64,000 bases of DNA from Gammaproteobacteria bacterium (GTDB lineage Bacteria; Pseudomonadota; Gammaproteobacteria; Pseudomonadales; Azotimanducaceae). The stretch spans positions 186,001-250,000 of the forward strand of contig JAPOVK010000019.1 in assembly GCA_026708185.1 (NCBI GenBank), written 5' to 3'. The position numbers and the translations under genes are program-made. Positions 1 through 64,000 of the stretch are shown here, piece after piece (the first letter of the stretch is position 1; each line of letters opens with the position of its first letter). The notes below the pieces were generated by a model, which ran no database searches, was not told the DNA's origin, and saw only the letters and a list, made by a program, of their open reading frames with translations.

Positions 1-3000
1 CGCACGCGCTGCGCATGGACCGAGAGTCCGTCCACCGCGCGCAGGCCGTCCTCGGTCTCGAGTTGAACGAGCCCGGCGTCGCCGCGCAGCGCCAGGGCAA
101 AGCCGGCCGGCCGGCCGAGATCCATGCGCAGTCCGGCAAGCCCCAGGCGCATGCTGAGTGTCGCTGGCTCGCCCTCGGCCGTGCGGCCTTCGCGCTCCAC
201 GGTCGCCTCGCCCGCGCCGAACCCCAGGATCGTCCAGACCGTGGTCCCCGGCCCCGGGCGCCACTGCACGTAGGGATGCAGGGCGGTCAAGGTGGTGTCG
301 AGCGTCCCAGCGCCGACGGCGTCGCCGTCGAATGCGTAGTTCACGTCCGCCTGCGAGCGCGACACCGACGCGCCGGCCACCCAGCCGTCCGCGTGGGCGT
401 CAGCGCCGAGGTGAAAGGACGTCAGGTTGCCGTCGTGGCTGCCGGCCTGCGGTTTTCCCTCGAACGCCTGGTAACCGGCCGCGCCCCAGACGCCCCAGGA
501 CGTTGTGGGGCTGGTGATGCCGGCCAGCGGGAAGGCGAACGACGCCGGGCGGAAGGGACGCGACGACGCGGGCGCACCCGTGCCGTGGTCGACGAAGCCG
601 CCGGGCATCGTGAACATGCCCCAATCGAGGTGCGATGCGGACGCCCCGAAGCCTGCGCGATGGCCTGCCGGCGGCATCGTCGCGGTGCCGGCGTAGTTGG
701 CGCGGACGCCCTGGGCGACCGGCATGCCAGCCAGTTCGAGACGCGCGCCGATCATGTCGGCGGCGCTGCCGAGCAGGCCGCGGCCGACCGCGGCGAGCGC
801 CGAGCGCAGCACAGCGGTCTCAGCCTCGCTCGCTTGCACGGTCACCGGCAGGAACAGCGTGATCGGCGCTCGCGTAGCCATGATCGTGATGTTCGCGGTG
901 CCTTCGCTCACCGGCGTTACCGTCAAGCTTGCACCAGTCGTGGTGGCCGTGGCGACCGCCGGGTTGTCGGACGTGGCCGCGAACGTGCCCGGGTAGCGGA
1001 TACCGACCTCCGCGAGCGCGCCGGCGAGGTCGATTGGCGGGTGCTGCCCCCCGATGCGCAGCGCGAGGGAGGCGAACTGCAACGAGGTCTCGGCACCGAC
1101 GCGGTGGTCGCTTTGCGCTCCGACGGCTGCAAACGACCGGTCGACCGGGTTGCCGCTGTCGTCGTCGATCATGCCCCCGCTGATCGCGTTTGCGGCGATG
1201 CTGATGCCGTCCTCGTCGTAGTCGCCTTCCACGACCGTGTAGCTGAACAGAAGGTCGGACGTGCCGCTGCCGCTCGCGAAGGCCGCCGGACGGGAGTTCG
1301 CGCCGATGCTCAACGTCAGCACGGGCTCGCCCGTGACGTGAACGGCATCCGTGAACGTCGCCTGGACCTCGACGACATCGCCCGGAATGTACGTGAGATC
1401 GCTCCCGGCATCGGAGACGATCTCGACCGAGTCGACGCCGGGCACGACGGCGTCCACCTTGAACCGGTCGTCGGCGGGCACGGCGTCGAACGTACGACGA
1501 GCAAGGTTGCCCGGGACGTCGGCAATGGTGCCGCCCGTGAGCGTGTCGGACTCTATGCTGACACCGTCCTCGTCCTCGTCCCCGGCGGCGACCCGGTAGC
1601 GGAACGCCAACGTATCCGTTCCGGCGCCGCCGGCAAACTGGGCGCGTCGCGCTTCCGCGCCAATCGTGAGTTCGACGACCGGTTCACCGGTTGCGGTCAC
1701 GGCCTCGGTAAAGACGACGAGCACCTCGATCTGGTCGCCGAGAACGAAGGTCCCCCCGCTTTCCGGCGGCACGATGGTCACGTCGTCGATGACCGGAACC
1801 ACGCCGTCGACGTTGAAACGAAAGCGGGTTCGCACCGCACCTAAGGCAAGGTCTGCAGGGTTGCCGGCGACGTCGGTGATAGAACCGGCCGGGAGTGCAT
1901 CCGCCGGAATGCTGACGCCATCGTCGTCTTCGTCCCCGGCGACGACTCGGTAGTGGAACACCAAGGTGTCCGTGCGGCTCCCGAGGACGTAGGCGGCCGT
2001 GCGGACTGTGGCGCCGATCTCCAGGTCGATCGTGGGTGAACCGAGGACCACGACGGCTTCGCTGAACACCACCCGGACTTCGATCCGGTCGTCGAGGATG
2101 AACGTATCGCCGCTAGCCGGCCCGACCACCTCGATGGACGCGACGACGGCGGGCGTCGAATCCTCCACCTTGTGGCCGGGATCAGCCGGCAACGCGCGGA
2201 AGTCGCGGTCTACGAGGTTGCCGGCTTCGTCGGTGATCTCGCCGCCCGTCAACCCGTTGGCGGGAACGCTGATCCCGTCCTCGTCGTGGTCGCCCTCCAC
2301 GACGGCGTAGCTGAAGAGAAGTGCGGTCGTGCCACTGCCGCTCGCGAAAGCCGCCAGACGCGAGTTCGCGCCGATGCTCAGCGTCAGCACCGGCTCCCCC
2401 GTGACGTGAACGGGACCACTGAACGTCACCTGGACCTCGACGACGTCCCCGGGGACGTACGTGGAGTCGGACCCGGCGTCGGAGACGATCTCGACCGAGT
2501 CGACGCCGGGCACGACGACCACCCTGAACCCGTCGTCGGCGGGCACCGCGTCGAACGCGCGCCGGGCCGGGTTGCCCGGGACATCCGCAATAGCGCCGCC
2601 GGAAAGTGCATTGGCGTCAATGCTGACGCCGTCCTCGTCCTCGTCCCCGACCGCGACCTGGTAGCGGAACACGAGCGTATGGGTTCCGCTCCCGGTCGCA
2701 AACTGCGCGCGCCGCGTCTCGGCGCCGATGCGCAACTCCACCGTGGGCTGGCCGTCCACGGTCACGGCCTCGCTAAAGACGACGCGCACATCGATCTGGT
2801 CGCCGAGAACGAAGGCACCGCCGCTCTCCGGCGGCACGATGGTCACATCTTCGATGACCGGAACCACCGCGTCGACGTTGAAACGAAAGCGGGTCCGCAC
2901 CGCACCCAGGCCAAGGTCTGCAGGGTTGCCGGCGACGTCGGTGATGGCACCGGCCGGGAGGGCGTCCGCCGGAATACTGATGCCGTCGTCGTCCTCGTCC

Positions 3001-6000
3001 CCGGCGACGGTCCGGTAGCGGAACACCAGGGTGTCGGTGCGGCTGCCGAGGACGTAGGCGGCCGGGCGGATTGTGGCGCCGATCTCCAGGTCGATGGCGG
3101 GCGAGCCGGCGACGACGACGGCTTCGCTGAACACGACCCGGACCTCGATCCGGTCATCGAGGATGAACGTATCGCCGCTAGGGGGCCCGACCACCTCGAT
3201 GGACGCGACGACGGGAGTGTCCGAGTCCCCCAGCACCCTATGGCCGGGGTCAGCCGGCAACGCGCGGAAGCGACGGTCGACGGGGTTGCCGGCTTCGTCG
3301 GTGATCTCGCCGCCCGTCAGTCCGTTGGCCGGAACGCTGATGCCGTCCTCGTCGATGTCGTCGGGACGAACGACGTATCCGAAGGTGAGTTCCTCTGTCC
3401 CGCTGCCGTCTTCGTAGACGGCGTGACGGGTGGCCGCCCCGACCGCGAGCGCGACGACGGGCGTCCCCGTGACAAATGCGTGCTCGTCGAACGTGACCGT
3501 CAACCGGACGGTTTGTCCGGCTCGGTACCCGTCGTGCGAGTCGCCGAGCGCGACTTCCGTGATTTCGGCGGCGCGGGCGTCTACGCGATGTGCGTTGTTG
3601 GCGGGCAATGCCGAATGCGCTCGCCCCGCCGGAACCCCTGCGGCATTGGCAATCGTACCGCCGCGCAGCGCGTTGGGACCGAAGCCGATGCCCTCGGCGG
3701 CGACGTCGCCGGGCTGGACTGTGTATCGGAACAGCAACGTGTCCGTCCGGCTGCCGCTCGCATAGGCCGCATCGTGATCGTTCGCGCCGCCGAAATCCAG
3801 GACGATGACCGGCTGTCCATCCACGCGAACAACGTCCGTGAACTCCACCTCGACCTCAACCGTCTCGCCGGCGCGGTAGGCGTTGCCACCCGGCGACGAC
3901 ACGATTTGGATGCCCCGGACCGAGGCGGTGGAGCGATGTGCATTCACCTTCGGGTTGCCCTCGGCAGCGAGACCCCGGAACATGCGATCCACGGGATTGC
4001 CGGCATCGTCCGCGATCGTCCCGCCGCTCAGCGAGGCCGGACCGGGGCCGATGCTGATACCGTCGCTGTCCACGTCGTCCGCCTGCACGGTGTAGCGGAA
4101 TTCAACGCTGGCGGTGCCGCTGCCGGTGGCGAAAGCCGCTTGCCGGGTGACGGGACCGATGGACAGCTCGAGAGTCGGTTCGCCGGAGACGTGGACTTCC
4201 TCGTCGAACCTGACCTCGACCCTGATGATCTCGTCTGTCCGATAGGTGTCCGCGGGTCGCGATACAAAGTCAACGACCGTGACCTTCGGCGGGCGGTTGT
4301 CGATGTCTGGGTTCACCGTCTGGGTGTCGTCCGCCGGCACTGCCGGGATGCGCCGGTCTGCTTCGTCCCAGTCGTTGCCGGCGTCGTCCTCGATGACGCC
4401 GCCGACCACCGCGTCCGGTCCGATGCTTACGCCGTCGGTGTCGCGATCCTCGGCGGCGACCCGGTAGACGAACTCGAGGGTTGGCGTTCCGCTGCCCTCG
4501 GTGTAGCCAGCGAGGCGCGAATGCTGTCCGATGGCAAGGATGAGGCCAAGGTCGCTGGCATCTCGCACGTGTACACGCTCGCCGAAGGTCACTTGGACGC
4601 GGATCTCGTCACCTAGCCCGTACTCGCCTTGGGTCACGATTCGAGCAGTGGTGACGGTCGGGGCATTGCCGTCGACCCTGTGGCCCGCCGCAGGCTCCAG
4701 TCCCGCGAAGGTGCGCGAGACCAGACGATCATTGGCGTCCACGATACGCCCTCCCCGGAGCGCATTCGGCCCCGGTCCGATGCTGATGCCGTCGTCGTCG
4801 CGGTCCCCGGCGCGCACCGTGTAGCGGAAGAGCAGGCTCCGCGTCCCGCTACCGTCGATGAACGACGCGGCGTTTTGGACGCCTCCCACCAGCACCAGCA
4901 GCTCCGGGTCGTCGGTGACGTAGACGGGCGCCGGGAAGTCGATCTGGATCTCGATTGGCTCGCCAGCACCGTAGGTGTCCCCGCTCGAAGGCTCGGACAC
5001 GATTGACAGCCTCGGTTCCGCCTGTCGCCCATCCACCTTGTGCCGCGGCTGAGCCGCCAGACCGACTATCGGCTCCTGGACCTCGTTGCCGGCGTTGTCA
5101 ATGATGCAAGGTTCCTCCTCTCGGTCGCAGGACAAGGCGCGGCCGCGCACGCTGATGCCGTCGTCGTCGCGGTCGGACGAGACAACGGTGTAGCGGAACC
5201 GTAGCGTCGGCGTGCCGCTGCCGTCGACGAATCCCGCCTGACGCGCTTGCGGGCCGATCTGCAAGAGGAGGAACGTGCGAATCTGGTAGGTGTGCACGAC
5301 TTCGCTGAACGTGACGTCGATGTCGATGTCTTCACCAAGGCCGTAGGTGTCGTCGTCGCCGCCATCGGAGACGATTTCAATGCCCTCCACCACCGGTCCG
5401 ATACCGTCGACCCTGTGCCGGGGAGTGTCCCCATCGTCGATGAAAGGTTCCAGGAGGCGCGCGGGGTTGCCGAACGCGTCGACTACTGTGCCGCCGACGA
5501 GGGCGTGCGCGTCGACGCCGAGGCCGTCCAGATCCAGGTCGCCCTCCTGCACACGGTAGTCGAACGTAAGATGTCGGGCGGTCTGCCGGACGAGGGTTGC
5601 CCGGCGCTTGAGGTTCGAGGAGGGCGTGTCGTTGGAGCCAAGGGACAGAATGAGCTCCAACCTGCCCGAGACGACGACGGGTTCGGCGAACTGCACCTGC
5701 ACTTCGATCAGGTCGCCGAGCGCGTACGTGCGGTCGCTCCCCGGCGACGAGAGGACCTCGACCATGGCACCGGCCGTGGCCGCCGCATCCACCTTGTGTG
5801 CCGGTTGGGCGGCCAGCGCGAGGTCGGGTTGGCCGGGTTCCGTGTTGTTCCCCGGCAGGTCCTGCACGCTGCCCCCGGTCAGCGCGGTCGACGCGATGCT
5901 GATGCCATCGGCATCGACATCGCCTTCGACGACCCGATACCGGAACGTGAGCGACGCCGTCCGCTCGCCAGCCGCGAGATGGGCCGGGGACATCGCTTCG

Positions 6001-7709
6001 CCGATGCTCAGGTTGAGCACAAGTTCCGGCGCGTGGTCAGCGACCACCCGTTCCGAGAAGTCCACCTGGACTTCGATCTCGTCGCCGACCGCGTAGGTCG
6101 AGTCGGGACCCGCATCCGAGGTGATCGCCACACCGGTCACGGCGGGAACGACGCCGTCGACCTTGTGCCGCCGTTGCGCAGGAAGCGCCGCGAAGTCGCG
6201 GATGGCCGTGTTCCCGCTCGGATCCACGATGATGCCGCCGACGAGCGACTCGGCGATCGGGCCGGCCGCAATGCCGTCGGCGTCGACATCGCCCGCGACA
6301 ATCGTGTAGCGGAACCGGAGCGCGGCCGCCGGGGCATCGGTGGTTGGCTCCACGAGATCCGCACGCTTGGTGGCGTTGCCGATGGCGAGCTCGAGCGTGG
6401 GCGCCGTTGGCGGTTCCACCACAACCGGTTCGTTGAACTCGACCGTGACTTCGACGTCCTGCCCGATGGCGTAGGTGTCGGCGCGGTCCGGCGACGAGGT
6501 GACCGAAACGCCCGTGACGACCGGGGGCTCGTTGTCGACGCCGGTCTCCACGCGGTGGCCGGTCTGCGCCGTCACCGCCGCCACGTCACCGACGAGGACG
6601 TTCCCGACGCGGTCTACTATCGAGCCCGTGAGCGCATCGGCCTCGTAGCTGATGCCGTCCTCATCCTTGTCGCCGGCAACGACCTCGTAACGGTAACGCA
6701 CGCGATTCGTGCCATCTCCCGAAAGGTAGAGCGCCGTACGGGATTCATCCGGACCGATCAGCAGCGTGAACGTGCTATCCGTAGCCACGACCACGAGTTC
6801 GCTGAACGCCACTTCGACGACGATCGCATCGCCTTCGCCGTATGTCCGGTCGGTACCGGGGTCGGACACGATGGCGGTCCGTACGACAGTCGGCTGGACC
6901 CCATCCACCCTTTGAGGTGAGCGCACCGCGGGCGTGCTGCGCTCTTCGACGTTGCCGTGAGCGTCGGCCACCACGAAACGGGCCGACGGCACCGCGAACC
7001 CGTTGCTGTCGAGATCGCCTTCCATGACCGTGTAGGTGAAATGAAGCGTCGCGCCGTCCACCGCGCCCCGAGCGAGCGTCTTTTCCGTACCGTCCAAATC
7101 GATGATGAGCGAGTCGTCCGTCCGATCGGGGGCAACGCCCTCGTCGAACTCGAGGGTGAGCGCGATGACCTCGCCCGGCGCGTAGGTGCCGTGGCCCATC
7201 GGGTTCGAGGTGACCTGCAGGGAAACCGCCCGGGGGGCAACCCCATCGACGGTGTGGTCAGCGTCGCGCGCCAAGGCCGGGTACGACCGGTCCACGATCT
7301 CGTTGGAATCGTTGCGCCGTATCGTGCCGCCGGTGAGGGCGTTCTCGGGAAATCCGACGCCGTCCTCGTCGAGGTCTCCCTTGCGCACGGTGTACGCGAA
7401 CCGGAGAGTAGTTGATCCAGAACCGTCGACGTAGCGCATCGAGTGCCGGTCCGTGCCGACCATGAGGTTGAAGACCGGTGCGCCCGTGACGGATACGGGA
7501 ACGCTGAAATCAACGCCGATTTTGATCTCGTCGGGCGTGCCGGCGGGCGAGTAGGTTTGCGCGGTGGAGAGGAACCTCACTTCGTCGATCTGCGCCAGCG
7601 CGATCGGAGCCGCGGCGGCGATGGCGACGAGAAACGCGGCGGAGACTGCGCGCCTGAGCCGCCTACAGTACGCCGGATTGGCCTGCTGCGCTGGGTAGTC
7701 TCTATCCAT
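1..7709 (-). CDS. Giant secreted repeat protein, partial: signal peptide, tandem SwmB/Ig-like repeats of about 118 aa, autotransporter-like beta-barrel C-terminus truncated by the window edge
   Basis: Reverse-strand translation from ATG at 7709 (SD AAGGAGG upstream) gives MDRDYPAQQANPAYCRRLRRAVSAAFLVAIAAAAPIALAQIDEVRF..., then repeats such as TYVPGDVVEVQVTFSGPVHVTGEPVLTLSIGANSRLAAFASGSGTTALLFSYAVVEGDHDEDGISVPANGLTGGEITDEAGN. The segments I translated are free of stops. Segment 61-290 reads PYVQWRPGPGTTVWTILGFGAGEATVEREG...LAGLRMDLGRPAGFALALRGDAGLVQLETEDGLRAVDGLSVHAQRV, typical of the barrel that ends such proteins. Confidence 0.9.
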   Translation of the reverse strand, partial: MDRDYPAQQANPAYCRRLRRAVSAAFLVAIAAAAPIALAQIDEVRFLSTAQTYSPAGTPDEIKIGVDFSVPVSVTGAPVFNLMVGTDRHSMRYVDGSGSTTLRFAYTVRKGDLDEDGVGFPENALTGGTIRRNDSNEIVDRSYPALARDADHTVDGVAPRAVSLQVTSNPMGHGTYAPGEVIALTLEFDEGVAPDRTDDSLIIDLDGTEKTLARGAVDGATLHFTYTVMEGDLDSNGFAVPSARFVVADAHGNVEERSTPAVRSPQRVDGVQPTVVRTAIVSDPGTDRTYGEGDAIVVEVAFSELVVVATDSTFTLLIGPDESRTALYLSGDGTNRVRYRYEVVAGDKDEDGISYEADALTGSIVDRVGNVLVGDVAAVTAQTGHRVETGVDNEPPVVTGVSVTSSPDRADTYAIGQDVEVTVEFNEPVVVEPPTAPTLELAIGNATKRADLVEPTTDAPAAALRFRYTIVAGDVDADGIAAGPIAESLVGGIIVDPSGNTAIRDFAALPAQRRHKVDGVVPAVTGVAITSDAGPDSTYAVGDEIEVQVDFSERVVADHAPELVLNLSIGEAMSPAHLAAGERTASLTFRYRVVEGDVDADGISIASTALTGGSVQDLPGNNTEPGQPDLALAAQPAHKVDAAATAGAMVEVLSSPGSDRTYALGDLIEVQVQFAEPVVVSGRLELILSLGSNDTPSSNLKRRATLVRQTARHLTFDYRVQEGDLDLDGLGVDAHALVGGTVVDAFGNPARLLEPFIDDGDTPRHRVDGIGPVVEGIEIVSDGGDDDTYGLGEDIDIDVTFSEVVHTYQIRTFLLLQIGPQARQAGFVDGSGTPTLRFRYTVVSSDRDDDGISVRGRALSCDREEEPCIIDNAGNEVQEPIVGLAAQPRHKVDGRQAEPRLSIVSEPSSGDTYGAGEPIEIQIDFPAPVYVTDDPELLVLVGGVQNAASFIDGSGTRSLLFRYTVRAGDRDDDGISIGPGPNALRGGRIVDANDRLVSRTFAGLEPAAGHRVDGNAPTVTTARIVTQGEYGLGDEIRVQVTFGERVHVRDASDLGLILAIGQHSRLAGYTEGSGTPTLEFVYRVAAEDRDTDGVSIGPDAVVGGVIEDDAGNDWDEADRRIPAVPADDTQTVNPDIDNRPPKVTVVDFVSRPADTYRTDEIIRVEVRFDEEVHVSGEPTLELSIGPVTRQAAFATGSGTASVEFRYTVQADDVDSDGISIGPGPASLSGGTIADDAGNPVDRMFRGLAAEGNPKVNAHRSTASVRGIQIVSSPGGNAYRAGETVEVEVEFTDVVRVDGQPVIVLDFGGANDHDAAYASGSRTDTLLFRYTVQPGDVAAEGIGFGPNALRGGTIANAAGVPAGRAHSALPANNAHRVDARAAEITEVALGDSHDGYRAGQTVRLTVTFDEHAFVTGTPVVALAVGAATRHAVYEDGSGTEELTFGYVVRPDDIDEDGISVPANGLTGGEITDEAGNPVDRRFRALPADPGHRVLGDSDTPVVASIEVVGPPSGDTFILDDRIEVRVVFSEAVVVAGSPAIDLEIGATIRPAAYVLGSRTDTLVFRYRTVAGDEDDDGISIPADALPAGAITDVAGNPADLGLGAVRTRFRFNVDAVVPVIEDVTIVPPESGGAFVLGDQIDVRVVFSEAVTVDGQPTVELRIGAETRRAQFATGSGTHTLVFRYQVAVGDEDEDGVSIDANALSGGAIADVPGNPARRAFDAVPADDGFRVVVVPGVDSVEIVSDAGSDSTYVPGDVVEVQVTFSGPVHVTGEPVLTLSIGANSRLAAFASGSGTTALLFSYAVVEGDHDEDGISVPANGLTGGEITDEAGNLVDRDFRALPADPGHKVEDSTPAVVASIEVVGPASGDTFILDDRIEVRVVFSEAVVVLGSPTIDLEIGATVRTAAYVLGSRTDTLVFHYRVVAGDEDDDGVSIPADALPAGSITDVAGNPADLALGAVRTRFRFNVDGVVPVIDDVTIVPPESGGTFVLGDQIEVLVVFTEAVTATGEPVVELTIGAEARRAQFAGGAGTDTLAFRYRVAAGDEDEDGVSIESDTLTGGTIADVPGNLARRTFDAVPADDRFKVDAVVPGVDSVEIVSDAGSDLTYIPGDVVEVQATFTDAVHVTGEPVLTLSIGANSRPAAFASGSGTSDLLFSYTVVEGDYDEDGISIAANAISGGMIDDDSGNPVDRSFAAVGAQSDHRVGAETSLQFASLALRIGGQHPPIDLAGALAEVGIRYPGTFAATSDNPAVATATTTGASLTVTPVSEGTANITIMATRAPITLFLPVTVQASEAETAVLRSALAAVGRGLLGSAADMIGARLELAGMPVAQGVRANYAGTATMPPAGHRAGFGASASHLDWGMFTMPGGFVDHGTGAPASSRPFRPASFAFPLAGITSPTTSWGVWGAAGYQAFEGKPQAGSHDGNLTSFHLGADAHADGWVAGASVSRSQADVNYAFDGDAVGAGTLDTTLTALHPYVQWRPGPGTTVWTILGFGAGEATVEREGRTAEGEPATLSMRLGLAGLRMDLGRPAGFALALRGDAGLVQLETEDGLRAVDGLSVHAQRV
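1155..3290. repeat. Higher-order tandem duplication of a three-repeat block, about 1,066 bp (about 1155-2222 and 2223-3290)
   Basis: Long near-identical stretches offset by 1065-1068 nt, e.g. cggagacgatctcgaccgagtcgacgccgggcacgacg at 1412 and 2480, gttgaaacgaaagcgggt at 1812 and 2877, ggcttcgtcggtgatctcgccgcccgtca at about 2223 and 3291. Confidence 0.8.
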
Positions 7710-7931
7710 GACCTGAAGTCCTCCTTGGTGCAGTTCGAGCGGGAGGCGCCGGTCCAGGCGGCACAGGCTTGCATGGGGACACGCCGACAACCGGCAGGTC
7801 GCCGTATCGGTGCTGTCCCACCATGTCCTCCCCAAATTGCCAGTCCCTCGGCCGGCCCGCGAATGGTGGACGCTTCCGCAATCGGTGTCCACATGGCCTA
7901 GACCATCGCAGACGACCGGCGGGTCAGTCAA

Positions 7932-7947
7932 CTCCCGAAGTCGTCCA
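7932..7947. repeat. Left copy of the 16-bp target site duplication (CTCCCGAAGTCGTCCA)
   Basis: Identical to 9453-9468, directly abutting the IS terminus. Confidence 0.88.
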
Positions 7948-8022
7948 TGTCAGTAGCAGATGATCTGTCCGCTTTTGTAGCACGTAAGTTGTCCGCTTTT
8001 GTCGAGCCCGGAAGGAGGCTTG

Positions 8023-9195
8023 GTGAGGCGGACGGAGTGGCTGCAGGAGACGAGGATGTTGAGATTCGAGGAGGCGTTTGCGGGATGGACGGAGAAGCGT
8101 CTGACGCAGGAGGAGGCGGCACGGCTGCTTGGCGTGTGCGCGCGGACGTTCCGACGCTACGTGGACCGCTTCGAGGACGGCGGCCTGGACGGTCTGGCGG
8201 ACAAGCGGCTGTCGCAGGTGTCGTCGCGATGCGCACCGACGGACGAGGTGCTGCGTCTCGAGACGCTGTACCGGGAGAGCTACCAGGGGTGGTCGGTGGC
8301 GCACTTCCACGACATGTACCGGGACCGCCATGCGGGCGAGCGCTCGTACACGTGGGTGAAGAACCGGCTGCAGGCGGCGGGCCTGGTGTCGAAGGGCAAG
8401 CGGCGCGGAACGCCGCGGCGCAAGCGCGACCGGGCGCCGATCCCGGGGCTGCTGCTGCACCAGGACGGCTCGCCGCACGAGTGGGTGGCGGGCGCGCAGT
8501 GGGATCTGATCGTGACGATGGACGACGCGACCTCGGAGGTCTACTCCGGCTTCTTCGTCGAGGAGGAGGGGACCTGGTCGAGCTTCCGCGGAGTGCGCGA
8601 GACGCTCTCGAAGCGCGGTCTGTTCAGCAGCCTGTACACGGACCGGGGATCGCACTACTGGCACACGCCGGTGGCGGGCGGCAAGGTGGACAAGGCCAAC
8701 CCGACGCAGTTCGGCCGGGCGATGGCGGAGCTGGGGGTCGAGATGATCCCGCCGTACTCGCCGGAGGCGCGCGGCCGGTCGGAGCGCTGGTTCGAGACGG
8801 TCCAGGGGCGGCTGCCGAAGGAGCTCGCCCTGGAGGGGATCGCGGCGATGCCGGAGGCGAACGCGTATCTGCGCGAGTCGTTCTGGCCGCGGATGAACCG
8901 CCGCTTCGGCGTCGAGGCGGCGGCGCCGGGCAGCGCGTTCGTTCCGCTGGGGGACGTCGGCCTGGACGACATCCTGTGCCTGAAGGCGGAACGCACGGTG
9001 ACCCGGGACAACTGCGTGGACTACCGGGGCCGGCAGCTCCAACTGCCCGTCGGCCACGGTCGCCACTACGTCAAGCGTCGGGTCCGCGTGCACGAGCATG
9101 CCGACGGGACGCTGTCGGTGTTCCACGGCCCCCGGCGCCTGGCGCGGTACCACGGCGGCGCGCCGGCCGAGCCGATGCCCCTGGCGGCGGGCTGA
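8023..9195 (+). CDS. ISNCY/IS1202-type DDE transposase
   Basis: N-terminal HTH (TQEEAARLLGVCARTFRRYVDRFEDGGLDGLADKR), integrase-core pattern (LIVTMDDATSEVYSGFF, SLYTDRGSHYW, PPYSPEARGRSERWFETVQGRLPKEL). SD ggaagg precedes TTG/GTG near 8020-8023; exact start uncertain. Confidence 0.88.
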   Translation: MRRTEWLQETRMLRFEEAFAGWTEKRLTQEEAARLLGVCARTFRRYVDRFEDGGLDGLADKRLSQVSSRCAPTDEVLRLETLYRESYQGWSVAHFHDMYRDRHAGERSYTWVKNRLQAAGLVSKGKRRGTPRRKRDRAPIPGLLLHQDGSPHEWVAGAQWDLIVTMDDATSEVYSGFFVEEEGTWSSFRGVRETLSKRGLFSSLYTDRGSHYWHTPVAGGKVDKANPTQFGRAMAELGVEMIPPYSPEARGRSERWFETVQGRLPKELALEGIAAMPEANAYLRESFWPRMNRRFGVEAAAPGSAFVPLGDVGLDDILCLKAERTVTRDNCVDYRGRQLQLPVGHGRHYVKRRVRVHEHADGTLSVFHGPRRLARYHGGAPAEPMPLAAG

Positions 9196-9305
9196 CGGAT
9201 GTTCGCCGGAACGCCACGCGATCCGCCGTGTCAACCCGCTTCGCGGGTCCTCCGCTTCGCTGCGGCCCTTCGGGTGACACGACGGACCCCGCGGCGAGGA
9301 GGTGG

Positions 9306-9337
9306 GTGATGACCGGAAGGGGACTTCCGGTCATCAC
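9306..9337. terminator. Perfect 14-bp stem hairpin with 4-nt loop, between transposase stop and IS right end
   Basis: GTGATGACCGGAAG-GGGA-CTTCCGGTCATCAC. No T-tract follows, so classical intrinsic termination is uncertain. Confidence 0.6.
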
Positions 9338-9452
9338 GGACCGGCTGGTCGAACATGGCCCCCTACGGCCTGCTGCGGCCACGAAACGCACGCCGCGGAG
9401 ACCGGACAGATCATGTGCCAGCAAAAGCGGACAGTTCAATTTGCTACCGACA

Positions 9453-9468
9453 CTCCCGAAGTCGTCCA
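9453..9468. repeat. Right copy of the 16-bp target site duplication (CTCCCGAAGTCGTCCA)
   Basis: Identical to 7932-7947. Confidence 0.88.
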
Positions 9469-9672
9469 CTGAGAAGCCAGGACAGCGTCGCGACCCTGCT
9501 CCCACGCAAGCTACCGCAATGCCCAAGCGACGGAAGACCCACTCGTCTATCATGAGGCCAGTTCGATCAAGGAGTTTCCGCCGAATGCACCAGCGAAGTG
9601 CAGCGGGACACTAGGGTTTTGGAACGACCCGCATTCGCGACGAGTCGCCGTCGGACGACCGGTCGCCGCACC

Positions 9673-11670
9673 ATGCCTTGCCTTCGGTACAGCCTCCTGG
9701 CAGCGGCGACCACACTCGGCGCATGCGCCCTCATGCCGCCGGACTCGGGACCGATGCGCGTCGAGCGCATCGAAGCGGCCGTCTTGCCGATGGCGCGAGC
9801 AGCCCTTGACGCCGGGCAGGTACAGACCGCCAAGCGGCTGTATACGCGCCTGCTGGACGTCGATCCTGGTTCCGCGGAAGCCCGCATCGGCATCGGCGAC
9901 GTCCATTTGGCAGAGCGCGAAACCCGTCAAGCGATGACGTGGTATCTCTCGGCAGTCAGCCACGCGCGCGCACCTCCGGTGCGTCACACCGCCCTCCTCG
10001 CCCATGCCCGCGCCGCGTTGGCCGCCGGTGAAGTCGAGGCGGCGCGAGCCAGTTTCGAGCGCCTGACTGACACCGCCGAGGGCGCAACCGAAGCCGAGGT
10101 CGCGTGGGGCTGGAACGGCATCGGCGTGCTGCACCTGGTATCCGGCAACGCTTCCGAGGCGGTCGCTGCCTTCGAGCGGGCCGCCTTGCGCGATCCTGAC
10201 GAGTTGATGTTCCAGGACAACCTTGCGCGCGCGGTCAGAATCGCCTACGAAGCCGGCGAACAGGCAACCGCGACCGAAACGCCCGACGCCGCATTCCCGA
10301 CGCCCGCGCTGCCGGACGCCCCAACCACGACCTCCCGAGAGGACTCCGAGACAACCAACGACGCGCCCGGGACGACGTCCACGGACGAAGCAGGCGAGGA
10401 CACCCTGCCGGACGCCGACGAGCCGGAGGCGCCATCCGGCGAAGACGGCACCGGCACCTCAATGGAGGATGGCGAGGCCGACGCGGCACCGAGCGAACCG
10501 GAACCCGAGACATCTCCGGAGCCCAACGTCACGGAGCCGCCACGGGAAGGCACGGCGACCGAGCCTCGTCCCGACAACGATGCGGAGACCAGGTCGGATC
10601 CCGACCCCGAGGGCGCGCCAACGGGCGAGACGGAGTCCACGCTCGACGACGATTCGCCAGGGACGTCGTCGGAGGACCTTACCCAGGCGCAGACACTGGC
10701 GGACATCCTCGTGAACGAGCCTGCCTGGGAGGACATCACCCCGCCGCCTTCGCCGATCGCCGCCAGAGAGCAGCCGCTCTCGGACGTTCCCGTCGACACC
10801 CGCCTGCCCGATGAGTCGCCGGACGATAGCAGCGGGAACCCGCCATCGGAGGACGGACAGCCCGATGAGTGGCCGGGCACCACCCCGCAGGCACCGACGG
10901 ACACGCTGCCCACCCCTCCCCGGGAGGACGTAACGTTGGCCTCGCTCCTGCCCCCCGAAGACGGCGAGGGATTGCCGCCGCCGGGAGACGGCGGGGCCAT
11001 CCTCGACAACGAATGGCCCGGCGAAAAGGACAGCGCGATCCCCGAGATGCCGCCGGGGGACGCCGAGGAATCGTTCCAGGGCGATGGCTCGTCCCGGACC
11101 TTGCCTGGCGACAATCCTCCTCAGGATCAGCCCGAGCCCGCGCTCGAGGACGGCTGGGTCGACGAGTCGGCGGCGGACGTCCTCCCGGAGGTCGCGATCG
11201 AACCCGGCGGAGCTTTCCCTAGCGCCTTCGTCGTCGAAGCCGACGAGGGCCGTTTCGTGCAGGTCGGTGCCTTCGTCGCCGACACCCGCGCCGACGCCAT
11301 CGCGGCGCGACTGCGCGCCCGGACGGACCTGCCAATCCGAATCCGGCCGACCGAGAGCGACGGTCGCCTGCTCTTCCTCGTCCGCCTTGGGCCAGTGCCG
11401 CCCGCCGGTCTGCCAGAGGATCTGGCCATCGCGCTGGGCATCGACAACGAGGTCTTTGCTCCGATTGCCGAGCGCGCGATCCGCGTCGTCGTGGACGCCG
11501 AGACCTATCTGCAGGTCGGCGTCTACGCCGACTACGATGCCGCAGTCAAGGTCGCCGCCCGGGCGCGCGCGGAGACCGGCAATCGGGTCGAGGTTCGGGG
11601 CATGGCGCGCGACGGGGACGCGCCCTGGCACCGGGTGCTGATCGGGCCAGTCCAGCCCAACGACGACTGA
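9673..11670 (+). CDS. TadD-like TPR lipoprotein with a long acidic Pro/Thr/Asp/Glu linker and two C-terminal SPOR-like domains
   Basis: Lipobox (MPCLRYSLLAAATTLGAC), TPR-like helices (AKRLYTRLLDVDPGSAEARIGIGDVHLAERETRQAMTWYLSAV), acidic linker of about 300 aa, then VEADEGRFVQVGAFVADTRADAIAARLRART...IRVVVDAETYLQVGVYADYDAAVKVAARARAET..HRVLIGPV. Confidence 0.75.
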   Translation: MPCLRYSLLAAATTLGACALMPPDSGPMRVERIEAAVLPMARAALDAGQVQTAKRLYTRLLDVDPGSAEARIGIGDVHLAERETRQAMTWYLSAVSHARAPPVRHTALLAHARAALAAGEVEAARASFERLTDTAEGATEAEVAWGWNGIGVLHLVSGNASEAVAAFERAALRDPDELMFQDNLARAVRIAYEAGEQATATETPDAAFPTPALPDAPTTTSREDSETTNDAPGTTSTDEAGEDTLPDADEPEAPSGEDGTGTSMEDGEADAAPSEPEPETSPEPNVTEPPREGTATEPRPDNDAETRSDPDPEGAPTGETESTLDDDSPGTSSEDLTQAQTLADILVNEPAWEDITPPPSPIAAREQPLSDVPVDTRLPDESPDDSSGNPPSEDGQPDEWPGTTPQAPTDTLPTPPREDVTLASLLPPEDGEGLPPPGDGGAILDNEWPGEKDSAIPEMPPGDAEESFQGDGSSRTLPGDNPPQDQPEPALEDGWVDESAADVLPEVAIEPGGAFPSAFVVEADEGRFVQVGAFVADTRADAIAARLRARTDLPIRIRPTESDGRLLFLVRLGPVPPAGLPEDLAIALGIDNEVFAPIAERAIRVVVDAETYLQVGVYADYDAAVKVAARARAETGNRVEVRGMARDGDAPWHRVLIGPVQPNDD

Positions 11671-11690
11671 CCCGCCGAGCGCTCCCGCGC

Positions 11691-12785
11691 TCAGGCTTCG
11701 TCCTGCTCCGCGGATCCCAGTCCCACCAATGGGTTCAGAATCCTCTCGAACTGCTCCCGTTCGCGACGCGAAACCCCCCTTTCGGGCTCCCCTAGGGCCA
11801 TCGCCCGGGCCATGTTCCGCAGGTACGGGATCTCGGCATCCGGCGCGCGGTCACCGAGGCTGGCGCGCAACTGCTCGTCGCTCAGCAGTCCCGGTAGCGG
11901 ACGCGCATGGTTCATCACCAGCATGGACTGCGAGCCCTCGAGAGTCCGCAGCCAGCGTGCCGCGACGGAGACTCCCGCCGGCGTCGGCTCGAACACGATG
12001 AGGTGGTTCGTCGCCATGTGACGCAGCCGCTCCACGTCGGCGAGCGAGGCGCCGCAGGCGAGGATCACGTGGGCCTGGTCGGACAACGCCTCCATCAGCG
12101 GAACCAATCCATCGTCGCCGGATTCCCGTCCCGCATGGTCGAACGAGTACGCGACGAGGTTCACGCGCTCCGAAACGCGTGCCAGGACGCGCTCGACGGC
12201 CATGGGGCCGTCGGCACTCTGCAATGCCTGGGCCAGGCCACGCTGGGGTTGGGTGTCGAGCGCCAGCGCGAGGGTCCCGAAGTTCGGATCGAGATCCACG
12301 CAACTCACGTAGCGACCGCGGTCGGCCGCCAGCCGTGCCAGCACGGCCGTCACGGTGTTGGCCCCCATTCCCTTGCCCAGCACGAACACCAGGCGGCTGG
12401 ACTGGATGTCCGAGCGCGGCTCCTCGTCCTGGGCCGCCTCGACCTCGACCATGCCGCGGCTCAAATCCGCCGCGTCCAAGGGTTTGGGGAGGTACAGGAA
12501 GACGCCGCCCCGATAGAGGTCGTTGGCGAGGGTGACGTTGTTCTCCGAGCCCGTCGCGAGGATCACGGACTGCGGCCGGCAAACGCGCAACAAGGTCGCC
12601 ATGTGCGCCAGCGGATTCTGCTCCCCGTCGAGGTCGACGAGCACGACGTCCGCCGACTCCTCGGTCTGGCACGCCCGCGCGGCGCTGCGCACGGAGCCGC
12701 GCCGGATCACGGCTTCGGCGTCCAGCTCCCGGACCGTGCGTCGGCTGTCGTTGTCGGTGAGAAACGCCGTGAACTTGGCCGCCAT
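11691..12785 (-). CDS. tadZ: Tad pilus localization ATPase-like protein TadZ/CpaE
   Basis: Receiver-like N-terminus then a ParA/MinD-like region (RLVFVLGKGMGANTVTAVLARLAADRGRYVSCVDLDPNFGTLALALDTQPQRGL...). Position in the Tad gene run. Confidence 0.75.
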   Translation of the reverse strand: MAAKFTAFLTDNDSRRTVRELDAEAVIRRGSVRSAARACQTEESADVVLVDLDGEQNPLAHMATLLRVCRPQSVILATGSENNVTLANDLYRGGVFLYLPKPLDAADLSRGMVEVEAAQDEEPRSDIQSSRLVFVLGKGMGANTVTAVLARLAADRGRYVSCVDLDPNFGTLALALDTQPQRGLAQALQSADGPMAVERVLARVSERVNLVAYSFDHAGRESGDDGLVPLMEALSDQAHVILACGASLADVERLRHMATNHLIVFEPTPAGVSVAARWLRTLEGSQSMLVMNHARPLPGLLSDEQLRASLGDRAPDAEIPYLRNMARAMALGEPERGVSRREREQFERILNPLVGLGSAEQDEA

Positions 12786-12845
12786 CGGATCCGTGCCGTT
12801 CGCCTCTGCGATACGTCGGGCCGTCGCCCGGTCGTCTGCCGCCGC

Positions 12846-13226
12846 TCAGTTCGCCGTCGTGGAACCGAGAAGGCCTGCCGGCGCTGGCGACGCGCCCGCC
12901 CGCGCCCGCCACGCAGCCACCGCCGCGGTCGCAGGCTCCGCGGGCGTCTGCTTCCGGGGCCCCTTGGCCGATGCAGCCATCAGGTCGACCACCATCGCGG
13001 GATAGTCGCCCGTCAACGGTCTCGGTGCGCGATGCGCGGTCGAGACGCACGATGTCGTGAGCATTCCGCCAACGCAGAATACGCACCCGACGCGGATGAG
13101 GATGCGCAGGGGGCCGGCTCGGGTGCCAGCGCGCCGGAATGCCTGCCGGCGTTCCATCGGCAGTTCCTTGTTCGTCCTTCGCATTGCCATGCTTCGATGC
13201 TCCCTTGGTCGCGCCATTGCGCGCAT
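12846..13226 (-). CDS. Short lipoprotein in the Tad locus, function unknown
   Basis: Lipobox-like GCVFCVGGMLTTSCVSTAHR; collinear with tadZ and the secretin. Start uncertain (13157 also possible). Confidence 0.5.
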   Translation of the reverse strand: MRAMARPREHRSMAMRRTNKELPMERRQAFRRAGTRAGPLRILIRVGCVFCVGGMLTTSCVSTAHRAPRPLTGDYPAMVVDLMAASAKGPRKQTPAEPATAAVAAWRARAGASPAPAGLLGSTTAN

Positions 13227-13260
13227 GGCGGGTCGCCTCGCGCGCCGGCGGTGGCCACCG

Positions 13261-14640
13261 TCAATAGTAGAACTCGTTGCCGAGCTGCCGCGCCGCGGTA
13301 CCGGGAACCGTACGCGAAGCGATCTGCGGTCCGACCGCGGCGACGATCCGGGGCGTGACCACGATGATCAGTTCAACGGAGTTGTCCGTCTCGCGGCCGG
13401 TTCGAAAAAGCGAACCCCAGACCGGGATGTCCTTCAGCAACGGCACGCCGCCGTCGGACGCCGTGGTCGTGCGCCTGTACAGCCCCGCGATCGCGATCGA
13501 CTCGCCATCGCCGAGTTCGACGGTGGTCGATGCGGAGCGCTCGTTGATGTTCGGGACGATCGCGCCGGCGATGGTCGCCCCGCCGGCGGCTAGCTCGCGG
13601 ATGCGCGGCTCCACCTCGAGCGAAATGTGGTCGGAGTCCACGACGACGGGGGTGAACGTGAGGCTGACGCCCGTTTGCCGGTATTCGGTGGCGACGACGC
13701 CACGGTCGGATATGGTAGGCACCGGTACTTCGAGCCCGGAGAAGAACTCCGCCGGCGCGCCGCTCACGGTGGTCAGCGTCGGTCTCGCGTGAACCACGCC
13801 GAGGCCGTTCTGGGCCAGCGCCTCGAGGAAGGCGGTGACGCGATTCTCGCCACGGTTGATGATCTCGGAATGCGACAGGACGATCCCGCCCTCCGCGTCC
13901 CTCGGGTTCGGCAGCGCGACGCCGAGTTCCCGCACCTCGTTGGAATAGACGGTCTCTCCCGTCGCCGGATCCTCCCACGAGACCACCTGGTCGTAGATGT
14001 TGGCAAGTTGCAGCGCACCCGTGCCGAGGCGGGTGCCGGCGCCCGTCGCCCAGGTCCGCAGCGGGATCAGGAACGGGTTCATGTCCAGCGACCAGTCGAT
14101 GCCCAACTCGTTGGTGACGTTGCGCGACACTTCGGAAATCAGCACCTCCAGGTTGACCTGTGCCGGGGTGTCGAGGTCGAGCGCGTCGACCACCGGCGCG
14201 TCCGAGACGGCTCGGATGCCGCGCAGCAGCCGCTCCGCCTGGGCCGCGCTCTTCACCGTCCCGCTGACGAACAGCGCGCCGCCGACCGCATCCACCGCCA
14301 CGTCCCCGGCACCCCCGACGACCTTGTCCACCACCGTCCTCGCGTACTCGGGCTGCGCGTCGACCTGCACCGTGTAGGCTTCCAAAAGCTTGCCGTCCAC
14401 GTCGTGCACCTTGAGACTGGTGATCCCCGGCGCGACGCCGAGCAGGAAGAGGTTGCGCGTGTCGAGCACGTTCACGTCGGCTGTCTCGGGGTTGGCGATG
14501 TACGCCGTCCCCACGTCGGTGGCGAACTCAAGCCGCTGGGACGTGCCCGGCGCCAGCGCGATGGTGCGCAGCGCTTCCGCGGACGCGGTCCAGGCAGCGA
14601 CGATCAATGCCAGCGCGGCGGGTGCAACGACCAGTCTCAT
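13261..14640 (-). CDS. rcpA: Tad secretin RcpA/CpaC
   Basis: ALAPGTSQRLEFATDVGTAYIANPETADVNVLDTRNLFLLGVAPGITSLKVHD (pilus N-terminal domain), BON-like region and secretin core (VHARPTLTTVSGAPAEFFSGLEVPVPTI...GVSLTFTPVVVDSDHISLEVEPRIRELA). Confidence 0.9.
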   Translation of the reverse strand: MRLVVAPAALALIVAAWTASAEALRTIALAPGTSQRLEFATDVGTAYIANPETADVNVLDTRNLFLLGVAPGITSLKVHDVDGKLLEAYTVQVDAQPEYARTVVDKVVGGAGDVAVDAVGGALFVSGTVKSAAQAERLLRGIRAVSDAPVVDALDLDTPAQVNLEVLISEVSRNVTNELGIDWSLDMNPFLIPLRTWATGAGTRLGTGALQLANIYDQVVSWEDPATGETVYSNEVRELGVALPNPRDAEGGIVLSHSEIINRGENRVTAFLEALAQNGLGVVHARPTLTTVSGAPAEFFSGLEVPVPTISDRGVVATEYRQTGVSLTFTPVVVDSDHISLEVEPRIRELAAGGATIAGAIVPNINERSASTTVELGDGESIAIAGLYRRTTTASDGGVPLLKDIPVWGSLFRTGRETDNSVELIIVVTPRIVAAVGPQIASRTVPGTAARQLGNEFYY

Positions 14641-15572
14641 GCGCTTTCTCCTGGCTGCTGCGCCGGTCGTCCGCCGCGGATGATCCGCACCCGAATGTCG
14701 TCCGGCTCCTCCGGCGGGGGGATCAAGTCGTCGAAGCGGGCGGGCACGGCGGAGGTTCGCCGGGACGAGGGGTCGTTGATCGATCGCATGGCAAGCGTCA
14801 GGCGACCGCCCGTAACGGCCGCCGCGATCCTCTGCGCATCCGCGGGGCCGACCTCCACGGTGTAGCTGGTGCCGTCCGGCGGATCCACTGGGGCGATACG
14901 GCCGATTTCGGTCAGGTTCGGTCGCCCGTAGCGTCCGAGCGCCAGCACCGTCGACCCCACCGCCAGCACCCGGCTGTCGCGCACGATCGTCAACGACGAA
15001 GGGCCCGAGCCGGCAGACCCCGTTGTGGTCAGGATGATGTCGACGCGGTCGCCAGGGTAGATGATGCTAGCGTCCGTGGTCGCGCGATCCACTTCCACCG
15101 TCACCGCGACCATACCGCGCTTCAACGTGGCGCTGATGAATCCCGGATGGCCGGGCACCATGATGCTGTCCCAGGTGATCATGTCGCCGTCCTGGAGAGT
15201 CCGCGTCGCCACCGAGCCGACCACCGCGCCCTCCGAGACGATGTCCCGAAGCGCCGCCGACGTGGGATCAACCGGCTCCCGCCACTCGCGCCACTCGATC
15301 GACTCGGCGCGGAGCAGCGTGCCTGCGGCGACCTCGCCCTTTGCCACAAGGACCTCGGGGAACGCCGGGGCCGGCGGCTCCGGTTCGACCTGCGGCACCG
15401 GCTCCGGGGCCGGCGCCACCTCCTCGACGATGGGCAAAGCCGGCTCGTCGTCCTCCCCGGTGAGCAGCGGCCCGATGCCAACCCAGGCGACCGCGGCCAC
15501 CACCACGGCGATGACGGCAGGCACCAGTCGGCGGCGCAGATTGTGCGGTTCGAGAAAGTACGGCAGGGGCAC
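14637..15572 (-). CDS. rcpC: Tad assembly protein RcpC/CpaB
   Basis: LVAKGEVAAGTLLRAESIEWREWR (SAF domain), MVAVTVEVDRATTDASIIYPGDRVDIILT; overlaps rcpA by 4 nt. Confidence 0.87.
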   Translation of the reverse strand: MPLPYFLEPHNLRRRLVPAVIAVVVAAVAWVGIGPLLTGEDDEPALPIVEEVAPAPEPVPQVEPEPPAPAFPEVLVAKGEVAAGTLLRAESIEWREWREPVDPTSAALRDIVSEGAVVGSVATRTLQDGDMITWDSIMVPGHPGFISATLKRGMVAVTVEVDRATTDASIIYPGDRVDIILTTTGSAGSGPSSLTIVRDSRVLAVGSTVLALGRYGRPNLTEIGRIAPVDPPDGTSYTVEVGPADAQRIAAAVTGGRLTLAMRSINDPSSRRTSAVPARFDDLIPPPEEPDDIRVRIIRGGRPAQQPGESA

Positions 15573-15676
15573 GTCGCGGACCTATTTCAGCGGCCAGCGG
15601 TGCACCCGGGACGGATGACGGTGGCTTCGGATGCTGGGGAACCCGGCAGCCGGGACGTCGCCCAGCCCGGCCGCGG

Positions 15677-16159
15677 TCATGCCGACGCCTCGATCGCGCG
15701 TGCCGCCAGCAACACCGCTGCGGGCGGCGCGATCGCGCACGCAACGGGAATGCCGTCGCGCAAGCCGCCGGCGGGCCGTCGGCTCGCGACGACGCACATG
15801 AACGCCAGCAGCACCGCGGCGGCAAGCAGGCCGAAGCCGACGTCTCCCGGTCCGAGCCAGAGCGCAGTGGCGGCCAGGAGCTTGCCGTCGCCGCCCCCCA
15901 GCCAGCCGAGGGCGTGGAATGCGAGCCCCGCGCAGAGCCCGACGCACCCGCACGCCAACCCGGCCAAGGGCGGCGCGCCCAAGGCCCAAGGCGCCGTCAG
16001 CGCGCTGAAACCCCACAATCCGACAAGCGCGAGCAACGCCCAGTTCGGGACCTCCCGACGCCGCCAGTCCGTCCACGCCGTCAACGTCGCCAGCGCGGCG
16101 GCAGCCCCCAGTGCCAGCGTGCCTAGCCATGACACAAGCGTCCCCGAAGGATGCAACAA
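15677..16159 (-). CDS. tadV: Prepilin peptidase TadV/CpaA
   Basis: Multi-TM A24 peptidase-like protein with LTAWTDWRRREVPNW and LGGGDGKLLAATALWLG (the GxGD-type aspartate motif appears as GGGDGK). Confidence 0.82.
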   Translation of the reverse strand: MLHPSGTLVSWLGTLALGAAAALATLTAWTDWRRREVPNWALLALVGLWGFSALTAPWALGAPPLAGLACGCVGLCAGLAFHALGWLGGGDGKLLAATALWLGPGDVGFGLLAAAVLLAFMCVVASRRPAGGLRDGIPVACAIAPPAAVLLAARAIEASA

Positions 16160-16174
16160 GCAGGTGGACGAAGG

Positions 16175-16420
16175 TCAGCTGATATCGTCACCCGCGTTTT
16201 GCGCCTCTTGGACCCCGGCATTCACCTCATCTGCCAATTGATCGAACAGGTTACCGAAAGCCCCCCCGAGAAGCGCCGCGGCAGCGCCCACGATGGCGAT
16301 CACGGCGATGACGATCAATGCGTACTCCACGGTCGAGACGGCACGGGTGTCCTTCACGAACCGGGCGACCTGGCCCCGCGCCCAGATGACGGCGCTTTCA
16401 ATGGCAGTCCTTGTATTCAT
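16175..16420 (-). CDS. flp: Flp/Fap-type pilin
   Basis: MNTRTAIESAVIWARGQVARFVKDTRAVSTVEYALIVIAVIAIVGAAAALLGGAFGNLFDQLADEV; SD GGAGAGAGGACC upstream. Confidence 0.88.
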   Translation of the reverse strand: MNTRTAIESAVIWARGQVARFVKDTRAVSTVEYALIVIAVIAIVGAAAALLGGAFGNLFDQLADEVNAGVQEAQNAGDDIS

Positions 16421-16646
16421 GGTCCTCTCTCCTGCATGTCGAGTGTCCGCGTGCGCCCGGACCGGCTGTCCTTGCAGGAGCCGCCGCTGCGCACGCAAAT
16501 CAGCCCGGAGGTCGTACCCCCGGTCGGGATCACCATAGCAGAAAAACCAAGCACTGGTGTACCGGCTCTCGCGGCTTCGACGACCCTGGCGGCGCGCCTT
16601 CGCCGGCGGCGAGGCGCTGCCGAACGGACCGCCCGCGAGGGGTGGA

Positions 16647-17990
16647 CTATAGGATGTAGCCGCGCTCGTTGTGTGATGCGAGATCGAGCCCTTCGACTTC
16701 GTCGGTCTCCGACACGCGATTGCCCGCCAAGGCGTCGGTGGTGCGCAGGATGAGCCAGCTCACGATGGCCGCATACCCACCCACCGCAAGGACGCCAATG
16801 CCCTGCACCCGCAGCTGGGCCACCATCTCGAACTCCTCCCGACCGCCGAACGCGCCAAGCGCCGTGCTGGCGAACACCGCGACAAGGATCGTGCCCAACC
16901 CGCCCCCGACGGCGTGGACGGCGAAGACGTCCAGCGAGTCGTCGATCTTCAGCTTGAGATTCATCAGCTGCGTGACGAGGAAGCAGACCGTGCCGGCGCA
17001 CGTGCCGATCAGCAGGGCCGCCACGGGCGTGACGTACCCCGCGGCAGGCGTGATCGTGCCGAGGCCGGCAACCATGCCGGTCACCGCACCGAGCGCGCTG
17101 GGCTTGCCGTAACGGGCCCACTCGATCGCCGACCACGTGGAGGCGCCGGCCGCCGCGGAGACATGCGTCGCCACGATCGCCATTGCGGCATCGCCGTCCG
17201 CCGCCAGCGCGCTACCGCCATTGAACCCTAGCCAGCCTACCCAGAGCATTCCCGCGCCGGCGACCGTCAGGGTCATGTTGTGGGGCGGTGCAACCTGGTC
17301 GGGAAACGAGGTACGGGCGCCGACCATGACCGCCGCAACCAGCGCGCTCACGCCGGCGGCGACGTGCACGACCGTCCCGCCGGCGAAATCCATCAGGCCG
17401 ATCCGGGCCAGCCAGCCACCGCCCCACACGGAGTGCGCGACCGGGACGTAGACGAAGAGCGACCACAGCGCGACGAAAAGGAGAACGGCCGAGAACCGCA
17501 TGCGCTCGGCGAAGCCGCCGACGATCAGGGCGGGCGTGATGATCGCGAACATCAACTGGTAGATCGCGAAACTCCCCTCGGGGATCGTGCCCTCGAGATT
17601 CTCCGGTCCCATGCCGTGAAAGAAGGCGCGGCTGAAGTCCCCGATGACCAAGCCGGTGCTTCCGAAAGCAAGGCTATAGCCGACCGCAACCCAGACCAGG
17701 GTGACGACGCAGGTGATGGCAAAGCACTGCATGAGCACGGAGAGCACGCCGTTGGAGCGCACGAGCCCACCGTAGAACAGCGACAGCCCCGGGATCGTCA
17801 TGAAAAGGACGAGAGCCGCCGAGATGAGAATCCAGCTCGAGTCTCCGGAGTCGGGCGCTTGCGCGTACGCGGTCGCGGCGCCGAACGCAACCGCGGCGAC
17901 GATAAGGGCGCGCAAGGCGGCGAGCCGGCGCCCCCGCGTCAAACGTCCCCCAAACGACGTGGTCCGATTCGCGTTGGCTGTCGTTGCCAT
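16647..17990 (-). CDS. amt: Ammonium transporter, Amt family (copy 1)
   Basis: DSSWILISAALVLFMTIPGLSLFYGGLVRSNGVLSVLMQCF...DFAGGTVVHVAAGVSALVAAVMVG...FAVHAVGGGLGTILV; SD GAGGGAGG before ATG at 17990. Confidence 0.95.
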   Translation of the reverse strand: MATTANANRTTSFGGRLTRGRRLAALRALIVAAVAFGAATAYAQAPDSGDSSWILISAALVLFMTIPGLSLFYGGLVRSNGVLSVLMQCFAITCVVTLVWVAVGYSLAFGSTGLVIGDFSRAFFHGMGPENLEGTIPEGSFAIYQLMFAIITPALIVGGFAERMRFSAVLLFVALWSLFVYVPVAHSVWGGGWLARIGLMDFAGGTVVHVAAGVSALVAAVMVGARTSFPDQVAPPHNMTLTVAGAGMLWVGWLGFNGGSALAADGDAAMAIVATHVSAAAGASTWSAIEWARYGKPSALGAVTGMVAGLGTITPAAGYVTPVAALLIGTCAGTVCFLVTQLMNLKLKIDDSLDVFAVHAVGGGLGTILVAVFASTALGAFGGREEFEMVAQLRVQGIGVLAVGGYAAIVSWLILRTTDALAGNRVSETDEVEGLDLASHNERGYIL

Positions 17991-18213
17991 TTCATTGACC
18001 TCCCTCGCCGGGCGTAGGCGCCCAGCAGTTCGCGTTCTGCAGCAACGCCGCGACCCCTGCCCGGTTCTTGGCAGCAATCCGCGCCCCCCGCGCCGGTAGG
18101 CCCGGTGCGTCCAGGACGCTTGGCGAGCGGCGCTGCGAACATCGCCAAACCCGTCCCGCCGAGCGGGTCGGATCCGCTACCGTTCGCCCGTATCCACCGA
18201 TCGCCGCGTACGC

Positions 18214-18675
18214 CTAGATGTCGATTTCGGCCTCGAGGGCCCGGAGCTGGTGGCGGGCCAGTCCAAGGTTGCCACGGTCTCGCGCAATGGCGAGATAGAG
18301 GTACAACGTGGCGTTGTCCCCGAGGCGGCGGATGAGGTGGTACTGCTTGCCGAGCGTGATCAGGATGTCCTCGATCTGGTCCTCCAGGCCGAGTTGCTGC
18401 AGCAAGCGAATCTTCGCCTGCACGACATCCAAGCAGCCCGCGCCGGCCAGCTCGAGGTCGAGTTCGTCGCTCCCTGCCGTACCGAGCGTGAAGCCGCCGT
18501 CCAAGTCCACCAAGGCAACGCCGATGGCTCCTTGGACGCCGTCCACGAGCCGCGTCAACGCTCCTTGCACGCCTGTTTCACCGTTTGTTGCCATTTCAGC
18601 CATGTTCTTCGTCTCATCCTCCGCAGCCTCGGCGGGTTTCTCGTCCCCCGTCGGCACTCCCCTGTAAAAGCGCAT
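18214..18675 (-). CDS. Roadblock/LC7-like domain protein
   Basis: VQGALTRLVDGVQGAIGVALVDLDGGFTLGTAGSDELDLELAGAGCLDVVQAKIRLLQQLGLEDQIEDILITLGKQYHLIRRLGDNATLYLYLAIARDRGNLGLARHQLR; SD AAGGGAG before ATG at 18675. Confidence 0.65.
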   Translation of the reverse strand: MRFYRGVPTGDEKPAEAAEDETKNMAEMATNGETGVQGALTRLVDGVQGAIGVALVDLDGGFTLGTAGSDELDLELAGAGCLDVVQAKIRLLQQLGLEDQIEDILITLGKQYHLIRRLGDNATLYLYLAIARDRGNLGLARHQLRALEAEIDI

Positions 18676-18918
18676 TGGCTTGCACTCCCTTTCGTCTACC
18701 GTTTCATGCCATCCGGACAGGGCCGCAGCTTGGCGACCGGGGCCGTCAAACACGAACTGCGCACACTAGGACATGGCCCGCGAACGTGTCAACCACCACA
18801 GAGCGCGGCCGCACCGCCCCGGTTGAGGCGTCCGGCGGAATCGGGCATCGTCACGCGGGAGTCGCGTGGGAAACGAGGTGCACCGTTGCCGGAGGCGGCC
18901 GCAGACACGATCAGCGTC

Positions 18919-19884
18919 GTGAGCGACCGATCGATCGCCGTGGCAATTCCTTGTCTCAACGAGGCGCCGACGGTTGCGGCGGTGGCTGCCGATTTCCGGG
19001 CCGCATTCCCGGCAGCCACGATCTATGTGTACGACAACGGGTCGACCGACGGAACCGCGCAAGCCGCGACGGCGGCCGGGGCCGTGGTCCGCAGCGAAAC
19101 GACTCGCGGCAAGGGCAACGTCGTGCGCCGGATCTTCGCCGACGTGGATGCTGAAGTGTTCGTCCTGGTCGACGGCGACGCCACCTATCCCGCATCCGCG
19201 GCGCCCGCCATGGTCGCTACGCTGGTCGACCGCCAACTCGACATGGTGAGCGGCGCGCGCACGACGTCCGGGCGCGGCGCGTACAGGCCGGGCCATCGAG
19301 TCGGCAACGCCTTGATCACCGGGACGATCGGGTTGCTGTTCGGTCGCCGCTTCCGCGACATCCTGACGGGCTACCGCGTCCTGTCGCGGCGTTTCGTGAA
19401 GTCCTTCCCAGCGCTCTCGGCGGGTTTCGAGATCGAGACGGAGATCGCCGTTCACGCCTTGCAGATGCGTCTGCCCGCGACCGAGGTCGACGTGCCCTAC
19501 TCGGAGCGCCCGACGGGCTCGCCAAGCAAGCTCAGAACCGTCCGCGACGGGCTGGCCATCGCCAGGACGATCCTCGTCCTGATCAAGGAGGAGAAGCCCT
19601 TCCCCCTGTTCGCCGGTGTCGCAGTCGCGTTCGAAGCCGCGGCTACGGCCGTGGCCTGGCCCCTCTTGGCCGTATACCTCGCAACAGGGCTCGTCCCGCG
19701 CCTGCCGACGGCCGTTCTCGCAACCGGGCTCGCCCTGCTCGGCGCGCTCAGCCTTGCCGCCGGCGTGCTCCTCGACGCCATCACCCGGGGTCGCCGCGAG
19801 GCAAAGCGCCTCCAGTATCTCCGGTTCCCCGCGCCGGGCGGCGACGCGCGCGACGACGAAAGCCGGGCCTGCCGGCATTCCTAA
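18919..19884 (+). CDS. Glycosyltransferase family 2 (DPM-like) with C-terminal TM region
   Basis: VAIPCLNEAPTVAAVAADFRAAFPAATIYVYDNGSTDGTAQAA...VFVLVDGDATYPA...DILTGYRVLSRRFVKSFPALSAGFEIETEI. The upstream extension in the ORF track looks non-coding. Confidence 0.87.
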   Translation: MSDRSIAVAIPCLNEAPTVAAVAADFRAAFPAATIYVYDNGSTDGTAQAATAAGAVVRSETTRGKGNVVRRIFADVDAEVFVLVDGDATYPASAAPAMVATLVDRQLDMVSGARTTSGRGAYRPGHRVGNALITGTIGLLFGRRFRDILTGYRVLSRRFVKSFPALSAGFEIETEIAVHALQMRLPATEVDVPYSERPTGSPSKLRTVRDGLAIARTILVLIKEEKPFPLFAGVAVAFEAAATAVAWPLLAVYLATGLVPRLPTAVLATGLALLGALSLAAGVLLDAITRGRREAKRLQYLRFPAPGGDARDDESRACRHS

Positions 19885-19894
19885 CGTCCGTCCG

Positions 19895-21754
19895 TTGCAG
19901 GCAAGGGAACGGCGCACCGCTGCGCCGCACCGCCGCGGACGAGCGGCCGCATTCGGCACCTACGCGCTGGTCGCCGCCATCGTATCGACACTGCTCGCGT
20001 GGCCGCGGCTCTCGTCCGGAGCGGAGGTAGCTGATCTGCTGCACGGCCCCGACGACTTCATGCGGATGGCCCAGGTCGCCGATTGGCTGGACGGGCAGGC
20101 CTGGCGCGACACCGTGCAGCGCCGCCTCGACCCGCCGGACGGCGTGCCGATGCATTGGTCGAGGCTCGCGGACGTGCCGCTCGGTGCCGCGATCATGGCT
20201 GCCGAGGGTACGCTCGGGCGCGAGCGCGCGATGCACGCCGCCGCGTTGGCGGTGCCCGCGCTGCTCGGCGGCATCCTGGTAGCCCTGTTCTTCTGGCTCG
20301 CCGGCCCGCTCGCGCCAGCGGCCCGGTTCATGGCACCCCTCACCGCCCTGCCGGCGCTGCTCATGCCGCTGGTCCAGTTCCGCCCCGGACGCGTCGACCA
20401 CCACGGCTTGCAGCTCGTCCTGTTGGCGCTTGCGGTCGGCTTCCTGTTCCGTTCGCTCGGCAGCGGCCGTGCTCGACCGGCGGCAGCCGCCGGTGGGGTG
20501 ACCGGTGTGTCGCTGGCCGTGGGTCTGGAGACATTGCCGTTCGTCGCGACGGCGGCGGGCTGTCTCGCCCTCGCCGCTGTCCTGCGCCGCGATGCCGCGT
20601 CCTCCTTCGCGGCCTTCGGTGCCTCGCTCTGCATGGTGGCGGCGACGCTGCTTCTGCTCACCGTGCCGCTGTCCGAGTGGCCGGTGCCGACCTGCGACCG
20701 CCTGTCGCTGCCGCACCTCGCGGGTGCCGCGTGCTGCGCGGCGGCTGGCGGCGCCGCGGTCGCGCTCCGCCGGATGCGTCCGGCATCGGGAAGGCCGGTC
20801 CGCCTTTGCGTCGTCGCCGGGGTGGGTGTGGCGGGCCTGGGCTTTGTCGTCGCGCTCTTTCCGCAGTGCGCGCTCGGCCCCTACGCCGAGATGTCCGCCG
20901 AGGTCCGCTACTGGTTCGACAAGGTCCGGGAAGCTCGCTCGTTGGTCGAGTTCTACGCCGACCGGCCCGGCACCGCGGTCGCATTCGCCCTTCTGCCCCT
21001 GGCCGCGTCCGTCGCCGCGGCCTTGCACCTCGCTCAACACGCCGGCGCCCACGTCGTCGTGCAACGGATCGCCCTCCTGGGGCTCGTCCTTTCAGGGGTG
21101 GCGGTCCTTGCCTGGCAGATCCGCGGCGCCAGCTACGCCGGACTGACCGGCGCGGTGGCGCTGGTGCCCCTAGCAGCCGCGCTGAACGCACGCGCCGAGA
21201 CCCTCCGGCGGCTGCACGCTCGGCTTGCGCTACGCCTCGCCATGCCCGTGGCGTGCGTCGCGGCCATGGTCCTGCCCGGCGCAATCCAGGTCGCGTTGAG
21301 ACCTGCGGACGGGAACGGCAGCGAACCGGGTTGCGACTTGGCCGGCGTACTGGACTCCCTCAACGATCCGGCAGGCCTGGGCCGCAAACCGACTACGCTT
21401 GCCGCGCCGATCGACCTCGGCCCGGAGATACTCCTCCGCACGCCCCACGGCGTGCTCGCGGCGCCCTACCACCGCAATGTCCGTGGGCTTGCCGACCACC
21501 GGCGGATCTTCGCGGGGGACGAAGCCGAGGCCCTTGCGACTATCGGCCGCCGCGGCATCGAGGCGGTTCTCTTCTGTCCCAGATACGTCCACATGACGGC
21601 GCATCCCGGCATGTCGGCGTTCCTCAACGACCGGCTAGCCCATGATCGGCCGCCGGACTGGCTGGTGCCGGTGGCGCGCGGCGAAGCGCTGGTGCTGTTT
21701 CGCGTGGATCTCGAACGCGCGATTCACGAGCGCGCGAGTGCTCCCGCTGGTTGA
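19895..21754 (+). CDS. Multi-pass membrane protein, GT-C glycosyltransferase-like
   Basis: LLHGPDDFMRMAQVADWLDGQAWRDTVQRRLDPPDGVPMHWSRLADVPLGA then many TM helices with VQFRPGRVDHHGLQLVLLALAVG. Start approximate (TTG at 19895). Confidence 0.65.
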   Translation: MQARERRTAAPHRRGRAAAFGTYALVAAIVSTLLAWPRLSSGAEVADLLHGPDDFMRMAQVADWLDGQAWRDTVQRRLDPPDGVPMHWSRLADVPLGAAIMAAEGTLGRERAMHAAALAVPALLGGILVALFFWLAGPLAPAARFMAPLTALPALLMPLVQFRPGRVDHHGLQLVLLALAVGFLFRSLGSGRARPAAAAGGVTGVSLAVGLETLPFVATAAGCLALAAVLRRDAASSFAAFGASLCMVAATLLLLTVPLSEWPVPTCDRLSLPHLAGAACCAAAGGAAVALRRMRPASGRPVRLCVVAGVGVAGLGFVVALFPQCALGPYAEMSAEVRYWFDKVREARSLVEFYADRPGTAVAFALLPLAASVAAALHLAQHAGAHVVVQRIALLGLVLSGVAVLAWQIRGASYAGLTGAVALVPLAAALNARAETLRRLHARLALRLAMPVACVAAMVLPGAIQVALRPADGNGSEPGCDLAGVLDSLNDPAGLGRKPTTLAAPIDLGPEILLRTPHGVLAAPYHRNVRGLADHRRIFAGDEAEALATIGRRGIEAVLFCPRYVHMTAHPGMSAFLNDRLAHDRPPDWLVPVARGEALVLFRVDLERAIHERASAPAG

Positions 21755-23466
21755 GAAGCCCGCGCCCTTGCTTGGGCCGGTGACGCAATAGGGCACGGCG
21801 GGGCGAGCGCACGCCGATCTGGCGCGCTGTCGTCGCCTCCTTCGCGCAGCCCGTTGCCAGCCCGGTGACGCGTCGCCGAGATGCCTTCGCCCTTTGTCGC
21901 GCCACCCGAGACCAGTGCCGTTACGTCGCAGAACCGGTAGATGCTGCTCGGCGACGGATAGACGAAACTCCTGTGCGGCAGCATCGCCATCCCGGTCCCG
22001 GACAGGCCGTTGAAGATGGTCCGCCAGTTGTTTACGGGCGTCGCGATCGCCCCGCGGGAAACGTCCATTCCGGTTGGCAAGCGCAGGGCGTTTACGATCC
22101 CCATCTTCATCCTCAGATCGCGCGGCGTCATTTCCCCGAATCGACCCGGCCTCCTACGCAACGACGCCGGCCAAGGCCCCTCGTCCGACTGGATCGCGAA
22201 CAGCAGTTCGCGCCCCCCGTCTCCTCGTCGTTCCATCTGCCGATCGATCACGCGAAGGATCACGCCGTTGAAGTACGCGAGGTATTCCGCGAAGGCCGCC
22301 TTGAAGTCGCGCCAGTCCGTCTTCCCATGGCGGTACACCAACGGCTCGTCGAGGCATTCGCCAGAGGCATCCATCGCAATGGGCTGATGGGGGACGATCA
22401 TGTGTGCGAAGACGAAGACCGGCGCCGGGCCGTTCCCGACCTCCGCGAGCCGCTCGAACTTGCGGCGGATGCGATGGCACTCGGTCTTGTCATGTTCGTC
22501 GGAGAACCAGCTCGCCACATCCAAGGCGGGCGTCCGCTCGAGAAGCAATCGCTCGACCTCCGACCAGTTGGCGACGAACTCGTCCAGGTAACCCTGGTAG
22601 TTCACGTCCGCCCAACGGTTGAGCCGCGTGGGCTCCCACCAGTTGCCGTAGTTGTGGAACTCGTAGCCGAGAGCCAGCAGCCGACGCACGACGGCGTTGT
22701 CCTCGAGCGCGACGTAGAGGGGCCTTCTGTCCCCCGTCCCTGTCCCGTAGGTCGTGGAGAATCCGTCGAGGTATCCGCTGTTGAGAGTGGACGCCAGGGA
22801 CTGGAACGTCGTCGGGTAGTTCGCTCGGGCGTCTTCCTCGACCACGAATCCACGACGCCTGAGCGCCGCATAGAATGCCGCGTTGTCCACGCCGAACTCC
22901 CGCTCGAGCGTCTCGGAACTTGGATAGCGGTCGGGCACAACGTAGATGATGTCGGGGAGCGGCGTTTTCCGGTCGGCCACGGGACCCGCGGGGGCGCGCG
23001 CGAAGTCCTCGTCGATGATCGGCGGGGGGGCATGGAAGAGCGACGGCGCGGTCACCAAGCAAGTGGCCGCAGCGACCAACACGCCGATCACTAGCGCGTA
23101 GCGGGCACCCCGCAGTGGGTCGACCCGACGCAGCACGAGGTGGACGGCCAAGGGGATGCCGAGCATCGACCACCACGCCAAGGCGATGCGGTACACCGGG
23201 TCGAAGTACGCAAGGCCGTCCCGGAGCTGGGAATACAGGAACAAGGCATAGAGCGCCGCGGGGAACAAGCGGCCGGCCGCCGGCGCGAAGGCCATCAGGG
23301 CGGCGGTGACCAGCAGGGCAGTCGAGCCGATGACGGCAAGTGGTCGCAAGACGTCCGCCAACCCGATGTAGCCCCGGTTGTCCAGCATCGCGCCTGCGAC
23401 GACAGCCAATACGACGCAAACGGAAACCTGCGGCCATAGCAGGCACTCCCGCCACGTGGCCTTCAC
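21724..23466 (-). CDS. Membrane-anchored sulfatase/alkaline-phosphatase-superfamily protein
   Basis: N-terminal TM region, then LPDIIYVVPDRYPSSETLEREFGVDNAAFYAALRRRGFVVEEDARANYPTTFQSLASTLNSGYLDGF and VFAHMIVPHQPIAMDASGECL. Overlaps the convergent gene by 31 nt. Confidence 0.7.
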   Translation of the reverse strand: MKATWRECLLWPQVSVCVVLAVVAGAMLDNRGYIGLADVLRPLAVIGSTALLVTAALMAFAPAAGRLFPAALYALFLYSQLRDGLAYFDPVYRIALAWWSMLGIPLAVHLVLRRVDPLRGARYALVIGVLVAAATCLVTAPSLFHAPPPIIDEDFARAPAGPVADRKTPLPDIIYVVPDRYPSSETLEREFGVDNAAFYAALRRRGFVVEEDARANYPTTFQSLASTLNSGYLDGFSTTYGTGTGDRRPLYVALEDNAVVRRLLALGYEFHNYGNWWEPTRLNRWADVNYQGYLDEFVANWSEVERLLLERTPALDVASWFSDEHDKTECHRIRRKFERLAEVGNGPAPVFVFAHMIVPHQPIAMDASGECLDEPLVYRHGKTDWRDFKAAFAEYLAYFNGVILRVIDRQMERRGDGGRELLFAIQSDEGPWPASLRRRPGRFGEMTPRDLRMKMGIVNALRLPTGMDVSRGAIATPVNNWRTIFNGLSGTGMAMLPHRSFVYPSPSSIYRFCDVTALVSGGATKGEGISATRHRAGNGLREGGDDSAPDRRALAPPCPIASPAQARARASQPAGALARS

Positions 23467-24923
23467 TGCGCGTCCCGAACGAACCAGACGATCTCGCGGC
23501 CAGACTGCGAAACCGTGCGCTGCGCGACAACCCGGGCATGGCGGTGAAGCGCCGCGAGGAACGCATCGAAGGAGTAGCCCGGGAAAGCGTCGTCACGCAG
23601 CGAGAGCATCCTTTGGACGGCGCGGTCGTCCTTGGGCACGAACTCGATCAGCCCGCAAGGCGCCAGGGACGTGATCCAGCGGACGACGTCGGCGAGCGGG
23701 ATGTTCCGACCTAGGACGACATGGTGCACGAAGGCAAGTGCCATCACGGCCTCGACGTCCGCGCAGCGCTCGACCAGACCCCTGTGCTCCCTGCCGTTCC
23801 ATCCTTGGCCCGGACTAGGATCGGTACAGTCCTGGTACAGCGGCAGCAAATCGAGCGTCGCCCGGTGGGCATGCGCGAACGCCCGTTCCAGGGCGCCGTG
23901 GTCGTTCTCAAGGCCCACGACCTTCTGGGCGCCCGCCCGCAAGGCCAAGCCCGCGTACTCGCCGGTGTTGCAGCCGAGGTCCAGCAGCAGCGCAGGCCGC
24001 ACGGACCGTGCGAAACACTCTACCAGGGCACGTTTCGCCGCGGCTTCCGCTCTGTCGTACGTCGCGCCCCAAGCGTAGTCCTGCCACGTGCTAGGGCCCT
24101 GCGCACGTGGTCTGAGCACAGCGATCCAGTCGCGCAACTGGAGCAGAAGACTACGGTATCGCGACATGGGGAGGCCGCGTGCTTGAGCACGGGTCGCGCG
24201 GGTCTCGACCCAGCCGCCGGCATGCGCCTGCAACCGACCAGGGGCGATGACGTGCAGGAGCATGCCAAGCGACAGGAGGTGATGCCACCTCGCCAGGTGA
24301 GCGACCTCCTCGACCGCGATGCCTTCGGGACGCCCCCGGAACCAGTCCTGGAAAGGCACACCGAACTTGGACCGAAGTAGCAGAGGGTAGAGGAACTGCT
24401 GGCAGAACTGCCGGTAACCGGCCCAGTGTTCGTTCGCCCTGTAGCGCCGGAGGGACAGCACGTCGACGAATACCGGCCGCGTACCCAGGAACTGGACGTT
24501 GTAGGCGGAACCGTCCGACAGGGCGATCCGGTGGTCAAGCAGTTCGATCTGCAAATCGAGGTGGGCCAGGGCGGCGGCCTTCAGGGCACCGAAGGACCAC
24601 TCGTAGGGATAGGACCAGAACGGGATGCGGGGGTGCTCCAGAACCAAGCCGCCGGTTGGGGCGTCGCCACCAAGAACCCCGGGGTCGACCTCGTCAGCCC
24701 CCAGAACGGCACCCCTTTGCACCAAGCGCTGGAAGACCTCGGAGCCGTTCACGAACAGCCAGTCTTGGAGACCTGCGCGGTGGACTGCCCTGAAGATCCT
24801 GCCGTCGACATGGTGAACCCGACCTGCCGGGTCCCTGAAAGACGCCGGATCGATCACTGGTCGTCCGGATCGCTCTCCGCCTTCCCGCCGCTGTTCGCCC
24901 CGGGTGCCTCGGGTTCCTCGCAC
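23463..24923 (-). CDS. Class I SAM-dependent methyltransferase
   Basis: LLLDLGCNTGEYAGLALRAGAQKVVGLENDHGALERAFAHA (motif I) and MALAFVHHVVLGRNIPLADVVRWITSLA; overlaps the downstream gene by 4 nt. Confidence 0.77.
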   Translation of the reverse strand: MRGTRGTRGEQRREGGERSGRPVIDPASFRDPAGRVHHVDGRIFRAVHRAGLQDWLFVNGSEVFQRLVQRGAVLGADEVDPGVLGGDAPTGGLVLEHPRIPFWSYPYEWSFGALKAAALAHLDLQIELLDHRIALSDGSAYNVQFLGTRPVFVDVLSLRRYRANEHWAGYRQFCQQFLYPLLLRSKFGVPFQDWFRGRPEGIAVEEVAHLARWHHLLSLGMLLHVIAPGRLQAHAGGWVETRATRAQARGLPMSRYRSLLLQLRDWIAVLRPRAQGPSTWQDYAWGATYDRAEAAAKRALVECFARSVRPALLLDLGCNTGEYAGLALRAGAQKVVGLENDHGALERAFAHAHRATLDLLPLYQDCTDPSPGQGWNGREHRGLVERCADVEAVMALAFVHHVVLGRNIPLADVVRWITSLAPCGLIEFVPKDDRAVQRMLSLRDDAFPGYSFDAFLAALHRHARVVAQRTVSQSGREIVWFVRDAQ

Positions 24924-25159
24924 TTGGAACGACGCCGGAAGATCGAAAAGAGCTTGGTCACCCGGGCACGGAAGTAAAGCGCCAGCGCGGCGATGCCCGC
25001 GACCGTCCCTTGCAGCACGATGCTAAGGGTTCCGGGATCGACGTAGGCATGCGCTGGCCGGCAGGTCACGACGACGACCACGAATGCGACGAGAGGCGCG
25101 GTGGTCGGGCCTAGCCGGTGCAGCCCCCATCTCGTGTGGACTGGCATCTCAAGCCCCAA
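24854..25159 (-). CDS. Small membrane protein with YVDPGT motif
   Basis: HAYVDPGTLSIVLQGTVAGIAALALYFRARVTKLFSIFRRR; overlaps the methyltransferase start. Confidence 0.65.
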   Translation of the reverse strand: MGLEMPVHTRWGLHRLGPTTAPLVAFVVVVVTCRPAHAYVDPGTLSIVLQGTVAGIAALALYFRARVTKLFSIFRRRSKCEEPEAPGANSGGKAESDPDDQ

Positions 25160-25172
25160 CCCGCATCTGCGC

Positions 25173-26468
25173 CTACAGGTCGGCGCCGACGGCTTCCCCG
25201 TGCTGGCTGTAGTCGAGGCCCTCGGCCTCCTCCTCCGGCGTCACACGCAGTCCCATCGTCAGCTTGATGCCGTAGAGGATCACCGCCGTACCGACCGCGC
25301 TCCACCCGGCAACGGCGAGCACGCCCTCGATCTGCACCCACACCTGCCAGATGTTGCCTTCGACCGCGCCCGACGCGTTGCCGATCTCCTCGAGGGCGAA
25401 CACCCCGGTGAGCACGGCGCCGAGAAGGCCGCCGATGCCGTGGATGCCAAACACGTCCAGCGCGTCGTCGTAGCCGAGGGCGTACTTCAGCCAGGCGCAC
25501 GCCCAGCAGCACGTGAAGCCGGCCAGCACGCCGATGGTGACCGCCCCGGCGGGTGACACGAAACCGGCGGCCGGGGTCACGGCGACGAGCCCCGCCACCG
25601 TGCCCGAGACGAGCCCGAGGACGCTCGGCTTCTTCAGCACGGACCACTCGTAGAACATCCAGGTCAGCCCGCCCGCCGCGGCCGAAGCCTGCGTGACCAG
25701 CATCGCGAGCGCAGCGTTACTCCCGGCGGACAGCGACGACCCGGCGCTGAAGCCGAACCAGCCGATCCACAGCAGCGAGACACCGATGACGCTGAATAGC
25801 GGGTTGTGCGGGGCCATGTTCTCCGCGCCGTAGCCCGTCCGCTTGCCCACGATCAGACAGGCGACGAGCCCGGCCACACCCGCGTTGATGTGCACGATCG
25901 TCCCGCCTGCGTAGTCGAGCACCCCTTCCTCCTTGAGGAACCCGCCGCCCCAGATCCAGTGGACCACCGGCGCGTAGACGACCACGGACCACAGCGCGAC
26001 GAACACCACGACGGACGAGAACTTCATCCGATCGGCGACGGCACCCGTGATGAGCGCGGCAGCAACGACGGCGAAGCCCAGCTGGAACACCACGTACAGC
26101 GACTCGGGGAACGTCCCGCGCAACGCCTCGAGGTCGAGGTCGGCGAGGAACAGCATCCCGAAGTCGCCGATCAGCTCGTTGTCCCCCGAGAACGCCAGGC
26201 TGTAGCCGACCAGGATCCAGATCGTCGAGACGACGCAGCAGATGGCGAAGCACTGTCCGGCAATGGACAGCATGTTCTTGCGGCGCACCATTCCGCCGTA
26301 AAAGAGGGCGATCCCGGGCACCGTCATCATGAGGCCGAGCACGGTCGCCATCAGCATCCACGCGGTCGTGCCGCTGTCGAGCACGGCGGGGGCCTGCGAG
26401 CCGGCCGCGGGCACGGCAGCCAGCGCGATCAACGCCGCGACCGGGGCTGCCAACAGTTTCACGTCCAT
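25173..26468 (-). CDS. amt: Ammonium transporter, Amt family (copy 2)
   Basis: TTAWMLMATVLGLMMTVPGIALFYGGMVRRKNMLSIAGQCFAI...DYAGGTIVHINAGVAGLVACLIVG...GIHGIGGLLGAVLTGVFA. Confidence 0.95.
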   Translation of the reverse strand: MDVKLLAAPVAALIALAAVPAAGSQAPAVLDSGTTAWMLMATVLGLMMTVPGIALFYGGMVRRKNMLSIAGQCFAICCVVSTIWILVGYSLAFSGDNELIGDFGMLFLADLDLEALRGTFPESLYVVFQLGFAVVAAALITGAVADRMKFSSVVVFVALWSVVVYAPVVHWIWGGGFLKEEGVLDYAGGTIVHINAGVAGLVACLIVGKRTGYGAENMAPHNPLFSVIGVSLLWIGWFGFSAGSSLSAGSNAALAMLVTQASAAAGGLTWMFYEWSVLKKPSVLGLVSGTVAGLVAVTPAAGFVSPAGAVTIGVLAGFTCCWACAWLKYALGYDDALDVFGIHGIGGLLGAVLTGVFALEEIGNASGAVEGNIWQVWVQIEGVLAVAGWSAVGTAVILYGIKLTMGLRVTPEEEAEGLDYSQHGEAVGADL

Positions 26469-26833
26469 CTAATGCTCCGATTCTGTTTTCCGGTGGCGGC
26501 GCACCGCTTGCTGTACCGATCGCCGGCAGCACCCAAAGGCCCGCGGCCAGCGGCGTCGTACTACCGAACCAAGCACACCTTGCGTGTCGCGCGTTCCCTC
26601 GCCCGCCGACCGGGGCAACAGTGGGCCGGGCCGCTCCGGCTATGTTCGCTATCCGCCCGGTGCCACGCGCACCCAGCCGCCAGGCCGACCACCCGTAGCG
26701 CACTCCATTCGACCAAGTCGGCAGCCCGTGACGGGATTGCGACCGTTCAACGTGCTTGGCGCCAAAGCGCGATGGAGCATCGCAGAAACCCGCCGGATCA
26801 GTCAAACACCGCGCGTTGGGCCGTCGTGCGACG

Positions 26834-28744
26834 ATGTCCTCGCGGTTGACGTGTATGGGTGCAAGATGCAAGGTAGCAACTCCCCGTCCCGGAGCGGGAA
26901 ACCGCGACACGTTGACCCCTGCCGAACAGAATACGTTGCCGACAGGCTACCGTCTGCTCGGCCAATACGAGATTCTTGAGGCGACGTCCCTCGGCGTTGC
27001 CAGCGTGAAGTACACGGCCGTGGCCGACGATGGCCGCGTGGTCGTGGAGGAGTACTTTCCGCCGCGGCTCGCCGTGCGCCTCGATACAGGCGAGGTCGGC
27101 GCGGATCCGCGTCGCGCAGAGGAGTTCGAGGCAGGTCTCGCGGCGTTTCTCGCCACTGCGAGGCTGCTCGCCGGCGTGAACCGGGAGACCGTGGTCGCCG
27201 TACGCCAATGGACAGACGCGAACGGCACCGGCTACTTGGTAACCCGGGAGGTCGAGGGCGAAACGCTCGGCGGCCGTCTGGCACCCGACGGGACGTTGCC
27301 GCCCGACGAGATCGAATCCGTGTTCAGCGTGCTCGTCGACGGGCTGGAGGCGGCGCACGCGGCGGGCCTCCTGCACAGGCAGATCAGTCCCGACGCCATC
27401 CTGCTCCGAACGGACGGCGTGCCGGTTCTCCGCGATTTCGGCGTCGGTACGGAGGTCGCGCGGTCGGCGCGCCAGGTGTTCCGGCAGCGGCACCGGAGCC
27501 GCGCGAACATCGTGCCCGGCTACGCCGCGCTCGAGCAGTATTCTGACCTCGGCCGAGAGGGGCCGTGGACGGACGTATACGGCCTTGGGGCCGTCCTGCA
27601 CCGTTGCGTATTTGGCGCTGCGCCCGATGACGCGCCGTTCCGCCAGGTCCGCGGCGACACGGCACCCGCCGCCCGTTTCGAGGCATCGCTTCCGGACCGC
27701 ATGCGCGCGGCCATCGACCAGGCCCTCGCACTGCGGATCGCGGCACGGCCGCAGAGCCTGCCAGCCTGGCGGGGCATGCTCTTCGAGACCGCCTACCGGA
27801 GCTCGTCCGCAGTCCGCGCGGGACGCACCTCTGCGCGCGGCTTCGGTCGCGCCTCCTCCGTGGTCGCGGCGCCCCAACGTACGCAGCAGCCAGTGCACCG
27901 CGGGAGCCGGGCGTCGGCGGATCCGGAGCAGCCACGACGCGCGCTGCGCTGGGTCGTGCCTGCCGCGGCCGCGACGGCCTTGACGGCGTTCATCACCTAC
28001 GTCGACACCGGCGTGCTGCGCGGCCATGACGCCGCAGACGCAGCGCCCGCGGTGCCGCGCGGCAACGACCCTTCGGAGCCGTTCACGGACGAGATGCGCT
28101 CGGGTGGCTCGGGACCCGCCATGCGCGTCGTCGAACAGGGCGCTCTGCGCACCGGATGCGCCGGGGCGGACTGCCCCGAGAGTGCCCCACCGCCCCGCAC
28201 CGTGACCGTCGAACGACCGTTCGCGCTGTCCGCGCGCGAGGTCACCTTCGAAGAATACGACCGATTCGCGGCTGCCGAGGCGCGAGCGCTGGTCCAGCCG
28301 GCGGCCTGGTCGGGTGCCCATCCGGTCGTCAACGTGTCATGGGACGATGCCGCGGCGTACGCCCAGTGGCTGTCCGCGGAGACCGGGCAAGCCTACCGGC
28401 TGCCCACCGAAGCCGAGTGGGAGTACGCCGCACACGCCGGCGCCGCGGACCCGCCCGGCGAGCCATCGGAGGCGCCGATGCCTTCGCCCAATCCCGCAGG
28501 CGCCGGGGCGGCCAACCCGTGGGGATTCCACGACATGGCGGGGAACGTCTCCGAGTGGGTCGCCGACTGCGTCGCCACCGCCGGGGCCGACAGCGCCGCG
28601 CGAGACCCCGCATGCTTGCGCGTCCGCCGCGGGGGCTCGTGGATCCACGGATCGAATGCCGATGTCGCCGTACGCGATGTAGGACCGGCCACGCGGCGCG
28701 CGCTCGACACGGGTTTCCGCGTCGCTCGAGCGGTGGACAGCTAA
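26834..28744 (+). CDS. Transmembrane pseudokinase fused to periplasmic FGE-sulfatase-like domain
   Basis: YRLLGQYEILEATSLGVASVKYTAVADDGRVVVEEYFPPRLA (kinase N-lobe, Lys position is Glu), GLLHRQISPDAILLRTDGVPVLRDFGVG (HRD is HRQ, DFG kept), one TM (WVVPAAAATALTAFITYVDTG), C-terminal VTFEEYDRFAAAE...VNVSWDDAAAYAQWLSAETGQAYRLPTEAEWEYAA...WGFHDMAGNVSEWVADC...RRGGSWIHG. Start uncertain. Confidence 0.82.
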   Translation: MSSRLTCMGARCKVATPRPGAGNRDTLTPAEQNTLPTGYRLLGQYEILEATSLGVASVKYTAVADDGRVVVEEYFPPRLAVRLDTGEVGADPRRAEEFEAGLAAFLATARLLAGVNRETVVAVRQWTDANGTGYLVTREVEGETLGGRLAPDGTLPPDEIESVFSVLVDGLEAAHAAGLLHRQISPDAILLRTDGVPVLRDFGVGTEVARSARQVFRQRHRSRANIVPGYAALEQYSDLGREGPWTDVYGLGAVLHRCVFGAAPDDAPFRQVRGDTAPAARFEASLPDRMRAAIDQALALRIAARPQSLPAWRGMLFETAYRSSSAVRAGRTSARGFGRASSVVAAPQRTQQPVHRGSRASADPEQPRRALRWVVPAAAATALTAFITYVDTGVLRGHDAADAAPAVPRGNDPSEPFTDEMRSGGSGPAMRVVEQGALRTGCAGADCPESAPPPRTVTVERPFALSAREVTFEEYDRFAAAEARALVQPAAWSGAHPVVNVSWDDAAAYAQWLSAETGQAYRLPTEAEWEYAAHAGAADPPGEPSEAPMPSPNPAGAGAANPWGFHDMAGNVSEWVADCVATAGADSAARDPACLRVRRGGSWIHGSNADVAVRDVGPATRRALDTGFRVARAVDS

Positions 28745-29082
28745 CCGCAGCGGGCGGGCGATCCGCGGTCGCCAGACGGCACGGCAGCACGGTCGTACGG
28801 CGCCGACAAGGGAGCGCGGTGTCTTCGGGTGCCGCCCCATCGCGCAGCCGGAGTTGCGTTGACGAATGTCTCACGGGTATTGTGGCGTCAGTCGCAGTTG
28901 CAGGACGACCGTCGGATTGCTAAGCCGAGGTCGCTGCAAGCTAGGGCAACCGCATCCACCGTTCCGTGGCGTGCAAGTGAGGATCGGCAAAGCGGCCGCG
29001 AGAGCACGTTCGACATCGGGGCGGGCGCTCCTGGCCACCGTGCGCCGGCGACATCGATTTGACGAAGGTAAGGAGGCAAGTT

Positions 29083-31827
29083 TTGGACTGCAGACCGGAC
29101 AATTCGGGCCGGAGCCCGTTGGCCGGCCCCATCGGGGCCGCCGTCGTCAGCTTCGCGGCGCTCGTCGCCGCCGGGGTTGAGCTCGAGCCCGTGGAGGCGA
29201 CCGCCCCATCGGACGGCGAACCCCTAGAGACGCTTGAGAGCATGATCCGCCACGCCGAACTGGTCGTGACCGCGGAAAAGGTCGAGGAAGACATCCTCGG
29301 CCTACCGATGACGATCACGGCGTTCGACGCCGACATGCTCGAGCAGTTCGTACTCCAGGACCGCCTCGATCTGCAAAACCTCGTCCCGGGGCTGCAGTTC
29401 GGCGACGAAATGGACCAGGAAGGGCAAGGCACTGTCATCCGCGGAATCGGCACGCGGCTTGCCGGCCAAACCCACACCGACCGCGCCGTGGCAACCTACG
29501 TCGACGGCGCATACACCATCGGCCTTTACGGCACCTTGCCGGGGGGCGGCTTCGACCTCGAGCGCATCGAGGTCGCCCGCGGTCCGCAGGGCACGCTCAA
29601 CGGCCGCAACTCCATCGCCGGGTCGGTAAACCTCGTCTACAAGAAGCCGACGCCCGAGTGGGACGCCGAGATCATGACCGAGGTCACGGACGTGAGCCAG
29701 CAGCGCGTCAACGTCGCCGTCGGCGGTCCGATCCGGGGCCCGCTGAGCTTCCGGCTCACCGGCGGCGTCCACACCGGGGACGGGCGGCAGGCGAATCTAG
29801 GGCTCGGCGATGACTACGACCGGCCCGACCACAGATTCTACGCGCCACAACTTCGGCTCACGACCGAACGGTTCGACATGAACGTCCGGGCCTCGCGGGT
29901 CGAGGACCAAGGTTCGTCGCGGTCGCTCGTGACGCTCAACAACCTCAACACGACCGATCCGTTCGTCACTCTGGGGCCCCAGGGCAGCCAGACCGCCCCG
30001 CCGCCACCGGGCAGCGAACCCGTGCCGAACGAACTGTATCGCTACGCGACCCCGAACCCGGCCATCGACGCCAGGTGTCCCGTCGGGGTGCCCGGATTCA
30101 AGTGCGGCGACATCGAGAACAAGGTCGCGCTCAACTTCACGGGCCGCCAGGAAAGCCAGGCCGACCAGGTGAACCTCTATGCGCAGTACCGGCTGACCGA
30201 AACCCTGAGCGTGCGCTACAGCTTCAACCGCAACGACGTCAGCATGGTCAACATCAAGGACGGCGACTACGCGAACCGCGTCGCGACACCGACCGACCAC
30301 ACCGTCGCGGCGGACGGCATGGTAAGCCCGTTCGACGACACGCACTACGTTTTGCCGTACATCTACGACGAGGCTTCGCACGAACTGCAGATCACCTCGG
30401 ATTTCCCTGGCCGGTTCAACTTCATTGCCGGCCTATTCGCCTACGACAACACCACGTTCTGGGATCTCGTTCGCGTCGACCAGACGCGTTCCTACCGGTT
30501 CGGCACAGCGGACGAACAGGCGCGGGCCGCATCACCCATCTTCGGGTTCGTGCCGGTCTCGGGCTGCCGGGACGTCCTGACGAACGTCATCGAGGCGTTC
30601 GGAATCGGCACCAGTGATCCGGCGCAGGCCGGCGACTGGGAAGGCCTGTACTGGTATTGCCCGGCGGGCACCGAACACACGAGCACGGTGCGTTTCTACA
30701 CAGGGGCCGACTCCAAGACGCAAGCTGCTTTCGCGACCGGCACTTTCGCATTGAGCGAGCGTTGGACGGTCTCGGGCGGCTTGCGCCACACAGCCGACGA
30801 GAAGGCGCAGAAGCCCGAGGAAGGCGGCGGATTCGCCCTGTTTGAGGTCGGTTCGCTGCTCGGCGTGTTCTTCCCGAACGGCGGCACGCCGGATGCGCAC
30901 ACCTGGGACCGCCTGATAGGACATGTCAGCCTCGAGTACACGACCGAAGCCGACAACCTGCTCTACGGGCGCGTGTCAACCGGCTACCGATCCGGCGGGT
31001 TCAACAGCCCGATCCCGGGGCTCGAGGTCCCGTTCATCGAAGAAGAGACCCTGGTTAACTACGAGGTCGGCGCCAAGGGCTTGTATCTGGACTCACGCCT
31101 GCGCTTGACCGTCGGGCTGTGGCGAGCGGACTACGACGGCTTCCAGTTGAACGGCAACCAGCCGCCCCGCGAGGGATTCCATCTGCCGGTGTGGTCGTCC
31201 ACGCCGCTGGCCGAATACACGTCCAACATAGACGACACGACGCTGTGGGGTGTGGACGTGGAGTTCAGCCACCTCATCAGCGAGCGCTGGCGATTGAGTG
31301 GCTTCTATGCTTTTCAAGGTTCGAAGATCGGGCCGCACTCCTCGGTGATCTGGGCAAACCCCAACGCCGAGTACGGGCAGTGGGACCACATCGATTTCGA
31401 CACGGGCCAGCCGACAACGAGCCCCTATCCACTCGCGACCGACATGACGGGCAACGAACTGCCCATGCAGCCGGCGCATAAGCTGACCCTGACGCTCGCA
31501 CACGAACGGCCGCTCGCCAACGGCAGTCGCCTCAACATCCAGACGAGCTATGCGTTCACCGGCGCTCAGCACCCGAACATCGCCAACGTCCGGGACTACG
31601 AGATCCCCTCCTATGCGCGCTGGGATGCGAACGCGATGTGGACCTCGGCCGACGAGAGTTGGTCCGTGCTCCTGTTCGCACAGAACATCCTCGACCAGAT
31701 AGGCTTGGTCGAGTTCGTCCCCGTGAGCGGCATCGGCGGCAATCCGGCGCTAGGCTATCCGACGAACCATCGCGAGATCGGTCTGCAGTTGCGCTACCGG
31801 CCACTCGGGAAACGCACAGGCCCCTAA
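29083..31827 (+). CDS. TonB-dependent receptor
   Basis: Plug domain (EDILGLPMTITAFDADMLEQFVLQDRLDLQNLVPGLQFGDEM...FDLERIEVARGPQGTLNGRNSIAGSVNLVYKKP) and barrel; SD AAGGAGG before TTG at 29083. Confidence 0.9.
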   Translation: MDCRPDNSGRSPLAGPIGAAVVSFAALVAAGVELEPVEATAPSDGEPLETLESMIRHAELVVTAEKVEEDILGLPMTITAFDADMLEQFVLQDRLDLQNLVPGLQFGDEMDQEGQGTVIRGIGTRLAGQTHTDRAVATYVDGAYTIGLYGTLPGGGFDLERIEVARGPQGTLNGRNSIAGSVNLVYKKPTPEWDAEIMTEVTDVSQQRVNVAVGGPIRGPLSFRLTGGVHTGDGRQANLGLGDDYDRPDHRFYAPQLRLTTERFDMNVRASRVEDQGSSRSLVTLNNLNTTDPFVTLGPQGSQTAPPPPGSEPVPNELYRYATPNPAIDARCPVGVPGFKCGDIENKVALNFTGRQESQADQVNLYAQYRLTETLSVRYSFNRNDVSMVNIKDGDYANRVATPTDHTVAADGMVSPFDDTHYVLPYIYDEASHELQITSDFPGRFNFIAGLFAYDNTTFWDLVRVDQTRSYRFGTADEQARAASPIFGFVPVSGCRDVLTNVIEAFGIGTSDPAQAGDWEGLYWYCPAGTEHTSTVRFYTGADSKTQAAFATGTFALSERWTVSGGLRHTADEKAQKPEEGGGFALFEVGSLLGVFFPNGGTPDAHTWDRLIGHVSLEYTTEADNLLYGRVSTGYRSGGFNSPIPGLEVPFIEEETLVNYEVGAKGLYLDSRLRLTVGLWRADYDGFQLNGNQPPREGFHLPVWSSTPLAEYTSNIDDTTLWGVDVEFSHLISERWRLSGFYAFQGSKIGPHSSVIWANPNAEYGQWDHIDFDTGQPTTSPYPLATDMTGNELPMQPAHKLTLTLAHERPLANGSRLNIQTSYAFTGAQHPNIANVRDYEIPSYARWDANAMWTSADESWSVLLFAQNILDQIGLVEFVPVSGIGGNPALGYPTNHREIGLQLRYRPLGKRTGP

Positions 31828-32416
31828 CAGGCAGGCCGGTGGTAGTAGACCGCCGGCCAGACGCTGCCCGCGTGAAGGCGCGGTCCAGCGGCGAAGCGCC
31901 GGAGGATGCGTACTTGGCCGAGGTGGCGGCACACGCCGTTGGCGCTCCTCCCCGGCGTTCGAGGATGCGCTGGTGTCCGGATGTGCCCGGACACCGCTCC
32001 TTGTGCGCCGCTGCGGCGGTGGCTGAACGGATGAACGGATCGAGCTACTCTCTCGATGTTGATCGATTGCACGCGGTTTCGACCACGGTAGATCCGAGCA
32101 CGGATACCCAACCAGTCTGAAGCGCAAGCCCCGTCACTACCGGACTTTGGTGAGCAGCGGCAAGCCACGTCGCGGCGCACAATCTGGCCGTGCGCGAATC
32201 CGGAAGCGACGGGGCGCGAAACGGCGCTGGCGCGCAGCGGCCGCGCAGGCTGATACACACACTCCCTTGCCATCCGGTACGCGCGAAGATATGTTCGCGG
32301 CTGACGGCGACGCTCCCCCCGAGAGCGCCGCGACTGCAACGGATAGTCGGCGGCGGGCACAGGCATGCGGATAGGCTCGCCACCCGGTGGTTCGGACACG
32401 AAGGCAAGGACTGCGA

Positions 32417-35271
32417 ATGGCCGACGACATGACTCTGACGGTCGGACACCGTCTCGGACCCTACCGGGTTGCGCGCGTGCTCGGACGCGGCACGTTCGGC
32501 AACGTCTACCTGTGCACCGACGATGACGGCCGCGAGGTGGTTCTCCGCGAGTACATGCCGCGCGGACTCGCGGTGCGTGGCGCGGACGGCCTCGTGCGGC
32601 CACAAGTGCCGGCTGCGGAGGCGACATTCAGGGCGGGACTCACGGGTTTCGTGGCGCGGGCGGAGCGCATGGTCGCCGTTGCGCATCCGAACATCGTCAG
32701 CATCCATCGGGTGTTCACCGCGCGCGGCACGGCCTACGTGGCGATGGACCACGTCCCCGGGACCTCGCTGGCCGCTTCGCTGGGCCCTGCGGAGACGCTG
32801 CCGCCGAACCGGTTGGCGGCAGTTCTGCTGCCGGTGCTCGACGGCCTGCAGGGGATGCATCGCGACGGCCTCGCCCACGGCAGCATCGGCCTCGGCAGCA
32901 TTGTCGCGCGGGACGACGGAACCCCCGTCCTGCTCGGCATCGCGGTGCCCCCCCAGAACGAGTTCGGCATGGTCGCGCGCCCGAACTACGCCCCGATCGA
33001 GCGCCATTCGGCGCAAGGCAGCCTTGTCGACCAAAGAACTGACGTCTACTCGATCGGGGCCGTCATGTACCGCTGCCTGGCCGGTTTACCGCCGCCCGAG
33101 GCGCCGCTTCGCGCGGAACGCGACACGCTTGTTCCAGCCGCGCGCGCCGCGGGCCGGCGCCGCGGCTACAGCGACGCCCTCACAGCCGCCGTCGACGCTT
33201 CGCTCGCGGTCCAGCCGCAAGACCGCCCGCAGAGTCTCGACGGGCTGCGCGCCGCGCTCGCGGCCGCCGTGGAGAAGCCGGAACCCGCCGACGCGCCCGA
33301 GCAGGGAGGCAGCCCCAAAGACGCCGACGAGCAGCAAGACGCCGGTCGGTCACATCGCGTCGCCGGTCGCCGCGGTCGACAGCCGGGGGCTACGGTCAAG
33401 GTGCCGCGCGTGCGCGCCGCTGCCATCGCGGTCGCTGCTGCCGGCGCGCTGCTGGTCGCCGGCATAGTCCTCTTCCGAACCGGCGACGAACCCCGATCAG
33501 CGCACGAACCGCCCCCGGTGGCCGCGCAGCCGACCGCCGTCGACGCCCCTCCCGAGATCCAGCCGGTTACGACGGAGCCGGCGGCCACTGCGGACCCGGT
33601 ACTGGAACCCACGCCCGGGGAGGACGATACGCCGAGCGTGACCGAGGTCGCCGACGCTCCCCCGTCCACGGAGGACGACCTTCCCGTGCTTCCGGCTACG
33701 CTCGTCGTCGAGACGGTGCCCCGGGGCGCCCGGGTGCTACTCGACGGCGAGGACATCGGCGAAACACCGCTCATCGCGTCTGTGCCAGAGGGTGACCACA
33801 TCGTGACGCTGCGGCATCCTCTGTTCGACACGCTGGAGTTGCCCGGCCAAGCCCTGACGCCGGGCGAGGAACTGCGGATCGAACGTGAACTGGTGCGGGC
33901 AACCGGCGCACTGCGACTCACCGGTGCCCCCGCTCACGCCTGGATTGAGTACGACGGCCGCCGCCTAGCCGACGCCTTGCCGACGACGCTCGAGGGGATT
34001 CCGACCGGCACCGTCATCCTCGAGGCGGGCGCGGACGGCCATGATTCCGCCACGATCACCGTCGAGGTGCGGCGCGATGCCAGCGAAACGGTGGAAATTC
34101 AACTCCAGCGCATGTCCGGCACGCTAACGTTGGTTCTCGACCCCGCGGACGCCCGCGTGCTGCTGGCCGACGGGGCAGGTCCCTACCTGCCAGGAATGGA
34201 GATCGCTCATGGGACGCATCGCGTCGACGTATCCAGCGACGGCTACCGCACGGCGTCGAGGACCTTCGAGGTGGCGGGCGCGACGACGATTGCGGTGACG
34301 CTAGAACCGGTACTTGAGCCCTTGACGATCCTGACCGACCCCGGCAGCGCCGCCGTCGGGTTCGTGGATGCCCCGCTCGCTACGTCGACGGCATTCTCGT
34401 GCCGCCCGGCGAGTACGCGCTGCGCGCGACACTGCCCGGCTACGCACCCTGGTCCGGCACCGTCCGACATGCCGACGCTCCGACGGTGCACGCCGTCACG
34501 CTGGAGTTCGTGTCCGCGCAGTACGCTGATCCGCTTCGCCTCGGTGGCAGCGGCCCGACCATGGCGGTCGTTCCGGCCGGTAGCTTCGATCTGGGTTGCG
34601 GCAGCGACCCCGCGTGCGCGGCGGCCGGGGATACGCCGCAATCGGTGAACTTCGCCGCCCCGTTTGCCCTGTCCATGCACGAGGTGACCTTCGATGAGTT
34701 CGACCGCTTCGCAACCGCGACGGAGCGAACGCGGCCGGACGACGCCGGCTGGGGCCGCGGCAGAAGGCCGGTGATCAACGTGTCGTGGCACGACGCGTCG
34801 GCATACGCCGGTTGGCTTTCCGAGCAGACCGGCCGGGATTACCGTCTTCCCACGGAGGCGGAGTGGGAATACGCGGCGCGTGGGGACACCGCAACGGCCT
34901 ACCACTGGGGAGATGTCGCTGGCAGCGGCCAGGCCAATTGCGGCGACTGTGGGGGCCGCGCCGCCGGGCGCACGCTTCCCGCGGGATCGTTCGCCGCCAA
35001 CGCCTGGGGGTTGCACGACATGCACGGCAATGTATGGGAATGGGTCCAGGACTGCTGGAACGCCCGCCCCGCCGTTTCACCGCCCGACAACGCCACAACG
35101 ACCCGGGAAGACTGCGACAGGCGGGTCCTCCGCGGCGGCTCGTGGTTGAACTCCGCCGAGTACGCGCGCTCTACAAGCAGGCTGAGCGGAAACGCCGATG
35201 TGCGCGGCACCATCGCGGGCTTCAGGGTGGCCACACGCGATCTCTCTGGCGTCGGCGTAGAACGACCCTGA
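32417..35271 (+). pseudogene. Pseudokinase-TM-PEGA-FGE-like fusion interrupted by a single -1 frame break near 34371-34374
   Basis: LGPYRVARVLGRGTFGNVYLC; VVLREYMP; HRD replaced by AHGS; DFG replaced by LGI; TM VRAAAIAVAAAGALLVAGIVLF; PEGA-like repeats (LVVETVPRGARVLLDGEDIGETPLIASVPEGDHIVTLRHP). One added C in the CCCC run restores GFVDAPARYVDGILVPPGEYALRATLPGY and reads into the FGE-like ORF ending at 35271. May be an intact gene if the break is a sequence error. Confidence 0.75.
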
Positions 35272-35387
35272 CGGACTTGCCAACGGCGACCATTGGCGGC
35301 GCTTTCCCGCTCCCTGGCTCGCGGAACTCTGCCTTGTTCGCGGCTGGACGCAACGCAACGCTGCGTCGCGCTCGGAAGGTCGTCAGA

Positions 35388-37142
35388 TCAGGGTCGGTAG
35401 CTAAACTGGATCGGCTGCATGACCCGCTGCGCCAAGCGGCAGTCCGTGTCCGTATCGGAGATGAACTGCCACGACCGGGCAGCCCGGATGGCTGCGCCAA
35501 GGAACCGGTTGAAATGCCGTGGTACTTCCGCGCTAGACCTCGACCTGACGACGGCAATGCTCTCGTCCAGCGTCTCGCCCCGGCTGTCGACCAGGAAGCT
35601 CAAAACCACCGTCGCCTCGCCCCGGTTCACGTTGTACGGATAGGGAGGCATGGCATTCGCTGACGCGTGGGCCAGCCGGCACACTGGATCTGGGCCTGCG
35701 CCAGTGGCCAGCGACGAGTCGACGGGCGGCGATCCCTCGGCGGGAGGAGTTGTCACAGAAGCTGCCGATTGGGGGGAGGCGCCGCTGCCCGCGGGAGGCT
35801 CAGGCAGGGCCGCGGCAACGACGTCCGTCGGGATTCCCGGATCTGCGAGTTCGGCGTCCCCGCCTAGCGCGGCCGACGCCTCGGAAGGGCCTCCCGGGGA
35901 TAGGACCACGCTCGGCGACGACGCACTGGCAGCAAGCGCCTGGGACCCGGAGGCAGGCTCGGGCACCTGTTCGGGGACTGGACCATCCGCGGCCTGGCGC
36001 TCTGTCGCCGCTCGTTCATCGAGTGCGAGCTCGCGCGCTTCGAGCGCCGCAAGGCGTTCGCGGTAACGTCGGTCCCGGTCCTCCGACTCCTCTGCCAGGC
36101 GCCGCGCCTCGGCGTCGAGCGCCGCCTCGCGCTCCGCGATCTGGGCTAGCCGGTCACCCTCGACCTGGGCCGCCGGTTGTACCGGTTCCGCCGGGACCGG
36201 TTCGGGCGGCACCTCGCGGATTGGTTCGTAGCGCGGCTGCACGGCGTAGGCGAGGCTAGGCGGCTGGTCCCGGAAACTCACCGCCGATCCGACGAAATAA
36301 GCGCGCCAGAAACGCTTGTGTAGAAGCTCGGAGCCCGGCTCGTCCGTGAGGCCCATCCGCGGCAGATAGAAGATCGTCACTGGCGGGCCCGTCGACCGCA
36401 AGCCGGACGACGCACGCGTCGCGGCCGCCTTCCGGTAGTTGTCGAAACCCCAGCCGTCCGGGCCTGCGTCCAGGTGCGAGAACCAGTCGGAGTGGTGAAG
36501 CATGTCGGAGAACACGTAGAGCGCCTTGGGCGGGGGCCGCGCGGGCCCGCCGCGCAAGGACGCTTCGAGTGCGTCCACCAAAGGCGCATCCGAGACGGGT
36601 GTTCCGGCGTCCGGTGTCTGGATGCTGTTCAGACGCTCGCCGAGCGCCGTTCGCCGCTCGCAGAACCGGACAGCAAGGTCGCGCGTCGCCCGCGGCAACT
36701 GCCCTGGTAGGTCGTCGCAATCGCGGTGGCGCGCGGTCTGGTCCTTCGCGGTCGGCACTTGGAGATCGGCGTTGCGATAGGGCTTGCAGATCCGACCGAC
36801 GAACCACAGCGGCTCCGCGGGATCGTCCTCGATCGTGTACACGCGCAGTTCCGCATGCGCCGCCAAGCCAACCGTCACATGCTCGAGCAGCAGCCCGGGG
36901 AGCTCGGCGAGATCGGCATCTAGCGGCTTGCTGACATCCACGAGAAACGCTGCCCGTTCGCCGGTATCGCCGGTCACGGGACAGAAATCCTCGTCGAAAG
37001 TACTCGGGTTGGAGGCCGGACCGGTTGCCAGAAACAACACCAGGGCCACCGCAGCCGATCCGAGGAGCACGATCGGTGGCCAGACTCTGCCGCCCCGCTT
37101 GCGGGCCGACATGGGCTTCGCGTTCGTCGCGGACGGCGACAT
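35388..37142 (-). CDS. Membrane-anchored VWA-like, coiled-coil, TonB-C-like protein (paralog A)
   Basis: N-terminal TM (VWPPIVLLGSAAVALVLFLATG), RAAFLVDVSKPLDADLAELPGLLLE...KALYVFSDMLHHSDWFSHLD, coiled coil (LAQIAEREAALDAEARRLAEESEDRDRRYRERLAALEARE), C-terminal GEATVVLSFLVDSRGETLDESIAVVRSR..FNRFLGAAIRAARSWQF. Confidence 0.68.
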   Translation of the reverse strand: MSPSATNAKPMSARKRGGRVWPPIVLLGSAAVALVLFLATGPASNPSTFDEDFCPVTGDTGERAAFLVDVSKPLDADLAELPGLLLEHVTVGLAAHAELRVYTIEDDPAEPLWFVGRICKPYRNADLQVPTAKDQTARHRDCDDLPGQLPRATRDLAVRFCERRTALGERLNSIQTPDAGTPVSDAPLVDALEASLRGGPARPPPKALYVFSDMLHHSDWFSHLDAGPDGWGFDNYRKAAATRASSGLRSTGPPVTIFYLPRMGLTDEPGSELLHKRFWRAYFVGSAVSFRDQPPSLAYAVQPRYEPIREVPPEPVPAEPVQPAAQVEGDRLAQIAEREAALDAEARRLAEESEDRDRRYRERLAALEARELALDERAATERQAADGPVPEQVPEPASGSQALAASASSPSVVLSPGGPSEASAALGGDAELADPGIPTDVVAAALPEPPAGSGASPQSAASVTTPPAEGSPPVDSSLATGAGPDPVCRLAHASANAMPPYPYNVNRGEATVVLSFLVDSRGETLDESIAVVRSRSSAEVPRHFNRFLGAAIRAARSWQFISDTDTDCRLAQRVMQPIQFSYRP

Positions 37143-37629
37143 CAACGGCACTTCGCTTTTCGGTAGATCATCCCTCCCCCGGAACCATCTTGCCCACAAC
37201 CGCTGCCGGTTGCCCGGAGTCTACCGGCATGCCGCGCACCTGTCAGCCCCCGACACTGGGGAGCAGGACCTGTTACGAGACCCGCGGTCCATTCCAACAC
37301 GGAGATGGGCCGGTAGAGGGGCGGTTCCGGATCCAGTAGGGGCCGCCGGGCTGGCTACCGATGGGGTCGCTCGTTGCCATCCCGCACGAGCCGGCCCTTG
37401 GGCAAACGCGGACCCGTCACGCCCTCTTCGGGTCTTTCATGGGCGTCGGCACGCCACCTGCCGCTTCCATGAACCTCTAGGGCGATCGACTCGCCACGGA
37501 CAAACGGACCCGCGCGCCACGGCCAAGGCACTCCCGTGCCATGGTCGTGCGCAGCGCCGGGCCGTCGCGCTGTTGGCCGCGAGCTTGCCTCGGGATCCGA
37601 TCCAATGCCCGAGGCGGGCTCGGGATCAA

Positions 37630-38835
37630 TTACGGCGCGTAGGTGAGCGTCAACCAGGCCTTGGTCGTGTCCGTCGCGTGAGCTTCGGCGCGGTACCGGG
37701 CAAGCTTGCCCTGCACGCTCAGCCGCTCGTGCACGAACGTGGCCGACACGCCGGCTTCCTCCCCGTAGTCGATCCCGCCGTGCCAGGACCGGTAGGCGTG
37801 CAGCGTCCCCGCGAAGGTCACCTCCCCGACCTTGGCAGACGCGGACAGATAGGCGTCCTTGAGTCCCGCGGCAGGCTTGACCGCGGCGAACTTGTCCGCC
37901 CAGCCACGGTAGATGTGCTCCGCTCCTATAGGCGTCTGCACCGCGGCAACGCCGTCGTCGCTGCCGAGCGCCTCCCAGCCAAGTGTGAGCTTCGCGCGAC
38001 CCACGTTCCGTCGCATTTCGAGCGCGTAGCGCGGCGCACTGTACGAGATCGGGGCGTCCCCCCAATCCTGCTGGCGCCCAGCCGACGCGGACAGGCCCCA
38101 GCCGCCGAATGTACCGGCGTAGTCCAGCCCGGCCGTGGCACTGGAGTTCGCCGGGCCGTTGCCGTTCTCGAAGTCGAGCAGGTAGGCGAACGCGCCGAAG
38201 GCGTGACCGGCGGCGGGCGTGAGCGACGCGCGGAAAAGGTGCGAGTCACCAGACCAGGTATCCGGCTGGGGCCCGTCGCCGGGGCCGAATATGCGATTCA
38301 CGCGATTGACGTAGGCGTAGTCCACGCTCGCACGGTCGCCGGCCGCCTCGATGCGCAGGGCGTCGAAACTCTGCTCGTTCTGGCGCCACGCCTTGAAGCC
38401 GACGAAATGCTGGCCCGCATGCGCGATGCGCTGGCGGCCCGCCGAGACGGTGACGCGGCTATTGCGGTACCGCACGAAGGCCTGGTTCAGGTCGAAGCCG
38501 ACGGGATCGGCAACCACCGGGTACTCGGTTCGGCCGTTGACCGTGGAGTTGTACTTTTCGGACCCGAGACTGGCTACATAGTCCGCCTGAACGCCTAACG
38601 AGAGACCTTCGGCGGGCGGCATCACCCAACCTAGGCGAAGGCGCGCGGTTGATGCGGCCGATTCCCGCGCGAATCCTTCCTGGTCAACCGTCTCGAACCG
38701 GTACCGGACGCCGAACATCGGCGTGGTGTCCTGCGCCCTCTCGCGGAATCCGGCCGCAGCAGGCACCGCGACACCCGCAACCAGGGCCCCGGCGATGAGC
38801 GCGACCGGCGCGAGGGCAACCGCTCGGACGCCCAT
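37630..38835 (-). CDS. Outer-membrane porin, alginate-export-like beta-barrel
   Basis: Signal peptide; FGVRYRFETVDQEGFARESAASTARLRLGWVMPPAEGLSLGVQADYV...VSAGRQRIAHAGQHFVGFKAWRQNEQSFDALRIEA...YVNRVNRIFGP. Confidence 0.75.
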   Translation of the reverse strand: MGVRAVALAPVALIAGALVAGVAVPAAAGFRERAQDTTPMFGVRYRFETVDQEGFARESAASTARLRLGWVMPPAEGLSLGVQADYVASLGSEKYNSTVNGRTEYPVVADPVGFDLNQAFVRYRNSRVTVSAGRQRIAHAGQHFVGFKAWRQNEQSFDALRIEAAGDRASVDYAYVNRVNRIFGPGDGPQPDTWSGDSHLFRASLTPAAGHAFGAFAYLLDFENGNGPANSSATAGLDYAGTFGGWGLSASAGRQQDWGDAPISYSAPRYALEMRRNVGRAKLTLGWEALGSDDGVAAVQTPIGAEHIYRGWADKFAAVKPAAGLKDAYLSASAKVGEVTFAGTLHAYRSWHGGIDYGEEAGVSATFVHERLSVQGKLARYRAEAHATDTTKAWLTLTYAP

Positions 38836-39881
38836 CAGGCGTCCACCGCTTCCGACATACTGTCGAGGTTCGCGATGACCAGGAGGACCTGGCGGAACAC
38901 GTCCGTCGGCACCTTGTTGCGAGGTATCGGGCGCGTCTCGCGGGGGATGTTGATGTCCAGGTGGTGCTTGATCCGCGTCATCTCGGCGAGCAGCATGTTG
39001 GTCGCGTCGTACACGACCGAAGGCGTGACGCGCACCAACGTCACGGTTGGCACGCTTGACGCGTCCATGCCGAGTTGGGTCTGCAGATTGACAATCTTGT
39101 AGCTCGCCCGCAGGACCTGCTGCGCCACGTCCTTCGGCGTCTTCCGGCCCTCGACGGGCGGCGCCTCCCGCGCGAGCGGCGCGCGCAGCCTGGCTGCGAT
39201 CAGTTCCAGCTCGTCCAGGATGTACTCCACGTTCAGGTACACGTCGTTCGGCGTCAGCGACCGCCCCGCGAGCCCGTCGAGAAGGAACGACGCGTCGGAT
39301 AGGTTCTTGTAGACCATCGACGGCGTCTTGCCCGTTTCGAATGGCGCGGCCGCGATCTCTTCGGTGATCGCCATCTGCGCCTTGACGGCACGCAACTCGC
39401 CAATGATGGCCGCCACGCTCGCCAGCACGTCGGCGGGTTGGACCTCCTTGATCGGGATCTGCCCAATCTGCGCCGGCGACACACCCCAGCGCTGCTGCAT
39501 ACGGGCCACTTTGGACATCACCTCGAGCGTCTTGGCATAGACGTGGACCGGCGCCCGGTCCTCCTGGAGCTCCGCCTCAGGCGGGTAGTCGTCCGCGCCG
39601 AGTTCCCGGCGCAGGATCTCGATCTCGGCGACGAGGTCGCGCGTTGCACGGAAGACATGGCTGGGCGTCACCGTGTCGCCCTCGCTTGTGCGGTCGAACC
39701 AGTCCGCGACCGCGTCGATCCAACCGCCCGCGTTCTCCTGGGCTTGCACCGTTCCCCCGAAAAGGGGAACGCAGCAGGACAGGACGGCCAGGTACCCGCG
39801 AATCGCCTTCGTCGACCTGCGACCGCATCGGCTGGTCCGATCTCTGCCCACCGCTCGTTGCTCGTACCACATTTGGCTCAT
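38835..39881 (-). CDS. Exported helical-repeat protein with eight xPxxV-initiated units
   Basis: SD TAGGAG before ATG at 39881; signal-like GYLAVLSCCVPLFGGTVQAQ; repeats beginning TPSHVFRATRDLV, APVHVYAKTLEVM, QPADVLASVAAII, TPSMVYKNLSDAS, TPNDVYLNVEYIL, TPKDVAQQVLRAS, TPSVVYDATNMLL, VPTDVFRQVLLVI. Stop and porin start overlap as TGATG. Confidence 0.8.
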   Translation of the reverse strand: MSQMWYEQRAVGRDRTSRCGRRSTKAIRGYLAVLSCCVPLFGGTVQAQENAGGWIDAVADWFDRTSEGDTVTPSHVFRATRDLVAEIEILRRELGADDYPPEAELQEDRAPVHVYAKTLEVMSKVARMQQRWGVSPAQIGQIPIKEVQPADVLASVAAIIGELRAVKAQMAITEEIAAAPFETGKTPSMVYKNLSDASFLLDGLAGRSLTPNDVYLNVEYILDELELIAARLRAPLAREAPPVEGRKTPKDVAQQVLRASYKIVNLQTQLGMDASSVPTVTLVRVTPSVVYDATNMLLAEMTRIKHHLDINIPRETRPIPRNKVPTDVFRQVLLVIANLDSMSEAVDA

Positions 39882-40502
39882 TATTGATCTCCTACTGAGC
39901 TGTTACCGGGAGAGGGGCTCGGATTTCGGGCTTGGCACCTCACAAGTGTCGTCTTGCGCGCGCGAGGCTTGCGTACACCCGGGTGCGACTGCAGCCGTGT
40001 GGTTTTCGGGTCTCCCCCCGCGACGACGATGCAACCTAGCAAGAGATCTCGACCTTGGCAAGGCTGAACGTGGTGCGGCTCTCGGGCAGTACCAGCGGGC
40101 GATCAGCGTGCCCGAGGTCCTCTCGCGGACGCAGGTGCCGTCGCCCACGAACGAACAGCCGCCGCACCCATGGTTTGGACAGCCCGCCAAGCGTGCGCGA
40201 CGCCGGTCTTGCGCCGTAACGTACCGCCCGCCGGAGAGTCCCGTCCTGAAACGAAGCTGCAACCGGACGCGCCCGGCGGAAATCCAGGTTCGCGCGGGAC
40301 GACCTCCTCTGGTCCTCCTCAACGTCGCAAGCCTACGGGCGGCACGGTCCGCGAACGGCCCGGCACCAGCCCCTCAGCCCGCGCGCCGCTCCGGGGGCGG
40401 CTCACCGCGGTCGGAAGACGCCGGCTGTCTAGTCATTCGATAAACAACACCGGCCGCACGAGGCGTTGCGAGCCTCGCAGCGGTGCCGTACAGTGAGCCG
40501 CG

Positions 40503-42263
40503 TTGTCGCGCTCGACGCGATGGCGTTGCATCCGAGTAGAGGTCCGGTGTGCCGGGCCGACCTTGCGGCGGCACTGCGGAATGCGGCTGGATGGTACGCC
40601 TTCATGGACACCACGTTGGACGAAGCAATGCGGCACAGTACAGGCAGCGTTGGTTGCCTGTGCCGTGCGCGTCCCAGTTCTCGACGACGGCGGCGCAGAG
40701 GGGCCACCGTCATCCCCGACTACCGATGAGAGTGCTCCGCCAGTGGCCAGGCCCCTGAGCGAACGCGCGGCCCCCTTCGCCAAAGGTGTCTGGTGGGTCG
40801 GCTCGATGCTGGCGATCACGACCACCGTCGTGATCCTCTGGCAACGCGATGCCACGCCAGGCGCGCCTGATCCTTGCCTCGACGCGCCGGACACGGCCCG
40901 GGCGGAGATCCTATTCGATCTGACCAAGCCCGTGCGACCGGGGACGCTGGCGACCGGGCTGCTCGACGTGAGCCGACGGCTGCCGACCGGGGTCGAACTC
41001 CATATCCGCGCCGTGGTGGCCGCCAACGCGCCAACCACATTCCTCGGCGGGTTGTGCAGGTCCTACGACAACGAGGCGCTGCAGGTGACGACCGCCAAGG
41101 ACGGGCAAGCCGCGCCGCGCGACTGCCAAGACCTGCCGGCACAGCTTTCGCCGGCCCTCCGCGTGGCGGCGTCGGCCTATTGCACGCGCCGAGCGGCGGT
41201 CGCCGGGCGCCTCGAGGCGATGGCGGCATCGGAACGCCCCGTCGACACCGCGGACCTCATGGGCGCGATCGAGCGGTCCGTGCGTGAACTCGGCGCAGGG
41301 ACGCTTTTCATCGTCTCGGACATGCTCCAGCACACGACCGCGTACTCGCACCTCGACCTGGATCCCACGGAGTGGGCGTACACTGATTTCGCGGCTTCGC
41401 TCCCTGGACCGCCCGGCCCACGACCGCCCGGGTTGCGCGTTCACGTGCTGTACACGCCCAGGTTGGGGCTGACCGATGCACCACGGGCGTCGGCAGCGCA
41501 CCGGTCCTTCTGGCGGGCGTACTTCGACCCGGCGGACGTTGTCTTCGAGGACCGCGCGCCGCTTCCTGCCTACGTGGCAACGCCGCGCATGGACATCGAG
41601 GGCGAAGCGGCAGCCGTGGCGCAGCAGCGAGCGGAGATCGAACGTCGATACCGCGATGCTGCCCAGGAGCTGGCACGCGTCCTCGACCAGACCGAAGCGC
41701 TCACCCGCGAGAACCGCGACACCGCAGCGGCCAACGAAACGCTGGCTGCGGAGGTCGCCGACGTTCGTCGCAGCCGACTCGCCGCTACGGCCGAACGCCA
41801 CAGTCTGCAGGACGAGTGGGCCAGTCGGGTGGCCAGCGACGACGACCCATCATGGCAATCGGAATCGCTTCGCGTGGCCGCCGACACCGCGTGCAGCGTG
41901 CGCCTGCGACCGGAATTCGCTGCCGACCTGGACCGGGAACGCTACCTGGGTGGCCGCGGCGCGAACTACGGCGCCGGGGAGATCGTCGTCCGCTACGCGG
42001 TCAGTGCCGATGGCGTGCCGCTGGCGGCAACGCTCGTCGTCGACCGCGACCGCTCGGCCGCGACCCGCCCGCAACACTTTGCCGCACTCGCCGCGGACGC
42101 GACGCGGCTGGTGGGCAGCTGGCGCTTCCAAGTCGATTGCGCGCCGACCGCGGGGGTCGGCACGAACGGTTACGCCGCGGAGGCGACGGTCAGCTATCGC
42201 TTGGACTGCGTCGGCGCGCCGATACCGGCCTGCCGCACGATGTTTGCCGACGCTGTTCCCTAG
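40503..42263 (+). CDS. Membrane-anchored VWA-like, coiled-coil, TonB-C-like protein (paralog B)
   Basis: Same architecture as paralog A: TM GVWWVGSMLAITTTVVILW; AEILFDLTKPVRPGTLATGLLDVSRR; LFIVSDMLQHTTAYSHLDLDPTEW; LYTPRLGLTDAPRASAAHRSFWRAYF; C-terminal GEIVVRYAVSADGVPLAATLVVDRDR...LVGSWRFQVDC. True start probably downstream of 40503. Confidence 0.68.
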   Translation: MSRSTRWRCIRVEVRCAGPTLRRHCGMRLDGTPSWTPRWTKQCGTVQAALVACAVRVPVLDDGGAEGPPSSPTTDESAPPVARPLSERAAPFAKGVWWVGSMLAITTTVVILWQRDATPGAPDPCLDAPDTARAEILFDLTKPVRPGTLATGLLDVSRRLPTGVELHIRAVVAANAPTTFLGGLCRSYDNEALQVTTAKDGQAAPRDCQDLPAQLSPALRVAASAYCTRRAAVAGRLEAMAASERPVDTADLMGAIERSVRELGAGTLFIVSDMLQHTTAYSHLDLDPTEWAYTDFAASLPGPPGPRPPGLRVHVLYTPRLGLTDAPRASAAHRSFWRAYFDPADVVFEDRAPLPAYVATPRMDIEGEAAAVAQQRAEIERRYRDAAQELARVLDQTEALTRENRDTAAANETLAAEVADVRRSRLAATAERHSLQDEWASRVASDDDPSWQSESLRVAADTACSVRLRPEFAADLDRERYLGGRGANYGAGEIVVRYAVSADGVPLAATLVVDRDRSAATRPQHFAALAADATRLVGSWRFQVDCAPTAGVGTNGYAAEATVSYRLDCVGAPIPACRTMFADAVP

Positions 42264-42554
42264 GCGTGTCGCCCGGCAAGGCACCCAAACTCGGGACCGC
42301 GGAGCCCGGCCCGCACGCCCCACAGGGGTGGGCGTCCCGGGGAAGGGAGCTGCGGGGCGGTGCGGGCGCAGGCGTGGTCAATCACGCCGGGGCTGGTGGC
42401 TCGGCTCAGGGTCCGGCGAGAGCAACCCGCCATAGAACTCCACGGCTATCAAGTCCGACCGTCAAGGACCGGCTCGACATCCTGCGCACACTCCACCCCT
42501 GTGCGAGCCGTCCCCGTCGACGGTGACGCCGGCATCACCCTGCGATTGTCATTT

Positions 42555-43430
42555 TCAAAGTGCGCCGAACGACCGGCTCACAGCCAGCCCGAAGACGCCC
42601 GAGGCGGCCGTGTTACGGCCGTCGATGACGCGCGAGTGGAACGTACTGACGCCGAAGCCGCCCACGTTGAAGAAGGCCCTGACGCCGATGGCCTGGTGGT
42701 CCTCGTCGAGTTCAGGGAACCTTGCCGGCGTGAAGTCCGGCGCGCCGATGTCGAGTTCGCCGCGCGAGTCGACGAGGCGATAGTCGAGGCCGATCGTGAC
42801 CACGCCACCAACAAGCCAAAGGGCCGCGAGGTTGGCGAACCACTCCGACGGTATGTCGCTCTCCCGGTACCGCTGGCCAACCTCACAGGACAGGCCGAGG
42901 CGACCGGCGAAGAACCGGCCAACGATCGCCGAGAACTCGTAGCCGCTTCCACCGTCGCCCAGCGAGTTGATCTGACCGGTCTCGTAGTCCCCGGACGCGA
43001 TGCCACCAAGTCGGACGGCGATCGACGGGACGGCTCCCATGGTCTCGTCGGTCAGGCGCCGGGTGATGCCGACGCTCGCGTCGGTCATGCCGCGAAAGCT
43101 GGCCGACATGGTCGGGATCCCGGGCCCGGTCACAAACTCGCTTCTCGCCCACCCGGTCTGAAGGTCCACGGCCCAGCCGTCGGCGAGCGCGTAGTTCGCG
43201 TTGATCCACACGGTCCCCTGCGACAGGTCCGCGGCACCCGGGGTCGGACGCTTTCGATCCGCGGCGTAGAACTCGTCCGCGGACTGGTGGACGAGCGAAA
43301 CGCTGACATAGCCGGATCCGGGCTCGGGCAGCCAGGCAGTGCCGTCGGCAGCCGCGGCGCTGGTCAGCAGAAGAACCAGACACGCGGCCAGGCCTCCGGC
43401 ACGGCCTACGGAGACTCGTTCGAACATCAC
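42555..43430 (-). CDS. Exported outer-membrane beta-barrel protein
   Basis: Signal peptide (GGLAACLVLLLTSAAAADG) and alternating strands ending SRVIDGRNTAASGVFGLAVSRSFGAL. Confidence 0.65.
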   Translation of the reverse strand: MMFERVSVGRAGGLAACLVLLLTSAAAADGTAWLPEPGSGYVSVSLVHQSADEFYAADRKRPTPGAADLSQGTVWINANYALADGWAVDLQTGWARSEFVTGPGIPTMSASFRGMTDASVGITRRLTDETMGAVPSIAVRLGGIASGDYETGQINSLGDGGSGYEFSAIVGRFFAGRLGLSCEVGQRYRESDIPSEWFANLAALWLVGGVVTIGLDYRLVDSRGELDIGAPDFTPARFPELDEDHQAIGVRAFFNVGGFGVSTFHSRVIDGRNTAASGVFGLAVSRSFGAL

Positions 43431-43439
43431 ATTGGCTCC

Positions 43440-43808
43440 CTACAATCTGTAACGCCGGGCAAGGTATGCCCGCACAGCCGCCACGTTGGCGACCGCTTCC
43501 TCCGGGTTGTCGCCGAAAAGGACTCGGATGTGTAGATCGTCCGAGAGGTTCTGCCCGTGGTCGGACAGCGCCGTGTCAAGACTTCGCTTCAGTTCGCGTG
43601 CCCGATCCCGGTTGAAACCCCGGCGTGAGATGGGGCACTTCCGGCACACCAGCTCCCGGAAGAGCAGTCGCTTGCCGAGCGTGTACGCGCCGCGTTCACT
43701 CAAGGGACCCATACCAGGTCCGACCGAACCAGATCCGTGGGCGGAGGCGGTTGCGAGATGCACGACCACTCCAAGCACAATGCCCCAGAAAACACCCTTT
43801 GCCATCAA
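43440..43808 (-). CDS. Small exported protein with one CxxC motif
   Basis: MMAKGVFWGIVLGVVVHLATASAHGSGSVGPGMGPLSERGAYTLGKRLLFRELVCRKCPISRRGFNRDRARELKRSLDTALSDHGQNLSDDLHIRVLFGDNPEEAVANVAAVRAYLARRYRL; 10 nt from the barrel gene. Confidence 0.65.
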   Translation of the reverse strand: MMAKGVFWGIVLGVVVHLATASAHGSGSVGPGMGPLSERGAYTLGKRLLFRELVCRKCPISRRGFNRDRARELKRSLDTALSDHGQNLSDDLHIRVLFGDNPEEAVANVAAVRAYLARRYRL

Positions 43809-44221
43809 GCAAGCCTCCTATTGCTGCGCTCGCGCACCGGCCCAGCGACACAACGCGATCCTATCGCTCGGTGGTGGCATGCACAAGGCACAAACCCATT
43901 TCCTCGGCCCTTTTTCGGCAGGGCCTCGTGGTCGGCGAGCGGAGCCGCCGCGCAGACGACCAGCCAACGTGAACAGCGTGTGCGATCGTCAGCAGGCAGT
44001 CTGGATCACAGCACGACGGCCGCCAATTGGCTGCTATGACGGTCCGGCCTTCGCGCCGGACGATCCGTCCGCCTGGCAACGATGCGACATCGTCGCGCAA
44101 GGTGTCCCTTACGGACTACCACAGTTTGTCCCGCCGTCAAGGATGTTCCCGGGTTACACCCCGGCAGGACAAGGCTGCGGGTTGCACGCACGCCGTGCCG
44201 GGGTTACAGTCCACCGCGTCC

Positions 44222-44758
44222 TTGCTGGTCGAGACGGATTTCGTGCTAGTCGGCTATGCATGCGCTGCCACGGATGGCGAGTCCTTGCGTTTGCAGCATC
44301 ATGCCCTGGCGGTCGAAGGCTGCGGGCGGATCCTCGCGGAACCGGTCGCCCTGCACCCGCGATCCGCTCGCCTCGATACGATCCTCGACGAACTCCGACC
44401 CGGCGATACGCTAGTGGTGTGCCGACTCGAGGTCCTGGCCGGCTCGCTGGAGGAACTCGTCGACTGCGCCGTCACGCTCCGTGTGCGGAACGTGGGACTT
44501 CGGAGTCTCGCCGAGCGCATCGACACCGACGCGCCTGACGGCGACCTGATCTACGATATGTTCGGCGTGTTGGCGGCATTCACGCCCGCCGTCAACCGTT
44601 ACGGCGAGCGGCCGACAGCCGTGTCGGCCCGCCGACCGTTCCCGTCCCAGTCCGGGGCCGTCGGCGATGTGGTCATCGCGCCACGACCCCGCACCCGTTC
44701 GCGCCACGAGCGAACCTCCATCGCGGCACGCAAACAGATGGGCGCGCTCGAGACCTAG
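44222..44758 (+). CDS. Degenerate serine-recombinase (resolvase) N-terminal-domain protein
   Basis: VLVGYACAATDGESLRLQHHALAVEGCGRILAEPVALHPRSARLDTILDELRPGDTLVVCRLEVLAGSLEELVDCAVTLRVRNVGLRSLAERIDTDAPDGDLIYDMFGVLAAFTPAVNR. Start approximate; the ORF is open from 44027. Confidence 0.65.
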   Translation: MLVETDFVLVGYACAATDGESLRLQHHALAVEGCGRILAEPVALHPRSARLDTILDELRPGDTLVVCRLEVLAGSLEELVDCAVTLRVRNVGLRSLAERIDTDAPDGDLIYDMFGVLAAFTPAVNRYGERPTAVSARRPFPSQSGAVGDVVIAPRPRTRSRHERTSIAARKQMGALET

Positions 44759-45276
44759 CTGGCTCGAGCGCGGCCGCGAACACTCTCGGAGTCCCTGCGG
44801 GCGAGCCTGAGCAGCCACGCCATTACGCAACGGCCCGGGCTGCGACCCTTTGTATGGCCTGCCTGGTGACAGCTCGACGCATCGTCAGCGTCTACCGTCC
44901 ACCAACCATGTGTCCGATTCACCGACGCGGGGCGGGCGTCGGCAGAGCAGGAGCATGTCTGCGCCTAGGTTTCGGGCTGTGGTGGCCGCGGCGGCGGTGC
45001 CATCGGCCTCGCGGCGATCATGGCGACCGGCGAGCCGCCCAGTCGCGAGATCGTCGTGGCGGCCATACTCTCGGCTGTTCACCTTGCTGCCGTGTTGACC
45101 GCCGCGACGTGGTTGCATCGGGACTACGCGGCTTTGAGGGCGTCGTCCGGGTCGCGTGCGTCGTCCTCGGGTTCCGTGGACTGTCGGCGACGTCCCGCTC
45201 GGAGGTGTGGGCCTCCTTTTTACATCTCGGCGCTGGCCTGCCGTGCGCGAGACAGGCGCGTGCGGATTCATCCATT

Positions 45277-45296
45277 TCTTGACTGACTAGTCAGTC
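45277..45296. promoter_or_regulatory. Perfect 20-bp palindrome TTGACTGACTAGTCAGTCAA (motif A), operator-like
   Basis: Read directly from the sequence. Confidence 0.7.
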
Positions 45297-45310
45297 AATT
45301 TCCTAAAGGT

Positions 45311-45330
45311 TTGTCGTGCGCGCACGACAA
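45311..45330. promoter_or_regulatory. Perfect 20-bp palindrome TTGTCGTGCGCGCACGACAA (motif B), operator-like
   Basis: Read directly; 14 bp after motif A and followed by an AT-rich stretch. Confidence 0.7.
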
Positions 45331-45639
45331 CATTAACCAAGTATTTGATTTTTAGTAATGTTTTCTGAATGCACTCGAACGCTTGCGCCTCCCATGGCAA
45401 CCGGTCGCGAGCGACAAGCGGCCCGCACACTTACCAGCCCCAAACCGGCTGCTCTCCACCTGCACGCCAAGTTCTTCCGGTGCACACCGGAAGCGGCGGT
45501 CGGGACCGCCGTTCAACCGGGACTTGGTCGCGACGGAGACTTGGCCGCCTTTTCATTCTCGTTCGTCCGAGTCGCAGTCGGGGCTACCTGGCCAGGCGCG
45601 GCGCGGTCGGCGCCGCCGAGCCCCCTCGCCGGCTTTCGG

Positions 45640-46917
45640 GGCGACGGAGCTTACCGCGCGCCTCGGGCAGCAGTCCTGACTGGCGTCCTCTGTACGCTTG
45701 TCGTCGTCGTGGCTGGCTGCGGAGGAGGCGGTTCGGGAGATCCGCCGCCCCCGCCCAACCGAGCGCCGACGGCGGCTTCACAGCGAGTCCGGACGGCGGT
45801 AGCCCGCCGCTCGCGGTGGCCTTCGACGCCTCCGCGTCCCGCGACGCCGACGGGTCGATCAACAGCTACGCGTGGGATTTCGGTGACGGCGCCACGGGCT
45901 CCGGACGCACGGCAATGCACACGTTCGCGAACTCCGGCGCCTATCGCGTTCAACTGACCGTCGCGGACGACTCCGGCGCAGAGGCCGGCACATCCCGTGA
46001 TCTCGTGGTCAACCATCCGCCCATGGCACGCATCGTCGCGGACCCCGTCGGTGGCGCGGCACCCCTGACGGTGACGTTCGACGCGTCGGAGTCCTCGGAC
46101 GAGGACGGCGACCCGGTGGCGTTCGCGTGGGACGTTGCCGGGTTGACGGTGTCCGCCGGGACGACGGTCGGGCACACGTTCCCCGAACCAGGCATCTACG
46201 CCGTACGGCTCACCGTCACGCGGGCGAGGCGCAGGTGGACTGCAGCGTCGACCGGCTCCCTTTCCTGGGGAACCGGTTCCCACGCCCACTGTCGAAGACG
46301 TCATGTCCCGTGTGCTCGTCTCGCACCGCTGGATGGGCGACAGCCTGCAGGAACTGCTGGAACGCCTGCCGGGCGACGTGCGGATGCTGGCGCGTTCGCT
46401 CACGGCCATCGTGATCGCGAGCGACATCCGTCCCGCGTACTACTGGCCGCGAACCGGCGCGCTCTACCTGGACGCCGAGTACTTCTGGCGGACGCCGGAA
46501 GAGCGGGCGAAGGATGTCGCAATCGTCGGAACCGAGGGGGACGCCCGCGGAGTCGCCGTGGTGGCCTGGGGGCAGCGCGGGCGCATGACCGATCCCAACG
46601 TCGTCGATCGGACGCGGTTCGTGATCGACGCGATCTACCCGGACGACCTGGGGCAACTCCACCGCTACCTGGACGCCCGGCCCGCGCCGCTCCCGATGCG
46701 GCCCGGCGACACCTGGGCGGAGAACGTCGTGCTGGATGGCGGCGCCCAATTCAACGTGCCGCCACCCCATTCCGCGGGGGGCCGCGCGAGCGGTGTTCCG
46801 AGCGCTCGATCGACGCTGGTCGGGTGTCTACGCGCGGACGGCCTTCCGGCGGCGTTCCGCGAACGTCTGGGCGTCGTTGGCCCGCAATTCCCGATCGTTG
46901 GAGACACAACACAATGA
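45640..46917 (+). pseudogene. PKD-domain lipoprotein reading into a conserved domain, broken by three apparent -1 frame shifts
   Basis: TGVLCTLVVVVAGCGGGGSGDPPPPPNRAPTAA (lipobox), then another frame FTASPDGGSPPLAVAFDASASRDADGSINSYAWDFGDGATGSGRTAMHTFANSGAYRVQLTVADDSG (PKD) plus a second PKD, then another frame GEAQVDCSVDRLPF, then MSRVLVSHRWMGDSLQELLERLPGDVRMLARSLTAIVIASDIRPAYYWPRTGALYLDAEYFWRTPEE. Confidence 0.55.
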
Positions 46918-47282
46918 GAGCGATCCTGTTGATTCTCGGGCTCGGCTTCCTGGGCGGCTGCGCGAGCCTGCAGCGCGTAGAGTTGCCGGTGGACGAACTG
47001 CACGCCAGCATCCGCGCGGGCGAACTCGCCCGTCCGGGCGAACGGGTTTCGTTGGTAACGGTCGACGGGACGGAACACACCTTCGAGGTCGCCGGGGTGG
47101 ACCGCGACCACATCCGCGGCGAGTCGGTGACGGTGCGGATCGAGGACGTCGTCCTCGTGCGGATGGAGGAGTTCAGCGTCGTCCGGACGGCGGCGCTCGT
47201 CGCCGGTACCGCGACGGCCGCCTACGTTGCGCTGGCGGTGGTGGCCGCACTCTCAATCATCGACGACCTCGACGCGCTGTGA
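46914..47282 (+). CDS. Small lipoprotein with C-terminal TM segment
   Basis: MRAILLILGLGFLGGCASLQRVELPVDELHASIRAGELARPGERVSLVTVDGTEHTFEV...AALVAGTATAAYVALAVVAALSII; ATGA overlap with the preceding ORF stop. Confidence 0.7.
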   Translation: MRAILLILGLGFLGGCASLQRVELPVDELHASIRAGELARPGERVSLVTVDGTEHTFEVAGVDRDHIRGESVTVRIEDVVLVRMEEFSVVRTAALVAGTATAAYVALAVVAALSIIDDLDAL

Positions 47283-47317
47283 TGTCTCGGTAAGCCACCT
47301 ATTCGCAGCGGAACGAG

Positions 47318-49732
47318 CTAAAAGCTCGCGCGCACCTTCAAGCCGACGGTCCTCGGCGGATTCGTCCACGTGTGCCAGCTTCCCGCCTGGAACACCGAGT
47401 CGAACACAAGGGTGTTCAGCCGACGATCCGCGAGGTTGCGGCCCCACGCGACAATCTCGTAGCGACCATCGACGCTGCGCACGCCGACCTGGGCGTTGAA
47501 GAGGCCGAAGCCCTCCCGGAACTTCTCGGGATCGAGGTCCGATCCCGTGTTCACCTCGCCGATGTAGAACCAGTTCGCGTTGGCGAGGAAGCGCCAGCCG
47601 GCACCGGGCAGGTCTCGCTCGAAGAACGCGGACACGCTGCTCTGCCACAAGGGCGACTGGGTCAGGCGCTTGCCGGCCAGGTGCGCGTTGGCGGCCGCAA
47701 GATCGTCGCCGTAGCGCGTGTCGGCGTATGTGACGCCCGCAGTGAGATACAGATCGCCGCTCGGCGCGAAGCTTGACTCGATCTCGACGCCTCGCGCCAC
47801 CGCCTCCTTGACGTTGCCGACGGTGAAGCCGAGCCCCGTAAAGGTGTTGAGCTGGAAATCCGTGAAAGTCGTGTGGAACGCCGCGCTGTTGATCGTCAGC
47901 CGCCGGTCCAGGAACTGCCCCTTGAGTCCGAACTCCAGCGAGTCGGAGGTCTCGGGACCGAAGTGACTCTGGTCGACGAGGTTGCCGGCCGCGTCGCGGT
48001 TGCCCACCGCCTCCTGGTCGAGGTTGAAGCCGCCCGCCTTGTAGCCGCGGGCGTAGCTGGCATACAAGCGCATGTCGTCGTCTAGGGACCACGCAGCCTT
48101 GAGCGTGCCGGTCAGCTTCGACTCGTCTGCGACGTTGTTGTAGCTGGCGTTGTCGCAAAGCGAGCCGATGGGTACGAAGTTGCAGAACGGATCGCTGACC
48201 GATTCGCCGAACGGCGCGCCGTTGATGATGGCGCCGGCGTCCTTCTCCTCGCTGGAATAGCGCAGACCGAGCACGATCTCCGCGCTCTCGCCGACCTTCC
48301 AGACGTCGTGGGAGAACAACGACCAGCCCGTGGTGTCGGAGAAGTAGACGGCGTCGTAGCCCTGGCCAGGGATCCCCCGGCCCGCGGGGTCCCCGTCGAG
48401 AAGCGGCGCGACCTGGGGTGCGCCGATGATCGTCGCGAGGTAGGTGGCACCGTCCGCCGCGAACCCGATGATCTCGTCGGACTCGAGCTCCTCGGTGTAG
48501 AAGTAGGCTCCGACAAGCCAGGTGAACCGGTCGTTATCCCCGTAGAGCTGGAACTCCTGCGAGAGGTTCCTGAACGACTCGTCGGTGTCGGTGGGCGCCG
48601 CGATGTCCGCGTTCGTGAAGTCGACGTCCTGGTCCCGCGACACCTCGAAGTTGCGCAGCGCGGAGATGGACCGGAAGGTCGCGCCCCCGGGCGTTCGCCA
48701 GGTCACGTCGACGGACTGGCCCGTGTCGTCGACGACTTCGAACGGTTCGGAGTTGACGCCCACATTCTGTGGGCCGTCCACCTCGAAAGGCGTGATGTCC
48801 CCGCCGAGGGCGGCAACGACGGGGCTAGTGGGACCGGTGATCCAGAACGCCGCTGGGCAGCAGCTCTCGTCCTTGTCCGTCTTGTCCACGATGACACGCA
48901 CGTCTACGTCCAGACTCGGCGTCCAGAGAAGCTGGGCGCGGACCGAGGAGCGGTCCCGATTGTCGTAGGCGGCGTCGGTATCGATGTTCTCGTAGTAGCC
49001 GTCGCGCTGGCGGTGCGCGATGCTCAAGCGCCCGGCAAGGACGTCGTCGGAGAGCACGGCGTTGGCGACAAGGCCGTACTCCCTCGATTCGAGGTTCCCC
49101 AAGCCGGCGCTGACGGAGAGGGAGTTCTCGAACTCCGGCTTCCTGGTGATGATGTTGACGGCGCCCGCCACCGTGTTCTTGCCGAACAGCGTGCCCTGGG
49201 GGCCGCGCAGGATCTCCACCCTGTCGAGGTCCGTCAGGTCGTTGAAGGCGAGGCCTGCCCGGGACCGGTAGATGCCGTCGATGAAGGTGCCCACGGCCGC
49301 TTCGAGGCCCGGGTTGTTGCCGGTCGTGCCGACGCCGCGGATGCGCAGCGTCCCGCCATTGGTCGTGCTGTTCGAGTTGTAGACGACGACGGATGGCGCG
49401 ACCTCCATGAGGCCGTAGATGTCCTGCACTCCCCTTGCCGCCAGGTCTTCCCCCGCGATCGCCGAGACGGCGATGGGCACGTCCTGGATCGACTCCTCGC
49501 GCTTGGTCGCGGTCACGATGATCGTCTCGATGGCGTCGGTCTCCGCCGTCTGGGCGGACACCTGGACTGGCAAAGCCATGAGTCCTAGCACGACCACGAG
49601 GACAAGCTGACTCCAAGGTCCGCGATGTCTCCGGAACCAACAAGGCGTTCGGCGACTGGGGGCCGGCCGGTTCAATGAGCGCAGGGGTTTCGATCCCGGC
49701 GTACGCGTTGGCAAACGGGTCTCTTGCTTCAT
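47318..49732 (-). CDS. TonB-dependent receptor
   Basis: ETIIVTATKREESIQDVPIAVSAIAGEDLAARGVQDIYGLMEVAPSVVVYNSN...LDRVEILRGPQGTLFGKNTVAGAVNIITRKP; SD before ATG at 49732. Confidence 0.94.
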   Translation of the reverse strand: MKQETRLPTRTPGSKPLRSLNRPAPSRRTPCWFRRHRGPWSQLVLVVVLGLMALPVQVSAQTAETDAIETIIVTATKREESIQDVPIAVSAIAGEDLAARGVQDIYGLMEVAPSVVVYNSNSTTNGGTLRIRGVGTTGNNPGLEAAVGTFIDGIYRSRAGLAFNDLTDLDRVEILRGPQGTLFGKNTVAGAVNIITRKPEFENSLSVSAGLGNLESREYGLVANAVLSDDVLAGRLSIAHRQRDGYYENIDTDAAYDNRDRSSVRAQLLWTPSLDVDVRVIVDKTDKDESCCPAAFWITGPTSPVVAALGGDITPFEVDGPQNVGVNSEPFEVVDDTGQSVDVTWRTPGGATFRSISALRNFEVSRDQDVDFTNADIAAPTDTDESFRNLSQEFQLYGDNDRFTWLVGAYFYTEELESDEIIGFAADGATYLATIIGAPQVAPLLDGDPAGRGIPGQGYDAVYFSDTTGWSLFSHDVWKVGESAEIVLGLRYSSEEKDAGAIINGAPFGESVSDPFCNFVPIGSLCDNASYNNVADESKLTGTLKAAWSLDDDMRLYASYARGYKAGGFNLDQEAVGNRDAAGNLVDQSHFGPETSDSLEFGLKGQFLDRRLTINSAAFHTTFTDFQLNTFTGLGFTVGNVKEAVARGVEIESSFAPSGDLYLTAGVTYADTRYGDDLAAANAHLAGKRLTQSPLWQSSVSAFFERDLPGAGWRFLANANWFYIGEVNTGSDLDPEKFREGFGLFNAQVGVRSVDGRYEIVAWGRNLADRRLNTLVFDSVFQAGSWHTWTNPPRTVGLKVRASF

Positions 49733-49939
49733 CGTGGTCTCCCGATAGCTGTGCGTGATCTTCGCGTGACCGCGCGCAAGCGTCCCCCAATTCGGCCGCG
49801 CAATCAACAGGCTCGCGTCGCCAGACCGCCGACAACGATCACGCCGCCAAACGGCTCTCGCAGAACTTGCGGATCCGAATATAACTTATTGATATTTATA
49901 GGTTAAAATTCAGAGACTAAGGGCCTCCGGCAGGCTGCG

Positions 49940-50659
49940 TCACACGATCCCGTTGCCGACGAGCCACTCCGACAAGAGGTGGCCGCCGCGGGTCGTGCAC
50001 CCCCCGGCGAAACGGCGGGCGTCGTCCCGCAGAGTCTCGACACCGACGCCGCAATGGTCGAGTTCGTGGATGTGGCCGACGAGCCAGTGCTCGAGTTGGG
50101 CCGCCGAGACCTCGACGTGGAACTGCAGCGCCAGAGTGTGGTCGCCCACCGCGAACGCCTGGTTCGGGCACGCCGCTGTCGATGCCAAGGCCTGGGCGCC
50201 CCGCGGCAAGTCGAATGCCTCGCCGTGCCAGTGCAATACCGGGGTCGCGAGGTGCCTCAACGGGCTGGACCCAGCTCGTGACGGCAGCGTCAGTGCCTGC
50301 CAGCCGATCTCAGGGGCCGCCATGGGACGGACGTTCGCTCCCATGGCACGGGCGATCAGTTGTGCGCCAAGACATATGCCCAGGGTCGGCAACCGGCTGT
50401 CGATCCGGTGTCGGATCGTATCGACCACGTCCTCGAGGAAGGGGAACCGGACGTCATCGTTCACGCTGATCGGTCCGCCCATCACGATGAGGACTTTGGC
50501 ATCGCTTGCGTTCCGGAGGGCATCGTTTGGCGGATCGAGATAGTCGAAGGCCAGGCCCAGCCGGTCCAGTTCGTGCGCCAGGGTGCCGAGGCCCTCGAAG
50601 CACAGATGGCGGATCACCTGCACCGGTGCTGGCGGGTGGTTCGCGGGTCGTCGGGCCAC
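49940..50659 (-). CDS. Class I glutamine amidotransferase
   Basis: VLIVMGGPISVNDDVRFPFLEDVVDTIRHRIDSRLPTLGICLGAQLIARAMGANV...LALQFHVEVSA. Confidence 0.88.
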   Translation of the reverse strand: MARRPANHPPAPVQVIRHLCFEGLGTLAHELDRLGLAFDYLDPPNDALRNASDAKVLIVMGGPISVNDDVRFPFLEDVVDTIRHRIDSRLPTLGICLGAQLIARAMGANVRPMAAPEIGWQALTLPSRAGSSPLRHLATPVLHWHGEAFDLPRGAQALASTAACPNQAFAVGDHTLALQFHVEVSAAQLEHWLVGHIHELDHCGVGVETLRDDARRFAGGCTTRGGHLLSEWLVGNGIV

Positions 50660-50701
50660 CTGCCGTAATATGCCCGATCCTCACGTTCCCAGGTACTGCG
50701 T

Positions 50702-51817
50702 TTGAACCCCATCGTCCTCTACGGCTCGCCGATGTCGCTCTACACCGGGCGAGCGCGAAGCTACATGATCAAGGCCGGTCTCGCCTATCGCGAAGTCCCG
50801 CCCACGTCGTCGCACTTCCTGGACACCGTGCTGCCGAGGGCCGGTGGCCGACGCAGCCTGCCGACCATCGAACTGCCCGACGGCACGGTGATCCGCGACG
50901 GCGTGGCGATCGTCGATCACTTCGAGGCCGAGCGGGGCCATCCGTCGTCGCCGACCTCGCCGAAGCAGCGCATCGTCAGCCGCCTCTTCGACGCCATCGG
51001 CGCCGAGGGACTGCTACGCCCGGCGATGCACTACCGCTGGAACTTCGACGCCGAGAACCTCGAGTTCCTGCGCTTCCACTTCAAGACGGTCTTCCCCGAG
51101 GGGCGCGTGCCTGCCGCGGACGACCGCATGCAGTTCATCCGCGATGTCGTCAATCCGTCATGGGGAGTCTGGCCCGAGGCCATCGAGACGATCGAGGCGC
51201 TCTACACCCAACTGCTGGCCAAGCTGAACGCCCACTTCGCCGAGCATCCCTACCTGCTCGGCGGCCGCCCGTCGGTCGGCGACTTCGGGATGATGGCACC
51301 GCTGTACGGGCACCTCGGCCGGGATCCGGCACCCCGGCTCTTGATGCAGACGCGGGCGGTTCGGGTCTTTCGGTGGGTTGAACGGATGAACCGCCCAGAA
51401 CCCGACGCCGGCGAGTTCGAGGGCTACGGCGAGGCCTTTCTCGCCGATGACACGATCCCCGCCACGATCATCGCCGTGCTGAAGCACCTCGCCATCGACT
51501 ACGTTCCCGAGACTCGTGCAGCGTGCGCATGCATCAATGCGTGGCTCGCCGAGCACGGCGACCTGCCGGCGGGAACCACGGTGGCCCGTGGCGTCGGCGA
51601 CGCGACTTTCGAGCTCCAGGGAGTCCCCGTCACCGCGATGGCACAGCCGTTCCGTTTCCATGTCCTCAAGCGCGTCCAGGACGAGTTCGAAGCCTTGGCG
51701 AAACCCGAGCGCCGCGACGTAGCTGCGCTCCTCGACGCATGCGACATGGCAGACGTCCTCGAGCTGAAACTGACACGCGGCATCGGGCGCGCCAACAACC
51801 TCGAGGTGTGGGTCTAG
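50702..51817 (+). CDS. Glutathione S-transferase family protein
   Basis: MNPIVLYGSPMSLYTGRARSYMIKAGLAYREVPPTS...RRSLPTIELPDGTVIRDGVAIVDHFE...YLLGGRPSVGDFGMMAPLYGHLGRD. Confidence 0.85.
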   Translation: MNPIVLYGSPMSLYTGRARSYMIKAGLAYREVPPTSSHFLDTVLPRAGGRRSLPTIELPDGTVIRDGVAIVDHFEAERGHPSSPTSPKQRIVSRLFDAIGAEGLLRPAMHYRWNFDAENLEFLRFHFKTVFPEGRVPAADDRMQFIRDVVNPSWGVWPEAIETIEALYTQLLAKLNAHFAEHPYLLGGRPSVGDFGMMAPLYGHLGRDPAPRLLMQTRAVRVFRWVERMNRPEPDAGEFEGYGEAFLADDTIPATIIAVLKHLAIDYVPETRAACACINAWLAEHGDLPAGTTVARGVGDATFELQGVPVTAMAQPFRFHVLKRVQDEFEALAKPERRDVAALLDACDMADVLELKLTRGIGRANNLEVWV

Positions 51818-51846
51818 GGATGCGGGCCCGGAGGCCCGCGCACCGG

Positions 51847-54090
51847 CTATTGGCTTGCCATCAGCGCCTCGAGCAAGGTCTCCTGGTCGACCACCTCGGT
51901 GCCGTAGGCCTCGATCACGACGTCGACGATCCTGCCCTCGAAGACAAACGGCGAGGCATAGGCCTCGTCCACGGGCGTCTGGCTGTCGCGCCCCACCTCG
52001 AGCGGCTCGTTGACGAAGTTGTGGTAGCGGAACGGCTGCAGCACGCCTTCACCCGCACAGGCGTCGTCCACGTAGAAGCGCGCGCGACCCGCGTCGGATG
52101 CCGTCCTGACGACGTCGACGCGCAAGGTCACCGCGCCCGGCGGTAGCGCCACAGGCGATGACACCCGGCAGCGCTCGCCGAAGTTGTTCGTGGTGTAGTG
52201 CAGCCGGTTGCCTTGTACGTAGATGCTGTAGCCGCCGAAGCGGCCGCCGTCGGCGATGATCACGCCGCCAGCCTCGGTGGTCGATCGTTCGATGCGCGCC
52301 GTGATGCGATGCGAGCTGCCGCGCACGCGCGGGCCGGCCTTGAAGAAGTGCGGCAGGACCGCGTCCTGGTAGAGCACCCATCGATTCCCCGGTTCCGGCC
52401 ACCAGCCGGTGCCGCGGCGGCCGGTGAGATCGTCGAGCGGCAAGACCCCGTAGCGCTCGGCCTCACGCCACCACAGATCGACGAGCGCCTTGAGCTTCTC
52501 GGGCTTGTCCCGGGCTAGGTCGTCGATCTCCGCCAGGTCCTCGTCCAAGTGGTAGAGCTCCCACACGTCGTCCTCGAACGGCGTGCCGCGGCGATGGAAG
52601 GTCACGGCCTTCCATCCGTTGTGCCAAATGCCGCGCTGGCCGATGGTCTCGAAGTACTGGATCGTCTTGCGCGTGTCCGCCGCGTCGTCGGTGAGGGTGT
52701 GGGCCATGGAGACGCCGTGCAGCGGCATCTGCGCGACGCCGTTTACGTGGCTCGGCAGCGGCGCGCCCAGGAGATCGAGCAGCGTCGGCGTGATGTCCAC
52801 GACGTGGTAGAACTGTCGCCGTGTCTCGCCCCGTGCGCGGATGCCATTCGGCCAGCGGATCAAGAGCGGGGCGCGCACGCCGCCCGCGTACGTGTTGGCC
52901 TTGTAGCGCTTGAACGGCGTGTTGCCCGCCATGGCCCACCCGGCCGGATAGTGGTTGTAGGTCAACGGGCCACCCATGTCGTCGAGCCGTTCGAGGTTGG
53001 CCTCGACGCTGCTGCCGAAACCGTTGCGCGCCCGCTGGTGGTCGTAGGTTCCGTGCGGACCGCCTTCGGAACTCGCGCCGTTGTCGGAGATGGCCAACAC
53101 GATGGTGTCGTCGCGCTTGCCAAGCGCGTCGACCTGGTCGAGCAGCCGGCCGATTTGGACATCGGTATGGTCGAGGAATCCCGCGAATACCTCCTGCATT
53201 CGCGCCGCCAGGCGTTGCTCGTCGGCACCGAGTTCCTCCCAGACCTGGATACCTGGGTTGCGCGGCGCAAGTCGCTGATCGGCGGGCAGCAGGCCGAGCG
53301 CCTTTTGGCGGGCGAGGATCGTCTCGCGCGCCACGTCCCAGCCCGCGTCGTAGCAACCGCGGTACTTGTCGGCATACGCCCGGGGCACGTGGTGGGGCGA
53401 GTGGCCGGCGGCGAACGCGACGTAGAGGAAGAATGGCGTCTCCGGTGCCGCCGAAACCAGTTGGCGCAACCACGTGCACGCCTGGTCGACGATGCCTTCC
53501 GACAGGTGATAGCCGGGGTCAGCCGGCGGCTCGATGCGCTCGTTGCCGAGGATGAGTTCCGGGTTCCACTGGTTCGTCTCGCCGGCCAGGAAGCCGTAGA
53601 AGCGGTCGAAGCCGCGCTGCAGCGGCCAGTGGTCGTAGGGGCCCGCGGGACTGGTCTCGTCGATCGACGCCAAGTGCCACTTGCCCGATGCCAACGTCTG
53701 GTAGCCGTGCCCTCGCAGGATCTCGGCGAGGTTCGCGGCTTCCTTTGCGGCGAACCCGCGCGTATTCGGGAAGCCGTTGACCATCTCCGCCACCCGGCCC
53801 ATGCCGACGCTGTGGTGGTTCCGTCCGGTCAGGAGGCAGGTACGGGTCGGCGAACACAGCGGCGTGACGTGGAAGTTCGCGTAGCGCAGGCCGTCGGCGG
53901 CGAGGCTGTCGAGTGCCGGCGTGTCGATCGCCGAGCCGTAGCAGCCGAGCTGCGCGAAGCCCACGTCGTCGAGCACGATCATCACGATGTTCGGTCGGCG
54001 CTTGAGCACCGACGCCGGGGTCTTCCACGACACCGTGGACTCGTCGACCGAGCGGTCGATTCGCCCTCTGAACAGGCGGTCATGCTCCAT
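51847..54090 (-). CDS. Type I arylsulfatase
   Basis: RPNIVMIVLDDVGFAQLGCYGSAIDTPALDSLAADGLRYANFHVTPLCSPTRTCLLTGRNHH with the C-x-P-x-R motif; C-terminal concanavalin-like region. Confidence 0.92.
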   Translation of the reverse strand: MEHDRLFRGRIDRSVDESTVSWKTPASVLKRRPNIVMIVLDDVGFAQLGCYGSAIDTPALDSLAADGLRYANFHVTPLCSPTRTCLLTGRNHHSVGMGRVAEMVNGFPNTRGFAAKEAANLAEILRGHGYQTLASGKWHLASIDETSPAGPYDHWPLQRGFDRFYGFLAGETNQWNPELILGNERIEPPADPGYHLSEGIVDQACTWLRQLVSAAPETPFFLYVAFAAGHSPHHVPRAYADKYRGCYDAGWDVARETILARQKALGLLPADQRLAPRNPGIQVWEELGADEQRLAARMQEVFAGFLDHTDVQIGRLLDQVDALGKRDDTIVLAISDNGASSEGGPHGTYDHQRARNGFGSSVEANLERLDDMGGPLTYNHYPAGWAMAGNTPFKRYKANTYAGGVRAPLLIRWPNGIRARGETRRQFYHVVDITPTLLDLLGAPLPSHVNGVAQMPLHGVSMAHTLTDDAADTRKTIQYFETIGQRGIWHNGWKAVTFHRRGTPFEDDVWELYHLDEDLAEIDDLARDKPEKLKALVDLWWREAERYGVLPLDDLTGRRGTGWWPEPGNRWVLYQDAVLPHFFKAGPRVRGSSHRITARIERSTTEAGGVIIADGGRFGGYSIYVQGNRLHYTTNNFGERCRVSSPVALPPGAVTLRVDVVRTASDAGRARFYVDDACAGEGVLQPFRYHNFVNEPLEVGRDSQTPVDEAYASPFVFEGRIVDVVIEAYGTEVVDQETLLEALMASQ

Positions 54091-54424
54091 CTCGCACGCT
54101 CCGTGGTTCACGTCCTGCATACGGTAACAGGCCGGACGGAACACCCGGCGTTCGCGTCGCGGCATCCACGTATGGCATGCGCCACAAGACACGCGGGTAA
54201 CTGCGGCAACGGCTTGCGGGGCGTCGGCCGGGCGCGTAGTGTTGTGCGCGAAATCTCATCTGCGCAGGTCGCCCGAGGCCGGGCCGCCTGCCGAATACGA
54301 CAGTCTCGTAACGGCTACGGGTAGCTCCCAGGGCCGGAGATGAATAAGCAGGGCATCTTGCCATGTACTTGTGCAGATGGGATTTCGAGACCCGGCACCG
54401 CGGTGCTGCAAAGGAATGCAAACG

Positions 54425-55195
54425 ATGCTCTCCCGTGAAGCCTTGATCGACACCGTCCACGCGGGCGATTGCCTCGAAGTCATGGCGGATTGGCCGGACG
54501 GTTTGGCCGACCTGTGCTACGTCGCGTTGCCGTCTCCCGAAGAGTGGCGTTGGGACGCCGCAGCCGCTCGGCGGCTCGATCGCATCCAGCGCCAAGCCCG
54601 CAACCTGGGCCACGACACCGTCCTCGGACTGCACATCGCGCTTGGCGATGTGGGCACGATCGCGTACCTCGCCTTTGTGGCTGAGCGCCTACCCGCGCTG
54701 AAGCGGGTTCTCAAGCCCACCGGCAGCCTTTGCGTGGTCGGCGATACCCACGCCGGGCACTACGCCAAGGTCCTCCTCGACGCCTTCTTCGGCGCCTCGA
54801 ACCTCCGGGGCGAGATCATCTGGGGGCCGTGCGGCACCGAACCGGAACAAATTGACAGTCACCACTCGGCGACTTGGTACGCCAACGACGACGCGCACCG
54901 GACGGACCGGCCCACGCCGGTGGTCATCGTGGCGGCGGATGGGACACAAGGCGGCAGCGGCGGAGCGCTCGCGCTCGCCAAGCGCGTCATCGCAGCGACC
55001 ACGGACCATGGCGATGTCGTGCTCGACCCCTTCTGCGGTGACGCACTGGCGGCCTCCGCGGCCCGAGAACTCGGCCGCAGCGCCATAGCCATCGATGCGT
55101 CCGCGAAGGCGCACAGTGCGGGCCGGGAGGTCGGCGCACCCTTAAGAGCCGGTGCGCGGACGTCTACGTTCGCATCCCGGCGCCCGCGCACCTAG
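54425..55195 (+). CDS. DNA methylase-like protein, N4/N6 type, predicted catalytically inactive
   Basis: DTVHAGDCLEVMADWPDGLADLCYVALPSPEEW...ALKRVLKPTGSLCVVGDTHAGHYAKVLLDAFFGASNLRGEIIW...DVVLDPFCGDALAASAARELGRSAIAID; motif IV (D/N-P-P-Y/F/W) reads ALPS. Confidence 0.72.
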   Translation: MLSREALIDTVHAGDCLEVMADWPDGLADLCYVALPSPEEWRWDAAAARRLDRIQRQARNLGHDTVLGLHIALGDVGTIAYLAFVAERLPALKRVLKPTGSLCVVGDTHAGHYAKVLLDAFFGASNLRGEIIWGPCGTEPEQIDSHHSATWYANDDAHRTDRPTPVVIVAADGTQGGSGGALALAKRVIAATTDHGDVVLDPFCGDALAASAARELGRSAIAIDASAKAHSAGREVGAPLRAGARTSTFASRRPRT

Positions 55196-55217
55196 TACCG
55201 GGCCCGCTTTTGGGGCG

Positions 55218-57647
55218 CTACCACGTGAACGTGGAACGCAGATACCACGAGCCGCCCTCGAAATTCGCGGCCGTGCGTCGCGCGTAAGGCAGGCCCACGT
55301 TCAACCGGTTGGCGAACGGTTCCGCGATCGTGTCGATGTACGTGTCGAAGACATTCACGAAGCCGAGCGTGAAGCGGAGGCTCTCGTTCATGTCGTAGCC
55401 GAGCTCAGCATCGATGAAGGTCGTCGGGTCGAGCAGTTTTGTCGGTGCCCCGCCGTCGACGCCGCCGATGCGTCCGCGTTCGTCGTAGTGCTCGCCGTAG
55501 TAGTTGAGGCGTACGAGGAGATCCCAGCGCGACCCCAAAGCCGTGTCCGCCGTCACCGTGAAGCGGTTGTTGGGATAGCTCTCCTCGATGTCCTCCACGT
55601 CCGCGGCGCTCACCGGCAGGAGGCCGTTGACCCGCGACTGGCTGACCACTTCGACCTGGTTGTGGTTGAAGGCGACGCTCAAGTCGGTGCTCGTGCCCGT
55701 ATCGCCCCAGTCGAACCGCGTCGTCAGCACGGCATCGAGACCGACCACCTCGAGGTCGAGCGCATTGGTGAAGAACTGGACGTTCGAGCCGATGCCCGTG
55801 TCCGGATCGGTGAACGGCAGGCTCCGGGTCTTGAAGATTCGCCCGTCGATCTGGATCAGGTAGGCGTCCACGGTGAGTTGCACGCGCTCGCCGCCGCTCC
55901 ATAGACCGATGCTGTAGTCGATGGACGTTTCCTCCTCCAAGGCCGCGCCGCCAGCCGCGATCGCAGCCGGATGGTCGGGACGGACGGTACCGGACTCGAC
56001 CTGCAGGCCCGTGTCGTTGTCGAACGTCGTGGTGATTTTTTGGAGGTTCGACTGGCCGGGCGTCGGCGCATGAAAGCCGGTGTTCACGGACCCGCGCAAA
56101 GTGACGGTTTCGTTGAGGTCGTGGCGGAAAGCCAGCTTGCCGTTGAGCGTGTCCCCGAAATCGGAGAACTCCTCGTAGCGCAACGCGTACTGGCCCATGG
56201 TCGCTTGCGAAATCTCATGCTCGATCTCACCGTACACGGCGATGTTGTCGCGCGTGAACCGACCCGCGTTCACCGGTTCGAGGCCCTTGAACCCGCTGGA
56301 ACCCGCGCCGCGATAGGAGTTCCTCTCCCCAGCGAAGACGCTGAAGATCTCCTCGCGCCATTCGCCACCGTAGGCGAGTTGTACGGTGTCCGCGAGGCGT
56401 CTGGTGAAATCGGCGTTGATGTTGACCTCGCGCTGCTTGAGCGCGCCGACGTCGAAGTCCATCTGCCGCGGCAGTCCATTGGTGCCGAGGCCGATGTCCG
56501 GATTGATCGTGTTGTTGAGGACGAAGTCCAGGAAATCCTCGCCGGCACCGATGCTTAAGTCGAACGTCGTGCCGTTGCCCATCACGCCTTTGACGCCCGC
56601 AACCAACGACTTGTCGTCGTGGTCGCCGTCGAAGAACGGAGTGAAGCCTTGGGGAAGCGCGTTCTCGATGCCGAGCGCCTGGATCGTCACATGCGCCTCG
56701 TTGGCGTCGGTCTGAGGGTTGTCCCCCGCCCGGTAGAAGAACCGGTAGCGGCCCTCCGTGCTCGTCACGTTGCTGTGCAGGTAGGCCTCTGCGTTGTCGC
56801 TTAACGGGAAGCCCGCGTTGATGAAGAACCGCATGTCCGTGGTCTGGGGCCTTCCCCAGGTCTGCACGAAGGGCGAATCCTCGAACGGCGAATCGGCACC
56901 CACGCCGCGGACGCCCGCATCGATCAATGCCTGTGCATTCGGCCGCTGTCGGCCGCGTGAGAGTGCCTCGTTGTCCACGTACTCGAAGCTCAAGTTCGCG
57001 AACCCCGCACCGAGAGGCAGGCCCAAGTTGGCGGCGAGCTTCGTGCTCCGCTCGCCCTCGTAGAACTGCCCGTAGTCGACCCGCACCTCGCCGCCTTGCG
57101 CCGCGTCCTTCATTTCCAGGTTGATGACGCCGGCGATGGCGTCCGAACCGTACTGTGCGACGGCCCCGTCGCGCAGGATCTGGACGTTCTTGACGGCGAT
57201 GCCCGGGATCATGCCGATGTTGGGTCCATGGGAACCCTTGCCGGCAGCGGGCACGAACTCCGCGATCAACGCCGCGCGGTGGCGGCGCTTGCCGTTGACC
57301 ATGACCAGCGTCTGGTCGGGCGCGAGGCCCCGCAGCGACGTCGGCCGGACGAACGTGTCGCCGTCCCCGGAGGCCATGGGCGCGTTGTAGGACGGCGCCA
57401 GGGCGCGCAGGCTGTCGGTGAGATCGGCGCTGTTGCCGATCGCCCCGATCTCTTCGGCGGACAGGATGTCTACCGGCGCGGTCGCCTGGGAGTCCGAGCG
57501 CTCGGTCTGGAACCGCGAGCCGATGACGACCACGACCTCGTCGGCCTCCGCGTCAGCCTCGGACGCCACCTGACCGGCCGCGGGCAGACATAGGACGACG
57601 GTCGCGGCGAGGAATGGCGCGTACGCCGGACGTGAGCACAATTTCAT
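55218..57647 (-). CDS. TonB-dependent receptor
   Basis: VVVVIGSRFQTERSDSQATAPVDILSAEEIGAIGNSADLTDSLRALAPSYNAP...VKNVQILRDGAVAQYGSDAIAGVINLEMKDA; ends FEGGSWYLRSTFTW. Confidence 0.94.
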   Translation of the reverse strand: MKLCSRPAYAPFLAATVVLCLPAAGQVASEADAEADEVVVVIGSRFQTERSDSQATAPVDILSAEEIGAIGNSADLTDSLRALAPSYNAPMASGDGDTFVRPTSLRGLAPDQTLVMVNGKRRHRAALIAEFVPAAGKGSHGPNIGMIPGIAVKNVQILRDGAVAQYGSDAIAGVINLEMKDAAQGGEVRVDYGQFYEGERSTKLAANLGLPLGAGFANLSFEYVDNEALSRGRQRPNAQALIDAGVRGVGADSPFEDSPFVQTWGRPQTTDMRFFINAGFPLSDNAEAYLHSNVTSTEGRYRFFYRAGDNPQTDANEAHVTIQALGIENALPQGFTPFFDGDHDDKSLVAGVKGVMGNGTTFDLSIGAGEDFLDFVLNNTINPDIGLGTNGLPRQMDFDVGALKQREVNINADFTRRLADTVQLAYGGEWREEIFSVFAGERNSYRGAGSSGFKGLEPVNAGRFTRDNIAVYGEIEHEISQATMGQYALRYEEFSDFGDTLNGKLAFRHDLNETVTLRGSVNTGFHAPTPGQSNLQKITTTFDNDTGLQVESGTVRPDHPAAIAAGGAALEEETSIDYSIGLWSGGERVQLTVDAYLIQIDGRIFKTRSLPFTDPDTGIGSNVQFFTNALDLEVVGLDAVLTTRFDWGDTGTSTDLSVAFNHNQVEVVSQSRVNGLLPVSAADVEDIEESYPNNRFTVTADTALGSRWDLLVRLNYYGEHYDERGRIGGVDGGAPTKLLDPTTFIDAELGYDMNESLRFTLGFVNVFDTYIDTIAEPFANRLNVGLPYARRTAANFEGGSWYLRSTFTW

Positions 57648-57736
57648 GCTGTTCTCCCAGAATTCGGCGGATTCTTGGCGCTTGCGTACTGCAGCCGAAC
57701 GGTGCCCGGCAACTCCGCATGTGCTGGCGGCGGATT

Positions 57737-59053
57737 CTAACCCACCGGCAAGCCGGCGAGCCAACTTTCGTCGAGGTGGCAGGCTCGGGCCCGCCACCTC
57801 GCTCGAGCCAGCGCCTCGGCCGCAGCACCGTTGCCGTCCAGACGATAGGCCACGATCGCGACGTCGATGAACACATCGCGTTGCGCACCGCTGCCGCCCA
57901 ATCGGGGCAGGTCCGAAAGCACGCCTTCAAGGCTCCTGGCCGCTTCGCCGAAGCGACCCTCGGCGAACGCCGACACGGCGCGACAGACGTCGGCGACCAC
58001 GGGGCCGGAGGCTTGGCGCCCGAGGCCGAGGACCTCGTCCACGGCGGTGTTCCACGCCGTCAAGGCGCCCGGGCGTCCGGCGAGGGCCTGGGTCAACGCC
58101 TGGTGCACGTTCACGAACGGCACACCGGGTTTCGGGAAGTGCTTCTCCGCGAACGCCGCGACGGCGCGCAGTTCCCGTGGCGGCAGCGGATGACCGTAGA
58201 GCGCGCAGCGCATGGCGAACGCGGCGCAGTCGATCATCGTGAACATCGGCAGCGCCTGCGACGCGTCCGGGCTGACACTCGCCAGGTAGATCGCCACCGC
58301 CCGCTCGATTTCGCCTCGCTGCAGGGCGAACAACGCCTGGTGCCAACCCAGGTGGCCGTGCAGTGGTGCCGAACGAGCGTAGCTTGGCAGCCAAGTGCCG
58401 ATGAACACCTCGCCCTCGGCGGCCGCGCCCTGCTCGTAGTAGCCGTGTGCGCGACCATGGGCGGCGTTCGCGTTGTCCGGCGTCAATTCCAGAGAACGAT
58501 CGAGCATCGGGATGCCGATGTCGGGGCGACCGGCCTCGACCTGGGCCCAGCCCAGGGCGGCCAGATACCACCAGTCGTCACCCCACGCCGACGCGACGCT
58601 CTCCAACAGGGCGACCTGGCGGTGGACGAAATCCGGGAAGCCGCCGAAGCCGAGCAAACCGTAGACGCCCAACGCGAAGGACAGCGGGACCGCATCGCGT
58701 GGGTACGCCGCCGCGTGTTCGCGGACCGCCTCAAGCGACGTGGCCAGCGGTTCGCCGTTCAGGACCATCGAGACGACCCGGGCGTGACCGCGCTCGCGAG
58801 GCGTCAGACGTTCGGCCAAGTTCTGGCCGTGGCGGGCGGCTGTGCGTCCGGCCGGCGCATCGCCCGCGACCATCAACGCGCGCGCCTTGGCGCAGTGGGC
58901 CAAGGCGAAATCTGGGTCGAGGGCAAGCGCCTGGTCAATCAGCGCGTCGCCGCCAGGTTGCAGGACGAAGAGACGATCGATGGTGTCGTCGTAGAGCTCG
59001 AGTGCCCGTGGCGACGCGGTCGTGATGGGGAGGCCGAGACGGTCTGTAGGCAA
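57737..59053 (-). CDS. TPR protein, TTC38-like family
   Basis: FALAHCAKARALMVAGD...RERGHARVVSMVLNGEPLATSLEAVREHAAAYPRDAVPLSFALGVYGLLGFGG...LHGHLGWHQALFALQRGEIERAVAIY. Confidence 0.75.
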   Translation of the reverse strand: MPTDRLGLPITTASPRALELYDDTIDRLFVLQPGGDALIDQALALDPDFALAHCAKARALMVAGDAPAGRTAARHGQNLAERLTPRERGHARVVSMVLNGEPLATSLEAVREHAAAYPRDAVPLSFALGVYGLLGFGGFPDFVHRQVALLESVASAWGDDWWYLAALGWAQVEAGRPDIGIPMLDRSLELTPDNANAAHGRAHGYYEQGAAAEGEVFIGTWLPSYARSAPLHGHLGWHQALFALQRGEIERAVAIYLASVSPDASQALPMFTMIDCAAFAMRCALYGHPLPPRELRAVAAFAEKHFPKPGVPFVNVHQALTQALAGRPGALTAWNTAVDEVLGLGRQASGPVVADVCRAVSAFAEGRFGEAARSLEGVLSDLPRLGGSGAQRDVFIDVAIVAYRLDGNGAAAEALARARWRARACHLDESWLAGLPVG

Positions 59054-59120
59054 GCCAGGTCAAGTCCACGTGATCGGTGGACTATGATACGGCTGGACGG
59101 ACCCCGATACGTTTGCGCCT

Positions 59121-59468
59121 ATGCGACTGAGCCTCCTCGTGCAAGGCGAGCCGTGCACATCCTTCGCCCCCCACAACGCGCTCGCGTTCGCTCGCGCGGC
59201 GGTTGCCGCGGGCCATGGGATCGGACGCGTTTTCTTCTACAAGGACGCCGCCCTGCTCGGCAGCCGCTTCGCCGCCGACGAGCAGAAACTGCGCGATGGC
59301 TGGACGGCACTGGCGACGGAAGCCGGCTTCGAATTGGCCGTGTGCATTTCCGCGGCCGCTCGCCGGGGCATCGTCGAAGAGCACTCGCTGGCGGACGGAT
59401 TCACGATCGTCGGACTCGGGCAGATGATCGAGGCCATGGAAGAGTCCGACCGCCTGGTGGCCTTCTAG
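59121..59468 (+). CDS. tusD: Sulfurtransferase TusD/DsrE
   Basis: MRLSLLVQGEPCTSFAPHNALAFARAAVAAGHGIGRVFFYKDAALLGS...FELAVCISAAARRGI; first gene of a four-gene Tus set. Confidence 0.9.
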   Translation: MRLSLLVQGEPCTSFAPHNALAFARAAVAAGHGIGRVFFYKDAALLGSRFAADEQKLRDGWTALATEAGFELAVCISAAARRGIVEEHSLADGFTIVGLGQMIEAMEESDRLVAF

Positions 59469-59478
59469 GCGCCCCGTG

Positions 59479-59811
59479 ATGAAGCGCGTCCTGTACCTGA
59501 TACGCCAGCCGCCGGGGATCGCCGCCGACGAGACGACCGACATGATGCTGGTCTCCGGGGTCTTCGAGCAGCAAACGAGCGTGCTGTTCATGGACGATGG
59601 CGTCTACCAGCTTCTGGGACTCGAGGGCCGCAAGTCGTCGCTGAAGGCCTTGCCGACCTACGAGGTCAGCGACCTGTACGCGGCTGGGTCGAGCCTTGCA
59701 AGCCGGGGGATAGCCCCCGAGGGCATCGGGCAGCCACTGCGCGTCGAAATCCTGGACGAGGCCGCGGTTCGCGATCTGATCGGTCGCCACGACGTCGTCG
59801 TTCCGGACTGA
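59479..59811 (+). CDS. tusC: Sulfurtransferase TusC/DsrF
   Basis: KRVLYLIRQPPGIAADETTDMMLVSGVFEQQTSVLFMDDGVYQLL. Confidence 0.88.
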   Translation: MKRVLYLIRQPPGIAADETTDMMLVSGVFEQQTSVLFMDDGVYQLLGLEGRKSSLKALPTYEVSDLYAAGSSLASRGIAPEGIGQPLRVEILDEAAVRDLIGRHDVVVPD

Positions 59812-59813
59812 CC

Positions 59814-60074
59814 GTGGCCACTCTTCATCTGTTGTCGAACCCTCGGGCGGCCGCATCCTGCCTCGCGGCCGCCGCCGGGGACGATGCCGTGCTCTTCCTC
59901 GGTGACGGCGTATTCGCGCTGACCGCACTCGGGAGGTCGGCGGCGCCCATCGGCGTGTTGCGAGACGATGCCGCAAGTCGGGGCGTGGCCGTGCCGGATC
60001 ACGTCCGCCCCATGTCGCAGGCGGACTTCGTCGACTGGGTCGTTGCCTTCGACACGAGCGTGACATGGCGCTGA
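59814..60074 (+). CDS. tusB: Sulfurtransferase TusB/DsrH
   Basis: GTG start; ATLHLLSNPRAAASCLAAAAGDDAVLFLGDGVFAL. Confidence 0.83.
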   Translation: MATLHLLSNPRAAASCLAAAAGDDAVLFLGDGVFALTALGRSAAPIGVLRDDAASRGVAVPDHVRPMSQADFVDWVVAFDTSVTWR

Positions 60075-60391
60075 AGGTCGACTGTTACGGCCATCTGACC
60101 GACGCCGAGGCGTGGTCAGCAGAAGTCGCAAGGGCCCTTGCCTGTCAAGTCGCGATCAACCTCGGCGCAGACCACTGGCGCGTACTCGCCGCCGTGCGCG
60201 ACTTTCACCGCGACACCGGCGTCGCGCCCTCCATGCGGCCGCTGGTGAAACTCGTGCGCGAGCGCGTCGGCCCCGAACTCGGCTCCAGCATCGCGCTCAT
60301 GCGGCTGTTTCCGCCGGACAAGATGCGCGGCGGCAGCGCTCGACTGGTCGCGCTGATCGCGGGACTGCCCGTGCCCGAGAACTGCCTCTAG
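60065..60391 (+). CDS. tusE: TusE/DsrC-family protein
   Basis: ALKVDCYGHLTDAEAWSAEVARALA...LTDADHWRV-like region and C-terminal IAGLPVPENCL with the penultimate Cys; overlaps tusB. Confidence 0.88.
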   Translation: MALKVDCYGHLTDAEAWSAEVARALACQVAINLGADHWRVLAAVRDFHRDTGVAPSMRPLVKLVRERVGPELGSSIALMRLFPPDKMRGGSARLVALIAGLPVPENCL

Positions 60392-60439
60392 CAGATCTGG
60401 GGTCGGAATGCGGAAGTGGTCGACCCGCAACTCGGCTGC

Positions 60440-60850
60440 TTAGTCCGCGACGCTGCCGAGGACGAGGTCGCGCAAGGTCACGATGCCGACGGCGTCGCGC
60501 TTCTCGTCGACGACGACCGAGCGCGACAGCCCCATTTCGCATAGCAGGCGCATCGCGTAGCGTGCCAACATGCCCGGCGGCAGCGTGACCACGGGCTTGT
60601 CCATAACCTCATAGACGTGGACGCGGTCGGGCGGCCGGTCCTCGGCGAGCGGGTCGGCCACATCGACCACCTCGACCAGGCCCACCTCGTCGTCGGCGTC
60701 ACGGCGGGCGACGACCAGCGAGCTGACATCGTGCTCCTTCATCATCGCAATGGCTTCGCCGATCGTGGCCAAGCCATCGATCACGTGGAGTTCCCTCACC
60801 ATCACGTCCTGAACGCGCAAGCGGTCCTGTGTTTTCCCTTCTTCGCTCAC
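60440..60850 (-). CDS. CBS-domain pair protein
   Basis: VQDVMVRELHVIDGLATIGEAIAMMKEHDVSSLVVARRDADDEVGLVEVVDV...YEVMDKPVVTLPPGMLARYAMRLLCEMGLSRSVVVDEKRDAVGIVTLRDLV. Confidence 0.9.
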   Translation of the reverse strand: MSEEGKTQDRLRVQDVMVRELHVIDGLATIGEAIAMMKEHDVSSLVVARRDADDEVGLVEVVDVADPLAEDRPPDRVHVYEVMDKPVVTLPPGMLARYAMRLLCEMGLSRSVVVDEKRDAVGIVTLRDLVLGSVAD

Positions 60851-61197
60851 AACATGCTCTCCAGTTCCTCACGGATCACCGGCATCTGGGTAGTCAGTCC
60901 CACGGCGTCCTCGATCGCAATCTGAAACGCCATGCCCGCTCCGGCGTCCTCCTCGAACCGGCCGGCATCGCGGATGCGTTCGAGAATGTCGCGCGCTCGT
61001 GTCTCGACCACCACGAACAGTACCGCGTTGCCAACCGCGTGCAGGTCGAGGCCGAGGAAGGTCTTCCCGGGCTTCAGTCCCTCGCCGCGGGCACGGCCGA
61101 TGACCGTGGCACCGGTCGCGCCCCCGGCGCGAGCCGCCTCGATGACCGCATCGGTCCGGTCGTCGCCAACCAGGGCGACGATGAGTTTCATCCTCAT
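60847..61197 (-). CDS. P-II-like regulatory protein
   Basis: [101 protein letters not shown]; 4-nt overlaps on both sides. Confidence 0.83.
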   Translation of the reverse strand: MRMKLIVALVGDDRTDAVIEAARAGGATGATVIGRARGEGLKPGKTFLGLDLHAVGNAVLFVVVETRARDILERIRDAGRFEEDAGAGMAFQIAIEDAVGLTTQMPVIREELESML

Positions 61198-62033
61198 GGT
61201 TCCACGTTCCTCCTCTGTTGCATTGTCTCGCGTGCTGCGTCTACCGGCGGGGCCCCGTTCTCCCGACCCCTGCGCCGCTTGCCAAGCCATTCCACCGCCA
61301 TCGAGTAGCCGAGGACCGTCATGATGGGGAACACGGCGGCGAAGGCGATCATGCCGAAGCCGTCGATCAGCGGGTTGCGGCCAGGCACGCTGGCCGCCAG
61401 CCCCAAGCCGAGCGCGGCAACGACGGGGACGGTCACCGTGGACGTCGTCACCCCGCCGCTGTCGTAGGCGAGCGGCACGATGGCGCGGCCGGAGCGGAAG
61501 GTCTGGACGATCACCACGAGGTAGACCGCAATGATGTACCAAGGCAGAGGCGTCCCGGTGACGATCCGGAAACAGCCCAAGGAAACACCGAGCGCCGCAC
61601 CGACCGCCACGGCCAGGCGCAAGCCCCAGGCGTTGATGGCGTTCCCCGAAACCTCCTCCGCCTTCAGCGCTACCGCGATCAGCGACGGCTCGGCGATCGT
61701 TGTCGCAAAACCGATCGCCGCGGCGAAGGCGTAGACGAGCCAGTAGTCGGTCCACGCCGCCTCTCGTCCGGCGACGCCGGTCGCTTCGGGCGTCGTCAGT
61801 TGTCGGGCCATGGTCTCCCCGATAGGGAATAGCGCGTCCTGCAAACCAATCAGGAACAGCGCGAGGCCGATCAGGACGCACACGAACCCGCCCACGATGC
61901 GCCGCAGGTTGGGCAAACTGCGGCGCAGCACGGCGACCTGGAAGAGCACCAGGATGACGACGATGGGCGCGACATCGAGGCTCGTCGACCAGAGGGTTTG
62001 CGCGAAGTCGATCGCGAACCCCATCAGACCCAT
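61194..62033 (-). CDS. DUF1538 membrane protein (second copy)
   Basis: [57 protein letters not shown]...[22 protein letters not shown]...[51 protein letters not shown]. Confidence 0.88.
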
Positions 62034-62767
62034 CCCCCCAACGTGCCGTAGGCCAGCACGAACACGATCGGCGTGAGGCTCGCGAACGCGATTAGCCCAA
62101 AACCGTCGAGCATCGGATTGCGGCCCTTGATCGCGGTGGCGAGCCCCACGCCGAGCGCGGTGACCAGCGGCACCGTGATCGTGCTCGTGGTGACGCCGCC
62201 CGAGTCGTACGCGACACCGACGATCTCATCCGGTGCGAAGACGGTCATCACGGTCACCAGGACATAGCCGCCGATGATCAGCCGGTGGATCGGCCAGCCC
62301 TTGAGAATGCGCAAAACGCCGAGCACGATGGCGACGCCGACGGAGACTGCGACCACCATGCGCAGGTTGAATGCGTAGCTCGACCGCGCTTCGGCATCGT
62401 CGCCAATCGCGCCGGCTTCGGACGCGACCTCGGCAGCTTCTGCAGCCACCGCGATCAGGGCGGGCTCGGCCACCGTGGTACCGAACCCAAGGCAGAAGGC
62501 GAACGCGAACAAGGCGGAGGCGCTTCCCTTGCGGGCAAACGCCTGCGCAATCGCCTCGCCGAGCGGGAACAGGCCGCTCTCCAAGCCCTGGATGAAGAGC
62601 GCCAGCCCAGCCACAACGCACAACAGACCGCCGAGCACCTCGGCCAGGTTGGGAAACGGCTGTTGCAGGACGACGATCTGGAAGAACGCGATGACCGCGA
62701 CGATGGGCGCCAGGTCGCGCAAAGCTGCAACGATCCGACCGCCGAACAAGACCAGGAGATTGCGCAC
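62024..62767 (-). CDS. DUF1538 membrane protein (first copy)
   Basis: [57 protein letters not shown]...[25 protein letters not shown]...[51 protein letters not shown]. Confidence 0.88.
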
Positions 62768-63315
62768 GAGACCCTGAAGAGCCTGCTCAGCTACGGGTAC
62801 TGGACAATGGCGGTCTGCTCGCGCCGCGGCCTGGCCGGCGGCGGGGTAGAACGGTGACTAATGCGGCCACCTCAGATTTGCCCCCAATCGGACAGGTGCA
62901 TGTAGCGCATGGCGAGGCTCGTCGAGTTCGGTCGGGACTATCCTAAGTCAAACCCGGCCGTCGGTGCGCGCGATGTCGCTCATGTATACAGTAACATATT
63001 GATTGTAAATAACTTTATTCACATGACGCGCGACTCGACCGCAAGCGACGTTCGCGGTCGCCGTGGTAGCAGGATAGATTCGCGGGGCTCGGCCCGTCCC
63101 GGAACACCGCTAGTGCTCGGCCATTGCCGAAACCCCGCGAAAGCCTTTGCCGACCGCGGCAGAAACGCAACCACCATCGGCATGCCCGCCACTCAGGCGA
63201 ACCTTTGGAGTGCTTCGGGCTATTGCACACGCACCAAGCACGGGCGTCAAGCCGCCTCGGGACCAGCTGGGTACCGGTTCGGTCAAGCCCACATCGACCC
63301 ACATGCGCCGGAAAA

Positions 63316-63335
63316 CCGACTGGCCAGTCAGTCAG
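63316..63335. promoter_or_regulatory. Degenerate motif A copy CCGACTGGCCAGTCAGTCAG (15/20 identical to 45277-45296)
   Basis: Base-by-base alignment by eye; contains perfect palindrome GACTGGCCAGTC. Confidence 0.45.
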
Positions 63336-63395
63336 ATTTTGCTTCGAACGGTTTTCCGACACCCGGATTCGCGCCACTCGGCCGCCTGCTCGCCA

Positions 63396-63413
63396 TGTCG
63401 TGCATGCACGACA
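63396..63413. promoter_or_regulatory. Perfect 18-bp palindrome TGTCGTGCATGCACGACA (motif B, second copy)
   Basis: Differs from the 45311-45330 core only in the two central bases. Confidence 0.65.
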
Positions 63414-63729
63414 GGCTGTAGCCATGCAACTCGATGCCGTGCGCGGCGTGGATCTGATGGTCCGAACTGATCACCGGGTCAGCGTCCCAGTTCGAACACC
63501 AGACACGACGCTGCGATCGCAACAGGGGGACTCACGACTTGGCTACCACCGAACAACCGGATGCGAGCACGCAACCGGACCAACGGAGCACCACCGACGT
63601 TGTCAAGGTCGAAGCTCTCGAACCGGACCTCGTCCGTTCATGGCAATCCGCTCACTGAACGGCGGCAGTCAGCTCCACCTAACTTGTTGATTTAAAAGTT
63701 TTAATCGACCTATCATCTGAGGAGATAGT

Positions 63730-64000
63730 CTAGCGGGGGTCGACCCTCGCGACCCCATTGGCAGACAACCACCCCTGTGTGCCGTCCGCGAGGGCCACAC
63801 GCAGCCACGTCGCACGATCCTCGACGACCGTCACCTCCGTTCCCGCGGGCAACGGGTTCGGATATGTCGGTGATGCCCCAACGCTGTCCGCGGAACGCAG
63901 GGTCGCGCCGTCGAGGACGACCACGGCGGCGTCACCGTCGCTCGCCACTAGCAAGGCCGAAGCCGTGGCCGCGAACCACAACCCCGCAGCCAGGACGGCA
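63730..64000 (-). CDS. SH3-like-domain protein C-terminus, BatE-like, partial at right edge
   Basis: TM segment then VVVLDGATLRSADSVGASPTYPNPLPAGTEVTVVEDRATWLRVALADGTQGWLSANGVARVDPR; frame stays open to the window end (AVLAAGLWFAATASALLVAS). Confidence 0.65.
   Translation of the reverse strand, partial: AVLAAGLWFAATASALLVASDGDAAVVVLDGATLRSADSVGASPTYPNPLPAGTEVTVVEDRATWLRVALADGTQGWLSANGVARVDPR

Follow-up and report, generated by a model that had tools for sequence, protein, structure and literature searches.

Degenerate PpkA-like kinases and VWA membrane proteins linked to a Tad pilus superlocus in uncultured Gammaproteobacteria

Introduction

The window analysed here, a stretch of 64,000 nucleotides from an uncultured gammaproteobacterium, encodes within 17 kb two transmembrane proteins that join a kinase domain to an FGE-like domain and two paralogous VWA membrane proteins. 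Are these genes, with the receptor, barrels and small exported proteins among them, a system of their own for envelope sensing, as an original prediction from the sequence had it, or do they belong to something larger? The host bacteria are probably sponge-associated, judging by the names of their genome bins: RHO, IRC and COS correspond to Rhopaloeides, Ircinia and Coscinoderma, sponges sampled in PMC8163846.

Genes of the 17-kb interval

A check of open reading frames, with Pfam for the kinase, FGE and TonB receptor domains, finds the genes named in the original prediction about where it had placed them. They are, in order:

26912..28744 (+), predicted pseudokinase 1 (PK1): cytoplasmic PpkA-like kinase domain, one transmembrane segment, periplasmic FGE-like domain (Pfam, motif alignments)
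29119..31827 (+), TonB-dependent receptor (Pfam), a singleton in neighbour clustering
32417..35271 (+), predicted pseudokinase 2 (PK2): kinase domain, transmembrane segment, PEGA repeats, FGE-like domain (Pfam, motif alignments)
35388..37199 (-), VWA1: transmembrane helix, VWA-like domain without MIDAS, long helix, disordered linker, TonB-CTD-like domain (AlphaFold, Foldseek, family alignment)
37630..38835 (-), outer-membrane beta-barrel (porin) with a weak Alginate_exp match just below the Pfam cut-off, a loose companion
38835..39749 (-), exported helical-repeat protein of repeat type TPxxVYxxxxxLLxEL, a loose companion that has a core orthologue across the genus
40743..42263 (+), VWA2, a paralogue of VWA1, about 31% identical (family alignment)
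42555..43427 (-), OMP2, outer-membrane beta-barrel, paired with the CxxC gene
43440..43808 (-), small exported CxxC protein, paired with OMP2

Pfam gives no match for VWA1, VWA2, the helical-repeat protein, OMP2 or the CxxC protein. The start codon of VWA1 is uncertain, at about 37142 or 37070. The two kinase-FGE transmembrane proteins that had been predicted are both present, but PK2 is not one intact open reading frame and also carries PEGA domains that had not been mentioned. Its kinase and PEGA domains occupy 32417-34648 and its FGE domain lies in another frame at 34399-35271 (Pfam, open reading frame map). A paralogue on contig C3 of the same genome is an unbroken kinase-PEGA-FGE protein, which places a single-base frameshift near 34380 (34370-34400) in the window gene. 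The frame beyond the shift is intact, which points to a recent lesion or an assembly error.

Kinase and FGE domains without catalytic residues

Among solved structures, PpkA, a kinase of type VI secretion, comes closest to both kinase domains (E about 1e-37 to 1e-38). In PK1 the VAIK lysine is replaced by glutamate (VVVEEYFP), HRD reads HRQ and the following asparagine is alanine; DFG is kept with its aspartate. In PK2 the lysine has become arginine, HRD reads HGS, the following asparagine is serine and DFG has turned into GIA with loss of the aspartate. Both proteins lack the combination that marks an active Ser/Thr kinase, the VAIK lysine with the HRD Asp/Asn, and the same losses are seen again in the close homologues examined from elsewhere. 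To judge by these residues the window kinases are PpkA relatives that have lost their catalytic residues, that is, pseudokinases. A third subfamily of the PK family retains the lysine and the catalytic-loop aspartate, so some members, as far as sequence can tell, could be active. The degeneracy of the window kinases and of the close homologues examined makes signalling by scaffolding in place of phosphorylation, as originally proposed, a reasonable idea.

The FGE-like domains match PF03781 (E 8.9e-55 and 3.1e-36) and thus belong to the FGE-sulfatase fold family. The nearest solved structure to FGE2 is PvdO. FGE2 lacks the catalytic cysteine pair, and GGSWLNSAEYARSTSR stands at the C-terminal cysteine segment of FGE; in a motif alignment FGE1 likewise lacks the FGE cysteines.

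A role in anti-phage defence was considered and rejected: the PADLOC matches of PK1 are general kinase matches and the VWA proteins have no PADLOC match at all.

A VWA protein with a TonB-like end

The AlphaFold model of VWA1, built from 49 homologues (mean pLDDT 81), consists of a transmembrane helix, an alpha/beta domain (39-266), a helix of 62 residues, a disordered stretch of about 85 residues and a second alpha/beta domain at the C terminus. In Foldseek the first of these domains matches VWA domains (Sec23/24, ITIH1, RPN10, vWF A1 and integrin I; best E 8.4e-4) and the second matches TonB C-terminal domains (CTDs; 6fip, TMt 0.65; 9dc4_T, 0.74; 6i97). For VWA1, this model supports the VWA and TonB-C-like folds that had been predicted for the two paralogues. 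The MIDAS motif DxSxS is absent from the family alignment, where the first motif has the consensus DLRKP with an invariant aspartate and no serines.

The protein resembles TonB in its transmembrane anchor, disordered linker and CTD fold and differs from it in having an entire VWA domain plus a long helix between the anchor and the CTD. VWA proteins of this family occur in two forms, a long one with the TonB CTD and a short one without it.

In Caulobacter, Tad pili sense surfaces, and the VWA-bearing minor tip pilin CpaL is a candidate mechanosensor (PMC12607857). The window protein is not a minor pilin of the CpaL/TadG kind: in the VWA1 model no pilin fold is seen, and the transmembrane helix leads into the VWA domain with the N-terminal pilin module missing.

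A Tad pilus superlocus and a roadblock pair

The left part of the window carries the following genes:

9754..11670 (+), TadD-like TPR and SPOR protein
11691..12785 (-), gene at the CpaE/TadZ position, named by synteny only and not identified by Pfam
13261..14640 (-), CpaC/RcpA secretin (PF00263, E 1.6e-38)
14637..15572 (-), RcpC/CpaB (PF16976, E 2e-20)
15677..16135 (-), TadV-type prepilin peptidase (PF01478)
16175..16420 (-), Flp/Fap pilin, the Tad major pilin (PF04964, E 2.5e-5, under the curated cut-off), adjoining TadV
16647..17942 (-), second ammonium transporter Amt (Pfam E 3.4e-107), adjoining the Flp pilin
25173..26468 (-), ammonium transporter Amt (Pfam E 4.7e-117), a recurrent neighbour of roadblock and pseudokinase genes

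The Tad genes among them make up half of a Tad (type IVc) pilus set that is complete in the superlocus, comprising secretin, RcpC, prepilin peptidase, Flp pilin (by its sub-cut-off match), TadA ATPase and TadB/TadC platform. The genome has two Tad loci, one on C3 and the other split between the window and the stretch to its left. Just beyond the left edge of the window lie a VWA gene and two roadblock genes, followed by tadC, tadB, tadA and tadGFE-like genes. The limits originally drawn for the cluster, 26.8-43.8 kb, are therefore too narrow: Tad genes stand at 9.7-16.4 kb, VWA, roadblock and the remaining Tad genes lie left of the window, and the two Amt genes stand on either side of the stretch that separates the window's Tad genes from the pseudokinases.

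An exported protein of 2569 aa with Ig-like repeats, possibly an adhesin, is encoded where the Tad locus is divided into its halves (window 3-7709, -). A gene pair containing glycosyltransferases adjoins Amt and Tad genes at both Tad loci of the genome (window 18250-21754; L122:16874-19999).

A family of proteins of 130-330 aa encoded next to VWA genes has the Roadblock/LC7 fold, alpha-beta2-alpha-beta3-alpha (AlphaFold pLDDT 85). The best Foldseek matches of the model are 3kye (Roadblock/LC7 of S. avermitilis), MglC and MglB. There are two roadblock genes for each RcpC gene in 11 of 11 genomes tested, with four roadblock and two RcpC genes in the window's own genome. They split at 100/100 support into two clades, one on the Amt/pseudokinase side and one on the tadC side, and the two paralogues are ancient. 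In nine genomes, no GTPase of MglA size is found among the matches to PF00025 (Arf model), which are confined to open frames of 459-972 aa that resemble translation or ribosome GTPases.

At most superloci Amt stands next to the long roadblock genes or to pseudokinase genes, which could mean that Amt is the sensor, with roadblock, pseudokinase and VWA proteins relaying the ammonium state to the pilus or envelope. Amt is a common gene, however, and no fusion of Amt with a signalling domain was seen; this link to ammonium strikes us as very unlikely.

Co-occurrence, linkage and descent

The VWA family proper is present in 9 of 98 related genomes; G015 and G051 have a distant form only. Roadblock genes occur in all nine VWA genomes and in none of the other 89 (Fisher p 6e-13, uncorrected for kinship). 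Within the genus the division is 7/7 against 0/9 (Fisher p 9e-5, again uncorrected for kinship), and it is the same for the Tad marker RcpC. Outside the genus, Tad is also present without VWA. UBA6724, which holds the distant VWA form only, yielded neither RcpC nor roadblock genes. The in-depth sampling covers two genera.

The PK family is found in 8 of the 9 VWA genomes against 3 of the 89 others. A VWA gene is found within 20 kb of 13 of the 14 PK genes (0.43 expected) and of 14 of the 20 roadblock genes (0.5 expected), a comparison that assumes uniform gene positions and is inflated by tandem duplication. PK1 homologues adjoin other VWA genes in neighbour clustering, and on the VWA-bearing chromosomes of G463 and G464 RcpC lies between two roadblock genes. 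Among the VWA genomes, G010 has an absent or fragmentary pseudokinase; in G021 the pseudokinase is unlinked to VWA. The linkage of Tad, roadblock, VWA and pseudokinase genes is well supported. Pseudokinase and VWA families thus keep company across genomes instead of occurring independently, and are physically linked, which bears out the expectation that the duplicated, paired families form a functional module.

The composition of that module is another matter. The strict companions of VWA are the two roadblock proteins and the Tad pilus, which the original prediction did not name, and the 17-kb gene set that it listed is not the unit. A self-contained envelope-stress system made of the listed genes is rejected, since these strict companions fall outside its interval; sensing linked to the pilus fits better than sensing of envelope stress.

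In a tree of the core helical-repeat orthologue VWA-positive and VWA-negative genomes are intermixed, with about five changes needed (one gene, modest support); the VWA-positive G000 and the VWA-negative G007 pair at 100/98 support. VWA-positive genomes are not a clade, so the Tad/roadblock/VWA set seems to have been gained or lost as a unit. Such a history would also suit a shared mobile or host-adaptation island, in which the Tad, roadblock, VWA and pseudokinase genes would be gained or lost as a single block and have no joint function. Nine of the 16 genus members lack the whole set, and the region also holds unrelated genes such as those for glycosyltransferases and varied TonB receptors. 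On the single chromosomes of G053 and G012, by contrast, the parts lie up to about 1 Mb or more apart and the set is still complete, with two roadblock genes per Tad locus; between genomes, moreover, the order of the superlocus is scrambled while its content is kept. We consider an island without joint function unlikely.

Looser companions

The TonB receptor, helical-repeat and CxxC proteins had been counted as parts of the system. In neighbour clustering the receptor is not conserved at other VWA loci, and the helical-repeat and CxxC families are common in the genus also without VWA, which makes them companions and not core. At several loci the porin gene pairs up with that of the helical-repeat protein, and CxxC/OMP2 pairs also emerge from the clustering of VWA neighbours. 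The module is more loosely accompanied by all of these, the TonB receptor, the porin and the helical-repeat, OMP and CxxC proteins. A core single-copy helical-repeat orthologue (G000:C33:13456-14328, L102) is kept in nearly the whole genus, without VWA.

The TonB-CTD fold modelled for VWA1, and the presence of TonB-dependent receptors close to several VWA genes, would be in line with an alternative TonB: VWA proteins that mainly energise nearby receptors or barrels, under regulation by the pseudokinases. The neighbouring receptor family differs from locus to locus, however, the short VWA forms have no TonB-like domain, and no receptor is strictly linked, as against the strict link to Tad and roadblock genes. 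Energy transfer as the main function is accordingly improbable in our estimate.

A possible mode of action

The reading that we prefer, at about even odds, is that the window set forms the VWA/pseudokinase arm of a signalling module accessory to the pilus of the Tad superlocus, serving trans-envelope sensing by scaffolding and not by phosphotransfer. Its core parts would be the Tad pilus, the two roadblock paralogues of the tadC and the Amt/pseudokinase end, the VWA-coiled-coil-(TonB-CTD) membrane proteins and the PpkA-like FGE/PEGA pseudokinases. While the linkage of these parts is well supported, the mechanism is one that we infer.

From an anchor in the inner membrane the VWA protein would span the periplasm by means of its long helix, disordered linker and TonB-like tip, reaching an outer-membrane partner, either secretin or barrel. 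The FGE domains of the pseudokinases would bind a ligand in the periplasm or at the surface. The VWA protein and the pseudokinases could change state when the pilus and envelope make contact or come under load; the cytoplasmic pseudokinase domain would then pass the signal to the roadblock pair by binding rather than phosphorylation, and the roadblock pair would control the pilus base. Signalling by binding or conformational change is suggested by three features taken together: the loss of kinase residues, the absence of an MglA-type GTPase and a long VWA-TonB-CTD architecture that could reach across the periplasm. The most specific version is a tentative one that we hold to be rather doubtful: a Tad pilus with a phosphotransfer-free trans-envelope pathway, in which VWA-TonB-CTD bridges and FGE pseudokinases sense contact or load and exert their effect by way of a roadblock heterodimer that operates without a Ras-like GTPase.

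Surface sensing by Tad pili and the transfer of the signal across two membranes are stated to be poorly understood (PMC12607857). The module suggests a new way to carry a contact signal across the envelope, with named and co-inherited candidates for a trans-envelope bridge, a periplasmic sensor and a cytoplasmic relay. A further suggestion is that dead kinases, with roadblock proteins, can take the place of phosphotransfer. As the genomes look sponge-associated, the module may bear on the hold of a symbiont on its animal host.

Comparison with known systems

No equivalent module was found described in the literature. PpkA/TagR, MglA/MglB and CpaL are the closest working analogies, and none matches by membership. 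TagR has an FGE-like fold and P. aeruginosa PpkA a VWA domain. In type VI secretion TagR acts in the periplasm as a regulator upstream of PpkA (PMC10482370). The window kinase domain is nearest to PpkA among solved structures; in contrast to the PpkA-TagR pathway, kinase and FGE-like domain here share one chain, the kinase is degenerate and the linkage is to Tad.

The roadblock proteins share the Roadblock/LC7 fold with the MglA-MglB/MglC module and the Streptomyces conservons, from which the present set differs in the lack of any MglA-type GTPase found in its nine genomes. MglA/MglB governs the assembly of type IV pili in Myxococcus (PMC9481161). Roadblock proteins are not mentioned in those Tad-pilus papers that were searched for the word.

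The Caulobacter Tad/Flp pilus with CpaL/TadG has in common with the superlocus a complete Tad set, a VWA fold in a pilus-linked protein and proposed pilus-based surface sensing (PMC12607857, PMC13170226). Unlike CpaL, which has a MIDAS motif, the window VWA protein has neither that motif nor a pilin module, and it ends in a TonB CTD. A Tad pilus can also serve contact killing, as does the Kil system of Myxococcus with its modular TadG-like tips (PMC12075869). By analogy the present pilus might be predatory and Kil-like, with VWA, FGE and barrel proteins as contact or delivery parts, a use to which we assign a low probability.

Other settings of the VWA family

In a collection of 84,980 species the VWA family was found in 18 assemblies, all of them gammaproteobacterial MAGs; one of these, UBA6724, has just a distant form. 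A class-wide search gave mostly matches to the TonB CTD only, and a distant VWA form. Some VWA copies are found at a great distance from Tad genes, next to an operon with a histidine-kinase-like gene and MauG, so the family has more than one setting. Short VWA forms often follow MauG and DAHL-type histidine kinase genes. The kinase in this operon with MauG and short VWA (L046:10682-12280; relatives at L034, L044, L047, L048, L061, L065 and L076) has an intact ATPase domain and no conserved phospho-acceptor histidine.

The distant VWA form is found in an operon with MotA/TolQ-like and MotB/ExbD-like membrane proteins (L098:7412-12279, L099:6681-9000, L100:8574-13148). The MotA-like part shows a weak match to ZorA of Zorya, and at L100 NERD-like and methyltransferase-like genes are seen nearby by eye. 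This operon is possibly an undescribed motor-type defence system.
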